Source: Luteimonas aquatica (GTDB taxonomy: Bacteria > Pseudomonadota > Gammaproteobacteria > Xanthomonadales > Xanthomonadaceae). Taken from it: 64,000 nucleotides of DNA. The position numbers and the translations under genes are program-made. Of this stretch, positions 1 through 64,000 are shown piece after piece. Positions within the stretch are counted from its first letter, which is position 1, and each line of letters opens with the position of its first letter. A model generated the notes under the pieces. The model ran no database searches and had not been told where the DNA came from. It saw only the letters and a program-made list of their open reading frames with translations. Location of the stretch: the NCBI RefSeq assembly GCF_022662575.1, contig NZ_JALBFU010000002.1, positions 248,001 to 312,000 of the forward strand, in the 5' to 3' direction.

Positions 1-805
1 GCGAGTGGCGCAGGTAGGAGATCAGGTGGCCGAGCATCAGGTCGGCGCGCGCCGGATCGCTGCGCGTGAGCAGCTGCGCGCTGGCCAGGGTGTTGTAGAG
101 GAAATGCGGTTCCACCTGCGCGTGCAGCAGGTTGAGCCTGGCGACGGTGAGTTCCTTCTCGGTGGCGGTCTGCTGCACGGCGGCCTGCTCGTTGCGGCGG
201 TGTTCGTTGACGCGGCGGGTGACGGCGCGGACCAGAGCCTCGGCGGTTTCCAGGTTGCTGCCGTGGTCGACGGCGATCGCATCCATCCAGGCCGGGCTGT
301 CCGGTTCGCACAGCAGCACGATGCTGCTGCTGGCGCCCGTGCCCGGCGTCACCGTGCCTGTCACCTGGTTGCGGCGGTTGCCGAACCAGGTGAGCAGACC
401 GGAACGGTCGATGCGTTCGAGCAGGCCGTCGCCGTAAGGCTCAGGGCGACGCACCTTGGCGCGGATCAGCAGGCTGTCGCGCGTACTTTCGATGCCTTCG
501 ACACGAGGCTGTTCGCGCAGCACGGCATCGAGCAGGGCAAAGGCTTCATTGGCCTCGAACGGCACTTCGATCTGGCGCTGGTGGCGGTTGCCGAGCGTGG
601 CGCGGTCGATGCGACCGGCGATCAGGCGCACGCGGCGCACATGCGAATAGGCACTGGGCAGGATCAGCACGGTGAAGCTGAGCAGGAGCAATCCGAACAG
701 CCATCCGAAGTCGTGGTTGGAGAACAGGCTCAGGAACAGCACCAGCAGGATGCACAGCACCAGCCAGGCGAGGAACAGGCGGACGATGAGGAGGAGGGCG
801 GTCAT
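1..805 (-). CDS. LytS/YehU-type sensor histidine kinase, N-terminal part (cut by window edge)
   Basis: Reading leftward from the ATG at 805, the protein opens with two hydrophobic segments (about residues 2-25 and 35-50), then a soluble region. It reaches the motif HAQVEPHFLYNTLASAQ, typical of the His_kinase family (LytS, YehU, AlgZ), where the His of EPHFLYN is the phosphoacceptor. The ATP-binding half lies beyond the window edge. Kinases of this type usually pair with a LytTR-domain response regulator encoded next to them, which would also be outside the window. The ATG is chosen because the membrane segment starts immediately. Family call is firm; the signal sensed is unknown. Confidence 0.8.
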   Translation of the reverse strand, partial: MTALLLIVRLFLAWLVLCILLVLFLSLFSNHDFGWLFGLLLLSFTVLILPSAYSHVRRVRLIAGRIDRATLGNRHQRQIEVPFEANEAFALLDAVLREQPRVEGIESTRDSLLIRAKVRRPEPYGDGLLERIDRSGLLTWFGNRRNQVTGTVTPGTGASSSIVLLCEPDSPAWMDAIAVDHGSNLETAEALVRAVTRRVNEHRRNEQAAVQQTATEKELTVARLNLLHAQVEPHFLYNTLASAQLLTRSDPARADLMLGHLISYLRHS

Positions 806-938
806 GCTGGGCGGCTCTGGAAGCGAGTGCCGGGGAGCATAGCGAGGGTAAACGCGCTTGTGGCCGCCGGTGCGATGAAACCCGGCATGCGGCGACGAAA
901 GCGGCGCGCGACGGCGCGAAACGGCCCGCAGCTTGCGC

Positions 939-1457
939 TCAGTAGCGCAATGTGGCCTCTAGAGGGATCGGCGCACTCCAGCGTGCGCGTCCGCCCAGGG
1001 CGTCAAGCTCGACCAGCACGGCGGCGCCGGCCACCTCCGCTTCCAGGCGTCGCGCCAGTGCGTAGGCCGCCAGCAGCGTGCCGCCGGTGGCGAGCACGTC
1101 GTCGACCAGCAGCACGCGGGCACCGACCGGCAGGGCATCGGCGTGGATGTGCAAAGAATCGCTGCCGTATTCGAGCGCGTATGTCTGGGACAGCGTCCGT
1201 GCCGGCAGCTTGCCGGGCTTGCGCACGGGGACAAAACCGGTGTCCAGGGCCAACGCCAGCGCCGCGCCGAGGATGAAGCCGCGCGATTCGATGCCCACCA
1301 CCGCGTCCAGCCGCTCCTCGCGCCATGGCGCGGCCATCGCCTCGATGGCCGCGGCGAAGCCGTCGCGGTCGGCGAGCAGCGGCGTGATGTCCTTGAACAC
1401 GATGCCCGGCTTCGGGAAATCGGGAACGTCGCGGATCAGGTGTTGCCAATGCGTCAT
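939..1457 (-). CDS. apt: adenine phosphoribosyltransferase
   Basis: Purine salvage enzyme that condenses adenine with PRPP to give AMP in the cytoplasm. The 172-residue protein begins [19 protein letters not shown] and has the family's FKDITPLL segment near the N-terminus. The PRPP-binding motif [14 protein letters not shown] sits near residue 120. A longer frame upstream (to 1517) exists, but the extension is low-complexity and unlike the family, so the ATG at 1457 is chosen; the length then fits the family (about 170-185 residues). It is transcribed away from the amidase gene that follows. Confidence 0.93.
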
Positions 1458-1665
1458 GGCGGTGCGGCGCGGAATGGGAGCCGGCGATGCTACCCGCGAT
1501 GCGCATGTCCGCGCCATTCACACCGCTGTCACGCGCGCGGGGAGTTGATGCATGTCCCGGGCCGCGCCCGCCGCCACCTGGGGCCTTCACTAGCTTTCCG
1601 TCCCGAATCAGGCTGTTAGGCTCGGGGCGGGGATCCGACATCGTCCATCAAGAGGGGAAATCTAG

Positions 1666-3588
1666 ATGCAGATGTATAGAGGTCATACCCGAATCGCAGT
1701 CGCTCTCCTGCTCGCCTGTGCGGGCGGCGCATCGGTCGCGAGCGCGGCGTCCCCGTCCTTCGTGGCCGCCGATCCGGCGGTCAGGCCGCAGGCGCAGGCC
1801 GCGCTCGGCGTCCAGCGCGCGCAGCGCGCGCACTATCCCGCCTTCTTCCAGCGCGCCTATGCGCGCTATCCCGACTTGCCGCGCGGCGTGCTGGAGGCCA
1901 TCGCCTACAACGAGACCGGCTGGAACCACGTCGCGCCGAGCGATGCCGCCGGCCATCGCCACATGCCCGCCGCCTGGGGCGTGATGGGCCTGTACCACGG
2001 CGAAGGCTTCGCCGATCAGGTCGCCGAGGGCGCCAGGCTGCTTGGCGTGCCGGCCAGCCTGGTGATGCGCGATCCGGAGACCAACATCCTGGCCGCGGCC
2101 GCGCTGCTCGACCGCGCCTCGAAGGAAAACCGCGCCATCGGCGAGCCGTCGGCACAGGCCGACCGGCCCGAGACGATGGGCGCGGTGCTGGCGCGCTACG
2201 TCGGCTACGGCCCCGGCGCCGGCCGGATCTACACCTACGCGCGGCAGAGTTTCGCCTACGGCGTGCTCACGGCGCTGCAGCGCGGCGTCGCCGGGAATGG
2301 CATCGCGGTGCCGGCGCGCGCGCTGAAGCTGGAACGCGCCTTCAGCGGCAGCCAGCTGCGCATGCTGCGCGCTCCGGCGTTGCGCATGGATGCTGGTCAG
2401 GACTCCATCGAGACCGATGCCGCGCCGGCCGCAGCGGGCAAGGCGACGACGGCCACCGCCAATGCCACGCTCGCCGGCGACTTCGGCGAGGCGATCTGGA
2501 ATCCCGCCAGTTCCAGCAACTACAGCACCGCCAGCAACGCGATGACGGCGGTGATCATGCACACCATGGAGGGCTCCTACGCCGGCGCGATCTCCTGGTT
2601 CCAGAACCCGAGCGCGCAGGTGTCGGCGCACTACCTGATCCGCAAGTCCGACGGCCAGATCACGCAGATGGTGCGCGAATACCACCAGGCCTGGCATGCC
2701 AAGTACCACAACTACTACACCATCGGCATCGAGCATGACGGCTACGCCTCGGATGCCGGCAACTGGTCTTCTGCGATGGTCAACGCCTCGGCGCGGCTGA
2801 CCACCAGCATCTGCGCGCGCCGCGGCGTCAACTGCGCCTCGGCCTGGCAGGGACCCGGCTACGACACCTGGCACGTGGTGCCCGACAGCGTGCGCGTGAA
2901 GGGCCACGGCATGCTCACCCAGAACGAGAACCGCTACGATCCGGGCAAGTACTTCCCGTGGTCGAGCTACTACGCGCTGATCAACGGCGGCAACCCCGGT
3001 CCGGGGCCGGGGCCGGGCGACGGCAAGTTCTGGATCGATACCTTCGCCAATGCGCCCGGCTACGGCTCGCCGACCAGCACCGCACAGACCGGCACGCTCA
3101 ATGCCGGCACCAATTACGTGTTCTGCAAGGCCTGGGGCCGCGAGATCCGCAACGGCACGGCGTTCAACCACTGGTGGCTGAAGACCGACCTGGACGTCGG
3201 CCCGGCCGGGCAGTGGGTGTCGGCCTACTACCTCAGCCGCTGGGGCAACGACGAGGCCAAGGACAACAGCGGCGCGGTGATTCCCGACTGCGCCGCGCCG
3301 CCGCCTCCCGCCACCGGCAAGTACTGGGTGGATACCTACGCCAATGCCTCCGGCTACGCCTCGCCGACCAGCACCGCGGCGACCGGCACGCTCAATGCCG
3401 GCACCAACTACGTGTTCTGCAAATCCTGGGGACGCCAGGTCGGCAGCGGCAGCAGCTTCAACCACTGGTGGCTGAGGACCGATCTGGACGTCGGTCCGGC
3501 CGGGCAGTGGGTGTCGGCCTACTACCTCAGCCGCTGGGGCAACGACGAGGCCAAGGACAACAGCGGCACGGTGATTCCGAACTGCTGA
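1666..3588 (+). CDS. secreted N-acetylmuramoyl-L-alanine amidase with lysozyme-like N-terminus and two C-terminal repeats
   Basis: A 640-residue exported protein with a signal peptide (about 1-28, ending near SVASAASP). Residues about 35-210 contain GVLEAIAYNETGW (Glu83), which looks like a lytic transglycosylase/lysozyme-like domain. Residues about 290-445 are an Amidase_2 (AmpD/PGRP) domain with likely zinc ligands His299 (IMHTMEGSY), His414 (KGHGML) and Asp425 (RYDPGKYF). A Gly-Pro linker leads to two 89-residue repeats at about 454-542 and 552-640. Amidase_2 enzymes cut the bond between muramic acid and the stem peptide. An AG-rich stretch about 10 nt upstream supports the ATG. It lies directly before an M23 endopeptidase with the same C-terminal unit, so the two probably attack peptidoglycan together, perhaps for predation or wall turnover. 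Whether the N-terminal lobe is catalytic is uncertain. Confidence 0.88.
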   Translation: MQMYRGHTRIAVALLLACAGGASVASAASPSFVAADPAVRPQAQAALGVQRAQRAHYPAFFQRAYARYPDLPRGVLEAIAYNETGWNHVAPSDAAGHRHMPAAWGVMGLYHGEGFADQVAEGARLLGVPASLVMRDPETNILAAAALLDRASKENRAIGEPSAQADRPETMGAVLARYVGYGPGAGRIYTYARQSFAYGVLTALQRGVAGNGIAVPARALKLERAFSGSQLRMLRAPALRMDAGQDSIETDAAPAAAGKATTATANATLAGDFGEAIWNPASSSNYSTASNAMTAVIMHTMEGSYAGAISWFQNPSAQVSAHYLIRKSDGQITQMVREYHQAWHAKYHNYYTIGIEHDGYASDAGNWSSAMVNASARLTTSICARRGVNCASAWQGPGYDTWHVVPDSVRVKGHGMLTQNENRYDPGKYFPWSSYYALINGGNPGPGPGPGDGKFWIDTFANAPGYGSPTSTAQTGTLNAGTNYVFCKAWGREIRNGTAFNHWWLKTDLDVGPAGQWVSAYYLSRWGNDEAKDNSGAVIPDCAAPPPPATGKYWVDTYANASGYASPTSTAATGTLNAGTNYVFCKSWGRQVGSGSSFNHWWLRTDLDVGPAGQWVSAYYLSRWGNDEAKDNSGTVIPNC

Positions 3589-4579
3589 GCCGGCGTGTCC
3601 GCCGGGCATGCCCCTCCCGCACCCGCGCGGAGGGGCGTGCCGCCAGGCAATGAGGATTTCCGGCATGGCCGCATGGCCATGCCGCCACAACGCAGGCGAT
3701 CGGTCGGTTCGGGACGCAGCGGCCTCCGCTGTCCCTTCCGCGCCGCTCGCCGCATCCGACCAAGACGTCGATCTCGACCAACCGATGGGGGAATGTCCAA
3801 TGCTTGCTCGCGTGCTTTCGATCGCAGCCGCGATCTGTTTGTCCTGGAGCGCGTCCGCGCTCGCCGCTCCGAACTTCAAGGCGCCCTATCCGTGCGGGCA
3901 GACCTATTCCTATTACCACCATTCGAGCGAGGTGCGCCAGGCGCTGGATTTCAACGCGCCCGGCGGCACGCCGGTGCTGGCCTCGGCCGCCGGCAGCGCC
4001 TGGCAGTACTACGAGGCCAACGGCGCCGGCAACTACGTGGTCGTCGATCATGGCGGCGGCTGGAAAACCTACTATTTCCATCTGTCCGGCTTCTCGACCG
4101 CGAACGGCGCCTCGGTGAGCCAGGGGCAGAGGATCGGGACGACCGGCAACACCGGCAACAGCTTCGGCGCGCACATCCACTACGAGCAGCTGCTCAACGG
4201 CGTCGGCCAGGTGATCTACATCAACGGCCGCTCGCTGGCGCCGTACCCCGGCGGCAGCGGCGTCGCCAGCCTGACCAGCGACAACGGCTGCGGCGGCAAC
4301 CCGCAACCCGGGCGCTACTGGGTGGACACGTTCGCCAACGCGCCGGGTTACGCTTCGCCGACCAGCACCGCGCAGACCGGCACCCTGTACGCGGGCACCA
4401 ACTACGTGTTCTGCAAGGCCTGGGGCCGCGAGATCCGCAACGGCACGGCGTTCAACCACTGGTGGCTGAAGACCGACCTGGACGTCGGCCCGGCCGGACA
4501 GTGGGTATCGGCCTATTACCTCAGCCGCTGGGGCAACGACGAGGCCAGGGACAACAACGGCGTCGTGATTCCGGACTGC
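3025..4579 (+). repeat. 267-bp coding repeat, three copies across two genes
   Basis: Units at 3025-3291, 3319-3585 and 4313-4579 are each exactly 267 bp (89 codons). They encode the C-terminal domains of the amidase and of the following M23 peptidase. Long stretches are almost identical at DNA level, especially the parts encoding CKAWGREIRNGTAFNHWWLK and VGPAGQWVSAYYLSRWGND. Copy two differs most in the middle (CKSWGRQVGSGSSF). The pattern of a mid-domain Cys, a Trp-rich core and a final YYLSRWG resembles bacterial SH3-like wall-binding domains; this is inferred from the shape of the sequence, not from a search. Confidence 0.85.
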
Positions 4580-4582
4580 TGA
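3800..4582 (+). CDS. secreted M23-family metallopeptidase with C-terminal repeat domain
   Basis: A 260-residue exported zinc endopeptidase of the LytM/beta-lytic type. The signal peptide runs to about residue 23 (SASALAAPNF). Zinc-site residues are visible as His40/His41, Asp50 (QALDFNAP) and the HxH pair His125/His127 (GAHIHYEQ). The C-terminal 89 residues match the repeat in the upstream amidase. The frame is open further upstream, but the ATG at 3800 follows a GGGGGA ribosome site and directly begins the signal peptide. M23 enzymes cut interpeptide bridges in peptidoglycan, complementing the amidase 211 bp upstream. Confidence 0.9.
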   Translation: MLARVLSIAAAICLSWSASALAAPNFKAPYPCGQTYSYYHHSSEVRQALDFNAPGGTPVLASAAGSAWQYYEANGAGNYVVVDHGGGWKTYYFHLSGFSTANGASVSQGQRIGTTGNTGNSFGAHIHYEQLLNGVGQVIYINGRSLAPYPGGSGVASLTSDNGCGGNPQPGRYWVDTFANAPGYASPTSTAQTGTLYAGTNYVFCKAWGREIRNGTAFNHWWLKTDLDVGPAGQWVSAYYLSRWGNDEARDNNGVVIPDC

Positions 4583-4646
4583 CCCGCGTCGCCGTTGTGC
4601 CGCGCGCCTCTCCCGCGTCGGCGGGAGGGGCCACCGCGCCGCCGAC

Positions 4647-6254
4647 TCAATACAGGCGGCGCTCGGCTTCCGGCGGCGGCGTCCACTGGTACAGCCAGGT
4701 TTCGCTGAGCGCGCCGCTCGCATCCTTCAGGTACAGGCGGATGTCGATCTGCCGCGTCGAGGCGTCCGGCGGCACCGCGTCGAACATCACGCGATAGCCG
4801 CCGATCTCGTGCAGCGGACGCGCGGACACGGTTTCCACGCGCGCGCCGCCGCCGATCTGCAGCACGGGTTCGACGGTCGCGTTCTTCGCGGCGAGCGCCG
4901 CCAGGTCGCCGCCTGCGAAGTCCACGGCGAAGCGCCAGGAGAAATATGCGCGCTTGAACCCGATCCTGCCGCCAAGGCCGGTACGCGTGGCCACGCAATG
5001 CGCCAGCGTCGGCACGGCCGGCGGTCGCGCACCCCAGGACAGGCGATAGCCGAACAGCAGCTCCTCGCCCGGGCGCACCGGCTGCTGGGGGTTCCAGAAG
5101 GCGACGATGTTGTCGAAGGTCTCGTCGAGCGTGGGAATCTCCACCAGCTGCACCGAACCCTTGCCCCAGCCCTGCTTGGGCTCCACCCACAGGCAGGGGC
5201 GCTTGTCGTAGAACACGCCGTCGTCCTGGTAGTGGTCGAAATCGCGGTCGCGCTGCAGCAGGCCGAAGCCGCGCGGCTTGTCGTCCTCGAACATGTTGAA
5301 GCGCAGCTGCGGCGGATTGCACAGCGGGCGCCAGATCCACTCGCCGCTGCCGGTCCACAGCGCCAGGCCGTCGGTGTCGTGGATCTCCGGCCGCCAGTCC
5401 CAGTCCATGCGGCGGTCGTTCTCGCCGGCCTGGTACATGCTGGTGCACGGCGCGATGCCCAGGCGCTCGATGGCCTTGCGCGGGTACAGCGCGCAGTCGA
5501 TGTCCATCGCCAGCACGTCGCCGGGCGTGATCGCGAAGCGATAGGCGCCGGCGACGCTGGGCGAGTCGAGCAGGGCATAGACCACCACGGTGCCGGAGTC
5601 CGCGGCCGGGCGCTCCAGCCAGTAGGCGACGAAGTCCGGGAATTCCTCGTGCTTGCCGGTGCCGGTGTCGATCGCCAGGCCGCGCGCGGACTGGCCGTAC
5701 TGGCCCTCGGCGCCGACCGCGCGGAAGTAGCTGGCGCCGAGGAAGGCGGCGAAGTCGCGCCGCGGATCGCTGCGCCGGTTGAGGCGGAAGCCGGCGAAGC
5801 CGAGATCGGGCGGCAGCGCCGCGCCGCGCAGGCCGCTGTCGCCGTAATCGAACATCGCCGGGGCATAGCGGATCTCGCGCGCCTGTCCGTCGACGAGGTC
5901 GTACATCTGCACCGGCGTCTTGAAGAACAGGCCGAGGTGGAAGAACTGCGCCAGGAAGCGGGTGTCCTCGCCGGCCCACAGCGCATGGTCGGCGCGGAAG
6001 CGGATCGACTGGTACTGGTCCCAGTCCAGCTTCGACACCGGCGGCGGCAGGGCGACGCTGCGCGGCAGGTAGGCGGCCTGCGACAGCGCGCGGGCGCGGC
6101 CCTTGAGCGTGGCGTAGTCGAAACGCTCCGCGGGGCCGAGCGTCTCGAGCTCGGCCGCGCCGGCCTCGCGGCCGAGCATCAGGGCCGGCACCGGCAGGCC
6201 GCAGGCGGCGAACGCGGTGGCGGCGCTCTTCAGGAACTGTCGGCGTTGCATCAT
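4647..6254 (-). CDS. opgD: glucan biosynthesis protein D (Tat-exported)
   Basis: A 535-residue protein of the MdoG/OpgG/OpgD family, periplasmic factors that shape osmoregulated periplasmic glucans. It starts MMQRRQFLKSAATAFAACG, a twin-arginine signal as in OpgD; OpgG uses the Sec route. Typical segments include YDYGDSGLRG-like, SSYFRA-like (LGASYFRAVGAEGQYGQSAR) and TSMYQAGEN. Length fits OpgD. No opgH or opgG is adjacent, which is common for opgD. It is divergent from the lytic transglycosylase gene, with about 60 bp between the starts. ATG ATG at 6254/6251 leaves the exact start open by one codon. Confidence 0.9.
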   Translation of the reverse strand: MMQRRQFLKSAATAFAACGLPVPALMLGREAGAAELETLGPAERFDYATLKGRARALSQAAYLPRSVALPPPVSKLDWDQYQSIRFRADHALWAGEDTRFLAQFFHLGLFFKTPVQMYDLVDGQAREIRYAPAMFDYGDSGLRGAALPPDLGFAGFRLNRRSDPRRDFAAFLGASYFRAVGAEGQYGQSARGLAIDTGTGKHEEFPDFVAYWLERPAADSGTVVVYALLDSPSVAGAYRFAITPGDVLAMDIDCALYPRKAIERLGIAPCTSMYQAGENDRRMDWDWRPEIHDTDGLALWTGSGEWIWRPLCNPPQLRFNMFEDDKPRGFGLLQRDRDFDHYQDDGVFYDKRPCLWVEPKQGWGKGSVQLVEIPTLDETFDNIVAFWNPQQPVRPGEELLFGYRLSWGARPPAVPTLAHCVATRTGLGGRIGFKRAYFSWRFAVDFAGGDLAALAAKNATVEPVLQIGGGARVETVSARPLHEIGGYRVMFDAVPPDASTRQIDIRLYLKDASGALSETWLYQWTPPPEAERRLY

Positions 6255-6314
6255 CGGCGAGACGGTATCATGGCGGGCGACGCGGCATCCTAGCCAAGCA
6301 TCGCCGACATTTGC

Positions 6315-7106
6315 ATGAAGACCCCGCACAAGGCATTGGCTTGGCGCGTCGCCGCGGCGACGCTGGCCGCGCTGCTGGCGGCGGGGTCCGCGCAGGCGCG
6401 CACCGTGTATCGCTGCGTGCGCGATGGCACCGTCAGCCTCGCCACGGCGCCGGAGCCCGGCTCGAAGTGCGAGGCCCGGCAGATCGACGACAACGCCGTG
6501 CAGACCCCGAACCTGTGGGGCAACATGGGCGTGTTCAGCGGCACGCTCTACGAGCGCGAGCAGGACGGCAGGCTGGTCTATTCCACGCGCAACCTGCCCG
6601 GCTCGCGCGTGTACCTGAAGTTCACCGTGCAGACGCCGCCGGGCGAGCAGGCGCACGTGGGCCTGGGCAAGATCGGCAAGCCGCGCCTGGACCAGCACGC
6701 CAAGCTGTTCAAGGCGGCGGCCAAGGCCACCGGCGTGGAGGACGCGTGGCTGCGCGCGATCGCGCATGCCGAGAGCGGCTTCGTCGCCACCGCCGTCTCG
6801 CCCAAGGGCGCGCAGGGCGTGATGCAGCTGATGCCGGAGGTGGCGAAGGAATACGGCGTCACCGATCCGTTCTCGCCGCAGCAATCGATCAATGCCGGCG
6901 CGCGTCACATGAAGCTGCTGCTCAAGCGCTACCGCAACGACCGCATCCTGGCGGCGGCGGCCTACAACGCCGGCATCGGCACGGTGACGCGCTACAAGGG
7001 CGTGCCGCCCTATGCGGAGACCCAGGCCTACATCGAGAAGCTGCAGGCGCTGTACGCCTCGTATCGGGAGGCGATGGGGTTCAAGCAGGAGCGGCCGGCG
7101 CAGTAG
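6315..7106 (+). CDS. lytic transglycosylase, SLT domain
   Basis: A 263-residue exported protein with a signal peptide to about residue 29 (GSAQART). A short N-terminal domain (about 30-110) begins TVYRCVRDG, like the DUF4124-type segments often joined to SLT enzymes. The SLT catalytic domain follows (about 128-250): catalytic Glu153 in AHAESGF, then GAQGVMQLMPEVA, INAGARHMKLLL and AAAYNAG, the standard family-1 lytic transglycosylase motifs. These enzymes cleave the MurNAc-GlcNAc bond, forming 1,6-anhydro ends. It is the third wall hydrolase in the first 7 kb. No lipobox was seen, so it is probably periplasmic. Confidence 0.9.
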   Translation: MKTPHKALAWRVAAATLAALLAAGSAQARTVYRCVRDGTVSLATAPEPGSKCEARQIDDNAVQTPNLWGNMGVFSGTLYEREQDGRLVYSTRNLPGSRVYLKFTVQTPPGEQAHVGLGKIGKPRLDQHAKLFKAAAKATGVEDAWLRAIAHAESGFVATAVSPKGAQGVMQLMPEVAKEYGVTDPFSPQQSINAGARHMKLLLKRYRNDRILAAAAYNAGIGTVTRYKGVPPYAETQAYIEKLQALYASYREAMGFKQERPAQ

Positions 7107-7140
7107 ACGATGCGCCGGCGAAAGCGTGCCGGCGAAGGCG

Positions 7141-8304
7141 TCAGGTTTTCGCCGGCGTGAGCTTCAGCAGGCGCGCGTCCGAACCGTCCTCGAGCAGCCA
7201 GATCGCGCCGTCCGGTCCCTGCACCACGTCGCGGATGCGCTCGCCCATGTCGTAGCGCGCCGCTTCCCTGGCCTGCGTGCCCTCGAACTCGACCCGCACC
7301 AGCGCCTGCGACGACAACCCGCCCAGGAAGGCGTTGCCGCGCCACTGCGGAAACAGCGCGCCCGAATAGATCATCAGGCTCGAGGGCGAGATCACCGGCG
7401 TCCACCACAGCTTCGGCGCGGCGAATTCCGGACGCGTGTCGTGGTCGGGAATCTCGCGGCCGTCGTAATGGTCGCCGTTGGAGACGATCGGATAGCCGTA
7501 GTTGGCGCCGCGCTCGATCAGGTTGAGTTCGTCGCCGCCCTTGGGCCCCATCTCCGCTTCCCACAGCCGGCCCTGAGCGTCGAAGGCGATGCCGAGCAGG
7601 TTGCGGTGGCCGAGCGACCAGACCTGCGCGGCCACGCCGCCCTGCGCGGCGAAGGGATTGTCCTGCGGCGCGCTGCCGTCGTCGTTCAGGCGCAGCAGCT
7701 TGCCCAGGTTCGAGGCCATGTCCTGGGCCGGATCGAACTTCTGCCGTTCGCTGGAGGTGAGCCACAGCTTGCCGTCGGCGCCGAACAGGATGCGATGGCC
7801 GAAATGCCCGTCGCCGCTGACCTTCGGCACCTGGCGCCAGATCACCCGCAGATCCTCCAGGCGGCCGCCGCCGCTGCCGTCGAGCGCGAGCCTGGCGCGC
7901 GCGAGCGCGGCGCCGCGGGTGTCGCCCTCGCCGGGCTCGGCGTAGCTGAGATAGACCAGGCCGTTGTCGGCGAAGCGCGGGTGCAGCGCGACGTCGCCGA
8001 GCCCGCCCTGTCCGCCGTAGGCCACCTCGGGAACGCCGTCGACCTCGCCCTGCTTGCCGCTGGCGATGTCCAGCAGTTTCAGGTCGCCTTCCTTCTCGGT
8101 GACGAGCAGGCGCCCGTCGGGCAGGAAAGCCATCGCCCAGGGCTCGTCGAAGCGCGCGACCTCGGTGACGGCGAAGGGGCGCTCGTCGCTCTTCGCCGCG
8201 ACGGCGGCATCGGCGGGCGCGGTGGCGTTGCCGGGCTCGTTGCAGGCGATCAGGGCGAGCGACAGCAGGCAGGCGAAAGCGGGCGCGGGAAGCTTCATGG
8301 GCAT
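7141..8304 (-). CDS. PQQ-dependent aldose sugar dehydrogenase-like lipoprotein
   Basis: About 387 residues. The N-terminus [23 protein letters not shown] ends in a lipobox (LIAC), so it is probably an outer- or inner-membrane lipoprotein facing the periplasm. The body has the soluble glucose/sorbosone dehydrogenase (YliI/Asd) beta-propeller motifs: [63 protein letters not shown], and a C-terminal [11 protein letters not shown]. Family members oxidise aldoses with PQQ and calcium; no PQQ synthesis genes are in the window. Start is ATG at 8304 or 8298; neither has a strong ribosome site. A longer upstream frame lacks family character. Confidence 0.85.
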
Positions 8305-8479
8305 GCCGCGGCCGGCGAACGCTCGGATGAGCGCATGCGCGCCGATCCGCGGTCTGGCGAACTTAGCAGACTTGGTCGCCGCCGACACGCGCGGATGGCG
8401 ATGCTGCGCGCGATGCGCCCGGCCTCGCGCCGCCGCGCCGCCTGGGGCAAGATGCCGCCATCGTCGAAGAGGTGTTCCC

Positions 8480-8668
8480 ATGTTGCCGAGCGTCGAAGTG
8501 CAGTGCCCGTATTGCGGCGAATGGATCGCGCTGCTGGTGGACGATTCGGCCGGCGTGCAGGACTACATCGAGGATTGCCAGGTGTGCTGCCGGCCGATGC
8601 GCATCGCCGTCGCGACGGCGGCCGATGGCGGGATCGAGGTGAGCGCGCGCTCCGAGGACGACGCCTAG
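8480..8668 (+). CDS. CPXCG-motif cysteine-rich small protein
   Basis: A 62-residue protein with two Cys pairs, CPYCGEWI near the N-terminus and CQVCCRPM near residue 36, the pattern of the CPXCG cysteine-rich family common in gammaproteobacteria. It is probably a zinc-ribbon fold. AAGAGG lies about 7 nt before the ATG. Its cellular role is not known. It is divergent from the sugar dehydrogenase gene and stands alone. Confidence 0.85.
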
Positions 8669-9003
8669 CCGGCGTGACCGCTGTCGCGGATAGGGCGCGC
8701 GTGCGGCGCATCCGGCGGCGCGAGGCGGCCGCCGGCGCATCGGCGGTTCGTAAACGTTGTGTTGCGTTCAGCGGTGGACAAGCGGGCGCGGCGCGCGCCG
8801 ACCGGCGCGGAAGGCGCGATGCGCGGCGCGTACGGTGCCGGCTAGCCGCATTCGCCGCGCGAGTGGTTAAACGGATGTAAGCGGGCCGATCGCGGCCCGA
8901 ACTGTGTTCATGCGCGCGCGGGCAAGGTCGCCCTGTGCAGAAGCGAGTCCGATCGCCACCGATCGCACATCGCCGCGCGCCACTCACGTTGATGGAGAAC
9001 CCG
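8669..9003. other. 335-bp intergenic stretch, no gene seen
   Basis: GC-rich DNA between the Cys-rich protein and the EF-hand gene. No RNA gene or convincing ORF was found. Its last 150 bp contain a less GC-rich patch around 8865-8880 (GTGGTTAAACGGATGTAAGC) that may hold the promoter of the EF-hand gene, but no clear -35/-10 pair can be assigned. Confidence 0.4.
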
Positions 9004-9378
9004 ATGAATCTTGTACGCAAATCCCTGTCCGGACTGGTCGCCTTCGGTGCCGTGCTCGCCATGCCGCTGGCATTCGCGCAAAGCGCGCCGACCACCTCGA
9101 CCGATCCGGCCGCCGCGCAGGCGACCCCGCCCACCACCACCACCCAGAATGCCGAGCCCAGCGCGCAGCCGCCGGGCGCCCAGCCCAAGCAGGTGACCTG
9201 GGCCGACCTGGATGCGGACAAGGACGGCAACCTCTCCAAGCAGGAAGTCACCACCGTGCCGAGCCTGACCCAGGTGTTCGACGAGGCCGACACCGACAAG
9301 GACGGCAAGCTCACGGCCGACGAGTACAAGGCCTATGCTGCCAAGGGAACCGCCACGCCCGGCAACACCGGCGGCTGA
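9004..9378 (+). CDS. secreted EF-hand calcium-binding protein
   Basis: A 124-residue exported protein. The signal peptide runs to about residue 22 (MPLAFAQS), followed by a Pro/Thr/Gln-rich spacer (about 23-62). Two EF-hand loops follow: DLDADKDGNLSKQE and DEADTDKDGKLTADE, both with Asp at positions 1, 3 and 5, Gly at 6 and Glu at 12. It probably binds two calcium ions in the periplasm or outside the cell. The ATG at 9004 has GGAG 5-8 nt upstream; an in-frame ATG at 8992 is less well placed. A strong terminator follows 35 bp downstream, so the gene is probably monocistronic. Confidence 0.88.
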   Translation: MNLVRKSLSGLVAFGAVLAMPLAFAQSAPTTSTDPAAAQATPPTTTTQNAEPSAQPPGAQPKQVTWADLDADKDGNLSKQEVTTVPSLTQVFDEADTDKDGKLTADEYKAYAAKGTATPGNTGG

Positions 9379-9412
9379 GCTCGAGGCAACGAATCGTTTC
9401 ATGGTGTGCGCA

Positions 9413-9436
9413 GGCGGCCTTCGGGCCGCCTTTTTT
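9413..9436 (+). terminator. intrinsic terminator after EF-hand gene
   Basis: Perfect stem GGCGGCC / GGCCGCC (9413-9419 with 9424-9430) around a TTCG loop, followed by six T residues (9431-9436). Confidence 0.93.
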
Positions 9437-9461
9437 ATGGAGCGCGCGTCATAATCGCGCC

Positions 9462-10250
9462 ATGGATGCGATGGACACGACGGGCGCGAGAGACATGATG
9501 CCCAGCGACGGCGGAATCCGCCTGGTCGCCTTCGACGGCGACGACACCCTCTGGCGCAGCCAGGACTACTTCGACCGGGCGCAGGAGGACTACGAGCGCA
9601 TCGTCGGCGCCTATGTCGATCTCGCCGACGCGCGCGTGCTCGAGCGCCTGTACGACATCGAAAAGACCAATCTCGCCTGGTTCGGCTATGGCGTGAAGGG
9701 CATGACGCTGTCGATGATCGAGGCGGCCGTGGCCATCACCGGGCAGCGCATCAGCGCCGCCGACGTGCATCGCATCGTGCAGCTGGCCAAGGACCTGCTG
9801 CGCCATCCGGTCGAGCTGCTGCCCGGGATCCGCGAGGCGGTGGAGGCGATCGCCGCCGAGCACGAGGTGGTGCTGATCACCAAGGGCGACCTGTTCCACC
9901 AGGAGGCCAAGGTGCGCGATTCCGGGCTGGCCGGACTGTTCCACCGCATCGAGATCGTCAGCGAGAAGGACGATCCCACCTACGCGCGGCTGCTGGAGGA
10001 GTTCGGCATCGCCCCGGCGCAGTTCGTGATGGTCGGCAACTCGCTGCGCTCGGACATCGCGCCGGTGCTGCGGCTGGGCGGCTGGGGCGTGCACATGCCC
10101 TACCACACCACCTGGAGCCACGAACGCGAGGCCGACGTGGCCGCGTTCGCCGCGCGCATGCGCGTGAGCGAGGATCCGCGCGGCCTGCCCGCCGCGGTGG
10201 CGGCGATCGCGGCCGAGGCCGCGCGCCTGGCCGCTTCCGCGGCGGCCTGA
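9462..10250 (+). CDS. HAD-superfamily hydrolase
   Basis: A 262-residue cytoplasmic protein of the haloacid dehalogenase superfamily. Motif I is LVAFDGDDTLW, with the nucleophile Asp and acid Asp two residues apart. Motif II is VVLITKGD. The late motif VMVGNSLRSDIAPVLRLG supplies the metal-binding Asp. An alpha-helical cap lies between motifs I and II, as in type C1 enzymes. Such proteins are usually phosphatases of small metabolites; the substrate cannot be read. The ATG at 9462 lies 25 bp beyond the terminator, giving a short leader. NlpE-like and hypothetical genes follow on the same strand with small gaps. Confidence 0.85.
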   Translation: MDAMDTTGARDMMPSDGGIRLVAFDGDDTLWRSQDYFDRAQEDYERIVGAYVDLADARVLERLYDIEKTNLAWFGYGVKGMTLSMIEAAVAITGQRISAADVHRIVQLAKDLLRHPVELLPGIREAVEAIAAEHEVVLITKGDLFHQEAKVRDSGLAGLFHRIEIVSEKDDPTYARLLEEFGIAPAQFVMVGNSLRSDIAPVLRLGGWGVHMPYHTTWSHEREADVAAFAARMRVSEDPRGLPAAVAAIAAEAARLAASAAA

Positions 10251-10265
10251 CCCGGCCGTGCCCGG

Positions 10266-10718
10266 ATGACGATGCCGCGCCCACGCCGCGCTCCGCGCCT
10301 GGCCGGCATCGGTGGCGCGCTGGTCTTGGCGGCGCTGGCCGGCTGCGGCGGCGCGCCGCGTTCGACCGCGCCGATCCCGGGCCTGGGGCAGGGCGACGGC
10401 GAGGCGGCCTGGGCCGGGACCTTGTCCTGCGTCGATTGCGAAGGCATCGACACGCGGTTGATCCTGCAGCGGCAGGGCGGGAAAGGGCGCTACCGGCTGC
10501 TGGAGACCTATCTGTCCGGCGACGGCGATCTCGACTATGCCGAGCAGGGCAGCTGGGAGCAGGTGCGGGCGGGCGTGCTGCTGCTGCGCGGCGACCGGGG
10601 CGGCCAGCGCCTGTTCGGCGTGGTCGAGGGCGGCGCCCTGCAATTGCGCGACGCGCTCGAGGGGTCCCGTTCCGGTCGCGACGACGATATCCTCACCCCC
10701 GTGCCCGCCGCGCCATGA
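10266..10718 (+). CDS. NlpE-like copper resistance/envelope-stress lipoprotein
   Basis: A 150-residue protein with signal and lipobox LAALAGCGG near residue 27, so it is probably lipidated. The mature part begins with AWAGTLSCVDCEGIDTRLIL, the CxxC-GID motif of the NlpE N-terminal domain, followed by a small beta-barrel. In E. coli, NlpE signals surface contact, copper and lipoprotein defects to Cpx; whether that wiring exists here is unknown. Only the N-terminal NlpE domain is present, which is usual outside enterobacteria. It lies 15 bp after the HAD gene, probably co-transcribed. Confidence 0.8.
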   Translation: MTMPRPRRAPRLAGIGGALVLAALAGCGGAPRSTAPIPGLGQGDGEAAWAGTLSCVDCEGIDTRLILQRQGGKGRYRLLETYLSGDGDLDYAEQGSWEQVRAGVLLLRGDRGGQRLFGVVEGGALQLRDALEGSRSGRDDDILTPVPAAP

Positions 10719-10746
10719 GCGGCGTGGTCCCGCAACCGCATTGCCG

Positions 10747-11310
10747 ATGAAGACGTTCGCCGCCATCGCCGTATTCGTGCTCGCCGCCGGCCTGCCGTCG
10801 CCGGACGCGTACGCCCAGGCCAAGGCCTCCGCGCCAGCCGCCCCGCAACCGGCGCCGCAGCCCGCGCAACGGCCGGCCGCCGAATGGGAGGCGCGCACCG
10901 GCGATGCCTGGGTCGACCGCCAGCTGGCCGACATCAACCAGTACGCCGCCCGCTACCGCGGCGCTTTCCTCGACGAGCTGGTGCGCTACCACGCCGCGCC
11001 GCGCGAGCTGGTGACCGAGCTGGTGATGAAGCGCGGCTGGGCGCCGGGCGATGTCTACTACGCCTGCGCCGTCGCGCAGCTGGTGGGCAAGCCCTGCCGC
11101 GCGGCGGTCGAGGCCTGGCAGCAGGGACAGGCGGACGGCTGGCGCGCGGTGGCCAAGCAGTTCGGCCTCGGCGCGCAGCAGCCCGATGCCTCGGCGCGCA
11201 TGCGGCAGAACATCCGCGACAGCTTCGTGCGCTGGGGCCGGCCGCTGGCCAAGCCGGAGGCGGGCAAGACGGCGGCGAAGGACAAGGCAGCGAAGGACAA
11301 GCGCCGCTAG
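10747..11310 (+). CDS. exported hypothetical protein, Ala/Pro-rich N-terminus and Lys-rich tail
   Basis: A 187-residue protein not matched to a known family by eye. It has a signal peptide (to about residue 23, SPDAYAQ), a Gln/Pro/Ala spacer, then a helical, Trp- and Tyr-rich domain (about 45-165) with single Cys at YYACAV and KPCRAA that could form a disulfide. It ends in a basic tail with two AAKDK units. It lies 28 bp after the NlpE-like gene and may share its transcript. Its stop is close to that of the converging AraC-type gene. Confidence 0.7.
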   Translation: MKTFAAIAVFVLAAGLPSPDAYAQAKASAPAAPQPAPQPAQRPAAEWEARTGDAWVDRQLADINQYAARYRGAFLDELVRYHAAPRELVTELVMKRGWAPGDVYYACAVAQLVGKPCRAAVEAWQQGQADGWRAVAKQFGLGAQQPDASARMRQNIRDSFVRWGRPLAKPEAGKTAAKDKAAKDKRR

Positions 11311-11326
11311 CCGCGCGTGCCGCGTC

Positions 11327-12325
11327 TCAGGTCAGGTGCTCGCGCCGGTAGGTGGCCGGCGGCTGGCCCGCCCACTTCGAGAAGGCCTTGGTGAAGCTGA
11401 CGCGGTCGGCGAAGCCGAGCTTGGCGGCGATGGCGTCCAGGTCCAGCTCGCGGTCGGCCAGCATGCCCTTGGCCAGATCGAAGCGCACCTGCGTCTGCAG
11501 CATCGCGAAGGAGGTGCCCGCCTCTTTGAGCTTGCGCTGCAGGGTGCGCGGCTCCACGCCCAGGCGCAGCGCCGCCTCGGCCACCGCGATCGCCGGGGCG
11601 TGCCGCAGCATCAGCAGCAGGCTGCCGGCCAGGCCGTGATCGGCCTGCAGGCGCTGCAGGCGCGTTTCCAGCAGCAGCTGCGCCTTGGCGTGCAGGGTCG
11701 GCGATCCGCTGGGCAGCGCGCGGTCGAGCAGCTCGGACTTGAGCCGGATCACGTTGTGCTCGGCGCCGAAGACGGGGCGCGCGCCGAACTGCTTCTGGTA
11801 GAGATCGATCGCGGCCAGGGGCTCGTGCTGGAAGGCCAGTTCCAGGTGCGCCGGCGATCCCTGCAGCACCTGGCCGAGGAACTTGGCGAAGACCACGTAG
11901 GTGGTCTCGATCAGTTCCGGCGAGCGCACCGTCTTGTTGCGCGACTGCAGGTCGAAGTAGACCGCGATGTGTTCGCCGGCGATCCGGTAGCGCGAGACCA
12001 GGTCCGGCTGCACCAGGTTGGGCAGGAACTCGAGCATCCACAGCGCCTCGCGCAGCGAGCTGCTGGTGATCAGGAACGCCTGCACCTCCGGCACGTTCTC
12101 GAAGGCGAAGTGCTCGCCCAGCACGAAGGGGAAATGTCCCTTGGCGGTGCGCTGCCTGCACAGCTCGAACAGCCGGGCGATGGTGTCCAGCGCCAGCGGC
12201 GTCTCTTCCTCGTCGTGCCCGGCCACCTGGATGCCGACTTCCTTCAGCACCGGCCCGATGTCGAAACCGCACAGCGCGCCGACCGTGGTGAACCTGGACA
12301 GGTCGTGGAGCGATATCGTGGACAT
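11327..12325 (-). CDS. AraC-family transcriptional regulator (Arabinose_bd-type N-terminus)
   Basis: A 332-residue regulator. Residues about 1-200 resemble the Arabinose_bd effector domain of OruR/ArgR/GadX-like activators, with HFPFVLGEHF and RALWMLEF-like (REALWMLEFLPNLVQ) segments. Residues about 230-332 hold a double helix-turn-helix: IAVAEAALRLGVEPRTLQRKL and DAIAAKLGFADRVSFTKAF, then the AraC end signature WAGQPPATYRRE. The start ATG at 12325 removes an implausible Arg/Pro-rich extension. It is divergent from the hydrolase-monooxygenase-SDR genes, with about 160 bp between starts, and is probably their activator; regulators of this type often control catabolism of lipids or alkane-like compounds. 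Confidence 0.88.
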   Translation of the reverse strand: MSTISLHDLSRFTTVGALCGFDIGPVLKEVGIQVAGHDEEETPLALDTIARLFELCRQRTAKGHFPFVLGEHFAFENVPEVQAFLITSSSLREALWMLEFLPNLVQPDLVSRYRIAGEHIAVYFDLQSRNKTVRSPELIETTYVVFAKFLGQVLQGSPAHLELAFQHEPLAAIDLYQKQFGARPVFGAEHNVIRLKSELLDRALPSGSPTLHAKAQLLLETRLQRLQADHGLAGSLLLMLRHAPAIAVAEAALRLGVEPRTLQRKLKEAGTSFAMLQTQVRFDLAKGMLADRELDLDAIAAKLGFADRVSFTKAFSKWAGQPPATYRREHLT

Positions 12326-12486
12326 GTCGGCTGGCAGGGTTCCCGGGCGTCGTGGGCGATCCGCTCTCGCGGGCGCCAGCCCCCGGCCGCGCCCGTGTCG
12401 CGTAAAGACATATTCTGTCGCCACGCATCATATCCCCTGCCGCGCCGGCCCCCTATCGTGCAGACAGCTTGCTGGAGGGCAGGGCC

Positions 12487-13371
12487 ATGAACACCGCCGT
12501 TGCGCACGCCGAGGCGATCGTGCCCCGGGAAAACCTGGACTTCGGTCTCGGAAACGATCTGCCCAGGTACTGGTTCAAGGGCAATCCGTACAAGACGCGC
12601 TACCTGGATGCGCTGCAGATGGGCTTCCCGGACGGGGAGCGCTACTTCATCACCAGCGTGCGCGCCTTCCGCGACGGCATCACCGATCCGGCGATGCAGG
12701 AGGACGTGCGCAACTTCATGCGCCAGGAAGGCCAGCACGGCATGACCCACACCCGCTACAACCGCATGCTGCAGGCGCAGGGGCTGCCGGTGGACAACGT
12801 GGTGCGGGAGATGAAGCGCATCCTCGATGCCGATACCGAGCGCTTCTCGCCGGAGTTCAACCTGGCCGCGACCGCCGGCTTCGAGCATTTCACCGCAATG
12901 CTGGCCGAGGCCTTCTTCGCGCGCGCCTCGGTCACCGCCGGCTCGGACCCGCACGTCGTGGCGATGTTCGCCTGGCACGCGATCGAGGAGATGGAGCACA
13001 AGTCGGTGGCCTACGACGTCATGCAGAAGGTGGCCAAGGTCGGCTACTGGAAGCGCGCCGGCGCCATGCTGTTCGCCACCTGGCGCATGGCCAGCCGCTC
13101 CTACGTGACCACCGACGTGCTGCTGCGCGCCGACGGCTACGGCTTCTGGTCGCGGCTGGGACTGCACCTGCGCTACTTCCCCTGGGTGTACGGTCCCCGG
13201 CGCGGCATCTTCGGTTCGCTCGCGCCCAAGCTGCTGGCCTACTTCAAGCCGGGATTCCATCCGCAGCAGCTGCCCAACATCCACAACTATCCGGCCTGGG
13301 TGGAAGCCTACGAGCGCACCGGCGATCCGCTGATCGCCAGCGAGGCGCTGCTGGCGGCGGCGCATCGTTGA
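12487..13371 (+). CDS. predicted metal-dependent hydrolase (PF10118-type)
   Basis: A 294-residue protein with the features of the Metal_hydrol (PF10118) family. RNFMRQEGQHGMTHTRYN, GFEHFTAMLAEAF and WHAIEEMEHKSVAYDV supply the conserved Glu/His residues of a ferritin-like di-metal four-helix core. The family has no firmly established reaction. GGAGGGCAG precedes the ATG at 12487. It starts a co-directional set with a flavin monooxygenase and an SDR, suggesting a shared oxidative pathway on a hydrophobic substrate. Confidence 0.82.
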   Translation: MNTAVAHAEAIVPRENLDFGLGNDLPRYWFKGNPYKTRYLDALQMGFPDGERYFITSVRAFRDGITDPAMQEDVRNFMRQEGQHGMTHTRYNRMLQAQGLPVDNVVREMKRILDADTERFSPEFNLAATAGFEHFTAMLAEAFFARASVTAGSDPHVVAMFAWHAIEEMEHKSVAYDVMQKVAKVGYWKRAGAMLFATWRMASRSYVTTDVLLRADGYGFWSRLGLHLRYFPWVYGPRRGIFGSLAPKLLAYFKPGFHPQQLPNIHNYPAWVEAYERTGDPLIASEALLAAAHR

Positions 13372-13435
13372 ACCTGGCCGCGCGCCCGGCGATGATGCGG
13401 GTCGTCCGCCGACACCCCCGGGAGTTCCGAACGCC

Positions 13436-14938
13436 GTGAGCGGTCCGCCCCTCGAGCATTTCGACGTCCTCGTCGTCGGCGCCGGCCTGTCCGGCATCGG
13501 CGCCGGCTACCGCCTGCAGACCGACTGCCCGGGCAAGCGCTACGCGATCCTCGAGGCGCGCGCCGACCTCGGCGGCACCTGGGACCTGTTCCGCTATCCG
13601 GGCGTGCGCTCGGACTCGGACATGTTCACGCTGGGCTTCCCCTTCCGGCCGTGGAAGGACGCCAAGAGCATCGCCGACGGCGCCTCGATCCTGCGCTACC
13701 TGAAGGACACCGCGCGCGAATTCGGCATCGACCGCCACATCCGCTTCGGCCATCGCGTGCGCTCGGCCGCCTACGCCTCGGACGAGGCGCGCTGGCGGCT
13801 CGAGGTCGATCTCGCCGACGGCGGACGCCGCCGCCTCAGCTGCGACTTCCTGTACCTGTGCAGTGGCTACTACGACTACGCGCAGGGCTACACGCCGCAG
13901 TTCCCGGGACGCGAGGCCTACCGCGGCCAATGGGTGCATCCGCAGCAATGGCCGCAGGACCTGGACTACACCGGCAAGCGGGTGCTGGTCATCGGCAGCG
14001 GCGCCACCGCCGTCACCCTGGTGCCGGCGCTGGCCGAGCGCGCGGCGCACGTCACCATGCTGCAGCGCTCGCCGACCTACATCGCCGATCTGCCGTCGAA
14101 GGATGTGGTGGCCGACGCGTTCCGCGCCGTGCTGCCCGAGCGCCTCGCCCACCGCATGGCGCGCTGGAAGAACGTGCTGCTGACCATGGCCTTCTTCCAG
14201 TTCTGCCGGCGCGCGCCCGGTCTGGCCAGGAAGCTGCTGCGCCTGGGCGTGAAGAAGATGCTGCCCGAGGGCTACGACGTCGATGCGCACTTCGCCCCGC
14301 GCTACGCGCCCTGGGACCAGCGCCTGTGCCTGATTCCGGACTCGGACCTGTTCAAGGCGATCGGCTCGGGCAAGGCCTCGGTGGAAACCGACCATATCGA
14401 CACCTTCACCGCCGACGGCGTGCGCCTGCGGTCCGGCAAGGCGCTGGCCGCGGACGTGGTGGTCAGCGCCACCGGCCTGCAGCTGCAGCTGCTCGGCGGC
14501 CTGCAGGTCACGGTCGACGGCAAGGCCGTGCACAGCGGCGAGGAATACGTCTACAAGGGCCTGATGGTCAGCCACGTGCCGAACTTCGCCTTCTGCGTCG
14601 GCTACACCAACGCCTCGTGGACCCTGCGCGCCGATCTCGCCTCGACCTACGTCTGCCGCCTGCTCAACTACATGGACCGGCACGGCTACCGGCAATGCGT
14701 GGCCCGCTGCGATCCCGCCGACATGCAGCCCCAGCCCTTGCTCAACCTCAATTCCGGCTACATCACCCGCGCCGCCGCCATCCTGCCCAGGCAGGGCAGC
14801 CAGGCGCCGTGGCGCATGCCGCAGAACTACCTGCTGGACCTGAAAGTGATGCGCTTCGGCGCGATCGAGGATCCGAACCTGCAGTTCTCGCGCGCCGGCG
14901 CCGACACCGCGCTGGCCGTCGGCGGGGCCGCCGCTTGA
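13436..14938 (+). CDS. flavin-containing (Baeyer-Villiger-like) monooxygenase
   Basis: A 500-residue FAD/NADPH enzyme. The N-terminal FAD Rossmann motif is DVLVVGAGLSGIGAGYRL. The segment LGGTWDLFRYPGVRSDSDM is characteristic of BVMO-like enzymes, and the second nucleotide-binding motif is RVLVIGSGATAVTLVPAL (about 182-198). The fingerprint-like region FPGREAYRGQWVHPQQWP resembles but does not exactly match the FxGxxxHxxxW signature, so oxygen insertion into ketones is probable, not certain. It starts with GTG, preceded by GGGAG. Same strand and spacing as the flanking hydrolase and SDR suggest one operon. Confidence 0.87.
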   Translation: MSGPPLEHFDVLVVGAGLSGIGAGYRLQTDCPGKRYAILEARADLGGTWDLFRYPGVRSDSDMFTLGFPFRPWKDAKSIADGASILRYLKDTAREFGIDRHIRFGHRVRSAAYASDEARWRLEVDLADGGRRRLSCDFLYLCSGYYDYAQGYTPQFPGREAYRGQWVHPQQWPQDLDYTGKRVLVIGSGATAVTLVPALAERAAHVTMLQRSPTYIADLPSKDVVADAFRAVLPERLAHRMARWKNVLLTMAFFQFCRRAPGLARKLLRLGVKKMLPEGYDVDAHFAPRYAPWDQRLCLIPDSDLFKAIGSGKASVETDHIDTFTADGVRLRSGKALAADVVVSATGLQLQLLGGLQVTVDGKAVHSGEEYVYKGLMVSHVPNFAFCVGYTNASWTLRADLASTYVCRLLNYMDRHGYRQCVARCDPADMQPQPLLNLNSGYITRAAAILPRQGSQAPWRMPQNYLLDLKVMRFGAIEDPNLQFSRAGADTALAVGGAAA

Positions 14939-14981
14939 GCCCGCGCGCGTTCCTGCGGCGCGGCCGCGCGCGGAGGCAGGC

Positions 14982-15827
14982 GTGAAGCGCTTCGACGGCC
15001 GGGTGGCCGCGATCACCGGCGCCGGGTCCGGCATCGGCCGCGCGCTGGCGCTCGACCTGGCCGCGCGCGGCTGCCATCTTGCGCTGAGCGACATCCAGGC
15101 CGACGGGCTGGCGCAGACCGCCCAGCGCGCGGCGCAGGCGCGGCCCGGGCTGAAGATCACCACCGCCACGCTCGATGTCTCGCGGCGCGAGGCCGTGTTC
15201 GCCTGGGCCGAGCAGGTGGCGCGTGAGCACGGCAAGGTCAACCTGGTCTTCAACAACGCCGGCGTCGCGCTCAGCGCCACCGTCGAGGGCATGACCTACG
15301 ACGACTTCGAATGGCTGTTCGGCATCAACTTCTGGGGCGTGGTCCACGGCACCAAGGCCTTCCTGCCGCACCTGAAGGCCTCGGGCGAGGGCCACGTGGT
15401 CAACATCTCCAGCGTCTTCGGCCTGGCCGGCATTCCGGGGCAGAGCGCCTACAACGCCAGCAAGTTCGCCGTGCGCGGCTTCACCGAGGCCCTGCGCCAG
15501 GAACTGGACCTGGCGGGATTGCCGGTCGGCGCCACCTGCGTACATCCGGGCGGCATCAAGACCAACATCGCCCGCGCCGCGCGCACCAGCGCCTCGATCC
15601 GCGACATCGGCATGGACGAGCGCGACCGCGGCGAGAAGGCGGAGAAACTGTTCATCACCACCCCCGAGGCGGCCGCCCGCACCATCCTGCAGGGCGTGGA
15701 GCGCAACCGGCGCCGCGTGCTGATCGGACGCGACGCGCGGCTGCTCGACCGCATCGTGCGCCTGTTCCCGACGTCCTATCACCTGGTCACCACCCGCATC
15801 ATCCGCCGCGCGATGGCGCCGCGCTGA
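14982..15827 (+). CDS. short-chain dehydrogenase/reductase
   Basis: A 281-residue classical SDR. The cofactor motif is AAITGAGSGIGRALALDL (TGxxxGxG). NNAG is in LVFNNAGVAL, and the catalytic residues are a Ser in NISSVFGL, Tyr157 and Lys161 (AYNASKFAV). The HPGGIKTNIA segment is common in SDRs acting on acyl or steroid-like substrates. With the preceding monooxygenase it could interconvert an alcohol/ketone pair. It is 43 bp downstream of that gene and ends the cluster. Confidence 0.9.
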   Translation: MKRFDGRVAAITGAGSGIGRALALDLAARGCHLALSDIQADGLAQTAQRAAQARPGLKITTATLDVSRREAVFAWAEQVAREHGKVNLVFNNAGVALSATVEGMTYDDFEWLFGINFWGVVHGTKAFLPHLKASGEGHVVNISSVFGLAGIPGQSAYNASKFAVRGFTEALRQELDLAGLPVGATCVHPGGIKTNIARAARTSASIRDIGMDERDRGEKAEKLFITTPEAAARTILQGVERNRRRVLIGRDARLLDRIVRLFPTSYHLVTTRIIRRAMAPR

Positions 15828-15909
15828 GCGGCGTCGACTTCCCCTCGACAGGGTGACGGCTCTGATGGGCACTGGGACGGATGCCGCCAGTGCGGCGCAG
15901 GGAGTCATC

Positions 15910-17049
15910 ATGAGCAACCGGCGGAAGTGGACGCGCGCCTGCGCGCACCTGAAATCGATGTCCAGCGCCGTCGCGCTGGCCGTTCCGCTGTCGGTGCCGA
16001 TCGGGTTCTCGCTGCTCTACTTCTACGGTCTCGAATACGGCATTCCTTTTTCGACGCCCCTGTCGGACGTGGTGGCGCTGCTCGTCCTGATCGCGGGCGT
16101 CGCCGCGCTGATCATCGCCTTGACGGCCGCCTACCTGATGGCCCCCGGATTGCTCAGCGCATTGGGGGTGGGACAGGGGTTCGATCTGCTTTTCGTCAAG
16201 GAAAAAAGAATCGCGAGCCTGATGTTCGTCCTCGCGCTGCCTGTGTTCGCGTTCGACTGGGCGCTGTTGGCCGCGACTTTCCTGGAAGGCGAGGCCCGGT
16301 TCTCTCTGCTGCCGGCAGTGCTGGTCGGGCTTGTCTCCTTCATCTGGCGGGTGAAGCTCCGCGCCCGGGATGCGCTGGTGGAGGATTGGGTGATCTACCA
16401 GGCCGCGCTGGCGTACCTGGCCATCTTCGTGGTCTGGACGCTGCTGGTCATCGCCTTGATCGTGCCCTTGCAGATCTGGCCGGAGATCGAACGCTGGGCC
16501 TTGCAATGGTTCGCGCCCCAGCTGGCGACCTCGATCGCGTTGGCCGCCCTAGTGATGGCGCCGATCGCGGTGGCGATCGGCTTCGCATGGATCGGCATGG
16601 TCGGTAGGGAACGGTCACGACCGGAGGGAACCCCGCTCCCGTGGTGGATGGCCGTGCCGGCATTGATCTTCGTCGTGTCGGTTTTCACGCCGCCGGGGGC
16701 GTCCTTCGTCGGAGGGCTGGTCCTGGCCACGCTCAATCTCGGCGGCGGCCAGCCCGCCTGTTTCTCGCCCGCCGGCACGATGCCGCCGGAGATCCGCGCC
16801 AGGCTTGGGATGCCCGCGAAGGCGTCGCGCTATCCGCCGCTGCGCGTGGCGCTGTCCTTCGGCTCGCAGTTCTATCTGCTGGAACGGATCGAGGAGGCCG
16901 AGCCGTTCGGCAGTCGCAATGTCGCGGTCGAATACCCGCGCGAGTGGTTCATGCATCGCCGGCCTCCGACCAGGCAGCGGGACGGGGAGGGCAAGACCGT
17001 CCTGGTGTGCAGGCCGATCAGTGCGACGGCGGCGCGGACCAGCCCGTGA
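15910..17049 (+). CDS. polytopic membrane protein of unknown function
   Basis: A 379-residue protein with about seven hydrophobic segments (about residues 18-40, 50-85, 105-130, 133-150, 170-195, 215-245, 260-285) and a C-terminal soluble part of about 90 residues with Cys and Pro. No family recognised. GGGAG lies 7 nt before the ATG at 15910. The C-terminal domain (about 290-375, containing FYLLERIEEAEPFGSRNVAVEY) may be periplasmic or cytoplasmic. Codon choice is less GC-extreme than the neighbouring metabolic genes. It has no evident functional link to the SDR upstream. Confidence 0.65.
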   Translation: MSNRRKWTRACAHLKSMSSAVALAVPLSVPIGFSLLYFYGLEYGIPFSTPLSDVVALLVLIAGVAALIIALTAAYLMAPGLLSALGVGQGFDLLFVKEKRIASLMFVLALPVFAFDWALLAATFLEGEARFSLLPAVLVGLVSFIWRVKLRARDALVEDWVIYQAALAYLAIFVVWTLLVIALIVPLQIWPEIERWALQWFAPQLATSIALAALVMAPIAVAIGFAWIGMVGRERSRPEGTPLPWWMAVPALIFVVSVFTPPGASFVGGLVLATLNLGGGQPACFSPAGTMPPEIRARLGMPAKASRYPPLRVALSFGSQFYLLERIEEAEPFGSRNVAVEYPREWFMHRRPPTRQRDGEGKTVLVCRPISATAARTSP

Positions 17050-17112
17050 TGGATTGAAGACCGATAATGTCTTTCATGGTTCAGCGGTTCATCCGCGCAA
17101 GGGAGGAATGCG

Positions 17113-17313
17113 ATGCAATGCGAGGATTGCGAGAAGATTGCGGCAAACCCCGATCGTCCATGGAGCGATGAGGCCGGGAGAATGGCCCCCTGCTCGGTGC
17201 CCAGGACGCCAATAGGGTGGACGAAGGAATATTTGCAGTGTCCGCTGTGTGATACGCGCTGGTGCAGGAGTGAGCATCGCAGTCATGGCGGCGTGGAGTG
17301 GGTCAGGATGTAG
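17113..17313 (+). CDS. small zinc-ribbon-like protein, unknown
   Basis: 66 residues with two Cys pairs, CEDCEK (N-terminus) and CPLCDTRWC (about residue 43), consistent with one zinc-binding site. A perfect GGGAGG lies 6 nt before the ATG, which is the main reason for calling this short gene. No family recognised. It sits between two other unknown genes in a stretch of lower GC than its surroundings. Confidence 0.6.
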   Translation: MQCEDCEKIAANPDRPWSDEAGRMAPCSVPRTPIGWTKEYLQCPLCDTRWCRSEHRSHGGVEWVRM

Positions 17314-17494
17314 TTGCCCACGACTCCGATCCGCTGCGTCCCTCGCATCGAACACCTGCCAAGCCGGGCGTGGGGGCGTGCTGGAGGCCGGGGAGCAGGT
17401 CGCCCCGGCTTGGCCTTCTCAGCCTGGAAGCGGGTATGGTAGCGTTCTCGCGAAACCCATTTAGGGAAATGGGTGGCTCGCATACGGGGGAGTC

Positions 17495-18142
17495 ATGCAG
17501 CGCTTCGTCGTCCATTCGTTCGCGGTTTTTCTCTCGCTTTCCGGCAATGCGCCGGCCAGCGAACCCCAAGCCGACGCCCGGGCCGCCGGGGAAACGAAAG
17601 AGTTCCCCATTGAAGTATGCAAGCCGCAGGGCGAACACGATTACTTGTCCAGGTTGGCCTGCGAGAACGGAGCCGAACCGGCTTTCGAGCGCTTGGGAAA
17701 CTATGGCGAGCGGACGCCGTTGCCGAAGAATTTGCCGAGGGCGGAATTCGATAGGATGTTCGAAAGCGCGATGCGTTATGAGCCGCTTCGCCCTGGTGAA
17801 GCGGATCACCATATCGTTGACGGATACCAGTTCGTTTGTGGCGCCCAGAAGCGCATCATTTATCTGGATATGTACCACTGCGACGGCAAGGGTTCGGGTT
17901 CGTCTCTTGCCGAAGTCAGCGCGGCGACCTGCGAAGGGGAGCCGGGCTGTCTCGACAAGGTGGCTAAATATTGCGCCGATCTTGACAAGCACAAGGCAGA
18001 CGTCTATTCGGAAGTATTCGATCGAGGCCGTTTGACGTACTTCCTCGAGAATGTGGTCGGAGCCAGCGTCGCCAAGGACTACAAAGTCAATTGCGACGGG
18101 ATCGATTTCACGAACGGCCCCTATCCGAGCTTGAAGAACTGA
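17495..18142 (+). CDS. exported Cys-containing hypothetical protein
   Basis: A 215-residue protein with a weak signal peptide (cleavage near SGNAPASEP). It has eight cysteines in the mature part, suggesting disulfides. GGGGGAG precedes the ATG. GC and codon use (TTG, TAT, GAA) are visibly less GC-biased than the flanking host genes. A perfect 7-bp inverted repeat CCCATTT/AAATGGG (17456-17473) lies about 21 bp before the start and may be an operator or part of the leader. No family recognised. Another short open frame on the opposite strand (18121-18375) was not accepted. Confidence 0.6.
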   Translation: MQRFVVHSFAVFLSLSGNAPASEPQADARAAGETKEFPIEVCKPQGEHDYLSRLACENGAEPAFERLGNYGERTPLPKNLPRAEFDRMFESAMRYEPLRPGEADHHIVDGYQFVCGAQKRIIYLDMYHCDGKGSGSSLAEVSAATCEGEPGCLDKVAKYCADLDKHKADVYSEVFDRGRLTYFLENVVGASVAKDYKVNCDGIDFTNGPYPSLKN

Positions 18143-18369
18143 ATAATCTTTGTCCGGCTGCCGCCGCAGGACGCGCGGTACACGGCAATGGCGGTGCATG
18201 CGCCCTGGTCATTCCAGTCGAGCGAAAATGCGTCGTGCCTGCAGCTTCGGCCATGTGCGCCTAGGATCGCTCCTTTGCATGGTGCCGTGGCGCGGTCCCC
18301 TTTCGGCGGACAATCGTCCCAGCCTTGCCGCCACGGCTGAACGGTAGCCATTGGCGTACCGGGCATCTG

Positions 18370-18426
18370 TGGCACACCATTGGCGCCAGGCGGCTGCGGG
18401 TTTTTGATGAAGTTTGTGGTGTGCCA
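18370..18426. repeat. 10-bp perfect inverted repeat upstream of dusA
   Basis: TGGCACACCA (18370-18379) and TGGTGTGCCA (18417-18426) are exact reverse complements separated by 37 bp; the second arm ends 13 bp before the dusA ATG. It could be an operator pair, an RNA leader stem, or relic ends of a small transposable element. Confidence 0.55.
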
Positions 18427-18439
18427 AGATCAGAGAAGC

Positions 18440-19459
18440 ATGGAAAGAAAGCCTGGAAACGAGCGGTTTTGCGATTGGCGCCTGTCCGTCGCCCCGATGA
18501 TGGACTGGACGGACACGCACTGCCGCGTGTTCCACCGGCTCCTGGCGCCGGGCGCGCGCCTGTACACGGAGATGGTGCATGCCAACGCGGTGCTGCACGG
18601 CGACCTGGGCCGGCTGCTGGCGATGGATGCCAGCGAGCATCCGGTGGCGCTGCAGCTGGGCGGCAGCGAGCCGGAGTTGCTGGCGCGGGCGGCGCGGATC
18701 GGCGCCGAGCGCGGCTTCGACGAGATCAATCTCAACGTCGGCTGTCCGTCCGACCGGGTGCAGGCCGGGCGCTTCGGCGCCTGCCTGATGCGCGAGCCGG
18801 CGCTGGTGGCCGAGAGCGTGGCGGCGATGATCGCTTCGGTCGCGGCCTCGGCGCACCCGGTGCCGGTGACGGTGAAATGCCGGCTCGGCGTCGACGACGA
18901 GGACCGCTACGAGGTGTTCCGCGACTTCGTCGACACGGTCGCGGCCGCCGGCTGCGAGATCTTCGTGGTGCATGCCCGCAACGCCTGGCTCAAGGGGCTC
19001 TCGCCGAAGGAAAACCGCGAGGTGCCGCCGCTGCGCTACGAGTGGGCGTACGCGCTCAAGCGCGAGCGGCCGGCGCTGACGGTGATCGTCAACGGCGGCA
19101 TCGTCGCGGCGGACGCGGCGCTCACGCACCTGGAACAGGCCGACGGCGTGATGCTCGGCCGCGCGGCGTATCACGATCCCTATGAGCTGCATCGTCTGGA
19201 TGCCCGGCTCGCCGGCGCCGAGCCCAGGCCGCGCGCCGAACTGCTGCGGGCGCTGCGCCCCTACGCCGAGGCGCAGCTCGCGCGCGGGGTGCCGCTCAAG
19301 CATCTCACCCGCCACGTGCTCGGCCTGTTCCACGGCGAGCGCGGCGGACGCGCGTTCCGGCAGATCCTCAGCGAGGGCGCGCACCGGCCGGGTGCCGACT
19401 GGTCGCTGGTGGAGGCGGCGCTGGCGGTGACCGACGGTCCGGCGCGGGCCGCTGCCTGA
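18440..19459 (+). CDS. dusA: tRNA-dihydrouridine(20/20a) synthase
   Basis: A 339-residue FMN enzyme that reduces uridine in the tRNA D-loop. It has the Dus opening motif LSVAPMMDWTDTHCRVFHR and the active-site motif NVGCPSDRVQAGRFGACLM (Cys102 is the proton donor). HARNAWLKGLSPKENR and NGGI are typical of DusA rather than DusB or DusC. The ATG at 18440 is chosen by homology-like spacing and a purine-rich AGAGAAG; an in-frame ATG at 18407 is possible. dusA genes are known prophage integration sites elsewhere, but this copy is intact. Confidence 0.93.
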   Translation: MERKPGNERFCDWRLSVAPMMDWTDTHCRVFHRLLAPGARLYTEMVHANAVLHGDLGRLLAMDASEHPVALQLGGSEPELLARAARIGAERGFDEINLNVGCPSDRVQAGRFGACLMREPALVAESVAAMIASVAASAHPVPVTVKCRLGVDDEDRYEVFRDFVDTVAAAGCEIFVVHARNAWLKGLSPKENREVPPLRYEWAYALKRERPALTVIVNGGIVAADAALTHLEQADGVMLGRAAYHDPYELHRLDARLAGAEPRPRAELLRALRPYAEAQLARGVPLKHLTRHVLGLFHGERGGRAFRQILSEGAHRPGADWSLVEAALAVTDGPARAAA

Positions 19460-19478
19460 TCGGCCGGGCGCATCCGTC

Positions 19479-20396
19479 ATGGGCCTGATCACCCGCGATT
19501 GCGCCGCGTTCCTGCAGGCGGCGCGGGCCTGCGCGCCGGACTTCGGGCCGGCGACCGCGAAGGCCGCCTTCCTGGTGGCGCCCGACGGCTTCGCCCGGGC
19601 CGAGCAGTCGGCCAGCGACAACCACTACATGGCCGAGGCGGGCGCCTTCGATCCGGCCCAGGCCTCGCGCCAGCATCGCGCGCTGCAGCGGGCGCTGTCG
19701 GCGGACTTGCCGGTACTGTGCTTCCCCGGCGCGCCGGACACGCCCGACGCGCTGTTTCCCAACAACGTCTTCGCCGCGGCCCCGGGCCGGCTGGTGGTCG
19801 GCCGCATGCGCCACCCGGTACGCCGACGCGAGGCCGAGCGCCCCGACATCCGCGGCTTCTTCCGGGACGTGCTCGGCTATGGCGAGATCGACCTGTCCGC
19901 CCAGCCCCATCCCTGCGAGCTGACCGGCGCGCTGGTGATCGACCGGGCACGGGGTCTGGGCTATTGCGGCCTGTCCGAACGCTGCGACGAGGCCGGCGCG
20001 GCGCTGATGCACGAGGCCTTCGGCCTGCGCGCGACCCTGCTGTTCGACCTGGCGCCGGGCGAATACCACACCAACGTGGTGCTGGCGATCCTGGCCGGCC
20101 GTGCCGCGCTGCTGTGCCCGGACGGCTTCGCCGAGGCCGCCGCGGCCGAGACGATCGCGGCCCTGTACGCGCCGCACGCGATCCGGCTGTCACCGCAGGA
20201 AAAGCAGGCGTTCGCCGGAAATGCCATCGCGTTGTCGGAAGATGGCGTCTGGATGAGCGCCGCTGCCGCCGCGGCGCTGGCGCCGGGCAAGCGCGCCGCG
20301 CTGGCCGCGACCGGGTTCGCGGTACGGGACGTGGCCCTGGAGGCCATCGAGGCGGCGGGAGGCTCGCTGCGCTGTTGCGTCGCCGAGATCTATTGA
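19479..20396 (+). CDS. arginine deiminase/amidinotransferase-fold enzyme
   Basis: A 305-residue protein of the guanidino-group-modifying superfamily. Conserved parts are DALFPNNVF (substrate-binding Asn), ELTGALVIDR with an acidic residue, EYHTNVVLAIL with the catalytic His, and a C-terminal Cys in SLRCCVAEIY as the expected nucleophile. This arrangement matches arginine deiminase-related/citrullinase-like proteins of gammaproteobacteria. The exact substrate is not readable. It lies 19 bp after dusA, probably in the same transcript. An arginase gene occurs separately at 44 kb. Confidence 0.82.
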   Translation: MGLITRDCAAFLQAARACAPDFGPATAKAAFLVAPDGFARAEQSASDNHYMAEAGAFDPAQASRQHRALQRALSADLPVLCFPGAPDTPDALFPNNVFAAAPGRLVVGRMRHPVRRREAERPDIRGFFRDVLGYGEIDLSAQPHPCELTGALVIDRARGLGYCGLSERCDEAGAALMHEAFGLRATLLFDLAPGEYHTNVVLAILAGRAALLCPDGFAEAAAAETIAALYAPHAIRLSPQEKQAFAGNAIALSEDGVWMSAAAAAALAPGKRAALAATGFAVRDVALEAIEAAGGSLRCCVAEIY

Positions 20397-20591
20397 TGCT
20401 CCCGGCCATGCCGGCGTCGTCCCGGGGTGGTACAAGGACGATGGATGCGCTTCCGGTGGGGTGACATGAATGAGGGCCATCCCGCAAAAGAAAAGTTAAG
20501 GACGGATTCACCGCCGGATTTTGAGAATCCTCTACGACCCAACCGCCGTCGGCTTCGACCGGAGCCGGCCTACCAAGGAATTGTCCCGACC

Positions 20592-20969
20592 ATGCGCCGC
20601 CCGCTCCGCCTGTTCCCGTTGCTGCTCGCCTGCGCCGCCTTGGCGTCGGCCGGCGCGTGGGCGCAGGACCGTCGCGGCGGCGACCATGGGCGGGGCGTCG
20701 ATCGCGGCCAGATGATGCAGCGCCTGTCCGACCGCGACCGCATGGAACCGCAGATGCGCCAGCCGCGCCGGCAGGACGAGTTGTCCAACGCGGTGCGCAA
20801 CGCCGAACGCAACATGCCCGGCGGCCAGGTGCTGCGCGCCGAGCGCATCCAGTACGATGGCCGCGACGTCAGCCGGATCAAGATCATGGACGAGCGCGGG
20901 CGCGTCCGCACGTACATGGACGATCCGCAACAGCGTCGTCAATCGCCTACACGCGGCGATGACGATTAA
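20592..20969 (+). CDS. small exported, strongly charged protein upstream of phoP
   Basis: 125 residues: signal peptide (to about 25, AGAWAQDR), an Asp/Arg/Gln-rich region, then ELSNAVRNAERNMPGGQVLRAER followed by a strand-like segment (VSRIKIMDERGRVRTYM). That last part resembles a PepSY-like module, which binds or inhibits peptidases and is often encoded beside two-component systems. It lies 73 bp before the response regulator on the same strand, so a role in or under that system is plausible. An in-frame extension upstream lacks a ribosome site. Confidence 0.72.
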   Translation: MRRPLRLFPLLLACAALASAGAWAQDRRGGDHGRGVDRGQMMQRLSDRDRMEPQMRQPRRQDELSNAVRNAERNMPGGQVLRAERIQYDGRDVSRIKIMDERGRVRTYMDDPQQRRQSPTRGDDD

Positions 20970-21042
20970 GCTTCCAAGCTTGCCAATCCCATACACACCG
21001 CCCCCGGCCGTTGCCCGCAACGCCGCATGTCTGGAGTAGCCG

Positions 21043-21729
21043 ATGCGAATTCTGCTCGTCGAGGACGAAGCCCCCCTGCGCGAGACCCTGGCCGCACGCC
21101 TGAAGCGTGAGGGATTTGCCGTGGATGCCGCGCAAGACGGGGAAGAAGGCCTCTACATGGGGCGCGAGGTTCCCTTCGACGTCGGCATCATCGACCTGGG
21201 CCTGCCCAAGATGTCGGGCATGGAGCTGGTCAAGGCGCTGCGCGACGAGGGCAAGCAGTTTCCGGTGCTGATCCTCACCGCGCGCTCGAGCTGGCAGGAC
21301 AAGGTCGACGGCCTGAAGCAGGGCGCCGACGACTACCTGGTCAAGCCCTTCCACGTCGAGGAACTGCTGGCGCGCATCAACGCCCTGGTGCGTCGCGCCG
21401 CCGGCTGGAGCAAGCCGACGCTGGAGTGCGGCGCGGTAGTGCTCGACCTGGCCGCGCAGACGGTCACGGTCAACGGCGCCAACGTCGACCTCACCAGCTA
21501 CGAGTACAAGGTGCTGGAGTACCTGATGATGCATGCCGGCGAGCTGGTCTCGAAGGCCGACCTGACCGAGCACATCTACCAGCAGGACTTCGACCGCGAC
21601 TCGAACGTGCTGGAGGTCTTCATCGGCCGCCTGCGCAAGAAGCTCGACCCGGAAGGCGCGCTCAAGCCGATCGAAACCGTGCGCGGCCGCGGCTACCGCT
21701 TCGCCATCCCGCGCAGCGGCGAGAACTGA
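21043..21729 (+). CDS. phoP: OmpR-type response regulator, PhoP-like
   Basis: A 228-residue protein. The receiver domain (1-118) has acidic pocket Glu7/Asp8, phosphoacceptor Asp51 (GIIDLGLPKMSG), Thr79 (LTARSS) and Lys101 (LVKPF). The C-terminal winged helix (130-225) has YEYKVLEYLMMHAGELVSK and VLEVFIGRLRKKL, ending RGRGYRF. Sequence and pairing with the next kinase match the PhoP branch used in xanthomonads for magnesium, pH and antimicrobial-peptide responses; the symbol rests on that resemblance. TGGAG lies 8 nt before the ATG. Confidence 0.88.
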   Translation: MRILLVEDEAPLRETLAARLKREGFAVDAAQDGEEGLYMGREVPFDVGIIDLGLPKMSGMELVKALRDEGKQFPVLILTARSSWQDKVDGLKQGADDYLVKPFHVEELLARINALVRRAAGWSKPTLECGAVVLDLAAQTVTVNGANVDLTSYEYKVLEYLMMHAGELVSKADLTEHIYQQDFDRDSNVLEVFIGRLRKKLDPEGALKPIETVRGRGYRFAIPRSGEN

Positions 21730-21905
21730 GCCGCCGACGCCGGCCGGCGCGCGCGAGGGCGCGTGCCGGCGCCGTCTGCCGCTGATCCGTCTCCCGCCGG
21801 TGCGGGGGACCCTCCCTTCCCACCGCCATCGCCGCTGCCGTTCCCGGCGGGAGATGGGCGCGAGGCGCTCGTTCCCGGGCGCGAGCCGGTAGACTCCCAC
21901 AGCGC

Positions 21906-23333
21906 ATGGCGACCCCACGCAAACCCCTGCTGCCGGCCTGGCGCCCGCGTTCGCTGCGGGCCCGGCAACTGCTGACCGCGAGCATCATCCTGGTCGCCTT
22001 CGTGGCCCTGACCGGGTACGTGCTGTACCTGGCCTTCGTCAACGTCGCCGGCCAGCTGCAGCGCGACCGCCTGCGCGCCTACGCCTTCAACTATGCCGGC
22101 AGCGTCGAGTTCTTCCGCAACGGCGACATCTACGTGCCAGAAGTGCCGCCGGACCCGCGCTTCGACCGGCCCGGCAGCGGCCTGTACGCGGCGATCGTCT
22201 CGCGCGAGCTGCGCTGGGAGTCGATGTCCACCCGCGGCCCGCAACTGCCGGAAGTGAACATGCTCGCGCCCAAGCAGGAGGAGTTCCGCGGGCCGATCGC
22301 GATCACCAACACCGACGGGTCCCACGGCGAGGTCTTCCGCTACGGCATCGGCCTGACCTACGTGCAGGAAGCCGACGGCGGCGGCGAGGTCGAGATCCCC
22401 TACACCGTCTACGTGATGGAGGACGAGGGCACGCTGGCGCGGCAGATCCGCCTGTTCCGCGGGGCGTTGTGGAGCTACCTCGGCATCAGCGGCGTCGGCC
22501 TGCTGCTGCTGCAGATCCTCATCCTGCGCTGGAGCCTGCGCCCGCTCGACAACGTGGTCGCCGAGCTCAAGCGCGTGCAGCGCGGCCAGGCCAACCGCAT
22601 GAGCGAGCAGCACCCGCGCGAACTGGCGCCGCTGACCGAGAGCATCAACGCGCTGATCGAGAGCGAGCGCGAGAACCTGGAGCGCCAGCGCAACACCATG
22701 GCCGATCTCGCGCACAGCCTGAAGACGCCGCTGGCGGTGCTGCGCACGCGCCTGGACGGCGACGCCAGCGAGTCGGAGCTGCGCGAGGAGGTGGCCACGC
22801 AGCTGCGGCGCATGAACGACATGGTCGGCTACCAGCTCAGCCGCGCCGCCTCCGGCGGCCACAAGCTGTTCGCCGCGCCGATCCTGATCGAGCCGCACGC
22901 CGAGCAGATCGTGCGCGGGCTGGAGAAGATCTATTCGCGCAAGGGCGTGATCTGCGAGTTCGAGATCGACGGCCAGGCGCGCTTCCACGGCGAGCCGGGC
23001 GACCTGCAGGAGCTGCTGGGCAACCTGCTGGAGAACGCCTTCAAGTGGGCCAAGTCGCGCGTGCTGCTCACCGTGCAGGCCGGCGCCAGTTCCGCCGGGC
23101 GCCGCCCCGGCCTGATCCTGGCGGTGGACGACGACGGCCCGGGCATCCCCGACGATCGCATCGCCCACGTGCTGCAGCGCGGGGTGCGCGGCGACGAGCG
23201 CGTGCAGGGCCATGGCATCGGCCTGGCCATCGTGCAGGACATCGTGCGCAGCTATCGCGGCGTGCTCAACGTCGGCCCGTCGCCGGAACTGGACGGGGCG
23301 CGCTTCGAGATCACGCTGCCGCCCGGGCTGTGA
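21906..23333 (+). CDS. phoQ: sensor histidine kinase, PhoQ-like
   Basis: A 475-residue inner-membrane kinase. Transmembrane segments lie at about 22-44 and 187-210, enclosing a 140-residue periplasmic sensor. HAMP follows (about 210-262). The H-box is ADLAHSLKTPLAVLR with His270, and ATP-binding motifs are GNLLENAFKWAK (N), VDDDGPGIP (G1) and GHGIGLAIVQDI (G2). The HSLKTPL form of the H-box is typical of PhoQ. It follows phoP by 176 bp, a gap long enough for its own weak promoter. The periplasmic part has few of the acidic clusters seen in E. coli PhoQ, so the ligand may differ. Confidence 0.88.
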   Translation: MATPRKPLLPAWRPRSLRARQLLTASIILVAFVALTGYVLYLAFVNVAGQLQRDRLRAYAFNYAGSVEFFRNGDIYVPEVPPDPRFDRPGSGLYAAIVSRELRWESMSTRGPQLPEVNMLAPKQEEFRGPIAITNTDGSHGEVFRYGIGLTYVQEADGGGEVEIPYTVYVMEDEGTLARQIRLFRGALWSYLGISGVGLLLLQILILRWSLRPLDNVVAELKRVQRGQANRMSEQHPRELAPLTESINALIESERENLERQRNTMADLAHSLKTPLAVLRTRLDGDASESELREEVATQLRRMNDMVGYQLSRAASGGHKLFAAPILIEPHAEQIVRGLEKIYSRKGVICEFEIDGQARFHGEPGDLQELLGNLLENAFKWAKSRVLLTVQAGASSAGRRPGLILAVDDDGPGIPDDRIAHVLQRGVRGDERVQGHGIGLAIVQDIVRSYRGVLNVGPSPELDGARFEITLPPGL

Positions 23334-23375
23334 AGCGGGCGGCCGGCGCGAATCCCGCGCCGGGCCGCCGGCTGC

Positions 23376-24140
23376 CTATTTCTCCGCGCCGAAAGGCGAA
23401 GGTCCGTACAGGCGCGCCAGGTGCGCGGCCACCGCCGGCATCTGCGCCTGCAGCGTGCGCGGATCGCTGAAGTGGTACTCGCTGCACACGGCGAAGAATT
23501 CCTCCGGCGCCTCGGCGGCGTAGGCATCGATGGCGGTCTCGCGGCCGCGGTCGACCTCGGCGGCGAAAGCATCGTAGGCGTGCTGGAAGTCGCGCGCCCA
23601 TTGCGTCTGCCAGGCGCGCGGCAACGGCGGCGTACCGTCCAGGACGCCGTCGAGCGCGTCGAGCTTGTGCGCCATCTCGTGCACGGCGACGCAGAAGCCG
23701 GCGTCGGGTTCGTCGAGATCGGCCTGGATGTCGGCCCAGGACAGGATCAGCGGCCCGTGTTCCCAGGATTCGCCGCTCAGCTCGTCGTCCCACTCGTGCA
23801 GCACGCCGGCGGCGTCGACGTGGCTGCGGTTCACGCGGAACGCGTCCGGATAGACGATCAGCTGCGACCAGCCGTGCAGGCCCTCGGCGCCGAACTCCAG
23901 CAGCGGCAGGCAGCACAGCGCGGCGAGCAGCGCACGCCGGTCCTCGTCCAGCGACAGGTCGCCGACCGGCGTGATGGTCTTCTCGTGCAGGAAGCGGGAC
24001 GCCAATGCCTGCAGGCGTCCTTCGCGCTCGCCGTCGAGCGCGGCGATCCAGCGCGCGCGGGCGCGCAAGGCCTGCCAGCGTTCGGGGGAAATCGGTTCGG
24101 GCGTGGCGCCTGCAAGCAGGCGGCGGATCAGCTTGCGCAC
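23376..24140 (-). CDS. mtfA: MtfA-family zinc peptidase
   Basis: 254 residues. The zinc-binding motif is VAVHEMAHKLD (His154-Glu155-His158), with a third acidic ligand in PEEFFAVCSEYHF downstream, as in MtfA (YeeI). In E. coli MtfA is a cytosolic aminopeptidase-like protein that binds the glucose repressor Mlc and so affects PTS sugar uptake. No mlc or PTS gene is in this window, and the wider family occurs where PTS glucose uptake is absent. It is convergent with phoQ. Confidence 0.9.
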   Translation of the reverse strand: MRKLIRRLLAGATPEPISPERWQALRARARWIAALDGEREGRLQALASRFLHEKTITPVGDLSLDEDRRALLAALCCLPLLEFGAEGLHGWSQLIVYPDAFRVNRSHVDAAGVLHEWDDELSGESWEHGPLILSWADIQADLDEPDAGFCVAVHEMAHKLDALDGVLDGTPPLPRAWQTQWARDFQHAYDAFAAEVDRGRETAIDAYAAEAPEEFFAVCSEYHFSDPRTLQAQMPAVAAHLARLYGPSPFGAEK

Positions 24141-24209
24141 GTCGAGCGGCGAAGAGGTTTCGTCAGGCCAGGTTTGTCTCGGCGCCCGCGCGGCGCCGCG
24201 TGCATCGGC

Positions 24210-24491
24210 TCAGCGGAACATGCCCGGCAGGAAGCTGTGCCAGCGCGGCGGACGCACGTCGCCCATGTCGCCGTTCTCGCGCGGCACCACGGGCTTGGTC
24301 TTGCCGACCTTGCGCACCGGCGCCGGCTTGGCCGCGACCACCGGCGTGGCGGGCGCATGATCCTCGTCGGTGTGCGCGGGCATGTCCATGCACGCGCCGC
24401 CGCCGTTCGGGCCGAGGCGGCGGGCTTCTTGCGCCATCAGCGGGAAGCTGATGCAAAACAGCAGCAGGCAAACGGCGGGGCGGGGGGACAT
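24210..24491 (-). CDS. small exported hypothetical protein
   Basis: 93 residues with a signal peptide (to about 20, SFPLMAQEAR) and a short mature region rich in Pro, Lys and Gly, with a single Cys in GGGACMDMP. It ends RPPRWHSFLPGMFR. No family recognised; it looks like the small conserved exported proteins common in Lysobacteraceae. It lies 69 bp after the mtfA start, same strand. The start at 24491 has GATCGG-like purines only, so the exact start is moderately certain. Confidence 0.62.
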   Translation of the reverse strand: MSPRPAVCLLLFCISFPLMAQEARRLGPNGGGACMDMPAHTDEDHAPATPVVAAKPAPVRKVGKTKPVVPRENGDMGDVRPPRWHSFLPGMFR

Positions 24492-24694
24492 GGCGGTATT
24501 CCGATCCTGGAAAGGCCCTGGTCGACAGCGGACTATACCCCGACAATCGCGCGGCTGCAGGGAAACCCATGCTGCTTCGCAGCAAATCCGTGGCGCCTGG
24601 CGGGGCGTCGCGCCAGGCCTCAGCCCGCCGTCCGGCGCCGGCATCCGGCCCGCGCTTCGGGCTTGGCTTTCGGGGCGCGCGGCATAATGGCCGC

Positions 24695-25702
24695 ATGAAC
24701 GCCGAACGCGCCCTGCTCGAACGCCTGATCGCCGGTCCCGCCACGGGCGACGCGCTGGCCAGCGACAGCGGGCAGACAAGGGCGGCGGTCTGGAAGCGGA
24801 TCGAGGCCCTGCGCGAGGCGGGGGTGGCGATCGAGGCCCGCCCTGGCCGCGGCTACGCCCTGGCGCAGCCGCTGTCGCTGCTGGCGGCCGAGACGATCCT
24901 GGCGGGCCTGCCGGCGCAGACGCGCGCACAGGTGGCCGCGCTGGAGGTCGCCTGGTCGCTGGATTCCACCAACTCGGAACTGCTGCGCCGCCCGGCGCCC
25001 GCCGCCGGCTATGCGGAGATCCTGCTGGCCGAGCGCCAGACCGGGGGGCGCGGCCGGCGCGGACGCCACTGGGCCTCGCCACTGGCCGCGAATCTCTACT
25101 TGTCCCTGGTGCGCGGCTTCGAAGGCGGGCTGGCGCGACTGGGCGGACTGAGCCTGGTCGCCGGGGTCGCCGCAGCCGAGGCGCTGCAAGCCCTCGGCAT
25201 CGCCGGCGTGCGCCTGAAATGGCCGAACGATCTGGTCGTGGCCGAAGGCGGCGGCGCGGCGCCGGAGCTGCGCAAGCTGGGCGGGCTGCTGGTCGAGGGC
25301 GGAGGCGAGCATGCCGGTCCGGTGCGCGCGGTGATCGGCCTCGGGCTCAACGTGCGCATGCCGGAAGCCGCCACGGCCGGTATCGAGCAGCCCTGGATCG
25401 ACCTTGCCGCGCTGGCGCAGACGTCTCCCGACCGCAACCGCGTCGCCGCGGCATTGCTGGCCCGGCTGTTGCCGGCGCTGGACCTGTTCGATCGCGAAGG
25501 ACTGGCGCCGTTCCTGCCGCGCCATGCAGCCCTGGACGCGCTGGCCGGGCGCGAGGTGGCGGTGCACGGCGCCGAATCCCGGGATGCGCCCGTCCACCGC
25601 GGCACCGCGCTCGGCCTGGCGGCGGACGGCGCGCTGCGCGTGCGCCTGCCCGAAGGCGAGCGCAGCTTCCATGCCGGCGAAGTGAGCGTGCGCGCGCGAT
25701 GA
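24695..25702 (+). CDS. birA: biotin--[acetyl-CoA-carboxylase] ligase / biotin operon repressor
   Basis: 335 residues. The N-terminal winged helix (about 1-62) is LLERLIAGPATGDALASDSG with QTRAAVWKRIEALREAG. The catalytic domain has the biotinyl-AMP loop QTGGRGRRGRHWASPL, the LKWPNDL motif with the catalytic Lys, and the small SH3-like C-terminal domain. The HTH suggests it also represses biotin genes. Its TGA overlaps the coaX ATG (ATGA), showing translational coupling; birA-coaX is a usual gammaproteobacterial order. Confidence 0.94.
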   Translation: MNAERALLERLIAGPATGDALASDSGQTRAAVWKRIEALREAGVAIEARPGRGYALAQPLSLLAAETILAGLPAQTRAQVAALEVAWSLDSTNSELLRRPAPAAGYAEILLAERQTGGRGRRGRHWASPLAANLYLSLVRGFEGGLARLGGLSLVAGVAAAEALQALGIAGVRLKWPNDLVVAEGGGAAPELRKLGGLLVEGGGEHAGPVRAVIGLGLNVRMPEAATAGIEQPWIDLAALAQTSPDRNRVAAALLARLLPALDLFDREGLAPFLPRHAALDALAGREVAVHGAESRDAPVHRGTALGLAADGALRVRLPEGERSFHAGEVSVRAR

Positions 25703-26439
25703 CGGTCTGGCTGTTCGACCTGGGCAACTCGCGCCTGAAGTGCGCGCCGCTGCGCGAGGACGGCGGCCTCGGCGGCATCGTGCATCTCGCGCACGACGGC
25801 GCCGGCTTCGGCCGGGACTGGCAGGCGGCGCTGCCGGAGCGGATCGAGGCCGCCTACGTGTCGAGCGTGGCGCAGCCCGCCTTGCGCGTCGCGCTGCTCG
25901 ACGCGCTGACCCAGCGCTGCGGACGCATTTCGCTGGCGCGCACGCAGGCGCGTTTCGGCGAGGTTCGCATCGCCTATGCCCGGCCGGAGCGGCTGGGCGT
26001 CGATCGTTTTCTCGCCCTGCTGGCGGCGCGGGCGCGCGATCGGGCGCCGACGCTGCTGGCCGGCATCGGCACCGCGCTCACCATCGACCTGCTCGATGGC
26101 GACGGCCGCCATCGCGGCGGGCGCATCGCGCCGTCGCCGGCGCTGATGCGCGCGGTCCTGCATGCGCGCGCCGCGCAGCTGCCCGAACAGGGCGGGCGCT
26201 ACGCCGAGTTCGCCGACGACACCGACGATGCCTTGGCCTCCGGCTGCGACGGCGCGGCGCTGGCCCTGGTGGAGCGCAGCCTGCGCGCGGCGACCGACCT
26301 GCTCGGACAGGCGCCGCGCCTGCTGGTGCACGGCGGCGGCGCCGAGGTGCTGTTCGAACGCCTGCCGCAAGCACGCGCCGCACCGTCGCTGGTGCTGGAG
26401 GGCCTGGCGATCTGGGCGACGGCCAGCGACGGTCGTTGA
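25699..26439 (+). CDS. coaX: type III pantothenate kinase
   Basis: A 246-residue ASKHA-fold kinase phosphorylating pantothenate, the first step of CoA synthesis. The N-terminal phosphate loop is FDLGNSRLKCAPL. The central motif GVDRFLALLAAR carries the catalytic Asp, and GIGTALTIDLLDGDGRHRGGRI is the adenosine/pantothenate region. Start overlaps birA by 4 nt. The stop is immediately followed by the stop of the converging GST gene. Confidence 0.93.
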   Translation: MTVWLFDLGNSRLKCAPLREDGGLGGIVHLAHDGAGFGRDWQAALPERIEAAYVSSVAQPALRVALLDALTQRCGRISLARTQARFGEVRIAYARPERLGVDRFLALLAARARDRAPTLLAGIGTALTIDLLDGDGRHRGGRIAPSPALMRAVLHARAAQLPEQGGRYAEFADDTDDALASGCDGAALALVERSLRAATDLLGQAPRLLVHGGGAEVLFERLPQARAAPSLVLEGLAIWATASDGR

Positions 26440-27147
26440 TCAGGCGGCGCGCCGGAGTCCGCCCAGCGCCGCATCCAGGCCGATCTCGCCCTCGAATCCT
26501 CCCGCGCCCTGCGCCGGCACGCCCTGTTCGATGGCGTGCGCGAACATCACCGCCGGATCGGCTTCGAGCCTGTCGTACAGGCGCTGCACGTTCGGATAGT
26601 CGCGGCGGTCGATCACCTCGTGGTACTGCGTCCAGCGCGCGATGCCGATGAAGTAGGCGTCGGCCAGCGAGCGCCGCTCGCCGAGCAGCCACTCCTTGCC
26701 CTCGAGCATCGCGTCGAGCTCCGCGTGCGCCTTCTCGACCTTGCCGCGCCCGTATTCGGTCAGGGCGGTCTTGGCCTCGCCGTCGATGGCATGTTCGAGC
26801 GCGTGCCAGAGCGGGCCGAAGGCGTTGAAGAAGGTCGTGTTGAGGAAGGCCAGCATGCGGTTGAGCCGGTCGAAGTCGGCCGTGCCTTGGGCGAAGCCGA
26901 GGCCGCGGTCGATGCCCTGCGCGGCGATGTGGTTGAGGATGGCCAGGCTCTCGCTCAGCGCGACGCCCTCGGCGGTGAGCAGCGTGGGCGTCTCGGCGAG
27001 GGGATTGAGGCGGCGGTAGGCGTCGGTATGCACCATCTCCGGCATTTCCATCCGGCACAGGCGGTAGGGCGCGCCCAGCCATTCGAGGGCGACGATGGAG
27101 CCGAAGGAGCAGCCGGAGGGGACGCCGTAGAACAGGATCGGGGACAT
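26440..27147 (-). CDS. glutathione S-transferase-like protein
   Basis: 235 residues. The N-terminal thioredoxin-like domain (1-80) has YGVPSGCSFGSIVALEWLGAPY and the glutathione-contacting cis-Pro and ESLAIL motifs (NPLAETPTLLTAEGVALSESLAIL region). The all-helical C-terminal domain (90-215) includes LLGERRSLADAYFIGIARW, the N-capping box typical of beta-class bacterial enzymes. It probably conjugates or reduces electrophiles in the cytoplasm. It is divergent from a LysR-type gene that is the likely regulator. Confidence 0.87.
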   Translation of the reverse strand: MSPILFYGVPSGCSFGSIVALEWLGAPYRLCRMEMPEMVHTDAYRRLNPLAETPTLLTAEGVALSESLAILNHIAAQGIDRGLGFAQGTADFDRLNRMLAFLNTTFFNAFGPLWHALEHAIDGEAKTALTEYGRGKVEKAHAELDAMLEGKEWLLGERRSLADAYFIGIARWTQYHEVIDRRDYPNVQRLYDRLEADPAVMFAHAIEQGVPAQGAGGFEGEIGLDAALGGLRRAA

Positions 27148-27229
27148 GCGGGGATCTCCAGAGAAAGCCGCGGTTGCGGGGTGGAGATACGGTATTAGCG
27201 TGGACCTTGGTCGAGTAGTCGGCAAAAAA

Positions 27230-27244
27230 TGGACGTAAAGTCCA
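27230..27244. promoter_or_regulatory. LysR-type palindrome between GST and LysR genes
   Basis: TGGACGTAAAGTCCA is a perfect 5-bp inverted repeat with a 5-bp spacer, located 83 bp before the GST start and 21 bp before the LysR ATG. Spacing fits a recognition half-site for LysR regulators controlling a divergent partner. The overlapping ATG at 27229 would place this site inside the coding region, one reason to prefer 27265 as start. Confidence 0.55.
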
Positions 27245-27264
27245 CGTTTGTGTACTTTCCGGCG

Positions 27265-28155
27265 ATGCTCAACCTCAACGATCTGGTCCTGTTCGCCGCC
27301 GCCGTCGAGCACGGCGGGTTCGCGGCCGCCTCGCGCCGGCTGGGCGTTCCCAAGTCGACGATCAGCAAGCGCGTGGCCGCGCTCGAGGAAGCCCTGGGCG
27401 TGCGCCTGATCCACCGCACCTCGCGCAGCTTCGCGCTCACAGACACCGGCCGCGATTTCCACGAGCATGCGCGTGCCGCGCTGATCGAGACCGAGGCCGC
27501 CGAGGAGATCGTGCGCAGGCGCGTCGCCGAACCCAGCGGCACGGTGCGCATCACGGCCAGCGTGCCGGCGGCGCAGGATCTGCTGGCCGAGCACCTGCCC
27601 GCGCTGGCGCGTGCTTATCCGCGCCTGGGCGTGCAGCTCGACGTGACCGATCGTTTCGTCGACCTGGTCCAGGAGGGCTACGACATCGCGGTACGCAGCC
27701 ATTTCGCGCCGCTGCCCGATTCGGGGCTGATCCAGCGCCAGGCCGCAGCGGAGGCGATCGTGCTCGTCGCCGCGCCGCAGTACCTGGCCGAGCGCGGCGC
27801 GCCGCGTTCGCCGCAGGATCTGGCCGCGCACGACGCGCTGCTCACCGCCCCGGGCGCGACGACGTGGTCGCTGACGGGCGCGGACGGCGCCCGCGCGGAG
27901 GCCGTGCCGGTGGCGCGCATGATCGCCAACGAGGGCCGCGTGTTGCTCGCCGCTGCCCAGGCCGGCCTCGGCCTGACCTGTCTTCCGGAGCGGATGTGCC
28001 GCGCCGCCTTCCAGGCCGGTGTCCTGGTACGGGTGCTGCCGGCGTGGACGGCCGGCCACGTGACCACCACGCTGGTGATGCCGCACCGGCGCGGGCAGCT
28101 GCCCGGCGTGCGGGCAACGGTGGACTTCCTGCTCGACTGCCTCGCACGGCGCTGA
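27265..28155 (+). CDS. LysR-family transcriptional regulator
   Basis: 296 residues. The N-terminal winged HTH is LNDLVLFAAAVEHGGFAAAS followed by RRLGVPKSTISKRVAALEEALGVRLIHRTSR. The effector-binding domain (about 90-290) is of the PBP2_CrgA-like group (PSGTVRITASVPAAQDLLAE). The family often controls the adjacent divergent gene, here a GST, in response to a small molecule. The start is assigned to the ATG giving the canonical LysR N-terminus; no good ribosome site is seen at either candidate. Confidence 0.9.
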   Translation: MLNLNDLVLFAAAVEHGGFAAASRRLGVPKSTISKRVAALEEALGVRLIHRTSRSFALTDTGRDFHEHARAALIETEAAEEIVRRRVAEPSGTVRITASVPAAQDLLAEHLPALARAYPRLGVQLDVTDRFVDLVQEGYDIAVRSHFAPLPDSGLIQRQAAAEAIVLVAAPQYLAERGAPRSPQDLAAHDALLTAPGATTWSLTGADGARAEAVPVARMIANEGRVLLAAAQAGLGLTCLPERMCRAAFQAGVLVRVLPAWTAGHVTTTLVMPHRRGQLPGVRATVDFLLDCLARR

Positions 28156-28224
28156 GCCTGCCTCCGCAACCGATGCCCCGGTCGCCATGGTCATTGGGCG
28201 CGGCAAATCAATAGAATCCCGACC

Positions 28225-29064
28225 ATGCTCCTGCGCGCCCTGCTCGTTCTGCTGATCGTCCTCAACCTCGGGGTCGCCCTGTGGTGGGCGACGCGCGGCG
28301 ACGATGCGGGCGTGGCGCCGATCGCGCAACCGCAAGGCGTCGCACGCCTGCAGCTGCTGCGCGAATCGCGCGGCACGCTCGCCCCGCGTCCCGCCGCGGT
28401 GCCATCGACCGGGGTGCCGCCGACATCCTCGACGCCGTCGCCGGCCCAGGTGCCCGCTTCGCCTGCGCCGACTGCCGCCACCACGGCGGGTACGGCTGCG
28501 GCGCCCGCCGCGGCGGCCAACACCGCGACAGCGAACACCACCGTGCCCGCCACGCCGCCGCCGGATGCGGCGGCAACGCCGGCTGCCGCGGTGCCTCCCG
28601 CCGCGCGCTGTTTCGCGCTCGGGCCTTTCGAGAACGCGGAGCAGGCGGCGCAGGCGCGCGCGCAATTGCAGTCGAAAGTGACGCGCCTGCGCGAGCGCAG
28701 CCTCACGCCCGGCGCGCGCGGCTGGCGCGTGAAGATGCCGGTGGCGGGCAACCGCGAAGCCGCGCAGGCCGTGGCGGCGAAGATTTCCGCCGCCGGTTTC
28801 GACGATTTGTTCGTCGCCGCCGACGGCGAGGCGAACAGCACCATCGCGCTGGGCCGCTACGGCAGCGAACGCGCCGCGCGCAGCCGCGAAGCCGCGCTGC
28901 ACGCGGCGGGGTTCGCCGACGCGCTCGCCGAGCCGGTCGGCGGCAGCGCCCAGGCCCAGACCTGGATCGACGTCGCCGCCCCCGCCGGCTTCGAGACCGC
29001 GGCCGCGCGCCGCATCTCCGGCGCCGCCCGCGCCGACACGATCGATTGCGCCAAGGTGCCGTAA
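28225..29064 (+). CDS. SPOR-domain membrane-anchored protein
   Basis: 279 residues. One N-terminal membrane segment (about 3-22, LLVLLIVLNLGVALWW), a long Ala/Pro/Thr linker (about 35-125), then two SPOR-like halves: CFALGPFENAEQAAQARAQL with KMPVAGNREAAQAVAAKI, and IALGRYGSERAARSREAAL. SPOR domains bind denuded glycan strands at the septum. Proteins of this kind typically follow coaX in xanthomonads; here a GST/LysR pair intervenes. It lies just upstream of the split tRNA-Thr. Confidence 0.82.
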   Translation: MLLRALLVLLIVLNLGVALWWATRGDDAGVAPIAQPQGVARLQLLRESRGTLAPRPAAVPSTGVPPTSSTPSPAQVPASPAPTAATTAGTAAAPAAAANTATANTTVPATPPPDAAATPAAAVPPAARCFALGPFENAEQAAQARAQLQSKVTRLRERSLTPGARGWRVKMPVAGNREAAQAVAAKISAAGFDDLFVAADGEANSTIALGRYGSERAARSREAALHAAGFADALAEPVGGSAQAQTWIDVAAPAGFETAAARRISGAARADTIDCAKVP

Positions 29065-29207
29065 CGGCCAGTTCGCCAGGCGCGGGTGTCGGCCCGCCCG
29101 TCCTTCCGCCGCGCCGGCCATGTTCCTCGCGTAGAATGCGCCCCGCGGCGCCCGCGCATCGCTCCGCGCTTGCGGTCTTCCATCGGGCATCGCACGATGC
29201 CGATCAT

Positions 29208-29245
29208 GCCGGCATAGCTCAGTTGGTAGAGCAACCGCCTTGTAA
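29208..29245 (+). pseudogene. 5' half of host tRNA-Thr(UGU), interrupted in the anticodon loop
   Basis: Starts GCCGGCATAGCTCAGTTGGT and continues through the D arm, the 5' strand of the anticodon stem (ACCGC) and the loop CTTGTAA, then changes to unrelated sequence. Joined to 41133-41170 it makes a 76-nt tRNA-Thr with anticodon TGT and encoded CCA, in which acceptor (GCCGGCA/TGCCGGC) and anticodon (ACCGC/GCGGT) stems pair fully. A TAGAAT -10 followed by a GC-rich discriminator (29132 onward) may be its promoter. The gene as it stands cannot make a complete tRNA. Confidence 0.9.
29239..29245 (+). other. attL core, CTTGTAA in the tRNA anticodon loop
   Basis: The 7-bp sequence CTTGTAA is the only sequence shared directly at both element ends (29239-29245 and 41126-41132). 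It coincides exactly with the seven-base anticodon loop. A 7-bp overlap within an anticodon loop, flanked by stem inverted repeats, is a known crossover site for tyrosine recombinases. Confidence 0.85.
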
Positions 29246-29364
29246 CTCGGACGCGGTTGTTGTGGTGACCGGCGGAAAGGCTAAGCGCGGCAAGGCTTTA
29301 GGCTCGCCAGCGCGTAGACTGTGGGTCGAGCCGAACACGGTTTGAGCAAAAGAAGTACGACATC

Positions 29365-29440
29365 GCCGCTTTAGCTCAGTTGGTAGAGCAACTGATTTGT
29401 AATCAGTAGGTCGTCCGTTCGAATCGGACAAGCGGCACCA
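29365..29440 (+). tRNA. tRNA-Thr(UGU), element-borne, complete
   Basis: 76 nt with encoded CCA. Acceptor GCCGCTT/AAGCGGC, D arm GCTC...GAGC, anticodon stem ACTGA/TCAGT around TTTGTAA (anticodon TGT), T arm GTCCG/CGGAC with TTCGAAT. All stems pair. It carries G1-C72, C2-G71 and discriminator A, as expected for threonine identity. It differs from the split host gene in acceptor, anticodon and T stems, so it is not a simple duplicate. It lies 119 bp downstream of the severed host half on the same strand and could be transcribed from the host tRNA promoter. Confidence 0.96.
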
Positions 29441-29449
29441 TTCCTGCGG

Positions 29450-29737
29450 TCAGCGCCCCTTCGCGCTGCTCTTTCTGGACCTCGGGCGCAGCCTGGCCGC
29501 GCGCTGCTCCAGGTACTCGCCCAGCAGCCCGAGCGGCTCCACGCCGAGCGCCTCGGCGAACTCGACCAGCTCCACGGCGTCGATCCGACGCTCCCCGCGC
29601 TCGCACTTCGACACGAAGGTCTGCGTATTCCCCAGCCGCTCGGCCAGATCGACCTGCGACACGCCGACCCGCTTGCGGGCCGCCTTCAGGACGGCCAGCA
29701 GTAACTGGTAGTCGGGGTTGTGGGTCGATTGGGCCAT
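29450..29737 (-). CDS. XRE/Cro-type repressor
   Basis: 95 residues with one Cro/C1-type helix-turn-helix (about 15-70): VLKAARKRVGVSQVDLAERL, then NTQTFVSKCERGERRIDAVEL. It ends in a basic tail. Divergent from the next gene across an operator-like region. In phages and satellites such proteins hold the lytic or excision genes off. It starts ten bases after the element's tRNA-Thr on the opposite strand, so the tRNA and repressor transcripts converge. Confidence 0.88.
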   Translation of the reverse strand: MAQSTHNPDYQLLLAVLKAARKRVGVSQVDLAERLGNTQTFVSKCERGERRIDAVELVEFAEALGVEPLGLLGEYLEQRAARLRPRSRKSSAKGR

Positions 29738-29777
29738 CGCGCGGTGACAGGCAGGTCACCGCACGCTAGAGTCCGTA

Positions 29778-29800
29778 TTGGATTAGTCCAAAATAGACTA
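29778..29800. promoter_or_regulatory. overlapping palindromes, putative repressor operator
   Basis: TTGGATTAGTCCAA (29778-29791, 5-bp arms) overlaps TAGTCCAAAATAGACTA (29784-29800, 5-bp arms). A related half-site TAGAGTCC lies at 29767. They sit between the divergent starts of the XRE gene (29737) and the membrane-anchored gene (29828), where an autoregulatory operator is expected. Confidence 0.65.
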
Positions 29801-29827
29801 TTTACTAGCGTTGCTCAGGGGGAGTGC

Positions 29828-30289
29828 ATGAAGCGGATGGGGATTCTTCTGGTCGTCCTGGTGGTCCTGGCCTGGATCGGGTCGAAGGTGGTGCCGCGCA
29901 GCGAGCCCGCGGTTGCCGACACGCCCGCCGCAGTGGCCGAGGCGTCGCAGAAGCAGGCGCAGCATCCAGAGGCGTCGAAGCCCGAGCCGGAGCAACCCAT
30001 GTCGGCGGCCAAGAAGAAGGCGCAGCAGGAGAAGTGGTTCGGCGCCGAGACCATCGTCGCGGCCGAGCGCGCCGTCAGGCGCGAGCTGAAGGACCCGGAC
30101 TCAGCGCACTTCAAGGACGTGCGCGCCAACTACACCGAGGAGTTCGGCATGGTCGCCTGCGGTCGGGTCAACGCCAAAAACGAGTTCGGCGGATACATGG
30201 GTTTCCGGCGCTTCGTGTCGAGCGGCAAGAGCGTGATCCTTGAGGGGCGGGATAACGTCGCCGACGCCTGGGCGGGGGCATGTCTTTGA
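29828..30289 (+). CDS. small membrane-anchored protein, possible superinfection-exclusion or host-modifying factor
   Basis: 153 residues: N-terminal membrane segment (about 4-19, ILLVVLVVLAWIGSKVV), an Ala/Glu/Gln/Pro spacer, a Lys-rich stretch, then a C-terminal domain with VRRELKDPDSAHFKDVRA and ACGRVNAKNEFGGYMGFRRFV. This last pattern recurs in small exported proteins of bacteria and prophages whose function is not established. It faces the periplasm if the single segment is a signal anchor. It lies directly under the repressor-controlled promoter with its own terminator, as a lysogenic-conversion gene would. GGGGAG precedes the ATG. Function is inference from position only. Confidence 0.68.
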   Translation: MKRMGILLVVLVVLAWIGSKVVPRSEPAVADTPAAVAEASQKQAQHPEASKPEPEQPMSAAKKKAQQEKWFGAETIVAAERAVRRELKDPDSAHFKDVRANYTEEFGMVACGRVNAKNEFGGYMGFRRFVSSGKSVILEGRDNVADAWAGACL

Positions 30290-30307
30290 TACGGTCACGA
30301 TGAAGTT

Positions 30308-30334
30308 AAAGAGCCACCGCAAAGGTGGCTCTTT
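30308..30334 (+). terminator. intrinsic terminator after the membrane-anchored gene
   Basis: Perfect 11-bp stem AAAGAGCCACC / GGTGGCTCTTT around GCAAA, continuing into TTTATT. It isolates the upstream gene from the following non-coding stretch. Its stem-loop core is the reverse complement of the terminator at 39699-39725. Confidence 0.88.
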
Positions 30335-30896
30335 ATTCGTGGACAGAACACACGCAGTCAGCGAACTCGCTGGGCATGGCACGTTAAGCCGATACCGCCA
30401 GATGGCTAGCGCATTCTCCTATCTCGCTAGTGGCTCACCGCCGCGCCTCGCCTAGCATCCATCACGCATCAGCGCCGCACGCCACTTTCTAGGGAAGGCT
30501 GGTTGACCTGGCTTATTGGGTAGACCGTCTACGCTCGTATGGTGTCCGTACGTACCGATCTACGGCGAGCATCGGCCGTTCTACACGAGATGTAAGCTCC
30601 TCGCTTCGCCCTGGGTAAAAACCGATCTGTATGATCTCAGCTCTTTCATAGATGCGTGACTCAAAGCACGTTTATAGGGCGAGCCGCGATTGCCAGCCCA
30701 CACTTAGGCCTTCCTATCATCCGGATAGAAGGATGATCTTGTCGGTATGCGTAAACGCATATCGGATAATTCCTTTAAAATCAGCTAGATAGCCGTACTA
30801 CCTTCAGCGACCTTGGACTTCATATGTCTGGTATGACGAGACGCTTGCAGTCGTCGAGCCGCTCATGTACGCTACCATCATCCTGGAGGAACCGTG
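30335..30896. other. 560-bp AT-richer non-coding stretch with several palindromes
   Basis: No gene found. The stretch is clearly lower in GC than the rest of the window. It contains ATCATCC/GGATGAT (30716-30722 with 30731-30737) and the palindrome at 30746-30761. A TTGTCG (30739) and GATAAT (30765) pair has a long 20-bp spacing. It ends at the GGAGG ribosome site of the next gene. It probably regulates the replication module, or holds a small RNA; neither can be shown from sequence. Confidence 0.5.
30746..30761. promoter_or_regulatory. 16-bp palindrome TATGCGTAAACGCATA
   Basis: 7-bp perfect arms (TATGCGT/ACGCATA) with a 2-bp centre, lying just before a GATAAT -10-like hexamer and about 135 bp before the next start codon. 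Position and symmetry suggest an operator for a dimeric regulator; the AlpA-like and XRE proteins of this element are candidates. Confidence 0.5.
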
Positions 30897-31721
30897 ATGA
30901 GCGACGAACTGGACAACTCAGACGAAGCCGACGCCCTCGCGACCAACGGTGGGGCGCAGGCTAGCCCGCGCCCGCGCATGAACAAGCTGGTCAAGGTGAT
31001 CCCTACCGACCGGGTGAGCTTCGACAAGCAGATGAGCGTACTGCGCGCATACGCCGCAGCCAGTGGGCCCGAGAAGAAAGCTGTGTCGAACGACGAGGTT
31101 TCTGCCGTGATTTCGGGGTTGGCGGCGTCGTCGATCTCGCTCTGCAACCCCTACCTCAGCGACTGTGGCTTCCTCATCGCTGAGGGGCGCAAGCAGCGGC
31201 CGGTCGACGCGGTGTTCGACTACCTGCACGCATACGAGTGGAACCCCGACACGGCTGCGACCAAGCTGCGCGGAATTATGGCGGAGACGTGGGCGGCCAA
31301 GGAATTGCTGCCGAAACTGGGTTTCCGTCAACTGAGTAAGGACGAGGCCATCCAGTTCCTGGCGGACGCGTCGAAAGCCCAGAAGGGGCATCGGCGGAAT
31401 CTGGAGACCGTGCTGGACTACCTGGGCACCACCGGCGTCGTGAACGTCGACGGCAACACTGTCTCGAAGGTCTCGGGTGCGCCGCTCGGTAACGATCCGC
31501 CGCCCCCGCCGCCAGCGGCAGATGACAAACACAAGGGCGGTCAGCGTACTCCGAAGTCGGACGACGTGGAGCACTTTACGATCCCGATCCCCGGCAAGGA
31601 GGCTGCGGTCATCACGGTGCCGAAGAATCTGGACGCCGATGACTGGGACATGCTGAGCACGATGATCGGCACCTATATCGCGCGTATGCGCAAGGACAGC
31701 ACCAAGGGGAGTGCGTCATGA
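30897..31721 (+). CDS. hypothetical protein with possible winged-helix domain
   Basis: 274 residues, unrecognised. The N-terminus is acidic, with SPRPRMNKLVKVIPTDRVSF after it. Residues about 45-185 are helical with alternating short strands (DEVSAVISGLAASSISLCNP, KLGFRQLSKDEAIQFLAD, GVVNVDGNTVSKV), suggesting tandem winged-helix folds. A Pro-rich linker (seven Pro in a row-like cluster) leads to a small C-terminal part with FTIPIPGKEAAVITVPKNL. GGAGG is 7 nt from this ATG; a GTG three bases earlier is too close. It is the first gene after the long control region, upstream of the tRNA and primase. Confidence 0.6.
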   Translation: MSDELDNSDEADALATNGGAQASPRPRMNKLVKVIPTDRVSFDKQMSVLRAYAAASGPEKKAVSNDEVSAVISGLAASSISLCNPYLSDCGFLIAEGRKQRPVDAVFDYLHAYEWNPDTAATKLRGIMAETWAAKELLPKLGFRQLSKDEAIQFLADASKAQKGHRRNLETVLDYLGTTGVVNVDGNTVSKVSGAPLGNDPPPPPPAADDKHKGGQRTPKSDDVEHFTIPIPGKEAAVITVPKNLDADDWDMLSTMIGTYIARMRKDSTKGSAS

Positions 31722-31787
31722 GGAGATAGCGTGCCTGCGCGCCACCGCCCACCGCGAGTGACCGGGCTTTCCGTGCGCACAGGCCAG

Positions 31788-31854
31788 AAACAAAGCGGGG
31801 TGAGGCCCTTGGAAGCCCCACCCCGCGTGGAAAGCGAGTCGCTCACCTTTGTTT
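31788..31854 (+). ncRNA. potential structured RNA just upstream of the leucine-like tRNA
   Basis: Nested inverted repeats: AAACAAAG (31788-31795) with CTTTGTTT (31847-31854), and GCGGGGTG (31795-31802) with CACCCCGC (31819-31826). It ends 9 bp before the tRNA at 31864 on the same strand, so it could be the tRNA leader, a separate small RNA or a terminator of the upstream gene. No family is recognised. Confidence 0.4.
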
Positions 31855-31863
31855 GTACTGCAA

Positions 31864-31948
31864 GCCCACGTGGCGAAACTGGTAAACGCAGCGGTCTTTA
31901 AAACCGACATCCGGCCAGGATTTGCGGGTTCGAGTCCCGCCGTGGGCA
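31864..31948 (+). tRNA. class II (leucine-like) tRNA with predicted anticodon UUA, possible ochre suppressor
   Basis: 85 nt. Acceptor GCCCACG/CGTGGGC with discriminator A; D arm GCG...CGC with AAACTGGTAAA loop, typical of tRNA-Leu; long variable arm closed by ATCC/GGAT; T arm GCGGG/CCCGC with TTCGAGT. The anticodon stem can only be CGGT/ACCG plus a G-A apposition, placing CTTTAAA as the loop and TTA as anticodon, which reads UAA. A normal tRNA-Leu(UAA) would have the loop shifted by one base. No CCA is encoded (ends ATT), unlike the two tRNA-Thr genes. It could also be a degenerate pseudogene. Confidence 0.75.
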
Positions 31949-32338
31949 TTCAATTCTAGCATTTTGATGCCACCTGTGCAGCACCTCGCCCGTCCAGGGA
32001 CGGTGCTGCCTCCGCAGGGGGTAGGGGACCTCGACGCACCGCCTGATACTAGATCGGCCTAGACCGAACCGAATGACACGGGCTCATCGGGGAAACCGGG
32101 CGAAGTGCTGGTATGCGCGCGAGAACCATCCGGGTACAGTGTGGTTAATCGGGCTGCGGACCAGACCAGCCCGAGGATCGTCGGCAATGGCTATGGCGAT
32201 CAGAAGTGCTTTCGGTGGCAAGAACAGCCGAGGCCAGCCCAGCGTGACGACCTGGGCAGCCCATCTCTGCGACGCACAGCAGGCCCAGTCCCCCGGCGGC
32301 ATTCCGCCGTCGCGGGAACTTGGAGATGGAGCACGCCT

Positions 32339-32638
32339 GTGACTACCCCCGAACCCATGAAGCTCACCCCCGAGGAGCTGGCCGAGCTGCACGCGCTTCC
32401 CGACGAGGCGATGGTCAAGCCCGAGGAGGCCGCCGCGCTCTTGCGGCTCAAGCGCGCTACGTTGTCGTGGTACCGCTGCCACGGCGGCGGGCCGAAGTAC
32501 TCCCGCGTCGGGCCGAAGCTGATCCGCTACCGCATGGGCGACCTGCGCGACTACGCCAGGGGCCAGCCGATGAGCGAGGGCGTCCGCAAGGTCGCCGCCG
32601 CGATGCTGGCCGCCCGCATCGCCAACGCGGAGGGCTGA
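32339..32638 (+). CDS. AlpA-like helix-turn-helix regulator
   Basis: 99 residues. The helix-turn-helix is of the excisionase/AlpA (HTH_17) kind: MVKPEEAAALLRLKRATLSW, then YRCHGGGPKYSRVGPKLIRYRMGDLRDYA, the usual recognition helix plus wing. It starts GTG with GGAG 7 nt upstream; an in-frame ATG at 32357 is possible. Such proteins activate integrase/excision or replication genes in P4-like and PICI-like satellites. It lies 3 bp before the primase gene, so they are coupled. Confidence 0.82.
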   Translation: MTTPEPMKLTPEELAELHALPDEAMVKPEEAAALLRLKRATLSWYRCHGGGPKYSRVGPKLIRYRMGDLRDYARGQPMSEGVRKVAAAMLAARIANAEG

Positions 32639-32641
32639 ACG

Positions 32642-35008
32642 ATGGCCGGAGAAGAAAACGCCCGCGTGCAAGGCGGGCGCAAGGTTACAACTGACCAGGA
32701 GACGGAGCTTGCCGAAGCTCACAGGGTCAATGATGCCGAGCGGCACCCCGCCGATACGCCATCATTCGACGACGCCGAGTTCCTGGTCCGCGCCGGCTAC
32801 GAGTTGGTCCCCCTGAGGGGTGGCAGCAAGGCGCCGAGGGACAAGGACTGGCCGAACCGCCGCTACGACCCCGTCGAAGTGTTGGCGGAGACACGGGCCC
32901 GCGGCGGCAACCTGGGCGTGCGGCTGCGCGCTGCCGACCTGGTCGTGGACGTAGACCCGCGCAACGGTGGCGACGCCTCGCTCCGCGCGTTGGTCGCCGA
33001 AACCGGCCTGGACCTGGATCGCTGCCCACACGTCGCGACGGGTGGCGGCGGGCATCACTACTACCTTCGCAAGCCGGAAGGGCTGGCCACCGTCGGCAGG
33101 CTGCCGCAGTTCCCCGGCATCGACTTCAAGAAGCACGGCGGGCAGGTCGTCGCGCCAGGCTCTGTGCACCCCGAGACCGGGTGCCGGTACGAGTCGGAGT
33201 TCTGGATGCTCGGCCCCGACGAGACACCGGGCGCGCCGCCCGCGCTGCTCGAACTTCTGCGCGTCCGCCAGGTCGAGATGCCCGAGGGGACCGGCGACAC
33301 CGACAGGTGGGGCGAGATCACGCCGGAGCAACTCGCCGCCGCGCTGGCCGACCTGCCGCCCGACGACTACGGCGAGGGCACGCACGACGAATGGTTCCAG
33401 CTCATGTGCGCCTGCCACCACGCGACCGCGGGCGCGGGGCGCGAGGAGTTCATCGCCTGGAGCACGCAGGCCGCTGGATACGGCGACCACGCGGAGTCCA
33501 TCGGCTACCGCTGGGACTCGCTCGCGTCCCGCACAGGCCAGGGCGGCAGGCCGACCACGGTGCGCCACCTGCACCAGGTGCTCGCCAAGCACGGCGCGGG
33601 CGTCCCGCACGCCGCGCCGGAGGACGACTTCGACGCCTACGAAGACCCAGCCGAAATCGGCCGGGGAGTGGACGACGCGACGCTGCGCCAGCCGCCGAAG
33701 CTTGAGGGCAAGGCAGCAATCCTGGAGGAGATGAACGCCCAGCACTGTGTCGTCATGGAGAACGGCAAGTTCCGCGTCTTCACAGAGGAGTTCGACCCGG
33801 TACTCGGCAGGCACTTCTACCAGCGCTCCACTAAGGAGGACTTCCAGAACCTCTACTGCAACAGCTTCGTCGAGCAGGTGAACGACAGGCCGACGACGCG
33901 GGCGCAGTTCTGGCTCAAGCACCCGCAGCGGCGCCAATACAAGGGCGTCATCTTCGACCCGTCAGGCGACCACGACGGATGGCTGAACCTGTGGCGCGGC
34001 TGGGCCGTCGATCCGGCGCCGGGTGACTGGTCGCTGCTGGACCAGCTCATCCGCGAGGTGCTGACCGATGGCGACCCGCAGGGCTACCGCTACGTGCTGA
34101 ACTGGATGGCCGCGATGTTCCAGCGTCCCTCGGAGGCGGCCGAGGTGGCGATCGCCTTCAGGGGCGCGAAGGGCACGGGCAAGGGCACGCTCGGCCGCGT
34201 ACTCCAGCACATCGCCGGGGCACACGGGTTGCACATCAGCTCGCCGGAGCACATCACCGGCCGGTTCAACTCGCACCTGCAGAACTGCGTCTGCCTGTTC
34301 GCCGACGAGGCCTTCTGGGCGGGCGACAAGTCGGGCGAGGCGAAGCTGAAGGCGTTGGTGACCGAGCCGACTGTCGCCTATGAGGGCAAGGGCCGCGACG
34401 CCGTGATGGGCAAGAACCTGATCCACATCGTCATGGCCTCCAACTCCGACTGGGTCGTGCCCGCGGGCCTGGACGGCGAGCGGCGCTTCGCGGTGTTCGA
34501 GGTGAACGACTCGCGCAAGGACGACCACGCGTTCTTCAGCGCGCTGAACCGCCAGCTAGACGAGGGAGGCCGCGCCGCCTTCCTGCACGACATGCTCGCG
34601 CGCGACATCCGGGGATGGCACCCGCGCAACGAAATCCCGCAGAACAGCGCGCTTGCCGACCAAAAGCTGCGCGGCATGGAACCCGAGTTCGAGTGGTGGC
34701 ACTCGTTGCTATACGTGGGTGAGCTGCCCGGCTTCGGTGATGACAGGGACTGGGATGCCGGCGCGATCGAGCTGGACAAGGACGAGTTCTATGACAGCTA
34801 CCTGGCCTTCGCGCGCAGTCGCACGAAGCGTCCCAGAACGTTATCTGGCCTGGCAAAGGTCCTGCTCACCAAGGTGGGCGTGACGAAGCGGCAGATAAGG
34901 AGCGGTACCCGCAAGGGCCGGTGGGTGTACGTGATCCCCGCGCTCGACCAGGCTCGAAACAGGTTTGCCGCGATCGTGGGAGCAAACCCAAAGCAGCTAT
35001 GGGACTGA
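32642..35008 (+). CDS. primase-polymerase / SF3 helicase replication protein
   Basis: 788 residues. N-terminal AEP-type primase-polymerase domain (about 40-210) with the metal pair Asp103/Asp105 (LVVDVDPRNGG), GGGGHHYY and GIDFKKHGGQVVAPGSVH. A PriCT-like helical region follows (about 225-320). The C-terminal helicase (about 480-690) has Walker A GAKGTGKG (508-515), Walker B CLFADEAF (Asp555-Glu556) and the sensor MASNSDWVVP; a winged helix ends it. It would open and prime the element's origin. Same organisation as replication proteins of P4-like phages and satellites. GGAGG precedes the ATG. The terminator and repeat cluster follow directly. Confidence 0.92.
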   Translation: MAGEENARVQGGRKVTTDQETELAEAHRVNDAERHPADTPSFDDAEFLVRAGYELVPLRGGSKAPRDKDWPNRRYDPVEVLAETRARGGNLGVRLRAADLVVDVDPRNGGDASLRALVAETGLDLDRCPHVATGGGGHHYYLRKPEGLATVGRLPQFPGIDFKKHGGQVVAPGSVHPETGCRYESEFWMLGPDETPGAPPALLELLRVRQVEMPEGTGDTDRWGEITPEQLAAALADLPPDDYGEGTHDEWFQLMCACHHATAGAGREEFIAWSTQAAGYGDHAESIGYRWDSLASRTGQGGRPTTVRHLHQVLAKHGAGVPHAAPEDDFDAYEDPAEIGRGVDDATLRQPPKLEGKAAILEEMNAQHCVVMENGKFRVFTEEFDPVLGRHFYQRSTKEDFQNLYCNSFVEQVNDRPTTRAQFWLKHPQRRQYKGVIFDPSGDHDGWLNLWRGWAVDPAPGDWSLLDQLIREVLTDGDPQGYRYVLNWMAAMFQRPSEAAEVAIAFRGAKGTGKGTLGRVLQHIAGAHGLHISSPEHITGRFNSHLQNCVCLFADEAFWAGDKSGEAKLKALVTEPTVAYEGKGRDAVMGKNLIHIVMASNSDWVVPAGLDGERRFAVFEVNDSRKDDHAFFSALNRQLDEGGRAAFLHDMLARDIRGWHPRNEIPQNSALADQKLRGMEPEFEWWHSLLYVGELPGFGDDRDWDAGAIELDKDEFYDSYLAFARSRTKRPRTLSGLAKVLLTKVGVTKRQIRSGTRKGRWVYVIPALDQARNRFAAIVGANPKQLWD

Positions 35009-35013
35009 GCTGG

Positions 35014-35307
35014 GCACAGCTTCAGAACCGTGCGCCGCACACTCGGCGCACGGCTTTTTTCTTGCTCGTTTCGGTTTACGGATCATGCGCTTAGGCCTCG
35101 GTGCACGACACGCCCGAGGTTTTCGGCGCCGAAATCATTTTTAGGACTTTCGGCCCCTATCAGGTCCAGCCGAAGCGCTCGACAGTTGTGAGAGGCGGTC
35201 AATTCGTCGTCGGTGAGAAATAAGCTGTGCATGCTGTGCAAGTTGTTCGTAGATCAATAAAGCTAAGTAAAACAAAGAAAAACAACGCACAGCTTCGTGC
35301 ACAGCTT
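35014..35307. other. putative replication origin: GCACAGCTT repeats flanking an AT-rich tract
   Basis: GCACAGCTT occurs at 35014-35022, 35287-35295 and 35299-35307, and inverted (AAGCTGTGC) at 35222-35230 with a degenerate copy at 35232-35239. Between the inverted pair lies 35241-35286, an almost G/C-free run (AATAAAGCTAAGTAAAACAA within it). Repeats around an AT-rich unwinding element directly downstream of a primase-helicase gene is the usual origin layout in PICI- and P4-type satellites. The surrounding 35061-35603 holds no convincing gene. Confidence 0.72.
35028..35060 (+). terminator. intrinsic terminator after the primase gene
   Basis: Perfect 10-bp stem CCGTGCGCCG / CGGCGCACGG around CACACT, followed by CTTTTTT. 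Confidence 0.93.
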
Positions 35308-35603
35308 CCGAATCGCCGTTGAGAACGCGGTGCAGCGCGCCGGATGCGGGAGTCGGTGTGGACTGAGCCTGGACGAGCGCGTCGGACGTGGCGACCTTCA
35401 AGGGAACGCGGCCGAGTCGCCGTCCGACCTCGCGCCAGACCTCTCCCTCGCACGCGTGGACCGTCCCGGAGCCGTGGCCCGCTAATCAGCAGGCAGAAAG
35501 CGGGGCCACTCCAAGCCGATGACCCCGAAGGAGAAACGCTGGCTTCCTGCGCGCGCCTAACACGACACGATCACGCCGTAAGCCATTTTCTCGGGAGCCG
35601 GCC

Positions 35604-36116
35604 GTGGCCGCAAAGAAGTTCACCCCCGAGGTGCAGGAGGTCTTCCTCCAGGTGCTCGAGGACACCGCGTCGCCGAAGCAGGCGGCCCAGGCGTGCGGCA
35701 TCTCCAGGCGCCTCGCGTTCGAGTACAAGCAGAACGACGTCGAGTTCCGCACCCGCTGGGAGAAGGCCATCGACGTCGCGATGGACGCGCTCCTGGACGA
35801 GGCGTACCGCCGCGCCTGCCTCGGCGTGGAGGAGCCCGTCATCTACCAGGGGCAGCTCTCCACGACGCGCGACCCGCAGACCGGCGACGAGAGGCCGCTC
35901 ACCGTCAGGAAGCACAGCGACAGGCTCCTGGAGGTGCTGCTCAAGTTCCGCTACGGCGACCAGATGGCGGACAGGCTGCGCGTCAGGGTCGAGGACACGG
36001 GCCTGTCGGCCGACGCCCTGCTGGCGATGCCCGCCGACGAGCGCGCGCAGCTCGTGGCGCTCCTGGGCAAGTACAACGCGGCGCGGCCGCACGACGAGGA
36101 CGGCGACGATGAGTGA
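35604..36116 (+). CDS. terminase small subunit-like protein
   Basis: 170 residues. The N-terminal helix-turn-helix SPKQAAQACGISRRLAFEYK and the following DVEFRTRWEKAIDVAMDALLDEAYRRA match phage small terminase-type proteins, which recognise packaging (pac/cos) sites. The LLEVLLKFRYGDQMADRLRV segment is also common in this group. It begins with GTG after CGGGAG. No large terminase is present, so, as in PICIs, it would redirect a helper phage's terminase to satellite DNA. That role is inferred. Confidence 0.78.
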   Translation: MAAKKFTPEVQEVFLQVLEDTASPKQAAQACGISRRLAFEYKQNDVEFRTRWEKAIDVAMDALLDEAYRRACLGVEEPVIYQGQLSTTRDPQTGDERPLTVRKHSDRLLEVLLKFRYGDQMADRLRVRVEDTGLSADALLAMPADERAQLVALLGKYNAARPHDEDGDDE

Positions 36117-36354
36117 GAAGCTGACGGTGGCCGAGGCGCTCGCCAAGGCCGAGCAGATCGACGTGATGCTGGGCGCGATCGAGGGCACTGCGCCCGATGC
36201 GGTCCAGGCGATGGGCGGGCGCGACGCCCTGGCCCGGCGCAGCGAGATGACCTGCCTCGGCCCGGTGCCGCGCCTGGACCAGGACGAGTGGGAGCGCATG
36301 TCGCTGGAGTACGAGGACAGGCGCGAGCATGGCAGCGTCAACCGGGGCCACTAA
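36109..36354 (+). CDS. small hypothetical protein overlapping the TerS-like gene
   Basis: 81 residues, acidic, mostly helical (LTVAEALAKAEQIDVMLGAI). Starts within the end of the TerS-like gene (8-nt overlap), indicating translational coupling. Ends with TAA. No family recognised. Coupling suggests a packaging- or capsid-related accessory role, but nothing in the sequence shows it. Confidence 0.6.
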   Translation: MSEKLTVAEALAKAEQIDVMLGAIEGTAPDAVQAMGGRDALARRSEMTCLGPVPRLDQDEWERMSLEYEDRREHGSVNRGH

Positions 36355-36775
36355 CGGGCAGCCGGTCGCCGTGGAGGTGGGCGGGGTGCGATACCCCTCC
36401 GCCAGGTCGGCGGCCCAGGCGCTCGGGATCGGGTACAGCGCCGTGACGGCGCGCTGCCACGACCCAAGGCACCTGAATTACCGATGGCTCGGCGCCACGC
36501 CGGGCAGGCGCCAGGTGCACGACCCATCCACGGTGCGGATGGGCCGGGACGTAGCCGAGCCCTCCCGGTGGGCATTCGACGGGTGCGTGCGACGCGCGCC
36601 CGTGGTGGACACCAACTTCGACCCGCCGCGCCTGGTGCGCCGCGTGGGCTGGGTCGGGTGCATGACGTGCGGCAGGCCGCACTGGTCCGACGACGTCGCG
36701 CGGGCGCGCATGTGCGTCGAGTGCGGGGGCGCGGGCGGTTGGCCCGTCGGCGCGCGCCCGGACGGGGACCACTGA
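36329..36775 (+). CDS. hypothetical protein with NUMOD1-like motif and CxxC zinc-finger pair
   Basis: 148 residues. The N-terminal GVRYPSARSAAQALGIGYSA with VTARCHDP resembles NUMOD1/HTH modules found in homing endonucleases and phage proteins. The C-terminus has CMTCGRP and CVECGG, a likely zinc site. It overlaps the preceding gene by 26 nt in another frame, and its ribosome site would be GAGGACAGG. It probably binds nucleic acid. No HNH or GIY-YIG catalytic motif is seen, so nuclease activity is not claimed. Confidence 0.6.
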   Translation: MAASTGATNGQPVAVEVGGVRYPSARSAAQALGIGYSAVTARCHDPRHLNYRWLGATPGRRQVHDPSTVRMGRDVAEPSRWAFDGCVRRAPVVDTNFDPPRLVRRVGWVGCMTCGRPHWSDDVARARMCVECGGAGGWPVGARPDGDH

Positions 36776-36817
36776 CATTCGATCGGGGAGCGGCGCGACG
36801 CCAAGCCCATGAACCGC

Positions 36818-36842
36818 AAGCCGCCGAGACGGCGGCGGCTTT
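36818..36842 (+). terminator. weak hairpin, possible terminator
   Basis: AAGCCGCCG / CGGCGGCTT (36818-36826, 36833-36841) around AGACGG, followed only by TG. Position after the coupled gene group and before the next ribosome site suggests termination or attenuation, but the T tract is missing. Confidence 0.4.
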
Positions 36843-37005
36843 GAGGGAAACACGTCCGGAGAACGATGGCGTTCGCGCCCAACGCTCCGCGACACATTGC
36901 AGGCGTATCCGGTCAGCGCACAGGCGCGCGTGACCCGCACCTCGGCTTGGTGCACGCGCTCGTGACAGGCGACCGGAGGACCAACCTCACAGGAGCCAGC
37001 GAGCC

Positions 37006-37728
37006 ATGAAGATCGAACTCAGCGACACCCCCCTCCTCAGCACCCAGCAGATCGGCGAGCTCGCCTCGACCCTGGACCTGCTGCACAAGCGCACCCTCGT
37101 CGCGATCGAGCGCCTGAACAAGGACGTCGCGACCCGCAAGCAGCAGATCGCCGCGCGCTGGAAGAGCGCCCCCGGCATCGGCGCGGCCGACGTGGCGCGC
37201 TTCGCCGAGCACGAGACGCTCGCCAGCGTCCGCGAGATCAAGGACAACTCCAAGGCCGAGCTGGACAAGATCATGAAGGAGGCCGGCGCGCCGCACGCGC
37301 AGCTGGTCGGCCAGCGCCAGTTCTACGACTCCCCGGCCAAGGTCCTGGCCCGCGCGGCCCTGGGCGACCCGAAGCGCACCGAGTACCTCCAGCAGCTCCA
37401 GCACGCCGGCCCGGCCGAGCTCGGCCACATGGCCCAGGTCGCCGTCGGCACGCGCAACGTCGCCCTGGCCTCGGCCGTGCTGTCCCTGATCGACCGCCTG
37501 CCCACCAAGGACCGCCCGGTCGGCCCGGTGGAGCTGGCGACGGCGATGAAGCAGGACGACTTCCTGAAGGTGCAGGAGTACATCAAGCTGGGCGACGCGC
37601 GCCTCCAGGGCATCCTGGTCGCCATCCGCGCCTGGTACGCCGGCAAGGCCAACCCGCTCAGCTCGGTGCAGCTCGCCATGCGCGAGCGCGACATCGACCA
37701 CGACCTGATCGGGGGCGACGATGCGTAA
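37006..37728 (+). CDS. hypothetical helical protein of the element
   Basis: 240 residues, soluble, predominantly helical, with a likely coiled-coil region at about 15-60 (STLDLLHKRTLVAIERLNKD). No cysteines noted and no family recognised. GGAG lies before the ATG. Ends TAA, with the next start ATG overlapping by 8 nt. Size and composition would fit a structural or scaffolding-like phage protein, but this is not supported by any motif. Confidence 0.6.
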   Translation: MKIELSDTPLLSTQQIGELASTLDLLHKRTLVAIERLNKDVATRKQQIAARWKSAPGIGAADVARFAEHETLASVREIKDNSKAELDKIMKEAGAPHAQLVGQRQFYDSPAKVLARAALGDPKRTEYLQQLQHAGPAELGHMAQVAVGTRNVALASAVLSLIDRLPTKDRPVGPVELATAMKQDDFLKVQEYIKLGDARLQGILVAIRAWYAGKANPLSSVQLAMRERDIDHDLIGGDDA

Positions 37729-37993
37729 GCTGGCCCACTACTCGATCGACCACCCGGTGGCCATCGCGCTGTCCGGCCTGGTCGGCGCCCTCCGCACTGG
37801 CGACGACCTCCTCGCGTCCCTGGCCGAGCGGGCCGAGGCCGCGGGCGTCCGCCCGTACTCCGAATACTTCGACGACGCGGCGCGCCTCGCGGGCATGCCG
37901 TACTGCCGCGCGCTCGACCTGTACGTGGACCGCGAGACAAAGCGCCGGGCCGACCGGCTGGGATACGGGCAGGCGCACCTCGCGCTCTGCTGA
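37721..37993 (+). CDS. small hypothetical protein coupled to the preceding gene
   Basis: 90 residues. Begins MRKLAHYSIDHPVAIALSGL; has one central acidic region and a basic C-terminus (DRETKRRADRLGYG). Start overlaps the upstream stop. No family recognised. A strong terminator follows at 38060, closing this transcription unit. Confidence 0.55.
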   Translation: MRKLAHYSIDHPVAIALSGLVGALRTGDDLLASLAERAEAAGVRPYSEYFDDAARLAGMPYCRALDLYVDRETKRRADRLGYGQAHLALC

Positions 37994-38059
37994 CCGGGCA
38001 AACGCGGCCGGGCTGGTTGGGTGCGCAGAGGGGCGACGGGTTGCCCCGGCCGTGTTTCG

Positions 38060-38092
38060 AGGGGGATGTCCTGAGGGCATCCCCTTCTTTTT
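38060..38092 (+). terminator. intrinsic terminator at the end of the rightward element operon
   Basis: GGGGATG / CATCCCC (38062-38068 with 38078-38084) followed by TTCTTTTT. It separates the rightward genes from the leftward HEPN-like gene. Confidence 0.88.
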
Positions 38093-38127
38093 CATGGGCT
38101 TAGGGACCTTCGCGTCCAGACAGCCAG

Positions 38128-39069
38128 TTAGGGGGCTTTTGCGAACCCGCCGCCACCCAGGCGCGCGACTGCTACCCTGCTATCAGAGATCGTCTCGTCG
38201 TACCGCTCCACGAATGTGGCGAACTTGCCTCGATCATTGTTGTAGCTCTCTATCCAGCGAGCCTGCGCCTGAGCGAAAGCCTGCACGAGCCCGAGGAAGT
38301 CAAAGTAGTAGACGCCTCCAACATCGCGCGGGATTTCCGGCGCATCTCCAACTCTGAACGATATCCGGCGAACCTGTTTCTTTCGCACCTTCGATGAACT
38401 GAGATTCGTCATATGAAGCAGGCCGTTCCGCAGTTCCCACAACTCCGCAGCGGTTATGCCGAGTGGTGCTAGCTCGCAATACTCCTCCATCCATTTCACG
38501 AAGGCTCCCCGGTCGTCTCCGTACTCGATGTACGCGAGGCTGTCGATGCAGCAGACAAGAAGTTTCATTGCGGAGACATAGAGGCCCGCGTTGAAGGTCA
38601 ACTTGATCGCCAAGAAGTAGTCATCGTGGATGAGCTGGGAGAAATTGATTCCCTCGTCACTGGCGTACTTCCGCAGCCAATCCACCATGGTGCCGGGTTC
38701 CCCCAACTTTTCCGAAACATCGTTCACGTCCAGATCCCCAAGCTCGGAGCTGTAATTGAAGTGGGCCTTCCCATTTAGAACGGGCGTTGACACGAAAAGG
38801 GGCGACGCACCGGCACCCGCGTGTACAAACAACTCGTCGTAAAGGCAATGCCCCTCTCCAAGCCGGCACCTTGCGTTGTATTCGGACCTGGCGAACGGCT
38901 TCGACAGACGCACCTTCTTGGCGATGGCAAGGTCCGCGTCCACTCGTGCCCGTAAAAGGTCGATACCTTCTTGATCCGATCCCTCGTGGGCATGGGCGGT
39001 GTAGCCGGCCACGGAACATACGTCCTTGGCGTCGAAGAGTAGAAAGACGTTGTATATCTGTTCTGCCAT
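38128..39069 (-). CDS. HEPN-like protein with RN-x3-H motif, candidate defence/RNase gene
   Basis: 313 residues. C-terminal half is helical and contains ELWELRNGLLHMTN with Arg214, Asn215 and His219, the Rx4-6H active-site pattern of HEPN ribonucleases, where RN is the usual form. The N-terminal half (about 1-110) is alpha/beta with a Cys pair, unrecognised. Base composition and codons are less GC-rich than neighbouring element genes, suggesting separate acquisition. It sits alone on the minus strand next to the integrase end, the usual cargo position in satellites. Toxicity or anti-phage activity is inferred from the motif and place only. An in-frame extension to 39708 is antisense to another gene and rejected. 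Confidence 0.7.
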   Translation of the reverse strand: MAEQIYNVFLLFDAKDVCSVAGYTAHAHEGSDQEGIDLLRARVDADLAIAKKVRLSKPFARSEYNARCRLGEGHCLYDELFVHAGAGASPLFVSTPVLNGKAHFNYSSELGDLDVNDVSEKLGEPGTMVDWLRKYASDEGINFSQLIHDDYFLAIKLTFNAGLYVSAMKLLVCCIDSLAYIEYGDDRGAFVKWMEEYCELAPLGITAAELWELRNGLLHMTNLSSSKVRKKQVRRISFRVGDAPEIPRDVGGVYYFDFLGLVQAFAQAQARWIESYNNDRGKFATFVERYDETISDSRVAVARLGGGGFAKAP

Positions 39070-39092
39070 GCAGGGCACCGGATTCTCGTAGA

Positions 39093-39101
39093 GGGGGGGG
39101 G
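39093..39101. repeat. G9 homopolymer tract in a divergent promoter region
   Basis: Nine G residues lie between the HEPN-like start (39069, leftward) and the next gene's start (39163, rightward). Such tracts vary by slipped-strand mispairing; in a promoter region they can switch expression by altering spacing. Confidence 0.85.
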
Positions 39102-39162
39102 CTCCCGGACCCAGCGAATCGCGACCTAATGCGCCTACAACCCCAACGTAGGAGTGGACGTG

Positions 39163-39675
39163 ATGCTGGACAAAATGAGCATGAAGGAGCTGCTGGCCCT
39201 GCACAACCGCGTCGCCGACAAGCCCGCAGGGCCCAAGACCTTCGCGACCCGGGCCAAGCTCGTCGCCCGAATCAAGCAGGTCGCGGCCGACAAGAACCTC
39301 GACCTGGCCTCGTTCGGGCAGCCGAAGAAGCCCAAGGCGACCGCGCAGCACGCAGAGCCGAAGGCCGAAGCCACCGAGACGCCAGAAGCGACCGAGAAGA
39401 AGCCCCAAGGCAAGGGCATCGGCGCGCTCGCCCGTGCGATCCTGATGGACCCGGCGGGCCACCCGCACGCGCTCATCGCCGAGATGGTCAACGTGCAGAT
39501 CAAGGGCGCTGCCGCCACCGCCAAGTCGGTTCGCTGGTACGCCAACGACATGCGCAAGAAGGGCGTCGAGGTGCCGCCGCGTCAGAAGCACCACCCGGCC
39601 GACATGGACGAGGAGCAGTCGGCGGAGGCCCTGCGCACCGTGCGCGTGGTCGAGCCCGCGCCGTCCGACGGCTGA
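39163..39675 (+). CDS. small basic DNA-binding-like protein
   Basis: 170 residues. The N-terminal MSMKELLALHNRVADKPAGP with KLVARIKQVAADKN looks like a SAP- or Rho-N-type helical nucleic acid-binding motif. A Pro/Glu/Ala linker leads to a C-terminal part ALARAILMDPAGHPHALIAE with VRWYANDMRKKGVEVPPRQ, resembling a winged-helix. Frequently seen near phage replication or packaging genes; function unknown. ATG chosen for GGAG at 8 nt; a GTG nine bases earlier overlaps that site. Confidence 0.62.
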   Translation: MLDKMSMKELLALHNRVADKPAGPKTFATRAKLVARIKQVAADKNLDLASFGQPKKPKATAQHAEPKAEATETPEATEKKPQGKGIGALARAILMDPAGHPHALIAEMVNVQIKGAAATAKSVRWYANDMRKKGVEVPPRQKHHPADMDEEQSAEALRTVRVVEPAPSDG

Positions 39676-39698
39676 CGCGTTCTCCCGCCGTGTACGAG

Positions 39699-39725
39699 AA
39701 AGGGCCACCTTTGCGGTGGCCCTTT
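39699..39725. terminator. bidirectional terminator between rightward gene and integrase
   Basis: AAAGGGCCACC / GGTGGCCCTTT around TTTGC, with CATTTCAT after it. The gene to its left runs rightward and the integrase runs leftward into it. Its core is the reverse complement of the hairpin at 30308-30334. Confidence 0.85.
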
Positions 39726-39765
39726 CATTTCATCGCCTTGTGGTGCGTCGCGTGCCGACTGCGGA

Positions 39766-40953
39766 TCAGGTGGCCAGCCTCGGTGGCCACGTCCCGGGCT
39801 CGTGGACGAGGCCCAGTGCGTCGAGGATGTAGCGCGATGCCTTCTCTTGGTGCTCGCGCAGGTGGTCGAGCGACGGGTGCAGGTAGCCCATCGTTACGCC
39901 GCCGCTCGACGCGCTGTGGTTAAGCAGGAACCGCAGCTCTAGCAGCGGCACGCCAGCCTGCAACGCGAGGGACGCGTACGCGTGCCGCAGCGCGTGGCCG
40001 GTGAGGTCGCCTAGCTCGTGCTGCTGGACCTCGGCCACCCGGCCCGATGCCGAGTCGGCCGGGAACAGGTAGGGCGTCTTGCGCCTCACGCCGTCGGCGT
40101 TCGCCTCGCGGTGGGCGAGCAGGTCGGCGAGCGCCGAGGACAGCGGCAGGTCGAACTTTTTGGACGAGCCGCCCTTCGGGTTCGGGACGTGCAGGCGGCC
40201 GTCGCCGAGCTCCGCGCGTCGTGCCTCGCACGACGCCGTCCGGCGCATGCCCGACAGCAGCATGAACAGTTGGAGGTCGCGGCGCACCGGGTTGCCCAGC
40301 GACAGCACCGCGTTGCCCCATGCCCTGAGCTTGTCGGGGCTGGCGTCCACCTCGCGACGGCGCATGCCGTTCATGTCCACGTTGCCCACCGGGTTCGGCG
40401 GCAGGTCGGGGAACTGGCGCAGCGCGCGGTTGTAGACCGAGCGCAGGACCCGCATGACGTTGTCGCCCGTGGTCGCGCCGCTTTTTGCTGTGAGCTTGCG
40501 GTGCCGCTCGCGCACGCCGGCCCGGTCCGCGCCGATCTCGGCCAGCGGCCTGTCGAGCCAGTCCTTGAGGTAGTAGGTGACGTGGTACTCGTAGCCGCTT
40601 CGGGTCTTGTCTGCCAGCCGCCGGGAGTTGAGGTGCAGGTCCAGCCCCTCCCGCAAGGTGATGCCGCGCGCCCGGGCCCTGCGGCGCTCCTCGTTCGGGT
40701 TGGTGCCGCCCCGCATGCCGACCAGGGTCTGCCTCGCGAGGTCGCGGGCCTGCTTGGCGTCCATCGCTGGGTGGTCGCCCAGCTTCGTCCGGACCTGCCG
40801 GCCGTTGACGAGGGACTGGACGTAGAAGCTGCGCTTGGTGGCGGTGACGATGAGGTAGAACCCCCTCATCTCGGTGTCGGCGTACAGGACCGACTTACCC
40901 GGCTCGGGCCGGGGCGCCCTCTCGACGAGGGACTGGGTGATCTTCGACTTCAT
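39766..40953 (-). CDS. int: tyrosine-family site-specific integrase
   Basis: 395 residues. N-terminal DUF4102-like arm-binding region, a central SAM-like core-binding domain (about 100-190) and the catalytic domain with Arg237 (LLSGMRRTAS), Lys in NPKGGSSKK, His320-x-x-Arg323 (TGHALRHAYAS), His346 (LLNHSAS) and nucleophile Tyr357 (TMGYLHPS). All five catalytic positions are recognisable, so it is probably active. It reads inward from the right junction, 172 bp from attR. It would carry out insertion at the tRNA-Thr anticodon loop. Confidence 0.95.
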   Translation of the reverse strand: MKSKITQSLVERAPRPEPGKSVLYADTEMRGFYLIVTATKRSFYVQSLVNGRQVRTKLGDHPAMDAKQARDLARQTLVGMRGGTNPNEERRRARARGITLREGLDLHLNSRRLADKTRSGYEYHVTYYLKDWLDRPLAEIGADRAGVRERHRKLTAKSGATTGDNVMRVLRSVYNRALRQFPDLPPNPVGNVDMNGMRRREVDASPDKLRAWGNAVLSLGNPVRRDLQLFMLLSGMRRTASCEARRAELGDGRLHVPNPKGGSSKKFDLPLSSALADLLAHREANADGVRRKTPYLFPADSASGRVAEVQQHELGDLTGHALRHAYASLALQAGVPLLELRFLLNHSASSGGVTMGYLHPSLDHLREHQEKASRYILDALGLVHEPGTWPPRLAT

Positions 40954-41066
40954 GCTAGCTCCGTGGGTTGCGGGGCCACGGCCCGAACACGCTTTCGCAC
41001 CACAAGGTGCCGTGTTCAGTCGCGCCGTGCGCTCCCTCGAAAGCCATTAAGTCGCAGTGCTATCCT

Positions 41067-41085
41067 CTTGTAAGCTGCCGGCAGA
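41067..41085 (+). other. secondary att-like sequence near the right junction
   Basis: CTTGTAAGC (41067-41075) repeats the first nine bases of the right tRNA half and is followed directly by TGCCGGCA, which equals the tRNA's acceptor 3' strand. Together it looks like a shortened copy of the tRNA 3' half with the T arm deleted. It may be an old att remnant or an accessory integrase site; inverted TTACAA (41094-41099) and TTGTAA (41127-41132) flank the 26 bp to its right. Confidence 0.5.
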
Positions 41086-41125
41086 CCATCCGATTACAAA
41101 TCATGGCAAGGCTTGCAACGCCTGA

Positions 41126-41132
41126 CTTGTAA
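41126..41132 (+). other. attR core, CTTGTAA
   Basis: Second copy of the 7-bp crossover sequence, identical to attL core at 29239-29245. To its right the host tRNA continues with GCGGT; to its left is element DNA not resembling a tRNA 5' half. Confidence 0.85.
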
Positions 41133-41170
41133 GCGGTAGGTCCCCAGTTCGAATCCGGGTGCCGGCACCA
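41126..41170 (+). pseudogene. 3' half of host tRNA-Thr(UGU)
   Basis: Anticodon loop CTTGTAA, stem strand GCGGT, T arm CCCAG/CCGGG with TTCGAAT, acceptor TGCCGGC, then ACCA. It lacks acceptor 5' strand, D arm and anticodon 5' strand, which lie 11.9 kb to the left. The A52-C62 apposition in the T arm is kept from the original gene, so it is not necessarily decay. Confidence 0.9.
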
Positions 41171-41255
41171 CATCGCGGCACCTCGGCGCGCGGCGACATC
41201 CAGGAACATTCAAGGATCCGCAGCGGATGCGGGTTGCTGCGCGAAGCCGACGGCT

Positions 41256-41861
41256 TTATTTCTCCGTGCGCCGGCGATAGGCGCGCTGCGCCTTCGCCTT
41301 GTTGCCGCAGTCGCTCATGCTGCACCATTTGCGCGGTTTGCCGCGCGAGTGGTCGACGAACAGCCATCCGCACCCGGGCCCTTTGCATTCGCCAATCCTG
41401 GTCCGCTCCAGGGACAGGAGCAGCGAGGCGGCCTCGGCCAGGACGGGATATGTCGCCTTGTGCAGGCTCGTGGCCTCGCTTGCCCAGCCCCAGGACACGC
41501 GTCCGTCCTCATAGCAGATCCGCCGCTCGGCCTCGGCCGCGCGCAGGTCTTCGCCGAAGGCTGCGAACGCGGCTTTCCCGATCGATCCGCCTCCGGCGAT
41601 CGGATGGAACAGCGCGAACAGCCGTTCGCGGATGGCGATCGCTTCGCCCAGTCGTGTCGCCGGGATGATGATCTCCGGCAATCCGACGGTGCGGAACCAT
41701 CGCGCCAGATCCGCGGGGGAGCGCAGCAGCTCCCGGCGCTTTTCCGGGTTTCCGCGATTGGCAACGGTGTTGACGAAATCCAGGGCCAGACTGCCGCTGA
41801 TCGCCTCGAAACCGGAGGGCTCGCTCATCAGGGAACGGGGGTTGGGGGGCTGGACCTGCAC
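41256..41861 (-). CDS. ABATE-domain CGNR zinc-finger regulator
   Basis: 201 residues if started at the GTG at 41861 (GAGGA 7 nt upstream); 190 if at the ATG at 41828. The ABATE region begins ISGSLALDFVNTVANR. The C-terminal zinc finger is GECKGPGCGWLFVDHSRGK followed by RKWCSMSDCGNKAKAQRAYRRR, the CGNR signature. Family members are mainly transcriptional regulators, often found in stress or secondary-metabolism loci. It is divergent from a membrane protein gene across a palindromic promoter. Confidence 0.88.
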   Translation of the reverse strand: MQVQPPNPRSLMSEPSGFEAISGSLALDFVNTVANRGNPEKRRELLRSPADLARWFRTVGLPEIIIPATRLGEAIAIRERLFALFHPIAGGGSIGKAAFAAFGEDLRAAEAERRICYEDGRVSWGWASEATSLHKATYPVLAEAASLLLSLERTRIGECKGPGCGWLFVDHSRGKPRKWCSMSDCGNKAKAQRAYRRRTEK

Positions 41862-41915
41862 TTGTCTGTCCTCGGAGGGCTCTGTATAACCTTATTAATA
41901 GCTTTAATGGGGTTA
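41862..41915. promoter_or_regulatory. divergent promoter with nested palindromes
   Basis: For the rightward gene: TTGTCT (41862-41867), 17-bp spacer, TATAAC (41885-41890). Overlapping and downstream are TAACC/GGTTA (41887-41891, 41911-41915) and inside them ATTAA/TTAAT (41894-41898, 41904-41908). The palindromes cover the expected start site, a repressor position; the adjacent CGNR protein is the obvious candidate. The region is strikingly AT-rich against its surroundings. Confidence 0.68.
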
Positions 41916-41921
41916 TATTCC

Positions 41922-43211
41922 ATGAGAGTCGCGGTGATGCTGCTCAGGCTATTCGGATTGGCGCTCCTCCTGCAGGGGCTGCAGCCCGCACACGCGGCGG
42001 TCGAGGCCAGATTGGCCGCGGCGGAAGTGCCTCTGACCGGTCCCTGGCAGTTCCGTTTCGGCAACGATCCGCAATGGGCGACCCCGCAGTTCGACGACAG
42101 TGGCTGGGAACGGATGGATCTGACGCCGCCGCCCGGCGCCCATGACGGCGACGTCGGTCTGCCGGGCTATGTCCCGGGCTGGTCGGCGCGCGGACATTCT
42201 GGACGATGGGGGCACGCATGGTATCGGCTGCGCGTGCATTGGAGCGTGCCGGAAGGCATGCGGCCGGTGCTGATGGGACCGACCCTGGTCGATGATGCCT
42301 ACGAAATTTTCTGGAACGGACGCAGGATCGGCGGGATCGGGGACTTCGGCAGCGATCCGCCGCGCGCCTACACGGCGCGTCCGAAGCTTTACGCATTGCC
42401 GGAATCGGCCTCGTCCGGCGACGCGGTCGTCGCGGTGCATGTCTACCTGGCAAAGCGCTCGGCCGGAGCGGGGGAGGCCGGCGGCATGCATGTTGCGCCG
42501 ATCCTGGCCGGACCGGATGCGGGGGCCGCGCGTTTGCTGGCGCAGTGGTGGCAGACGTTCTGGGGCTATGCCGTCGAGGTGGTCGAGCCGATGCTCCTGC
42601 TGGCCCTGGCCTTGTATGCCTTGTCGCTGCGCAGCCTTGGCGCGCCGGACCGGTTCTGGGCCGCCGCCGCCATCGCGCTCGTCCTGGTCGCCCTGAATCG
42701 CTTCCAGCAGGCGGTGACGTCGTGGACGGAACTCGAAAGCCTGGACACGTACGAGATCCTGAGACTGGGCGTGCTCGGGCCGCTCACGCTCGGCGCCTGG
42801 GTGATCGCCTGGAACCGCTGGGTGTTTCCCGCCGACCGGCGGATCACCCTGCTCGCGATCGTCTTCATGGTCCTCGCCGCGATTGCCGGCCTGGCCGGAG
42901 ACTCCATGGAAATCATGCGAAGAGGCAGCCGGCTGGCCTTGCTGGCGCTGTTCGCCTGGGCGGCATGGAACATCTTCAGGCGCGGACGCGGGCGGGTGCT
43001 GGCCCTGGTCGGCGTGGCGGCCGTCGGCGTGGGCGGCATGTTCGCCGAGGAAATCAATGCGGCCGGTGTTCCCGGGATCTGGTTCCCGTTCGGTGTGGGG
43101 GTCTCGCGAAGCCAGTATGCGCTTGCGGTGGCAATTCCCCTGCTCGCCGTGCTGTTCCACTGCCGCGCGGTTCGTCGCATGCGCGAAGCCGGGCCGGAAG
43201 CATCCGCATGA
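41922..43211 (+). CDS. membrane protein with N-terminal beta-sandwich and seven-helix C-terminus
   Basis: 429 residues. Signal-like N-terminus (to about 28, LQPAHAA). Residues about 30-190 form a periplasmic beta-sandwich resembling glycoside-hydrolase-type carbohydrate-binding modules: PLTGPWQFRFG, FDDSGWERMDL, WYRLRVHWSVPEG, IFWNGRRIGG. About seven membrane helices follow (about 205-420). This matches the plan of 7TMR-DISM receptors but lacks an attached kinase or cyclase. It could be a sensor feeding the neighbouring regulator; not shown. ATG at 41922 chosen; 41907 is an alternative. Confidence 0.72.
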   Translation: MRVAVMLLRLFGLALLLQGLQPAHAAVEARLAAAEVPLTGPWQFRFGNDPQWATPQFDDSGWERMDLTPPPGAHDGDVGLPGYVPGWSARGHSGRWGHAWYRLRVHWSVPEGMRPVLMGPTLVDDAYEIFWNGRRIGGIGDFGSDPPRAYTARPKLYALPESASSGDAVVAVHVYLAKRSAGAGEAGGMHVAPILAGPDAGAARLLAQWWQTFWGYAVEVVEPMLLLALALYALSLRSLGAPDRFWAAAAIALVLVALNRFQQAVTSWTELESLDTYEILRLGVLGPLTLGAWVIAWNRWVFPADRRITLLAIVFMVLAAIAGLAGDSMEIMRRGSRLALLALFAWAAWNIFRRGRGRVLALVGVAAVGVGGMFAEEINAAGVPGIWFPFGVGVSRSQYALAVAIPLLAVLFHCRAVRRMREAGPEASA

Positions 43212-43390
43212 CGCGTTGACCGTGCCGGTCCGAGAGCGGACATGCTTCCGTGCGGCGCGATCGCTCGACATGCAGTCCCGTGCGATGGCGGTGCTGAAGA
43301 GGGAGCATCACGAAAGCGCGACGCGCAACATGCCGGAGCGATGGTGTATTTCGCGGGCCGGTGCCGCGCCCTCTTCCTTTCCGGTGCCGC

Positions 43391-43900
43391 TCAACGCAGC
43401 CTCTGCCACATGTGGACCACGCCGCGGTAGGCGTTGGCATCGTCGCGCAGCGCCATCGGTTCGGTCGCATACGCGATGAAGCCGCAGGCTTCGTACAACG
43501 CCAGCGCCGCGGCATTGCCTTCGGTCAGCGCCAGATACGCGGCGGTGACCGCTTCGCGGGTCCTGGCGCAATCCAGCGCGGCGCCTATCAGGGCTTTCCC
43601 GAGGCCGACGCCGCGATGCGCAGGCGCGACGTACATGCCGAACAGGGTGGCCTTGTGCCGCGTCCTCGTCCGATCCTCGAACTTGAGGCCGGCCGTCCCG
43701 GCCAGGACATCGTCGACGAAGGCGCCGAAGGTGACGCTGCTGCCGTCCTCGTGCGCGATGCGCTCTTCCCACCAGCGCAGGGGAAGCGGCGCGCGCTCGG
43801 TGAAGGTGGAGATGAAGCTGCCATCCGCCGCCGCGTAGGCTTCGAGCATCAGTTCGCGGTAGGGGGCGACATCGGCTTTGGTCAATCGTCGGATGTGCAT
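43391..43900 (-). CDS. GNAT-family N-acetyltransferase
   Basis: 169 residues. Acetyl-CoA-binding motif A is TLFGMYVAPAHRGVGLGKAL (R/Q-x-x-G-x-G/A), with motif B at LALTEGNAAALALYEACGF. The acceptor substrate (amine of small molecule or protein N-terminus) cannot be read. It is divergent from the arginase gene, whose start is about 190 bp away. An upstream in-frame extension is not supported. Confidence 0.88.
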   Translation of the reverse strand: MHIRRLTKADVAPYRELMLEAYAAADGSFISTFTERAPLPLRWWEERIAHEDGSSVTFGAFVDDVLAGTAGLKFEDRTRTRHKATLFGMYVAPAHRGVGLGKALIGAALDCARTREAVTAAYLALTEGNAAALALYEACGFIAYATEPMALRDDANAYRGVVHMWQRLR

Positions 43901-44088
43901 GGTCGATGGCGGTGTGTTGTCGATGCCGTCGCAGGCGTGGTCAGGGCCGCGAGCGTTTCGGGGGCACAAGTGTATCGATGTTAGAATCGCGACCCGGCTT
44001 GGCGACCGAGCCGGCGCGCGAAGCGCTGTCGCGCCACGCCGCAAGACCACGCGCCGCACGGGCGCCATGCCATTCGGAGCCGATGACG

Positions 44089-45012
44089 ATGAGCCGCCAA
44101 TATCCCGCCGTGACCATCTTCGGCGTTCCCACCGACGTCGGCGCCGGCACCCGCGGCGCCTCGATGGGACCGGAAGCCTTGCGCGTGGCCGGGCTGGCCG
44201 AGGCGCTGGCCGCGCGCGGCATCGACGTGGTGGATCGCGGCGATCTCGACGGCCCGCGCAATCCCTGGCGCGGCCCGGTGGACGGGTACCGCCATCTCGA
44301 CGAAGTGGTGGCCTGGAACCGCGCCGTGCTGGAAGCCGCCAGCGGCGTGCTCGGCGAAGGCCGCATGCCGGTGCTGCTCGGCGGCGACCATTGCCTGGCC
44401 ATCGGTTCGATCGCCGCGGTCGCCAACCATTGCCGCGCCAACGGCAAGAAGCTGCGCATCCTGTGGCTGGACGCGCATACCGACTTCAATACCCAAGACA
44501 TCACGCCCTCGGGCAACATCCACGGCATGCCGGTGACCTGCCTGTGCGGCATCGGTCCGGAGGAACTCACCGGCCTCGGCGGGCACGTGCCGGCGATCCA
44601 GCCCTCGCAGATCCGCCAGATCGGCATCCGTTCCGTCGACCAGGAAGAGAAGCGGCTGGTGAAGCAGCACGCGCTCGACATCTACGACATGCGCTACATC
44701 GACGAGGTCGGCATGAAGCGGACGATGGAGAAAGCGCTGGAGGGCGTCGACGAGGACACGCATCTGCACGTGAGCTTCGACGTCGACATCCTCGATCCGA
44801 GCATCGCGCCGGGCACCGGCACCACGGTGCCCGGCGGCGTGAACTACCGCGAGGCGCAGCTGATCATGGAGATGATCGCCGACAGCGGACGCCTGGGCTC
44901 GCTGGACATCGTCGAGGTCAATCCGGCGCTGGACCGTCGCAACCGCACCGCCAAGCTCGCCGTCGACCTGGTCGAGAGCCTGTTCGGCAAGTCCACGCTC
45001 ATGCGCGATTAA
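44089..45012 (+). CDS. rocF: arginase
   Basis: 307 residues. Hydrolyses arginine to ornithine and urea using a binuclear manganese site. Metal ligands: His101 in GGDHCLAIGS; Asp128, His130 and Asp132 in LDAHTDFNT; Asp231 and Asp233 in SFDVDILDP. GTGTTVPGGVNYRE is the substrate-loop region of true arginases. ATG 44089 has GGAG at 9 nt; the ATG six bases earlier is too near. Upstream in-frame residues are low complexity. Not linked to other arginine genes here except the amidinotransferase-fold gene at 19.5 kb. Confidence 0.93.
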   Translation: MSRQYPAVTIFGVPTDVGAGTRGASMGPEALRVAGLAEALAARGIDVVDRGDLDGPRNPWRGPVDGYRHLDEVVAWNRAVLEAASGVLGEGRMPVLLGGDHCLAIGSIAAVANHCRANGKKLRILWLDAHTDFNTQDITPSGNIHGMPVTCLCGIGPEELTGLGGHVPAIQPSQIRQIGIRSVDQEEKRLVKQHALDIYDMRYIDEVGMKRTMEKALEGVDEDTHLHVSFDVDILDPSIAPGTGTTVPGGVNYREAQLIMEMIADSGRLGSLDIVEVNPALDRRNRTAKLAVDLVESLFGKSTLMRD

Positions 45013-45226
45013 GAGGGGCGCGGGCGGGCCGTCCGGCGCCTGGCGGCGGACGGCGTCCGGGGGCGGAATTCCGCCCTGTTTTCCGGGCGATTCCGCGCCG
45101 GCCGAGGAGCCCGCCGGCGGGGGCGGGTGGCCCGCCCACTTGGCTTTCACGCCCAGGTGCGCTTTCATTCATCCTGTGGGACGCAGACTGGCCGCGGTCC
45201 CCACATTCCATCCACAGGAGAGCCTC

Positions 45227-45382
45227 ATGAAGCGTTTGATTGCCCTGATGCTGTTGGCTATGTTCTCGCTCGGCATGCTGTCCGCCTGCAACACCGTCAA
45301 GGGTGCGGGCAAGGACGTGCAGAAGGTCGGCGAGAAGATCGAGCAAGGCGCCGACAAGACCGGCGGCACCGACTCGAAGTAA
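45227..45382 (+). CDS. ecnB: entericidin A/B-type small lipoprotein
   Basis: 51 residues. Signal with lipobox GMLSACN, then NTVKGAGKDVQKVGEKIEQG, the hallmark of entericidins. In enterobacteria these form an antidote/toxin pair active in stationary phase; many bacteria, as here, have only one, and its role is unclear. CAGGAG is placed well before the ATG. A perfect terminator follows. Confidence 0.92.
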   Translation: MKRLIALMLLAMFSLGMLSACNTVKGAGKDVQKVGEKIEQGADKTGGTDSK

Positions 45383-45408
45383 CTCGAACGTCGAACGGGT
45401 ATCACCGA

Positions 45409-45437
45409 ACGGGCCGGAATTTCCGGCCCGTTTTTTT
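45409..45437 (+). terminator. intrinsic terminator after entericidin gene
   Basis: Perfect 11-bp stem ACGGGCCGGAA / TTCCGGCCCGT followed by a run of seven T. Confidence 0.95.
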
Positions 45438-45728
45438 GGCGCCGCCCATCGCCGAGAAGACCTTTCGGCGAGCGGAAAAAGACGGGCCGGCCATGGGGCC
45501 GGCCCGTTCGCTGCGTGCGTCCTTGCGGGCTTGCTTCCGCCTCGTCGAATCTGCAGCGAAACTCGGCCATCGTGTCGTCGATGGCGTCGCGCCGCACGGC
45601 GCGAATGAATGAATGGTTCAAGAAGTCACTGGATCGCAACGCAATCTTGATCTGTCTTGAAGACGCGCGCGCCCAAGCTGTCGTCGCGGCAGAACGTACT
45701 GCCGTCAGCCGAAAGAAGAGGTCGAATC
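45438..45728. other. intergenic stretch with a second GC hairpin
   Basis: No gene accepted. It holds ACGGGCCGGCC...GGCCGGCCCGT (about 45488-45513), whose left side carries AAAAAG, so it reads as a terminator for leftward transcription, although no leftward gene is evident to its right. The final 70 bp lead into csbD and probably hold its promoter. Confidence 0.45.
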
Positions 45729-45929
45729 ATGAACAAAGACATCATTGCCGGTAAGTGGACGCAGATGAAGGGCCTTGCCCAGGCGAAGTGGGGCGAGCTC
45801 ACCGACGACGTGTTCGATGTCGCCAGCGGCGACAGCAAATACCTGGCCGGGAAACTGCAGGAACAGTACGGTTGGGATCGCGATCGCGCCGAGCGCGAGG
45901 TGCGTGATTTCGAGAAGACGCTCAACTAG
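45729..45929 (+). CDS. CsbD-family stress protein
   Basis: 66 residues, [20 protein letters not shown] through [24 protein letters not shown], the CsbD signature (KGKxKxxxGxLTDD). These small soluble proteins accumulate in general stress and stationary phase; the molecular role is unknown. It ends in [11 protein letters not shown] terminator shared with the converging gene follows. Confidence 0.93.
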
Positions 45930-45966
45930 CGCGCCGCGCCGCCGCATGGCGGTTCGATTCGCGAAG

Positions 45967-45989
45967 AGGCCGGCCATCGCCGGCCTTTT
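45967..45989 (+). terminator. intrinsic terminator after csbD
   Basis: AGGCCGGC / GCCGGCCT around CATC followed by TTT; located between two converging genes. Confidence 0.88.
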
Positions 45990-46027
45990 CGCGTTCGGAG
46001 CATGCGTTCGTCTTGCGCGGCGTGCTA

Positions 46028-46813
46028 CTACCAGTTGGGCGGGTCGGCGACGAAGCCGCCGGGGAAGGCCTGCGGCGCATCCTCGCGCGCCCAGCGGCGG
46101 TCGGGGCGCGGCAGGATGCCGAGCGCGGCCAGCCGGTCGGGCGCGTCATAGCGCAGTTGCGTCAGTTGCGCGGGCCGGCTGCCAGCGCGCACGAACTCGG
46201 TGCGCCCGACCGGCGACCATTCGCGCGCGCCGTGGCCAGTGCCGATGCTCTGCTTGGCCTGGCCGTAGGCGCGGGCGCTGTCGGCCGGCGCCGCCTCGGC
46301 CGCGGCGTTGGCCTCGCGACGCTCGCTGTCGCGGTAGAACGGCATCGGCGCCGGCGCCGCGACCGGGCGGCGTTCGCGGAACACGGCGATGCCGATCACG
46401 CCGACGTTGTCGGGGCGTCCGGTGCGCGCGGCATAGCTGTCGGGCAGATCGGTGAAATAGAACTGCGCGACGTCCTCCAGCGATTTGCGCCAGCCGGCGA
46501 TCTCGGTGCTTTGCCAGGGCGCCAGCACGTAGCCGGCCTGGGACGGGTCGGCATCCTCGCCGCTGACCGCGTTGACGCCGTCCACCGACAGCACCACCAG
46601 CACGCGCTCGGCGCTGGTATTGGTCAGGCGCACGGCATAGCGATGGCCGGGGATGCCGGGCACCCAGGTGTCGCCGCGGCCGCGGTACTGCGGCAGCCAG
46701 TCGCCGTCGTCGCGGTCGATCACGGCGACCTGCACGAGCGGCCGCGCCGACAGCGGCCCGCAGGCGGTGGCGGAAAACAGGGCGGTCACCAGCAACAGCA
46801 GCGAGCGGATCAT
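46028..46813 (-). CDS. exported hypothetical protein
   Basis: 261 residues with a signal peptide; cleavage near TACGPLSARP, and the Cys could be a lipobox (FSATAC). The N-terminal half (about 25-150) is a beta-rich domain: VQVAVIDRDDGDWLPQYRGR, HRYAVRLTNTSAERVLVVLSVDGVN, APWQSTEIAGWRKS. The C-terminal half is Ala/Arg-rich and less ordered. This pattern recurs in unannotated exported proteins of Lysobacteraceae; function unknown. Leftward, convergent with csbD, divergent from trpS. Confidence 0.7.
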   Translation of the reverse strand: MIRSLLLLVTALFSATACGPLSARPLVQVAVIDRDDGDWLPQYRGRGDTWVPGIPGHRYAVRLTNTSAERVLVVLSVDGVNAVSGEDADPSQAGYVLAPWQSTEIAGWRKSLEDVAQFYFTDLPDSYAARTGRPDNVGVIGIAVFRERRPVAAPAPMPFYRDSERREANAAAEAAPADSARAYGQAKQSIGTGHGAREWSPVGRTEFVRAGSRPAQLTQLRYDAPDRLAALGILPRPDRRWAREDAPQAFPGGFVADPPNW

Positions 46814-46932
46814 GGCGGTTTCTCCGAAGGGGACGACCGGGCCAACGGGCGGACGCGGGAAACGGGGTTGCCGGCGGGCCGGTTTCGCCGTTGCGGGCGC
46901 GGACCCCGCCGCACAGCGGGTAAACTTTTCCC

Positions 46933-48312
46933 ATGTCCGCCTCCGCCCCCACGGCCGCTTCCGGCCGCAAGACCCGCATCCTCACCGGCATCACCACCTC
47001 GGGCACGCCGCACCTGGGCAACTACGTGGGCGCCATCCGCCCGGCCGTGGCCGCCTCGCGCGCCCCCGATGCGGAGAGCTTCTACTTCCTGGCCGACCTG
47101 CACGCGCTGATCAAGGTGCAGACGCCCGAGCGCGTGCAGCGCTCGACGCTGGAGATCGCCGCGACCTGGCTGGCCTGCGGCCTCGACCCGGACAAGGTCT
47201 GGTTCTACCGGCAGTCCGACATTCCGGAGATCCCCGAGCTGACCTGGCTGCTGACCTGCGTGGCCGGCAAGGGCATCCTCAACCGTGCGCACGCCTACAA
47301 GGCGGCGGTCGACCGCAACCGCGCCGAGGACGAGGACGACGATGCCGGCGTCACCGCCGGATTGTTCATGTATCCGGTGCTGATGGCCGCCGACATCCTG
47401 ATCTTCGGCGCCGACAAGGTGCCGGTGGGCCGCGACCAGGTGCAGCACATCGAGATGGCGCGCGACTTCGGCCAGCGCTTCAACCATCTGTACGGCGCGC
47501 CGATCGGCAAGGAGTTCTTCGTCCTGCCCGAGGCGGTGATCGACGAGCAGGTGGCCACGCTGCCGGGCCTGGACGGCCGCAAGATGTCCAAGAGCTACGA
47601 CAACACCATTCCGCTGTTCGCCCCGCGCGCGACGCTGCAGAAGCTGATCGCCTCGATCGTCACCGATTCCAGGGCGCCCGGCGAACCCAAGGACGCCGAC
47701 GCCTCGCACGTGTTCCAGCTCTACCAGGCCTTCGCCAGCGTCGAGGAGACGGCGGCGCTGCGACGCGAGTTCGAGCGCGGCATCGGCTGGGGCGAGGCCA
47801 AGCAACGGCTGTTCGAGCGCATCGACGCGGAGGTCGCGCCGCTGCGCGCCCGCTACGAGGCGCTGATGGCCGAGCCGCAGAAGATCGAGCGCCTGCTGCG
47901 CGAGGGCGCGCAGCGCCTGCGCGAGCGGCATGCCGCGCCGCTGCTGCGCACGCTGCGCGAGGCCGTCGGCCTGCGCGACCTGTCGCAGGCCGGCGGCGAG
48001 CGCCGCGCGGCCGCCAGGCGCGAGGCCGCCGCGCCGCAGTTCAAGCAGTACCGCGAGCGCGACGGCCGCTTCTACTTCAAGCTGGTCGCCGCCGACGGCC
48101 GCCTGCTGCTGCAGAGCGAGGGCCATGCCTCGGCGCGCGAGGCGGGACAGCTGATCGCCCGGCTCAAGGCCGAAGGCGCCGCCGGCATCGCGCCGGCGGC
48201 GGGCCCGGGGGCGCTGCGCCTGGGCGATGCGGCGCTGGGCGCGTTGGCCGAGGGCGTCGCGCTCGAAGAGGTGGCCGCCGCGCTGGCCGCGTTCGCCGAA
48301 GACGCGGCATGA
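46933..48312 (+). CDS. trpS: tryptophan--tRNA ligase with extended C-terminus
   Basis: 459 residues. Class I signature TSGTPHLGNYVGAI (His27 of the HIGH-like motif) and KMSKS at 217-221 (GRKMSKSYDN). The catalytic core and anticodon-binding part end near residue 340, the usual TrpRS length. About 115 extra residues follow, including YRERDGRFYFKLVAADGRLLLQSEG (about 375-400), which resembles the YegP/DUF1508 module. Extended TrpRS forms occur in xanthomonads. TGA overlaps the next ATG. Confidence 0.93.
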   Translation: MSASAPTAASGRKTRILTGITTSGTPHLGNYVGAIRPAVAASRAPDAESFYFLADLHALIKVQTPERVQRSTLEIAATWLACGLDPDKVWFYRQSDIPEIPELTWLLTCVAGKGILNRAHAYKAAVDRNRAEDEDDDAGVTAGLFMYPVLMAADILIFGADKVPVGRDQVQHIEMARDFGQRFNHLYGAPIGKEFFVLPEAVIDEQVATLPGLDGRKMSKSYDNTIPLFAPRATLQKLIASIVTDSRAPGEPKDADASHVFQLYQAFASVEETAALRREFERGIGWGEAKQRLFERIDAEVAPLRARYEALMAEPQKIERLLREGAQRLRERHAAPLLRTLREAVGLRDLSQAGGERRAAARREAAAPQFKQYRERDGRFYFKLVAADGRLLLQSEGHASAREAGQLIARLKAEGAAGIAPAAGPGALRLGDAALGALAEGVALEEVAAALAAFAEDAA

Positions 48313-48617
48313 ACGCGCAGGTCGAGTTCAATCTCGCGCTGATCCTGTTCCTGCCCTGGTTCCTGATCCTGGCGGTGCTGTACTGGCGCTACCCGCGGCA
48401 GCCGCGGCACGCGGCGCGCCGGATCTTCGACCTGGCCGCGATCGCGTTGTCGGTGGCCGCCTTCCTGGCCACTATCCATTGGGCGCAGCAGATCGCCGAT
48501 GCCGGCGCCGGGCGCATCTGGCGGCAGATCCTGGCGACCTCGCTGGGCTACGGCGCCTTCCTCGCGGTGCTGGCCCTGGCTCTGCTGCTGCGCTGGCGCT
48601 GGCTGCGCCGCGCCTGA
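48309..48617 (+). CDS. small integral membrane protein coupled to trpS
   Basis: 102 residues with three hydrophobic helices (about 8-25, 42-62, 76-96). Starts within the trpS stop (ATGA overlap), so it is translationally coupled. No family recognised. Its stop lies in a triple 11-bp repeat (GCCGCGCCTGA, GCCGCGCCTGA, GCCGCGCCTAT at 48607-48639) shared with the end of the converging gene. Confidence 0.72.
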   Translation: MNAQVEFNLALILFLPWFLILAVLYWRYPRQPRHAARRIFDLAAIALSVAAFLATIHWAQQIADAGAGRIWRQILATSLGYGAFLAVLALALLLRWRWLRRA

Positions 48618-48635
48618 GCCGCGCCTGAGCCGCGC

Positions 48636-49547
48636 CTATGGCGTGGGCGGGGCGCCGTCCGAGTTGCTGTTGGCCAGCGAGGCCTGCCTGTAGATCTCGT
48701 ATTCCGCGCGGTCGAGCGGGAAGTTCTGCAGCGTGAAGAGCGCGGCGGTGCGTTCCTCGCGGTCCGCCTGCGGGTTTCCGAGGATGTCCAGCAGCAGCTC
48801 CTTCACCCGCGGCGAGCGCACGCTGGAGACGCCGATGCCGCCGATCGCGGCCTGGCGCACCTGCGGGGCGGGATCGAGCAGGGCCTCGTAGAGGACGCCT
48901 TCCAGGTCGCCGCTCTTGTCCCACTGCATGGTCTGGGACACGCTGCCGGCGCGCACCTCCGGATCCGGATGATGGCGCAGCGCCGTCAGGCGCTCGACGA
49001 CGGGCGCGGCATCGTCGGTGGACATGATGGCCGGGGTGAGCATGCCGACCAGCTCGCGCAGCGCGGCGGGATTGGTCTCGCGCTGCAGCTGTTCGACCAT
49101 CAGCGTGCGGGCCTCGGGCTTGTCGAGCGGGTAGGCGCGCAGCAACGCCAGGCCGTCCTGGCGCTTGGCGGCGTCGGTGGCGGTGAGCAGCTGCCGCGCC
49201 ATGCGCAGCACGTCGTCGTTGGCGGCGCTCTGCAGGATGGAGAGGATCGCGCCGCGCTTGTCGGGGTCGGTTTCGGCCTCGAAGCGGCGCATCAGGTCGC
49301 GCAGGTAGACCGGATCGCTCTGCGCGCGCGCCACTTCGGCGCCGAGCTCCTCGTCGTGGACGATCGGCGGGTCCGTGTAGATCGTGGCCGGAAGGGCGGA
49401 CGGTTGCGCCTGGGCCGACGCCGCGTCCGGCGGCGCGGCCGAGGCCTGCGTGGCGGGGGCGTGCCATGTCTTGCCGATCCACGCGCCCGCGACGCCGCCG
49501 GCGATGGCGGCGGCGAGCAGGGCGAGGCCCAGTCGGAATCCTGTCAT
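48636..49547 (-). CDS. HEAT-repeat-like exported/anchored protein
   Basis: 303 residues. N-terminal membrane segment or signal (about 5-25) followed by an Ala/Pro/Gln spacer. The rest is a chain of paired helices with HEAT-like spacing (ILSILQSAANDDVLRMARQL, VVERLTALRHHPDPEVRAGS, LLDPAPQVRQAAIGGIGV, LLDILGNPQADREERTAALF). Such solenoids bind other proteins. Partner unknown. It is leftward, next to the third M23 peptidase but with its own start. Confidence 0.72.
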   Translation of the reverse strand: MTGFRLGLALLAAAIAGGVAGAWIGKTWHAPATQASAAPPDAASAQAQPSALPATIYTDPPIVHDEELGAEVARAQSDPVYLRDLMRRFEAETDPDKRGAILSILQSAANDDVLRMARQLLTATDAAKRQDGLALLRAYPLDKPEARTLMVEQLQRETNPAALRELVGMLTPAIMSTDDAAPVVERLTALRHHPDPEVRAGSVSQTMQWDKSGDLEGVLYEALLDPAPQVRQAAIGGIGVSSVRSPRVKELLLDILGNPQADREERTAALFTLQNFPLDRAEYEIYRQASLANSNSDGAPPTP

Positions 49548-49679
49548 GTCGCTGCGCGGTCCTGTGCTCGATCCGATACGGCTATGGTCGCCGTTCCGGC
49601 ACGCCGCTTACAAGCGCGCGGCCCGGACGCGCGGCGCCGGCCGCTGCGGACCGGCGCCGGGGAGGCGTCGCGGGACCGG

Positions 49680-50474
49680 TCAGCAATCCGGTGCGACGCG
49701 CCCGTCCGAGCCCGTGTAGGTGTAGGCGTCGGGAATGTAGCGGCCGCTGCCGATGCGGTTCCAGAGGTTGCTGGTGCCGTAGGTGCCGGTGACCGACTGC
49801 CCGGTGGTCTGGCAGGAGATGGTGACCTTCGCACCGTCGGCCAGCGAACCGACGACGCTGTAGCTGGTGCTCGGGCCCGAGCGCACGTTGAGGTTGGCGC
49901 CGCTGGTGTTGACGGTGCCGGTGGCGCCGCTGGTGCCGCCGCACGAGTTCTTGCTGGTGTAGCTCTTCTTGGCGTAATAGGGAATGGCGGTGCCGTTCCA
50001 GACGATCCTCTTCACCGTGCCGCTGTAGCGCTGCTCGTAGTGCAGGTGGGGGGACAGGTTGTACTTGGCGCTGCTCTTGCCGACGGTGCCGATCTTCTGG
50101 CCGATGCGCACGCTTTGGCCGGCCGACACCGAGCGCGAGTTCAGGTGCGCGTAGAGCGTCTGCCAGCCGCCGCCGTGATCGATCACGATGTAGTTGCCGT
50201 AGCCGGTGGTGGTCGAATACGCCGAGGTCCTCACCGTGCCGCCGTAGGAGGCGACCACGGTATCGCCGAGGTCGGAGTCCGGATTGGGGCCGCGGTTGAG
50301 GTCGACGGCGTTGGCGGGACTGTGTCCGTCCCAGGTGCTGCCGACCCAGGTCTGCCCGCACGGGAAGGGCATCTGGAAGTTGGGCGCGGCCTGGGCGGCG
50401 GCGACGGGCAGAACGAACAGGACTGCGAGCAGTCCGAACAGGCGATGGATGCGGTGCTTCACGATTCCCATCAT
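49680..50474 (-). CDS. secreted M23-family metallopeptidase with SH3b domain
   Basis: 264 residues. Signal peptide to about residue 30 (AAAQAAPNF). The catalytic domain has His51 and Asp58 (DGHSPANAVDLN), the central YGNYIVIDHGGGWQTLYAHL, and His143/His145 (SPHLHYEQ). A C-terminal SH3b domain (about 185-250, NLNVRSGPSTSYSVVGSLAD with CQTTGQ) probably binds the wall. The N-terminal PNFxxPFPCGQTW resembles the M23 peptidase at 3.8 kb, so the two are paralogues with different C-termini. GAGGGG precedes the ATG. Endopeptidase on peptidoglycan. Confidence 0.9.
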   Translation of the reverse strand: MMGIVKHRIHRLFGLLAVLFVLPVAAAQAAPNFQMPFPCGQTWVGSTWDGHSPANAVDLNRGPNPDSDLGDTVVASYGGTVRTSAYSTTTGYGNYIVIDHGGGWQTLYAHLNSRSVSAGQSVRIGQKIGTVGKSSAKYNLSPHLHYEQRYSGTVKRIVWNGTAIPYYAKKSYTSKNSCGGTSGATGTVNTSGANLNVRSGPSTSYSVVGSLADGAKVTISCQTTGQSVTGTYGTSNLWNRIGSGRYIPDAYTYTGSDGRVAPDC

Positions 50475-50615
50475 GTGAGTCTTCCCCTCATGTGAATGGA
50501 CGTTGCGAAACTGCGGTGCTGCGACGCCATCCGGTCGAGCGTCCCCTGGAACGTTCGAGGCCTTATCCTGCATGCATCGGCCACAGGCCTGGACGACGTG
50601 CCGGGAGGGTACACG

Positions 50616-51545
50616 ATGGAACATTACGGCATCTTCACGATCGACACCGGCTTCCATCGCCCCGGATTCTGCGCGGCCTACCTGATCGAGGAAAGCGGGC
50701 GCGCGGCGCTGGTGGATTGCGGCACCAACCGCTGCGTGGCGCGGATGCTCGCCGCGCTGGAAGCGCGCGGGGTGGCGCGCGAGGCGGTGGACTGGCTGAT
50801 CCTCACCCACGTGCACCTGGACCATGCCGGGGGCGCGGGCAGCCTGTTGCGCGAGCTGCCCAATGCGCGCCTGGTGGTGCATCCGCGCGGCGCCCCGCAC
50901 ATGATCGATCCGGCGCGGCTGACCGCCAGCGCCAAGGCGGTCTACGGCGAGGCCGAATTCGAGCGCAGCTACGGCGCGCTGGTGCCCGTGCCGGCCGAGC
51001 GCGTGGTGGTCGCCAACGACGGGCACCTCGTCGATCTGGCCGGGCGGCCCTTGCTGTGCGCCGATACGCCCGGCCATGCGCGCCATCACCTGGCGGTGTG
51101 GGACGCGCGCAGCCGCAGCTGGTTCAGCGGCGACGTCTTCGGCCTGTCCTATCGCCAGTTCGATACCGCCCAAGGCCCGTTCGTGCTGCCGACCAGCTCG
51201 CCCGTGCAGTTCGAGCCCGAGGCGATGCAGGCCTCGATCCGGCGCATGCTCGCCGAGCATCCGGAGGCGGTCTACGTCACCCATTACGACCGGGTCACCG
51301 AGGTGCAGCGCCTGGGCGCGGAGCTGGTCGAGCAGATCGACGCCATGACCGCCATCGCGCGCGCCTGCGACGGCGGCGAGGATCACCATGCGCGGCTGGT
51401 CGCGGCGCTGCGCGGCTACTACGTCGACCGCGCGCGCCGGCACGGCGTGGCCGACGCGGCGGCGCTGGTCGCCGACGTCCTGCCGATCGACATCGAGCTC
51501 AACGCGCAGGGCCTGCAGGTCTGGCTGGATCGCGCGCGCGCCTGA
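50616..51545 (+). CDS. MBL-fold metallo-hydrolase
   Basis: 309 residues. The metal-binding motif is THVHLDHAGG (His65, His67, Asp69, His70), with later ligands in DTPGHARHHLAVWD, FSGDVFGL and THYDRV. Signals of the lactonase/ribonuclease type are not specific enough to name a substrate. GGGAGGG lies 7 nt before the ATG at 50616; an in-frame extension to 50496 exists. Divergent from the M23 gene. Confidence 0.87.
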   Translation: MEHYGIFTIDTGFHRPGFCAAYLIEESGRAALVDCGTNRCVARMLAALEARGVAREAVDWLILTHVHLDHAGGAGSLLRELPNARLVVHPRGAPHMIDPARLTASAKAVYGEAEFERSYGALVPVPAERVVVANDGHLVDLAGRPLLCADTPGHARHHLAVWDARSRSWFSGDVFGLSYRQFDTAQGPFVLPTSSPVQFEPEAMQASIRRMLAEHPEAVYVTHYDRVTEVQRLGAELVEQIDAMTAIARACDGGEDHHARLVAALRGYYVDRARRHGVADAAALVADVLPIDIELNAQGLQVWLDRARA

Positions 51546-51557
51546 GCGCGCGGCCGG

Positions 51558-51944
51558 TCATTCGTCCCAGCTGTTGAGGTGCGGGCCGAAGGGCTTGCGC
51601 TGCTGGCGCACGACGCAGAAGCGGTGGCCGCTGGGGGCCTCCATCACCCACCAGGTATGCACCTTCTCGATCTTCTTCGCGCCGAGCCTTTCCAGGCGCG
51701 CGGCCTCGGCCTCGACGTCGTCGGCCTCGATGTCCAGATGGACGCGCGAGGGATGGGCCACGCGCTGCAGCAGGATCATCGGCTCGTCGTGTTCGGTCTT
51801 GAGTTCGGCGTACTTGCCGTCGCCGTCCTGATCGGTCGCGACGACGTCCTTGCCAAGCGCATGGCTCCAGAACGCGACGTGCGGGGCGAGATCCTCGACC
51901 TGGCAGTCGAGCACGAGGGTGGACAGACGGCTGTGGTGCGGCAT
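51558..51944 (-). CDS. VOC-family (glyoxalase-like) protein
   Basis: 128 residues with paired beta-alpha-beta-beta-beta halves: LSTLVLDCQVEDLAPHVAFW, YAELKTEHDEPMILLQRV, then VHLDIEADDVEAEAARLERL and GHRFCVVRQQR. His and Glu at strand ends could form a metal site. Known members act on small metabolites or bind antibiotics; substrate unknown. Convergent with the MBL gene. Confidence 0.83.
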   Translation of the reverse strand: MPHHSRLSTLVLDCQVEDLAPHVAFWSHALGKDVVATDQDGDGKYAELKTEHDEPMILLQRVAHPSRVHLDIEADDVEAEAARLERLGAKKIEKVHTWWVMEAPSGHRFCVVRQQRKPFGPHLNSWDE

Positions 51945-51977
51945 GTGCGATTCTCCCGTGGGGTGTGACGATCGCGC

Positions 51978-52403
51978 TCAGGCCAGCATCGGGGCGCCGA
52001 GCGACGAGAACAGCTGGTTCTGGACCTTCTTGGCCATCGCGCGCGGCAGCTTGACCAGCAAGCCGCCGCTGCTGAGCGCGATCTCGCCGCGGCAGATCAG
52101 GCCGTTGATCTCGACATAGCTGTCGAACCGGTAGCGATCGCCCTCGCGCGCGACCTCCAGGAACATCGGCGCGGTGAGGAAATTGCGGCCCTTCTGGTAT
52201 TTGCGGCGGTCGCCCTGGTCCTGCACGAGACGATAGCCGCTGTCCCCGGCCCAGGCATCGATCCTGGGAAACAGATCCTCGGCGGAGACAAGCGTGTTGA
52301 CGTCGCGGTGCTTGTCGCCGTTCCTGGCGATCAGCGCCATGACGTTGAGCATGGCCAGGCCGAGCAGGCCGCCGATGATGCCGAAGGTGATGATGGAGCC
52401 CAT
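51978..52403 (-). CDS. small membrane-anchored hypothetical protein
   Basis: 141 residues. N-terminal membrane helix (about 3-26, IITFGIIGGLLGLAMLNVMA), then a soluble domain with RIDAWAGDSGYRLVQDQGDRRKYQKG and a beta-rich end. No family recognised by eye. AAGGATG precedes the ATG; an in-frame extension overlaps the neighbouring gene's region and is rejected. Confidence 0.68.
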   Translation of the reverse strand: MGSIITFGIIGGLLGLAMLNVMALIARNGDKHRDVNTLVSAEDLFPRIDAWAGDSGYRLVQDQGDRRKYQKGRNFLTAPMFLEVAREGDRYRFDSYVEINGLICRGEIALSSGGLLVKLPRAMAKKVQNQLFSSLGAPMLA

Positions 52404-52497
52404 GGAACATCCTTTTAAGAGGGTGCGGGAATTAAGAGGGCGCGGGAAGCCGAAGGCAGCGCGATCGCGTGGCTGTCGCCGACGCGCCGCGGCGAGG

Positions 52498-52902
52498 TCA
52501 TCGCGCGGCTTCGTCCGGCGCCGCGGCGCACAGCGGCTGCCCGAACTGCAGCAGGTAGCCGTTGTTGTCGTACACGGCGAACTCGCGCATGCCGTAGTCG
52601 AAATCCTCCACCGGGTAGCACACGCGCGCCGCGTCCTTGAGCCGGCGCCACCAGGCATCGACGTCCCCGGTGCGCAGATAGAGCGATCCGGTGAAGGCCG
52701 GCGCCGCGTCGCCCTCGTGCGCATTGGGCGCGGCCAGCATGATCTCCACGCCGTCGCAGGCGAGCGAGGCCCAGCCGTCGTCCGCGCCGCCGCCCTGCAG
52801 GGCGAAGCCGAGCGTGCCGGTGTAGAACGCGATCGACCCGGGCAGGTCCCAGCTGCGCAGCATCGGCGTCAGGCCGGACAGCATGGCCGGGGCGGCGTTC
52901 AT
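52498..52902 (-). CDS. VOC-family protein coupled to the E2 gene
   Basis: 134 residues with the bleomycin-resistance/glyoxalase pattern: LTPMLRSWDLPGSIAFYTGT, GFALQGGG, LYLRTGDVDAWWRRLKD, FAVYDNNGYLLQFGQPL. The last motif is typical of VOC dioxygenase-like or resistance proteins. Its ATG overlaps the E2 stop (ATGA), so it is translated with the dehydrogenase cluster, although its role there is unclear. Confidence 0.83.
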   Translation of the reverse strand: MNAAPAMLSGLTPMLRSWDLPGSIAFYTGTLGFALQGGGADDGWASLACDGVEIMLAAPNAHEGDAAPAFTGSLYLRTGDVDAWWRRLKDAARVCYPVEDFDYGMREFAVYDNNGYLLQFGQPLCAAAPDEAAR

Positions 52903-54302
52903 TGCGGCAGCGCCAGATCGTCCAGCATCGCCTTCAGGAAGCGCGCGGCCTCGCCGCCGGTGCAGGCGCGGTGGTCGAAGGTGAGCGAGAGCGGGATCAC
53001 CCTGTGCGATTCGAAGCCGCCGATCACCGGCGTGATCTGGTGGCGGCCGCGCCCGGCGGCGACGATCGCCACCGTCGGCGGCACGATCACCGGCGTGGCG
53101 TAGCGGCCGGCGAACATGCCGAAGTTGGACAGCGAGATGGTGTAGCCGCTCAGCTCGCTGGCGGGGATGCTGCGGTCCTCGACCTGCGCGCGCAGGCGGT
53201 TGACCGCCTCGCGCACGCCGCGCGCGTCGAGCACGTCGGCGTTGCGCAGCGCCGGCACGAACAGGCCGTCGTCGGTGTCCACGGCGATGCCGATGTCCAC
53301 CTGCGGGTGCAGGGTGCGGGTGAGCTTGTCGCCGTCGAACCAGGCGTTGAGGGCGGGCACGGCCCGGGCGGCGGCCACGATCGCGCGCACCAGGCGCCCG
53401 GTGACGTCGTTGCCCGGCGTCCAGGCATGGATGTCGGCGTCGTCGCTGAGCGTGGTCGGCACCACCTTGCTGTGCGCATCGGCCATCACCCGCGCCATGT
53501 TGCGGCGCACGCCCTTGAGCTGCTCGGGCTGGCCGGTGGCCGAGACGCCCGGCGGCTGCGTGCGCATCGGCTTGCCGGAGGCCGAGAGCGCGGTGCGCTG
53601 CTGCGGATCGCGCGTCGGCGCCGAAGGCGCCGCGGCGGGCGGTGCGGCGTTCGCGGCCGCCGCGCGCGGCGCCGCCGCGCCGGCCTTGGCGCTGCCGTCG
53701 GCGGCGGCGCGCTTGACGTCGTCCATGGTCACCACGCCGTCGGCGCCGCTGCCGCGCACGCGGGCGAGATCGACGCCGAGCTTGCGCGCCTGCGCGCGCA
53801 CCGCCGGCATCGCCTTGACGCCGCCCACGGCCACCGCCTGTTCGCTGTGCACCGTGTCGGAGGACTGCATCGCGCCGACGACGGTGCCGCTGTCCTCGCG
53901 CTCGCCGGCCGTGCCCTTGGCGGCGGGCGCGCCCGCGTCGCTGATCGCGCCGCCCTCGTCGGAGGCGACGACCTTGTCCGCGGCGCCGGGCGCGGGCGCG
54001 CCCGCGCCGCCGGGGTGGTGGCCGGTGTCCTGCCCTTCCGAGCGCTGCGGCAGGGTCGGGTCGATCTCGAACACCGCCAGGGCGGTGCCGGTGACGATCA
54101 CGTCGCCTTCGCCGCCGGCCAGCTTGAGCACCTTGCCGGATACGGGCGAGGGCACCTCCACCACGGCCTTGGCGGTCTCCATCGAGACCAGCGGCTCGTC
54201 CAGGCGCACGGTGTCGCCGACCTTGACGAACCACTCGACGACGGTGGCGTCGGGCAGGCCCTCGCCGAGGTCGGGCAGGTTGAAGGTTTTCTGGTCGGCC
54301 AT
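52899..54302 (-). CDS. dihydrolipoamide acyltransferase E2 of a branched-chain-type 2-oxoacid dehydrogenase
   Basis: 467 residues. Lipoyl domain (1-80) with ETAKAVVEVPSP (lipoylated Lys). Long Ala/Pro/Thr linker, a peripheral subunit-binding domain (about 165-205: AMPAVRAQARKLGVDLARVRG), a second linker, then the acyltransferase domain (about 235-467) ending TFDHRACTGGEAARFLKAML. The canonical end is DHRxxDGxxxxRF; here His is present but Asp is Thr (see findings). Moves the acyl group from E1 to CoA. Placed after E1alpha, E1beta, cupin and SH3 genes on the same strand. No E3 gene nearby. Confidence 0.88.
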   Translation of the reverse strand: MADQKTFNLPDLGEGLPDATVVEWFVKVGDTVRLDEPLVSMETAKAVVEVPSPVSGKVLKLAGGEGDVIVTGTALAVFEIDPTLPQRSEGQDTGHHPGGAGAPAPGAADKVVASDEGGAISDAGAPAAKGTAGEREDSGTVVGAMQSSDTVHSEQAVAVGGVKAMPAVRAQARKLGVDLARVRGSGADGVVTMDDVKRAAADGSAKAGAAAPRAAAANAAPPAAAPSAPTRDPQQRTALSASGKPMRTQPPGVSATGQPEQLKGVRRNMARVMADAHSKVVPTTLSDDADIHAWTPGNDVTGRLVRAIVAAARAVPALNAWFDGDKLTRTLHPQVDIGIAVDTDDGLFVPALRNADVLDARGVREAVNRLRAQVEDRSIPASELSGYTISLSNFGMFAGRYATPVIVPPTVAIVAAGRGRHQITPVIGGFESHRVIPLSLTFDHRACTGGEAARFLKAMLDDLALPQ

Positions 54303-54354
54303 GGTGTCCTCTGGATCTTGCGTAAGGGGTGGGCTTCGAAGATGAAGCGGTCTT

Positions 54355-54696
54355 TCAGTCGATGAGTTCGAGCACGCGCGCCGGGATCCAGCCGCGCGTG
54401 CCCTGCGCGTTCTCGGCCCACCACCAGTCGGCCAGCTCGTCGTGCAGGACGAGCAGCTCGCCGGGGTCGGCGTCGAGTTCGCGCGTGTCGTAGTCCTGCC
54501 GCGCGGTGGCCAGGCCCTGCTCGCGATCGAACAGCATCGCCGGAACCCAGCCGCCCAGGCCGCTGGTGAGCGAGGTCCACACGAATTGCGGCCAGTCGCT
54601 GTCGCGTTCGCCCAGGGTGACGGTGTCGCCGGCGCCCACGCGGATCGCCGGACGGTCCGGCGCGCGGTGCGGCAGCACGACCCGGGCGCGCTTCAT
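54355..54696 (-). CDS. SH3-like domain protein in the dehydrogenase cluster
   Basis: 113 residues with two SH3-like halves: TVTLGERDSDWPQFVWTSLT with GLGGWVPAMLF, and YDTRELDADPGELLVLHDEL with GTRGWIPARVLEL. This matches small variant-SH3 proteins found beside dehydrogenase genes in xanthomonads. It lacks a signal peptide, so it is cytoplasmic. Lies between cupin and E2. Role unknown; a partner-binding accessory is plausible. Confidence 0.75.
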   Translation of the reverse strand: MKRARVVLPHRAPDRPAIRVGAGDTVTLGERDSDWPQFVWTSLTSGLGGWVPAMLFDREQGLATARQDYDTRELDADPGELLVLHDELADWWWAENAQGTRGWIPARVLELID

Positions 54697-54700
54697 GCGC

Positions 54701-55066
54701 TCAGGCCCACACGTCGCTGGCCGCGGTCAGCGCGCCGCCGGCGTCGCCCGTGTTGACCACGCCGCGCGGCTCGATGATCAGCGCATGGCATTCCTCGCGG
54801 GCGCGGGTGATGTGCTCCGCGCCGCGCGGCACCACGAACAGCTCGCCCTCGCGCACGGTCACCTCGCGGTCGCGGAAGCCGATCTGCATCTCGCCCTTGA
54901 CCACCAGGAACACCTCGTCGGTATCCTCGTGCCGGTGCCAGACGAAGTCGCCCTGCAGCTTGACCAGCTTGAACTGGTAGTCGTTCATCTCCGCGACCAC
55001 GCGCGGCGACCAGTGCTCGGAGAAGCCTGCCAGGCGCTGCGTCAGGTTGACGATGTCCGAGGACAT
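54701..55066 (-). CDS. cupin-domain protein
   Basis: 121 residues forming one cupin barrel: [20 protein letters not shown] (motif 1 with HRH and Glu) and [19 protein letters not shown] (motif 2 with His). A mononuclear metal site is therefore probable. It lies 13 bp from E1beta and 4 bp from the SH3 gene, so it belongs to the dehydrogenase operon. Could be a regulatory or detoxifying accessory; activity unknown. Confidence 0.85.
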
Positions 55067-55079
55067 GGCGGCGATCGCC

Positions 55080-56108
55080 TCACGCCGCCAGCGCGCGCTT
55101 GGCGGCGGCCACGATCTTGTCCACGCTCGGCAGGTATTTCATCTCCAGGCGGAACAGCGGGATGTGGGTGTCGTAGCCGGTGACGCGCTCCACCGGCGCC
55201 AGCAGGTCGTACATCGACTCCTCGGCCAGGCGCGCGGCGATCTCGGCGCCGAAGCCGGCGGTGCGCGGGGCCTCGTGCACGATCACGCAGCGGCCGGTCT
55301 TGGCCACCGATTCGGCGATGGTGGCGAAGTCCAGCGGCTTGAGCGTGGCCACGTCGATGACCTCGGCGCTGATGCCATCAAAGGCGAGCTTGTCGGCGGC
55401 CTCCAGCGTTTCCTTCACCTGCGCGCCCCAGGTCACCAGGGTGATGTCGCTGCCGTCGCGCAGCACGTAGCACACGTCCAGCGGCAGCGCTTCGCCGTCG
55501 TCGGCTACCACTTCCTTGTACTGGCGGTAGATGCGCTTGGGCTCCATGAAGATCACCGGGTCCGGATCGCGGATCGCGGCGAGCAGCAGGCCGTAGGCGC
55601 GCGCGGGCGAGGAGGGCAGCACCACGCGCAGGCCGGGCACGTTGGTGAAGATGGCCTCGTTGGCTTCGGAGTGGTGCTCGGGCGCGCGGATGCCGCCGCC
55701 CCAGGGCACGCGCAGCACCATCGGGCAGTGCAGGCGGCCGCGCGTGCGATAGCGGAAGCGTGCCGCGTGGCAGACGATGTGGTCGACCATCGGGTACATG
55801 AAGCCGTCGAACTGCGCTTCGGCCACCGGCTTCATGCCCATCGCCGCCATGCCGACGGTGAGGCCGGCGATGGTGGTCTCGTCGAGCGGGGTGTCGAGCA
55901 CGCGCTCGGCGCCGAACTTCTGCTGCAGGCCGGCGGTGGCGCGGAATACGCCGCCGTTCACGCCCACGTCCTCGCCGAGCACGATCACGCTGTCGTCGTT
56001 GCGCATCTCGTAGGCCAGCGCCTGGGTGATCGCCTCGATCAAGGTGATGGCCGTCGGGGTGGCGGCCTGCGCGCCGGCCTTGTCGTTGCTCTTGGTCATG
56101 ACGTTCAT
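55080..56108 (-). CDS. 2-oxoacid dehydrogenase E1 beta subunit
   Basis: 342 residues. Transketolase-type pyrimidine-binding domain ([20 protein letters not shown], with the catalytic Glu) and the C-terminal transketolase domain ([39 protein letters not shown]). Pairs with E1alpha as alpha2beta2 decarboxylase using ThDP. Sequence favours the branched-chain or general 2-oxoacid type. ATG at 56108 overlaps the E1alpha stop (ATGA), which settles the start over the ATG at 56099. Confidence 0.92.
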
Positions 56109-57178
56109 GCGCGCTTCTCCAGCGCAATGGCCGCGGCGCGCTGCTCCAGCAGGTCGGGCGGGGGATCGGCGTAGAGGTAGTCGAACATCGCCTCCACCGG
56201 CTGCACCGGCGTCTCCAGGTAGGCGTTGAGCTCGACGTCGACCCGCTTGGCGCATTCCTCGGCCCAGGCCTTCTCGGTCGCCTCGTCCCAGAGCTTGTGC
56301 GCGGTGAGGTAGGTGCGCAGCCGGGTCATCGGGTCGCGCGTCCAGGCGTCCTTGACCTCGTCCTCGGAACGGTAGCGGCGGGCGTCGTCGGCGGTGGTGT
56401 GGTCGTGCAGGCGGTAGGTGAGGAACTCGATCACGCTGCCGCCGCCGCCCGCGCGCGCCAGCTCGGTGGCGCGGCGCATGCCCTCGAGCACGGCGATCAG
56501 GTCGTTGCCGTCCACCTGGAACGAGTTCAGGCCGCCGGCGAGGCCCTTCTGCGCCAGGGTCTTGGCGCCGGTCTGCGCCGAGCGGGGCACCGAGATCGCC
56601 CAGCCGTTGTTGATCACGCACAGCACCAGCGGCAGGGTGAAGGCGCCGGCGGAATTGAGCGCGGCGTAGAAGTCGGTCTTCGACGAACCGCCGTCGCCGC
56701 AGCAGGCCACCGCCACGCGCGGCTGCTTGCGCAGCTTGAAGGCCAACGCGGCGCCGGCGGCGTGCAGGCACTGGGTGGAGATCGGCACCGACCAGGAGAA
56801 GTCGTGGCGCGGACCCTCGAAGTCGTTGCCGCGCTCGTCGCCGCCCCAGTACATCAGCACCTCGCGCGGCTTCACGCCGCGCATGAACTGCGCGCCGTAC
56901 TCGCGGTAGCTCGGCGCGAACACGTCCTCCGGACGCATCGAGCCGCCGATGCCCACGTGCGTGGCCTCGTGGCCGAGGCAGGAGGCGTAGGTGCCCAGCT
57001 TGCCGGTGCGCTGCAGCGCGATCGACTTGCTGTCGAAGGTGCGCACGAACAGCATCTGCTTGAACAGCGGCAGCAGCGTCTTGGGGTCGGCGAACGCGGC
57101 CGGCGGCTCGGCGACGAGCTTGCCGTCGGGGCCGAGGTACTGGAGATATTCGATTTCGAAACGGGCGGCGACAGTCAT
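56105..57178 (-). CDS. 2-oxoacid dehydrogenase E1 alpha subunit
   Basis: 357 residues. The ThDP-binding motif is CCGDGGSSKTDFYAALNSAG followed by LPLVLCVINN (GDG...NN). The region LGTYASCLGHEATHVGIGG and the phosphorylation-loop-like RLHDHTTADDARRYRSEDEV are typical of branched-chain E1alpha. Decarboxylates 2-oxoacids, probably from valine, leucine and isoleucine, supplying branched acyl-CoA primers for the iso-fatty acids abundant in this bacterial family. First gene of the leftward operon. Confidence 0.92.
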   Translation of the reverse strand: MTVAARFEIEYLQYLGPDGKLVAEPPAAFADPKTLLPLFKQMLFVRTFDSKSIALQRTGKLGTYASCLGHEATHVGIGGSMRPEDVFAPSYREYGAQFMRGVKPREVLMYWGGDERGNDFEGPRHDFSWSVPISTQCLHAAGAALAFKLRKQPRVAVACCGDGGSSKTDFYAALNSAGAFTLPLVLCVINNGWAISVPRSAQTGAKTLAQKGLAGGLNSFQVDGNDLIAVLEGMRRATELARAGGGGSVIEFLTYRLHDHTTADDARRYRSEDEVKDAWTRDPMTRLRTYLTAHKLWDEATEKAWAEECAKRVDVELNAYLETPVQPVEAMFDYLYADPPPDLLEQRAAAIALEKRA

Positions 57179-57556
57179 CGCATCGGCATCCTGGGCGCTC
57201 TGGAATGGGAGACGGCTCGTCACGCCGGGCATCGGGGGATGCGGGGCGGCGTTCCGGACGGCTGGATCCGAGCGCGGCGGCGCCGGACCTGGCTGAGCGT
57301 CGGAGGAATCCGCCGTTCGCAGAACGGGAGGATTCGCGGCGCCGGGTGCGAGGAATGATAACCGCAGCCGTGTTAAGCGCCATTGCGCAATGCGGCACAA
57401 GCCGTTGCGCGGCGCCGCGCCCGTTGCCGATGGGACTTGACAGGCGATGGAGCGGCAAGTTCCCGCGCATGGCGTGCGCGGACGGCGGCAATCCTGTACG
57501 AACCCGTATCGTGCGCCGCGCTGCGGACCGATCGACGCGCGACCGCATCGCGAGCA
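57179..57556. other. intergenic region upstream of E1alpha
   Basis: About 380 bp without an accepted gene. It must hold the promoter of the leftward dehydrogenase operon. Candidate hexamers are not convincing enough to mark. Confidence 0.4.
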
Positions 57557-57589
57557 ACAAAAAGGGCGCGGCGATGTCGCCGCGCCCTT
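57557..57589 (-). terminator. intrinsic terminator of the nuclease gene
   Basis: On the minus strand, AAGGGCGCGGCGA / TCGCCGCGCCCTT with a 2-3 base loop, then TTTTTG. Lies just past the end of the 1191-residue gene. Confidence 0.9.
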
Positions 57590-57624
57590 GCGTGCCGCCG
57601 CCGCTTCGCGCGACGGCCGCCGGC

Positions 57625-60600
57625 TCAGTTCACCGTGCTGGTGAAGCTGGCCGAGTCGTTGGACGGATCGCCGTCGTTGGTGGCGGTCGCGGCCGTTCCC
57701 TGCACGACGACCTGGCCGCCGGCCGGTGTCGGCTTGACGTTGGTCTTGAGCGTGAAGCTGGCGCTCGCGCCGGCCGCCAGCGTGCTGGCGGCCGAGCAGA
57801 CGAAGCGGACCGAACGGCCGCCGTTAGCGATCTTGCTGCACTGCCAGCCGGCCGGCGCGGCCACCGTCGAGGTGGTGACCACGGTATTGCCGGAGATCGT
57901 CAGCGTCGGCTGCGCGGCCGCCAGCTGGCCGTCGTTGCGCAGCGTGTACGCGTACTGCGCGCTGAAGGCCGAAGCGGGCAGGGTCGCCGGGCCGGCGATG
58001 GCCACGGCCAGGTCGGCGCTCGGCGGCACTTCCACCACCAGGGCGGCGCTGGCGTTGTTGTTGCCGGTGTTCTCGTCCGGCGTCTGCGAGGCCACCGAGG
58101 TCGCCAGGGTGAGCGTGCTGCCGGCGAGCGAGGCATCCGGCGTCACCTGCAGGGTGAAGGCCGGCGTTTCGCCCGCGGCCAGGCTGTCGCGGCTGCAGGT
58201 CACGGTGGTCAGCGACGGCGTGGTCTGCGGCGCGGTGCAGGTCCAGCCGGCCGGCGCGGCGACGGTCGGCGTGACCGCGCGGTCGAACACGAAGGCCACG
58301 GCCGGGAAGGCCGCCGCGTTGGGGCCGGCGTTGTTCACGGTGACGCCGAAGGTGGCGGTCTGGCCCGGCTGCACGGTGCCCGGGACCACGTTCGCGGCCA
58401 CGCCCAGGTCGGCGAACTCCTGCGCCTTCAGGCGCAGCAGCACCACGGCCGGATCGTGATCGGACAGGCGCGTGGGCGTGCCGGCATCGCTGCGGGCGAT
58501 CTCCGGGAAGTCCGCGTTGATGCGCGCGTGGTCGATCTGCACGGTGGCGAGCTGCCCGTCGTTCATCAGCGAAGCGTTGGCGATGACGTGATCGAGCGAC
58601 TGCACGTTGCCGTCGAAGGCGTAGGAGTAGCTCTGGTCGGGCGTGTGCAGGAAGGTCAGGTCGTCGTAGTCCGGGTTCACCAGGTCGGCGCCGTCGCCGG
58701 CGACCACGGTCTGGTCGTCGGCGCTGGGCAGGCCGGTGACGGTGCCCATCACGTCGGCGTAGCCGTCGTTGAACTCGAAGGCGTTGAAGTCGCCCAGCAC
58801 CAGCACGCGCTCGCCTGGATCGGCGGCCTGACGCGTCTGCAGCAGGTTGGCGAGGAACTCGGCCTGCTTCTGGCGCTTGGCGCGCACGCGCACGCCGTCG
58901 GCGGTGTCCTCCTCGGAGCCGTTGAGCGAACGCTGGTGCACGACCACGACCGTCAGCGGATAGCTGCGCCCGTCGTTGAAGTGCACCACCGCCTTCAGGC
59001 GCAGCGGCGGACGGTCATTGAGCAGGCTGGTAGCGCCGCTGGGCTCGACCCAGGTGGTGCTCTTGCCTTCCTGCACCACCTCGATCACCTCCACGCGCGA
59101 CACGCCGCCGCCCACGTCCGCGCCCTTGACCAGGAAGCCGACGTCGATGCCGCCGACGTCGTTGCCCTCCTGCAGGTAGGCGGTGTAGTGCGGGTCCGGC
59201 TGGCCGGCGGCGACGGCGTCGCTGCCGATGCGCGCGGCCACCGTCTGCAGCACGGACAGGCTCTCCACTTCCTGCACGGCCAGGATGTCCGGCGCGTTGA
59301 GGTAGTTGCGGATCGCCAGCGAGGCCTTGTTGAGGCGGTTCTGGTAGGCGGTCGGGGTGAGCACGGGCTCGCCGATCGCCGGATCGTTCACGTCGTCGAA
59401 GAAGCGCTGCATGTTGAAGCCGGCCACGCTGAGGTCGTCGGCGGTGGCCTGCAGCGCCGGCTTGGGCTGGTCGGCGCCGTTGCACTGCATCTGCAGCGCC
59501 TGCTCCGGATACAGCGTGTAGCGGCGGAAGCTGTAGTCCAGCGGACCGGTGGCGCTGCCGATCAGGCAGCCGGAGGCCGCGTTGACCGTGCCCGCGCCGA
59601 GCGCGTTGCTGCTCACCGCGATCACCTGCGGATTGGTGTTCCAGCGCGGCACGCTGGCGCCGCTGCCGGCCGGCAGCGGATCGGGCTGCTGCACGCCGGG
59701 CTTGCGGTAGGCGCGCGGCTGGCCGGTCACCACGGCGTGGAAGACGCCGTTGCTGCTGCCGGTGGCGTTGGTCTCGTTGACGCTGCCCAGCGTGGGCGTG
59801 TTGACGGTCAGCCCGGCGGCGGTGACGCGCATGCCTTCCAGGCGTTCGAGCTGGTTGTAGGCGCCGTCCGGGTCCGGGAAGGTCGCCGTCAGTGCGACCG
59901 GCGTCGGCAGGGCGTGGCCGGTCGAGAGCGCGGTCACCACCGGCGAGCCGCCGATTTCGGTCAGCGGCGGCTGCGTGGGATCGGCGCTGGGCACGTATTC
60001 CACCACCGTACCGCGGACCTGCACGCGGCTGCCCACCGCAGCGGCGGCCGGCGGCGTGCTGTTGATGAAGACGAACACGCCCTCGGACGTGAGCGGATCG
60101 GCATCGGCCTCGGCGTCGGGCGCCTGCAGGAAGAAGCCGTTGTTGCGGCGGGCGGTGACGATGCCGGCGGTGGTGACCGTCTGGCCGACCAGCGGCGAGC
60201 TGTCGCCGTTGCCCTGGATGTCGTGGATCGGCGTCAGCACCACGTCGTCGTTGACGATGGTGCCCACCGCCTGCGCGTCGCCGGCCAGCGCGCCGGTCAC
60301 GTTGGTGACGTTGACGAAGAAGGTTTCGTCCGCCTCGTTGCTGGTGTCGCCCTGCACGCTCACGGTGAAGATGTAGGTGCTGCTGCCGGCCGGAATGGTC
60401 TGCGCGGTCAGCGAGCGGCCGGTGTAGTCCGAACCGGCGGTGGCGGTGCCGTCGGCGGTGGCGATGTCGAAGCTGACCCCGCCCGCGCCCGCCGGCTGGC
60501 TGAGCGTGACCACGAACGTGAAGTCCGAGGCGCCGCTGTTGCCTTCGGCCTGGACCACGTCGGCGATGTTGAGGACGGGCTGTCCGCCGCCGCCGCACAC

Positions 60601-61200
60601 GTTCACGCTCGACGCGCTGTTGCGCGGCGTGGGCGTGCCGGTGGCGAAGTCGGCGGCGTTGTTGTTGCTGTCGGTACAGCCGCCGCCCGCGCGCAGCACG
60701 GCGAGCGTGTTGCTCGGGGCGGGCGTGGGCGCCGAGCCCTCGGCGCAGTTCGCGGTGCCGCCGAAGCCGACGAAATCGATGTTGCCCGTCGGGCAGGCGC
60801 CGCTCAGCGCCGTGGTGGCGTTGACCAGGGCCACCTTGCCGGCGGTACCGCTCATGGGGATGGTGCCGGTGGCGTCGGGGGTGGGCAGGGACGCGGTTCC
60901 GCCGCTGCCGTCGGCTTCCTTGACCAGGTAGTAGGCGCCCGGGGCGATGCTGCCCGAGAGCGTGGTCACCTGCCAGCTGCTGCCGGTCGCCGAGGCGTAC
61001 TGCACCGACCAGCCGGTCAGGTCGACGGCGCTGGTACCGTTGTTGTGCAGTTCGATGAAGTCGCTTTTCAGCGTGGCGCCGGAGTTGCCGCCGCCGCCGT
61101 AGACCTGGCTGATGGTCACCTGCGCCTGTGCGGCGCCCGCGAAGCCGATTGCGGCACAACACGGCAACAGCCATGCCAGCCGACGCAATACCTTGCTCAT
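57625..61200 (-). CDS. large secreted endonuclease/exonuclease/phosphatase-family protein (ExeM/NucH-like)
   Basis: 1191 residues. Signal peptide (to about 26, FAGAAQAQV), then a lamin-tail domain (about 27-165: DFIELHNNGTSAVDLTGWSV). A Calx-beta-like domain (about 205-310) includes DIATADGTATAGSDY. A YhcR-type OB-like region follows (about 320-520), then the nuclease core (about 580-910: DILAVQEVES, VLVLGDFNAFE, SLDHVIANASL, TRLSDHDPAVVLL) with the Mg-binding Glu, Asp, Asn and His of EEP nucleases. The C-terminus has repeated DUF11-like beta domains. Probably degrades extracellular DNA. Start ATG at 61200 has GGGGAG. Followed by a terminator. Confidence 0.88.
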   Translation of the reverse strand: MSKVLRRLAWLLPCCAAIGFAGAAQAQVTISQVYGGGGNSGATLKSDFIELHNNGTSAVDLTGWSVQYASATGSSWQVTTLSGSIAPGAYYLVKEADGSGGTASLPTPDATGTIPMSGTAGKVALVNATTALSGACPTGNIDFVGFGGTANCAEGSAPTPAPSNTLAVLRAGGGCTDSNNNAADFATGTPTPRNSASSVNVCGGGGQPVLNIADVVQAEGNSGASDFTFVVTLSQPAGAGGVSFDIATADGTATAGSDYTGRSLTAQTIPAGSSTYIFTVSVQGDTSNEADETFFVNVTNVTGALAGDAQAVGTIVNDDVVLTPIHDIQGNGDSSPLVGQTVTTAGIVTARRNNGFFLQAPDAEADADPLTSEGVFVFINSTPPAAAAVGSRVQVRGTVVEYVPSADPTQPPLTEIGGSPVVTALSTGHALPTPVALTATFPDPDGAYNQLERLEGMRVTAAGLTVNTPTLGSVNETNATGSSNGVFHAVVTGQPRAYRKPGVQQPDPLPAGSGASVPRWNTNPQVIAVSSNALGAGTVNAASGCLIGSATGPLDYSFRRYTLYPEQALQMQCNGADQPKPALQATADDLSVAGFNMQRFFDDVNDPAIGEPVLTPTAYQNRLNKASLAIRNYLNAPDILAVQEVESLSVLQTVAARIGSDAVAAGQPDPHYTAYLQEGNDVGGIDVGFLVKGADVGGGVSRVEVIEVVQEGKSTTWVEPSGATSLLNDRPPLRLKAVVHFNDGRSYPLTVVVVHQRSLNGSEEDTADGVRVRAKRQKQAEFLANLLQTRQAADPGERVLVLGDFNAFEFNDGYADVMGTVTGLPSADDQTVVAGDGADLVNPDYDDLTFLHTPDQSYSYAFDGNVQSLDHVIANASLMNDGQLATVQIDHARINADFPEIARSDAGTPTRLSDHDPAVVLLRLKAQEFADLGVAANVVPGTVQPGQTATFGVTVNNAGPNAAAFPAVAFVFDRAVTPTVAAPAGWTCTAPQTTPSLTTVTCSRDSLAAGETPAFTLQVTPDASLAGSTLTLATSVASQTPDENTGNNNASAALVVEVPPSADLAVAIAGPATLPASAFSAQYAYTLRNDGQLAAAQPTLTISGNTVVTTSTVAAPAGWQCSKIANGGRSVRFVCSAASTLAAGASASFTLKTNVKPTPAGGQVVVQGTAATATNDGDPSNDSASFTSTVN

Positions 61201-61322
61201 TGGATCTCCCCGAGGTTGGACGTTGGGCGGCACCCCTTGCCGCGTGACGCGCGATTGTGCCGCAACCCGATGGCAGGCGCATGACGCCACGACCATGCCC
61301 GGATCGGTTACGCTGGAGGGTT

Positions 61323-62207
61323 ATGAGCATCGACAAAAACCAGCGGCCGCTGGAAGCGGGCATCCATACCGACCTGGATGGGCGCCTGACCTACCAGGGC
61401 TACCTGCGCCTGGACCGGCTGCTGTCGGCGCAGCAGCCGCTGTCGAACCCGCCGCACCACGACGAGATGCTCTTCATCGTCCAGCACCAGGTCTCGGAGC
61501 TGTGGCTGAAGCTGCTGATCCATGAGCTGTCGACGGCGATCGACTGCCTGCGCGAGGACAAGGTCTGGCAGTTCGGCAAGGTCGCCTCGCGCTGCAAGCA
61601 GGTGCTGCGCCAGCTCACCGAGCAGTGGTCGGTGCTGGAGACGCTCACGCCGTCGGAGTACATGGAGTTCCGCGACGTGCTGGGGCCCTCCTCGGGCTTC
61701 CAGTCGCTGCAGTACCGCACCGTCGAATTCCTGATGGGCAACAAGAACGCCGGCATGCTGCGCGTGTTCAGGCACGACGCCGGCGCCGAGGCGGGGCTGC
61801 GCGCGGCGCTGGAGGCGCCGTCGCTGTACGACGAATTCCTGCGCTACCTGGCGCGCTGGGGCCATGCCGTGCCGCAGCGCCATCTGCAGCGCGACTGGAG
61901 CCAGGCGCACGTGGCCGACACCGAGCTGCTGCCGGTGTTCGAGCGCATCTACGAGGACACCGACCGCTACTGGCGCGAGTACGCGCTGTGCGAGGACATG
62001 GTCGACCTGGAGACGCAGTTCCAGCTGTGGCGCTTCCGCCACATGCGCACGGTGATGCGCATCATCGGCTTCAAGCGCGGCACCGGCGGCTCCAGCGGCG
62101 TGGGCTTCCTCAAGCAGGCGCTGGAACTGACATTCTTCCCCGAACTGTTCGACGTGCGCACCACCATCGGTCCGGGCGCGCAGTACGCGAAGCCGCCGGC
62201 GGAATAG
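61323..62207 (+). CDS. kynA: tryptophan 2,3-dioxygenase
   Basis: 294 residues. Opens the indole ring of L-tryptophan with O2 to N-formylkynurenine. Heme His240 is in [13 protein letters not shown], and the substrate-contact region [17 protein letters not shown] and loop [11 protein letters not shown] match the bacterial TDO family; His240 equals the Xanthomonas campestris enzyme numbering as known for that protein. Divergent from the nuclease gene. No kynureninase or formamidase gene is in the window. Confidence 0.95.
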
Positions 62208-62400
62208 CCGCTGCGCGCGATCGCGCGCGAGGCCGCGGCACCGGGCATGGCCGGACCGCACGGTCGGAAAACCGCGGAAATTGCTGCTATGCAGCAAAGG
62301 TTTTTTCATCGGACACGGTTTGACGTAGCGTTCACGGTCGGACATTCTCCCGCGCGGCCCGTGCCGGGCGTCCCACATCCATCCTGACAGGGGAGACCGC

Positions 62401-63996
62401 ATGAGCGGAGCCGCCATCACCCAAGCGCCGCAGCCGCCGCTGCCGGACTTCAAGCAGACCCTCGGCCATCCCGCGCCGCTGTGGATGCTGTTCATGACCG
62501 AATTCTGGGAGCGGTTCGCCTTCTACGGCATCCGCTGGGCGCTGGTGCTGTACATGGTGGCGCAGTTCCACGGCGGCGATCCCTCGGGCGAGGCGCCCTC
62601 CAACCGCACCTATGGCGCGTATCTGGCGCTGATCTACGCCGCGGCGATCTTCGGCGGCTACGTGGCCGACCGGATCATCGGCTACCAGCGCTCGATCCTG
62701 CTCGGCGCGGCGATCATGGCCGCGGGCCTGTTCATGATCTCGATTCCGGACCCGCTGGTGTTCGAAATCGGCCTGGCCACCATCATCTGCGGCAACGGCC
62801 TGTTCAAGCCCAACATCTCGACCATGGTCGGCAAGCTCTACGCCGTCGGCGACGGGCGGCGCGATGCGGGTTTCACGATCTTCTACATGGGCATCAACCT
62901 GGGCGGATTCCTCGCGCCCATCTTCACCGGCATCCTAGCCGACCAGATCTTCGGCACGCCCGAGATGCCCGCCTACAAGGTGGTGTTCATCGCCTCGGGC
63001 ATCGGCATGCTGATCAGCCTGATCTGGTTCTGGTTCGGCCGCCGCCAGCTGCAGACCATCGGCCGGCCGCCGGCCGACAGCCAGGACAAGCGCAAGGTCG
63101 TCTACGTGCTGATCGGCGCGCTGCTGTCGATTCCGGCGGCCTACTTCCTGCTGGCGATCAATGCCGTGACCCTGGCCTGGGTGCTCGGCTTCATGTTCGT
63201 GGCGCTGTGCGCGATGCTGCTGGTGGAGGGCATCCGCGAGGGCGCGGTGCAGCGCGACCGCGCGATCGCCATGCTGATCATCTTCGTGTTCAACGTGCTG
63301 TTCTGGATGTTCTTCGAGCAGGCCGGCAGTTCGTTCACCTTCCTGGCGGACAAGATCGTCGACCGCGACATCTTCGGTCCGGGCGGGTTCGTGTTCTCCA
63401 ACGCCTGGTTCCAGTCGGTCAACTCGATGGCGATTATCGCCATCGCGCCGATCCTCGCGGTGATCTGGGTGTGGATGGGCAAGCGCAACATCGAGCCCTC
63501 GATCTCGCGCAAGTTCAGCCTGGGCCTGGTCTTCAACGGCCTGGCATTCCTGCTGCTGGTGGTGGTGCTGACCCCGGTGGTGCTGACGCTGTCCGGCAGC
63601 CAGAACATCCCGGGCTGGATGCAGTGGGCGACCAGCGTGTCGCCCTCGACGCCGTTCGACGCCGCGGCGGGCAAGATCCCCTTCTGGTCGCTTTTCATGG
63701 TCTACGTCATCCAGTCGGTCGGCGAGCTGTGCCTGTCGCCGATCGGCCTGTCGATGGTGACCAAGCTGGCGCCGGTGCGCCTGGTGGGCTTCGGCATGGG
63801 CGGCTGGTTCCTGTCCACGGGCATCGGCAACAACCTGTCCGGCATTTTCGCCGGCGTGGTGAGCGGCGAGGGCGGCATGAGCCCGTCGACGGCGCTGACC
63901 GGTTACGGGTTCGGCTTCCTGGTGCTGCTCGCGGCCGGCGTGCTGCTGTTCCTGATCGCGCCGCTGATCAGCAAGTTGATGCACGGCGTGAAATAG
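62401..63996 (+). CDS. POT-family proton-dependent peptide transporter
   Basis: 531 residues. About 12-14 transmembrane helices. Family motifs: EFWERFAFYGIRW (ExxERFxxYG, proton-coupling), FKPNISTMVG, and FTIFYMGINLGGFLAP (PTR2 signature). Imports di/tripeptides with protons. Preceded by a purine-rich GGGGAGACC ribosome site. Complete within the window. A peptide importer near secreted wall hydrolases would suit a bacterium feeding on lysed prey, but this is inference. Confidence 0.93.
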   Translation: MSGAAITQAPQPPLPDFKQTLGHPAPLWMLFMTEFWERFAFYGIRWALVLYMVAQFHGGDPSGEAPSNRTYGAYLALIYAAAIFGGYVADRIIGYQRSILLGAAIMAAGLFMISIPDPLVFEIGLATIICGNGLFKPNISTMVGKLYAVGDGRRDAGFTIFYMGINLGGFLAPIFTGILADQIFGTPEMPAYKVVFIASGIGMLISLIWFWFGRRQLQTIGRPPADSQDKRKVVYVLIGALLSIPAAYFLLAINAVTLAWVLGFMFVALCAMLLVEGIREGAVQRDRAIAMLIIFVFNVLFWMFFEQAGSSFTFLADKIVDRDIFGPGGFVFSNAWFQSVNSMAIIAIAPILAVIWVWMGKRNIEPSISRKFSLGLVFNGLAFLLLVVVLTPVVLTLSGSQNIPGWMQWATSVSPSTPFDAAAGKIPFWSLFMVYVIQSVGELCLSPIGLSMVTKLAPVRLVGFGMGGWFLSTGIGNNLSGIFAGVVSGEGGMSPSTALTGYGFGFLVLLAAGVLLFLIAPLISKLMHGVK

Positions 63997-64000
63997 CCGT

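What the first reader, a model, noticed from the sequence alone, without database searches (positions are those of the whole stretch)
29208..41170. Satellite-like element splits a tRNA-Thr in its anticodon loop and brings a replacement tRNA
Seen: 29208-29245 and 41133-41170 join into a complete 76-nt tRNA-Thr(UGU) with every stem matched, and the shared 7 bp is the anticodon loop itself. Elements that integrate in tRNA genes usually carry the 3' part and restore the gene; here neither junction does. A complete but different tRNA-Thr(UGU) lies 119 bp inside the left end, downstream of the severed half on the same strand. Inference: the element destroys the host gene and takes over decoding of ACA and possibly all NCA/NCN threonine codons with its own tRNA, transcribed from the host promoter, making loss of the element costly (an addiction-like outcome).
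Basis: partly seen in the sequence, partly recalled or inferred. Interest (0 to 1): 0.93.

Follow-up and report, generated by a model that had tools for sequence, protein, structure and literature searches.

The report
Satellite swaps out host threonine tRNA
A 12-kb phage-satellite-like element has cut a bacterium's only detected tRNA gene for the threonine codon ACA in two and carries a complete substitute just inside its left end, likely switched on by the host gene's own promoter, so that the cell would come to depend on the element.

Summary
An 11.9-kb element (29246-41132) splits tRNA-Thr(UGU) at the 7-bp anticodon loop. Neither junction rebuilds it, and a complete, different tRNA-Thr(UGU) lies 119 bp inside the left end. 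It is the only UGU-anticodon tRNA found in the 99.98%-complete draft host genome.

It is not a one-off. Of 23 loci with this integrase, 16 integrated elements (Xanthomonas, Stenotrophomonas, Luteimonas, Zoogloea, Bordetella and others) split a tRNA-Thr and carry a complete one of the same anticodon (8 UGU, 8 CGU). One more virus contig shows the joined attP form. Three restore their target classically, two of them with integrases 97.7-98.7% identical to replacers; three are unresolved.

The principle is known: 'tRNA-dependent lysogeny' of actinobacteriophages (PMC10865867). New here are the satellite-like carrier, the fixed cassette behind an arm-like motif about 90 bp from the crossover, and no promoter-like signal above shuffles in 16 of 16 spacers, against a host promoter signal upstream in 13 of 16. 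The substitute is therefore probably expressed by read-through from the host promoter only after integration.

'Addiction' needs correcting. Precise excision would rebuild the host gene; dependence becomes fixed when the stranded 3' half decays, as in 3 of 8 UGU cases.

The parts
29132..29137 (+). TAGAAT, -10-like hexamer of the host tRNA-Thr gene
   Evidence: best host-upstream site in the window (40 of 200 shuffles as good, so weak here); TAGAAT is the best upstream -10 in 12 of 16 elements
29208..29245 (+). severed 5' half of host tRNA-Thr(UGU)
29239..29245 (+). left copy of the 7-bp crossover core CTTGTAA (anticodon loop), attL
29246..29364 (+). 119-bp spacer (left arm of the attachment site); no promoter-like signal above shuffles
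29335..29348 (+). ACACGGTTTGAGCA, conserved arm-type-like motif starting 90 bp past the core
   Evidence: (up to 2 mismatches allowed): at +90 in 14 of 16 replacement elements, +89 and +103 in the other two
29365..29440 (+). carried complete replacement tRNA-Thr(UGU)
29451..29478 (+). terminator-like hairpin and T-rich tail after the carried tRNA
29450..29737 (-). HTH_3 regulator, 95 aa
29720..30289 (+). 189-aa protein of unknown function (phrog_2320-like)
30894..31721 (+). 275-aa protein, no family match
31864..31948 (+). Leu-like class II tRNA with anticodon UUA (side finding)
32321..32638 (+). HTH_17 helix-turn-helix protein
32642..35008 (+). PrimPol + PriCT_2 + DUF5906 primase-helicase, 788 aa
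35604..36116 (+). small terminase subunit (phrog_4044)
36329..36775 (+). 148-aa protein, no match in four libraries; homologues in many relatives
37006..37728 (+). 240-aa protein of unknown function, conserved in the family
38128..39141 (-). 337-aa protein of unknown function (weak phrog_12390); homologue seen only in G432 and G438
39154..39675 (+). 173-aa protein of unknown function, conserved in the family
39766..40953 (-). tyrosine integrase, 395 aa (Arm-DNA-bind_3 + Phage_integrase)
40985..40996 (+). GAACACGCTTTC, arm-type-like motif near the right end
41126..41132 (+). right copy of the 7-bp core, attR
41133..41170 (+). stranded 3' half of host tRNA-Thr(UGU), intact in this genome

Best explanation
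This is a phage-satellite-like element whose tyrosine integrase most likely inserts it into the anticodon loop of the host tRNA-Thr gene, destroying that gene, while a complete tRNA-Thr with the same anticodon lies just inside the element's left end and is predicted to be transcribed from the captured host promoter. Shown by the sequence: the split, the 7-bp core, the intact substitute, no second copy found, and recurrence with matched anticodon. Inferred: (1) the element's arm-type integrase site occupies the first ~104 bp past the crossover, so the tRNA sits directly behind it, as near to the host promoter as attP allows; (2) the circular form has no promoter reading into the tRNA, so the tRNA is switched on by the integration that makes it necessary; (3) precise excision rebuilds the host gene; (4) once the stranded 3' half decays, the cell can no longer lose the carried tRNA, even after the element stops moving.
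For: 16 of 16 replacement elements with both ends read carry the anticodon they destroy (8 UGU, 8 CGU), with four distinct CGU tRNA sequences; three of the 16 (G432, G437, G447) have their ends on two contigs. In 14 of 14 host genomes the carried gene is the only complete Thr tRNA of that anticodon listed; the 12 whose rows were all printed agree, apart from extra 3'-half fragments in G439 and G441. Arm motif at +89, +90 or +103 and tRNA start at +110 to +133 in 16 of 16. Spacer promoter score reached by at least 25 of 200 shuffles in 16 of 16; host upstream score reached by at most 10 of 200 in 13 of 16. attP joint without host halves in a virus contig. Carried UGU tRNA differs by 0.7% on average between elements, the spacer by 7.4%. 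Two restorers share 97.7-98.7% of the integrase with replacers, so only the left-end cassette need differ. G443 (3.7-kb remnant, integrase matched over 297 of 395 residues) and G446 (integrase with a stop codon) both have a decayed 3' half and an unchanged carried tRNA.
Against: No expression or viability data. The promoter test is a simple E. coli-type score against base shuffles in GC-rich genomes; the window's own host promoter is weak (40 of 200 shuffles as good), and G448v and G442 are not significant. The virus contig G452v has a promoter-like site (1 of 200 shuffles as good) in front of its tRNA, so at least one member may express it alone. Carried tRNAs pair fully in 11 of 14 checked; those of G441, G442 and G445 have one or two non-standard pairs. 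G433 has a decayed 3' half but a full-length integrase frame. The host genome is a draft in 52 contigs; in G439 an extra 3'-half match ends at a contig edge. The UGU group is one clade, so its 8 matches are not independent. G446 is about 42 kb with phage genes, so the module is not confined to satellites. Wobble by the UGU tRNA could cover ACG (recalled), so CGU replacement may be helpful rather than vital.
Confidence: 0.78

Rival explanations
1. Same replacement, but the carried tRNA has its own promoter and is expressed whether or not the element is integrated, as in mycobacteriophage Fionnbharth.
For: Fionnbharth's tRNA has a strong promoter of its own (PMC10865867); the G452v spacer has a promoter-like site, 1 of 200 shuffles as good.
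Against: 0 of 16 integrated elements have a spacer promoter score above shuffle expectation; the consensus scan finds none in 29050-29560, though that scan misses the host promoter too.
Confidence: 0.2
2. The second tRNA is a leftover of an older insertion or of a host tandem tRNA pair, and the split is a side effect of a broken restoring island.
For: Restoring relatives exist with nearly the same integrase.
Against: The tRNA sits at a nearly constant place behind the arm motif in 16 of 16 elements and travels with the attP form. Five same-genus empty sites carry one uninterrupted gene downstream of a SPOR-gene homologue.
Confidence: 0.04
3. The carried tRNA mainly serves the element or its helper phage (codon supply, or a decoy against tRNA-cutting defence), and replacing the host gene is secondary.
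For: Such roles are proposed for phage tRNAs in general (discussed in PMC10865867).
Against: The anticodon follows the destroyed gene in 16 of 16; three restoring relatives share integrase, primase and terminase genes, and ARAGORN finds no Thr tRNA beyond the rebuilt target in the stretches held; ACA is rare in the element, 8 of 123 Thr codons in 11 genes; no promoter signal for expression in the free state.
Confidence: 0.08
4. Assembly artefact: the split and second tRNA are misjoined contigs.
For: Four genomes have the two ends on different contigs (G432, G437, G438, G447).
Against: 13 of 16 replacement elements lie on one contig in separate assemblies, with the same architecture.
Confidence: 0.01

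Closest known systems
tRNA-dependent lysogeny of actinobacteriophages (Fionnbharth, cluster L, Gaia and others; Guerrero-Bustamante and Hatfull 2024, PMC10865867)
   Same: Tyrosine integrase, short core in a host tRNA gene, no rebuilt tRNA at attL or attR, element-borne tRNA of the same isotype, restorers and replacers among related integrases.
   Different: Carrier is a ~12-kb satellite-like element in gamma- and beta-proteobacteria; tRNA-Thr target cut at the anticodon loop; tRNA is collinear with and directly behind the severed half, with no detectable promoter, whereas Fionnbharth's overlaps a protein gene elsewhere and has its own promoter; natural decay of the stranded half seen here.
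tRNA substitution by phage-related sequences in Sinorhizobium meliloti (PMC11476347, passages read)
   Same: Inactivated host tRNA replaced by an isoacceptor in the inserted element, similar to genes of other species.
   Different: Alphaproteobacterial prophages and islands; in the passages read the attachment sites lie at 3' ends of tRNA genes; those passages describe no fixed cassette or promoter analysis.
Classical tRNA-gene islands (Islander, PMC4383910, passages read)
   Same: Tyrosine integrase, anticodon-centred crossover, displaced fragment at the far end.
   Different: Those islands carry the tRNA fragment that restores the gene; here the target stays broken.
Phage-inducible chromosomal islands / phage satellites (features recalled)
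   Same: Size, integrase, HTH regulators, primase, small terminase subunit, no structural genes recognised in the window's element.
   Different: Induction by a helper phage is unknown; the integration module also occurs in a ~42-kb phage-like element (G446).

Membership tests
tRNA-dependent lysogeny | tyrosine integrase with attB inside a host tRNA gene | tested here: met
tRNA-dependent lysogeny | short common core (8-17 bp in the published cases); tRNA not rebuilt at attL or attR | tested here: met
   7-bp core in the window, one below the published range; both junctions broken
[quoted passage not shown]
   16 of 16 elements with both ends
tRNA-dependent lysogeny | disrupted host tRNA is non-redundant | tested here: met
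   one UGU tRNA among 48 tRNA matches; draft genome
tRNA-dependent lysogeny | carried tRNA is required for viable integration | not testable with these tools
   needs deletion or an integration plasmid
tRNA-dependent lysogeny | element is a temperate phage forming lysogens | tested here: not met
   no capsid or tail family among eleven proteins scanned; satellite-like, so it works like the system rather than being a phage lysogen
tRNA-dependent lysogeny (Fionnbharth design, not defining) | tRNA has its own promoter | tested here: not met
   0 of 16 spacers above shuffles, but G452v has one; prediction only
phage satellite of PICI type | integrase, regulators, primase, optional terS, no structural genes (recalled definition) | tested here: met
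phage satellite of PICI type | excision, replication and packaging induced by a helper phage | not testable with these tools
   only an attP-joined contig was seen
classical restoring tRNA island | attP carries the tRNA fragment that rebuilds the gene | tested here: not met
   met only by relatives G435, G438 and G444

The most novel reading that the evidence does not exclude
A family of phage satellites carries a promoterless but complete tRNA gene that is silent in the free element and is switched on only by the host tRNA promoter that the same integration event steals; the satellite thereby takes over decoding of a threonine codon, and decay of the stranded host half then fixes a mobile element as an indispensable part of the translation machinery.
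Probability: 0.55. Interest if true: 0.75.

Novelty: new variant of a known kind. Interest (0 to 1): 0.6.

Why it matters
It extends tRNA-dependent integration from actinobacterial phages to a satellite-like family in gamma- and beta-proteobacteria, and suggests a simple way to make integration safe: put the replacement gene behind the target's own promoter. The family holds restorers and replacers with nearly identical integrases, so the open question of how one strategy turns into the other can be tested directly. The decayed lineages show how a mobile element could become needed for decoding. Tools that look for islands by a restored tRNA plus a fragment would probably misread these elements.

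Tried and rejected
Rejected: a rebuilt tRNA at the left junction (Rfam 22.8 bits, below cutoff; fold z -1.01, 29 of 200 shuffles as good). Rejected as general: that the carried tRNA is disguised from the integrase by a changed anticodon stem; G445 carries the same stem and loop as the gene it destroys. Origin of the carried UGU tRNA: the best hit outside the host among 369 genomes of the class is 92% identical, so the donor is unknown. PADLOC gave nothing and NCBIfam only sub-cutoff hits for the proteins scanned. Exact search of the UUA tRNA in IMG/VR: none. My first Thr-tRNA pattern had one N too many and was repeated corrected; my first UUA-tRNA pattern was also misspaced and was repeated corrected, with the window as positive control. 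Paper searches for a satellite version found none in this library; subscription journals and most preprints are not covered.
Full report
WHAT IS THERE. The window comes from a genome of 3.83 Mb in 52 contigs, 99.98% complete. Its genus includes G024, whose integrase lies at the same place on a contig of the same length as that of Luteimonas sp. BDR2-5. At 29208-29245 lies the 5' half of a tRNA-Thr(UGU) gene and at 41133-41170 its 3' half; both ends share CTTGTAA (29239-29245, 41126-41132), which is the whole anticodon loop. The joined 76 nt equal an uninterrupted gene in 65 of 395 family genomes. Five same-genus empty sites, of five examined, have that gene uninterrupted with a homologue of the window's upstream SPOR-domain gene before it (one hit is only 23 residues, at a contig end; SPOR by Pfam). 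The joined gene has one A-C mismatch in the T stem, shared with those intact copies, so 'every stem matched' is nearly but not quite right. A different, complete tRNA-Thr(UGU) lies at 29365-29440. Among the 48 tRNA matches of the genome no other is UGU: ARAGORN named the anticodon of 46, and the other two, a degenerate pair on contig C3, have other loops. CGU and GGU genes occur once each.

WHAT KIND OF ELEMENT. Between the cores: a tyrosine integrase at the right end, two HTH proteins, a PrimPol/DUF5906 primase, a small terminase subunit and several unknown proteins. Eleven proteins scanned gave no capsid or tail family (ten of them also against NCBIfam and six against PADLOC). That is a satellite-like gene set.

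A FAMILY. One scan of the 84,980-species collection with the integrase gave 16 loci; IMG/VR gave 6 more. In a family sample, 8 of 395 genomes hold the integrase at E <= 1e-100, so it is patchy. With the window that makes 23 loci. Sixteen are replacement elements with both halves read: UGU in the window, G432, G433, G434, G443, G446, G447 and virus contig G448; CGU in G436, G437, G439, G440, G441, G442, G445 and virus contig G450. In three of these (G432, G437, G447) the two ends lie on different contigs. One virus contig (G452) has the right end joined directly to the left end with no host half between them, followed by a complete tRNA-Thr(CGU): an attP form. Three restore their target: G435 and G438 (the latter across two contigs) at tRNA-Thr(CGU), G444 at tRNA-Asn. 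Three virus contigs (G449, G451, G453) were read at one end only.

MATCHED ANTICODONS. In 16 of 16 the carried tRNA has the anticodon of the gene that was cut. The UGU members form one clade (100/100 support), so they count as one lineage. The eight CGU members have four distinct tRNA sequences and G452 a further one, so the body was exchanged while the anticodon stayed. The sequence carried in G441 and G445 equals the host gene cut in G442. In 14 of 14 host genomes one search lists exactly one complete Thr tRNA of the cut anticodon, the carried one. One search agrees for the 12 whose rows were fully printed, with two extra 3'-half fragments: G441 (no complete tRNA there) and G439 (cut off by a contig end, so open). 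Carried UGU tRNAs differ by 0.7% on average, the spacer in front by 7.4%, the 200 bp behind by 36.8%. Carried tRNAs pair fully in 11 of 14 checked; G441, G442 and G445 have one or two non-standard pairs.

GEOMETRY AND PROMOTER. A motif like ACACGGTTTGARCA (two mismatches allowed) starts 90 bp past the core in 14 of 16 replacers, at 89 and 103 in the other two (the latter spacer is 13 bp longer). The carried tRNA starts 110-133 bp past the core, directly behind it. Two of three restorers have the motif at 100-102. A similar motif lies 142-144 bp before the right core in 13 of 15 elements examined. I infer that these are integrase arm sites, so the tRNA is placed as near the host promoter as attP allows. 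A simple -35/-10 score finds no spacer above shuffles (0 of 16 with <= 10 of 200 shuffles as good; lowest 25), but finds the host upstream region above shuffles in 13 of 16. Exceptions: the window (40 of 200), G448 (54 of 200, only 88 bp available) and G442 (56 of 200). G452 has a promoter-like site of its own (1 of 200). A stricter consensus scan finds no promoter at all in 29050-29560, host side included, and a terminator-like hairpin after the carried tRNA (hairpins are also visible behind the CGU tRNAs). Read-through from the host promoter is therefore the best prediction, not a measured fact.

REVERSIBILITY AND LOCK-IN. In the window both halves are intact, so precise excision would rebuild the host gene; the addiction reading is too strong here. 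In G433 the stranded half has lost one base; in G443 it has two mismatched anticodon-stem pairs; in G446 a T-stem pair is broken that the intact gene of another Stenotrophomonas, G437, keeps. G443 is a 3.7-kb remnant whose integrase is matched only over residues 1-297 of 395, and the G446 integrase has a stop codon where the window protein has the presumed nucleophile tyrosine ('nucleophile' recalled). The G433 integrase frame is full length. In all three the carried tRNA equals the group consensus. Of seven CGU joins checked, G441, G442 and G445 have one or two non-standard pairs; those of G442 and G445 recur in other family tRNAs and look native, that of G441 was not checked against an empty site.

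SWITCHING STRATEGY. Integrases of the two CGU restorers are 97.7-98.7% identical to those of the five replacers compared, and the tree puts them among replacers, with many open forks. The switch therefore probably lies in the left-end cassette, not in the integrase. In Vulcaniibacterium (G444) another element with a distant integrase (24% identical) and a SmaI-like restriction-modification pair also splits tRNA-Thr(CGU) and carries its own CGU tRNA 14 nt past the junction. None of the window element's eleven proteins finds a match in it at E 1e-4. That is a second appearance of the arrangement.

AGAINST WHAT IS KNOWN. The principle was described in 2024 as tRNA-dependent lysogeny of actinobacteriophages, with experimental proof that the phage tRNA is needed (PMC10865867; abstract, introduction, first Results sections, 'Other actinobacteriophages' section, Discussion and passages seen). 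Its Discussion mentions Lactobacillus prophage Lj965 as a possible case. Substitution was also reported for S. meliloti (PMC11476347, passages; PMC12429752, passages). Fionnbharth's tRNA has its own promoter. Nine searches of this library listed no satellite version and none that I could recognise for this bacterial family. I file the finding as a new variant of a known kind: it works like tRNA-dependent lysogeny but fails the 'temperate phage' feature.

LIMITS. All evidence is comparative sequence. The genome is a draft, promoter scoring is crude, and independence within clades is limited.

Noticed in passing
31864-31948: A Leu-like class II tRNA with anticodon UUA, which would read the stop codon UAA; no encoded CCA. 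Its anticodon-arm pattern is in none of the 188 loci held and the exact sequence is not in IMG/VR; the best-ranked phage hit is a tRNA-Leu(UAA). A possible ochre suppressor or a degenerate tRNA-Leu.
   Followed up: partly
41067-41075: A second CTTGTAAGC, 59 bp before the right core; a similar stretch occurs in the attP form of G452.
   Followed up: no
L146-L148 (G446): The Stenotrophomonas element is about 42 kb, with a T7-type terminase match, a weak tail-fibre match, DnaB and a second integrase gene among ten proteins scanned: the same integration module on a phage-like element.
   Followed up: partly
L175 3103-13358 (G444): A different ~10-kb element with a SmaI-like endonuclease and DNA methylase splits tRNA-Thr(CGU) and carries a CGU tRNA 14 nt past the left junction.
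   Followed up: partly
L176 (G441 contig C53, 282562): A second copy of the stranded 3' half lies 52 kb from the element: probably another element in tandem at the same tRNA gene.
   Followed up: no
L178 (G433 contig C50, 117193-118304): A complete tRNA-Thr(CGU) followed about 1.1 kb on by a 3' tRNA-Thr(CGU) half: looks like the scar of a small restoring element.
   Followed up: no
L169, L180 (G449): The virus contig with this integrase also holds transposition genes of the kind found in Mu-like phages (recalled) and a head maturation protease: a second phage inside or beside the element.
   Followed up: no
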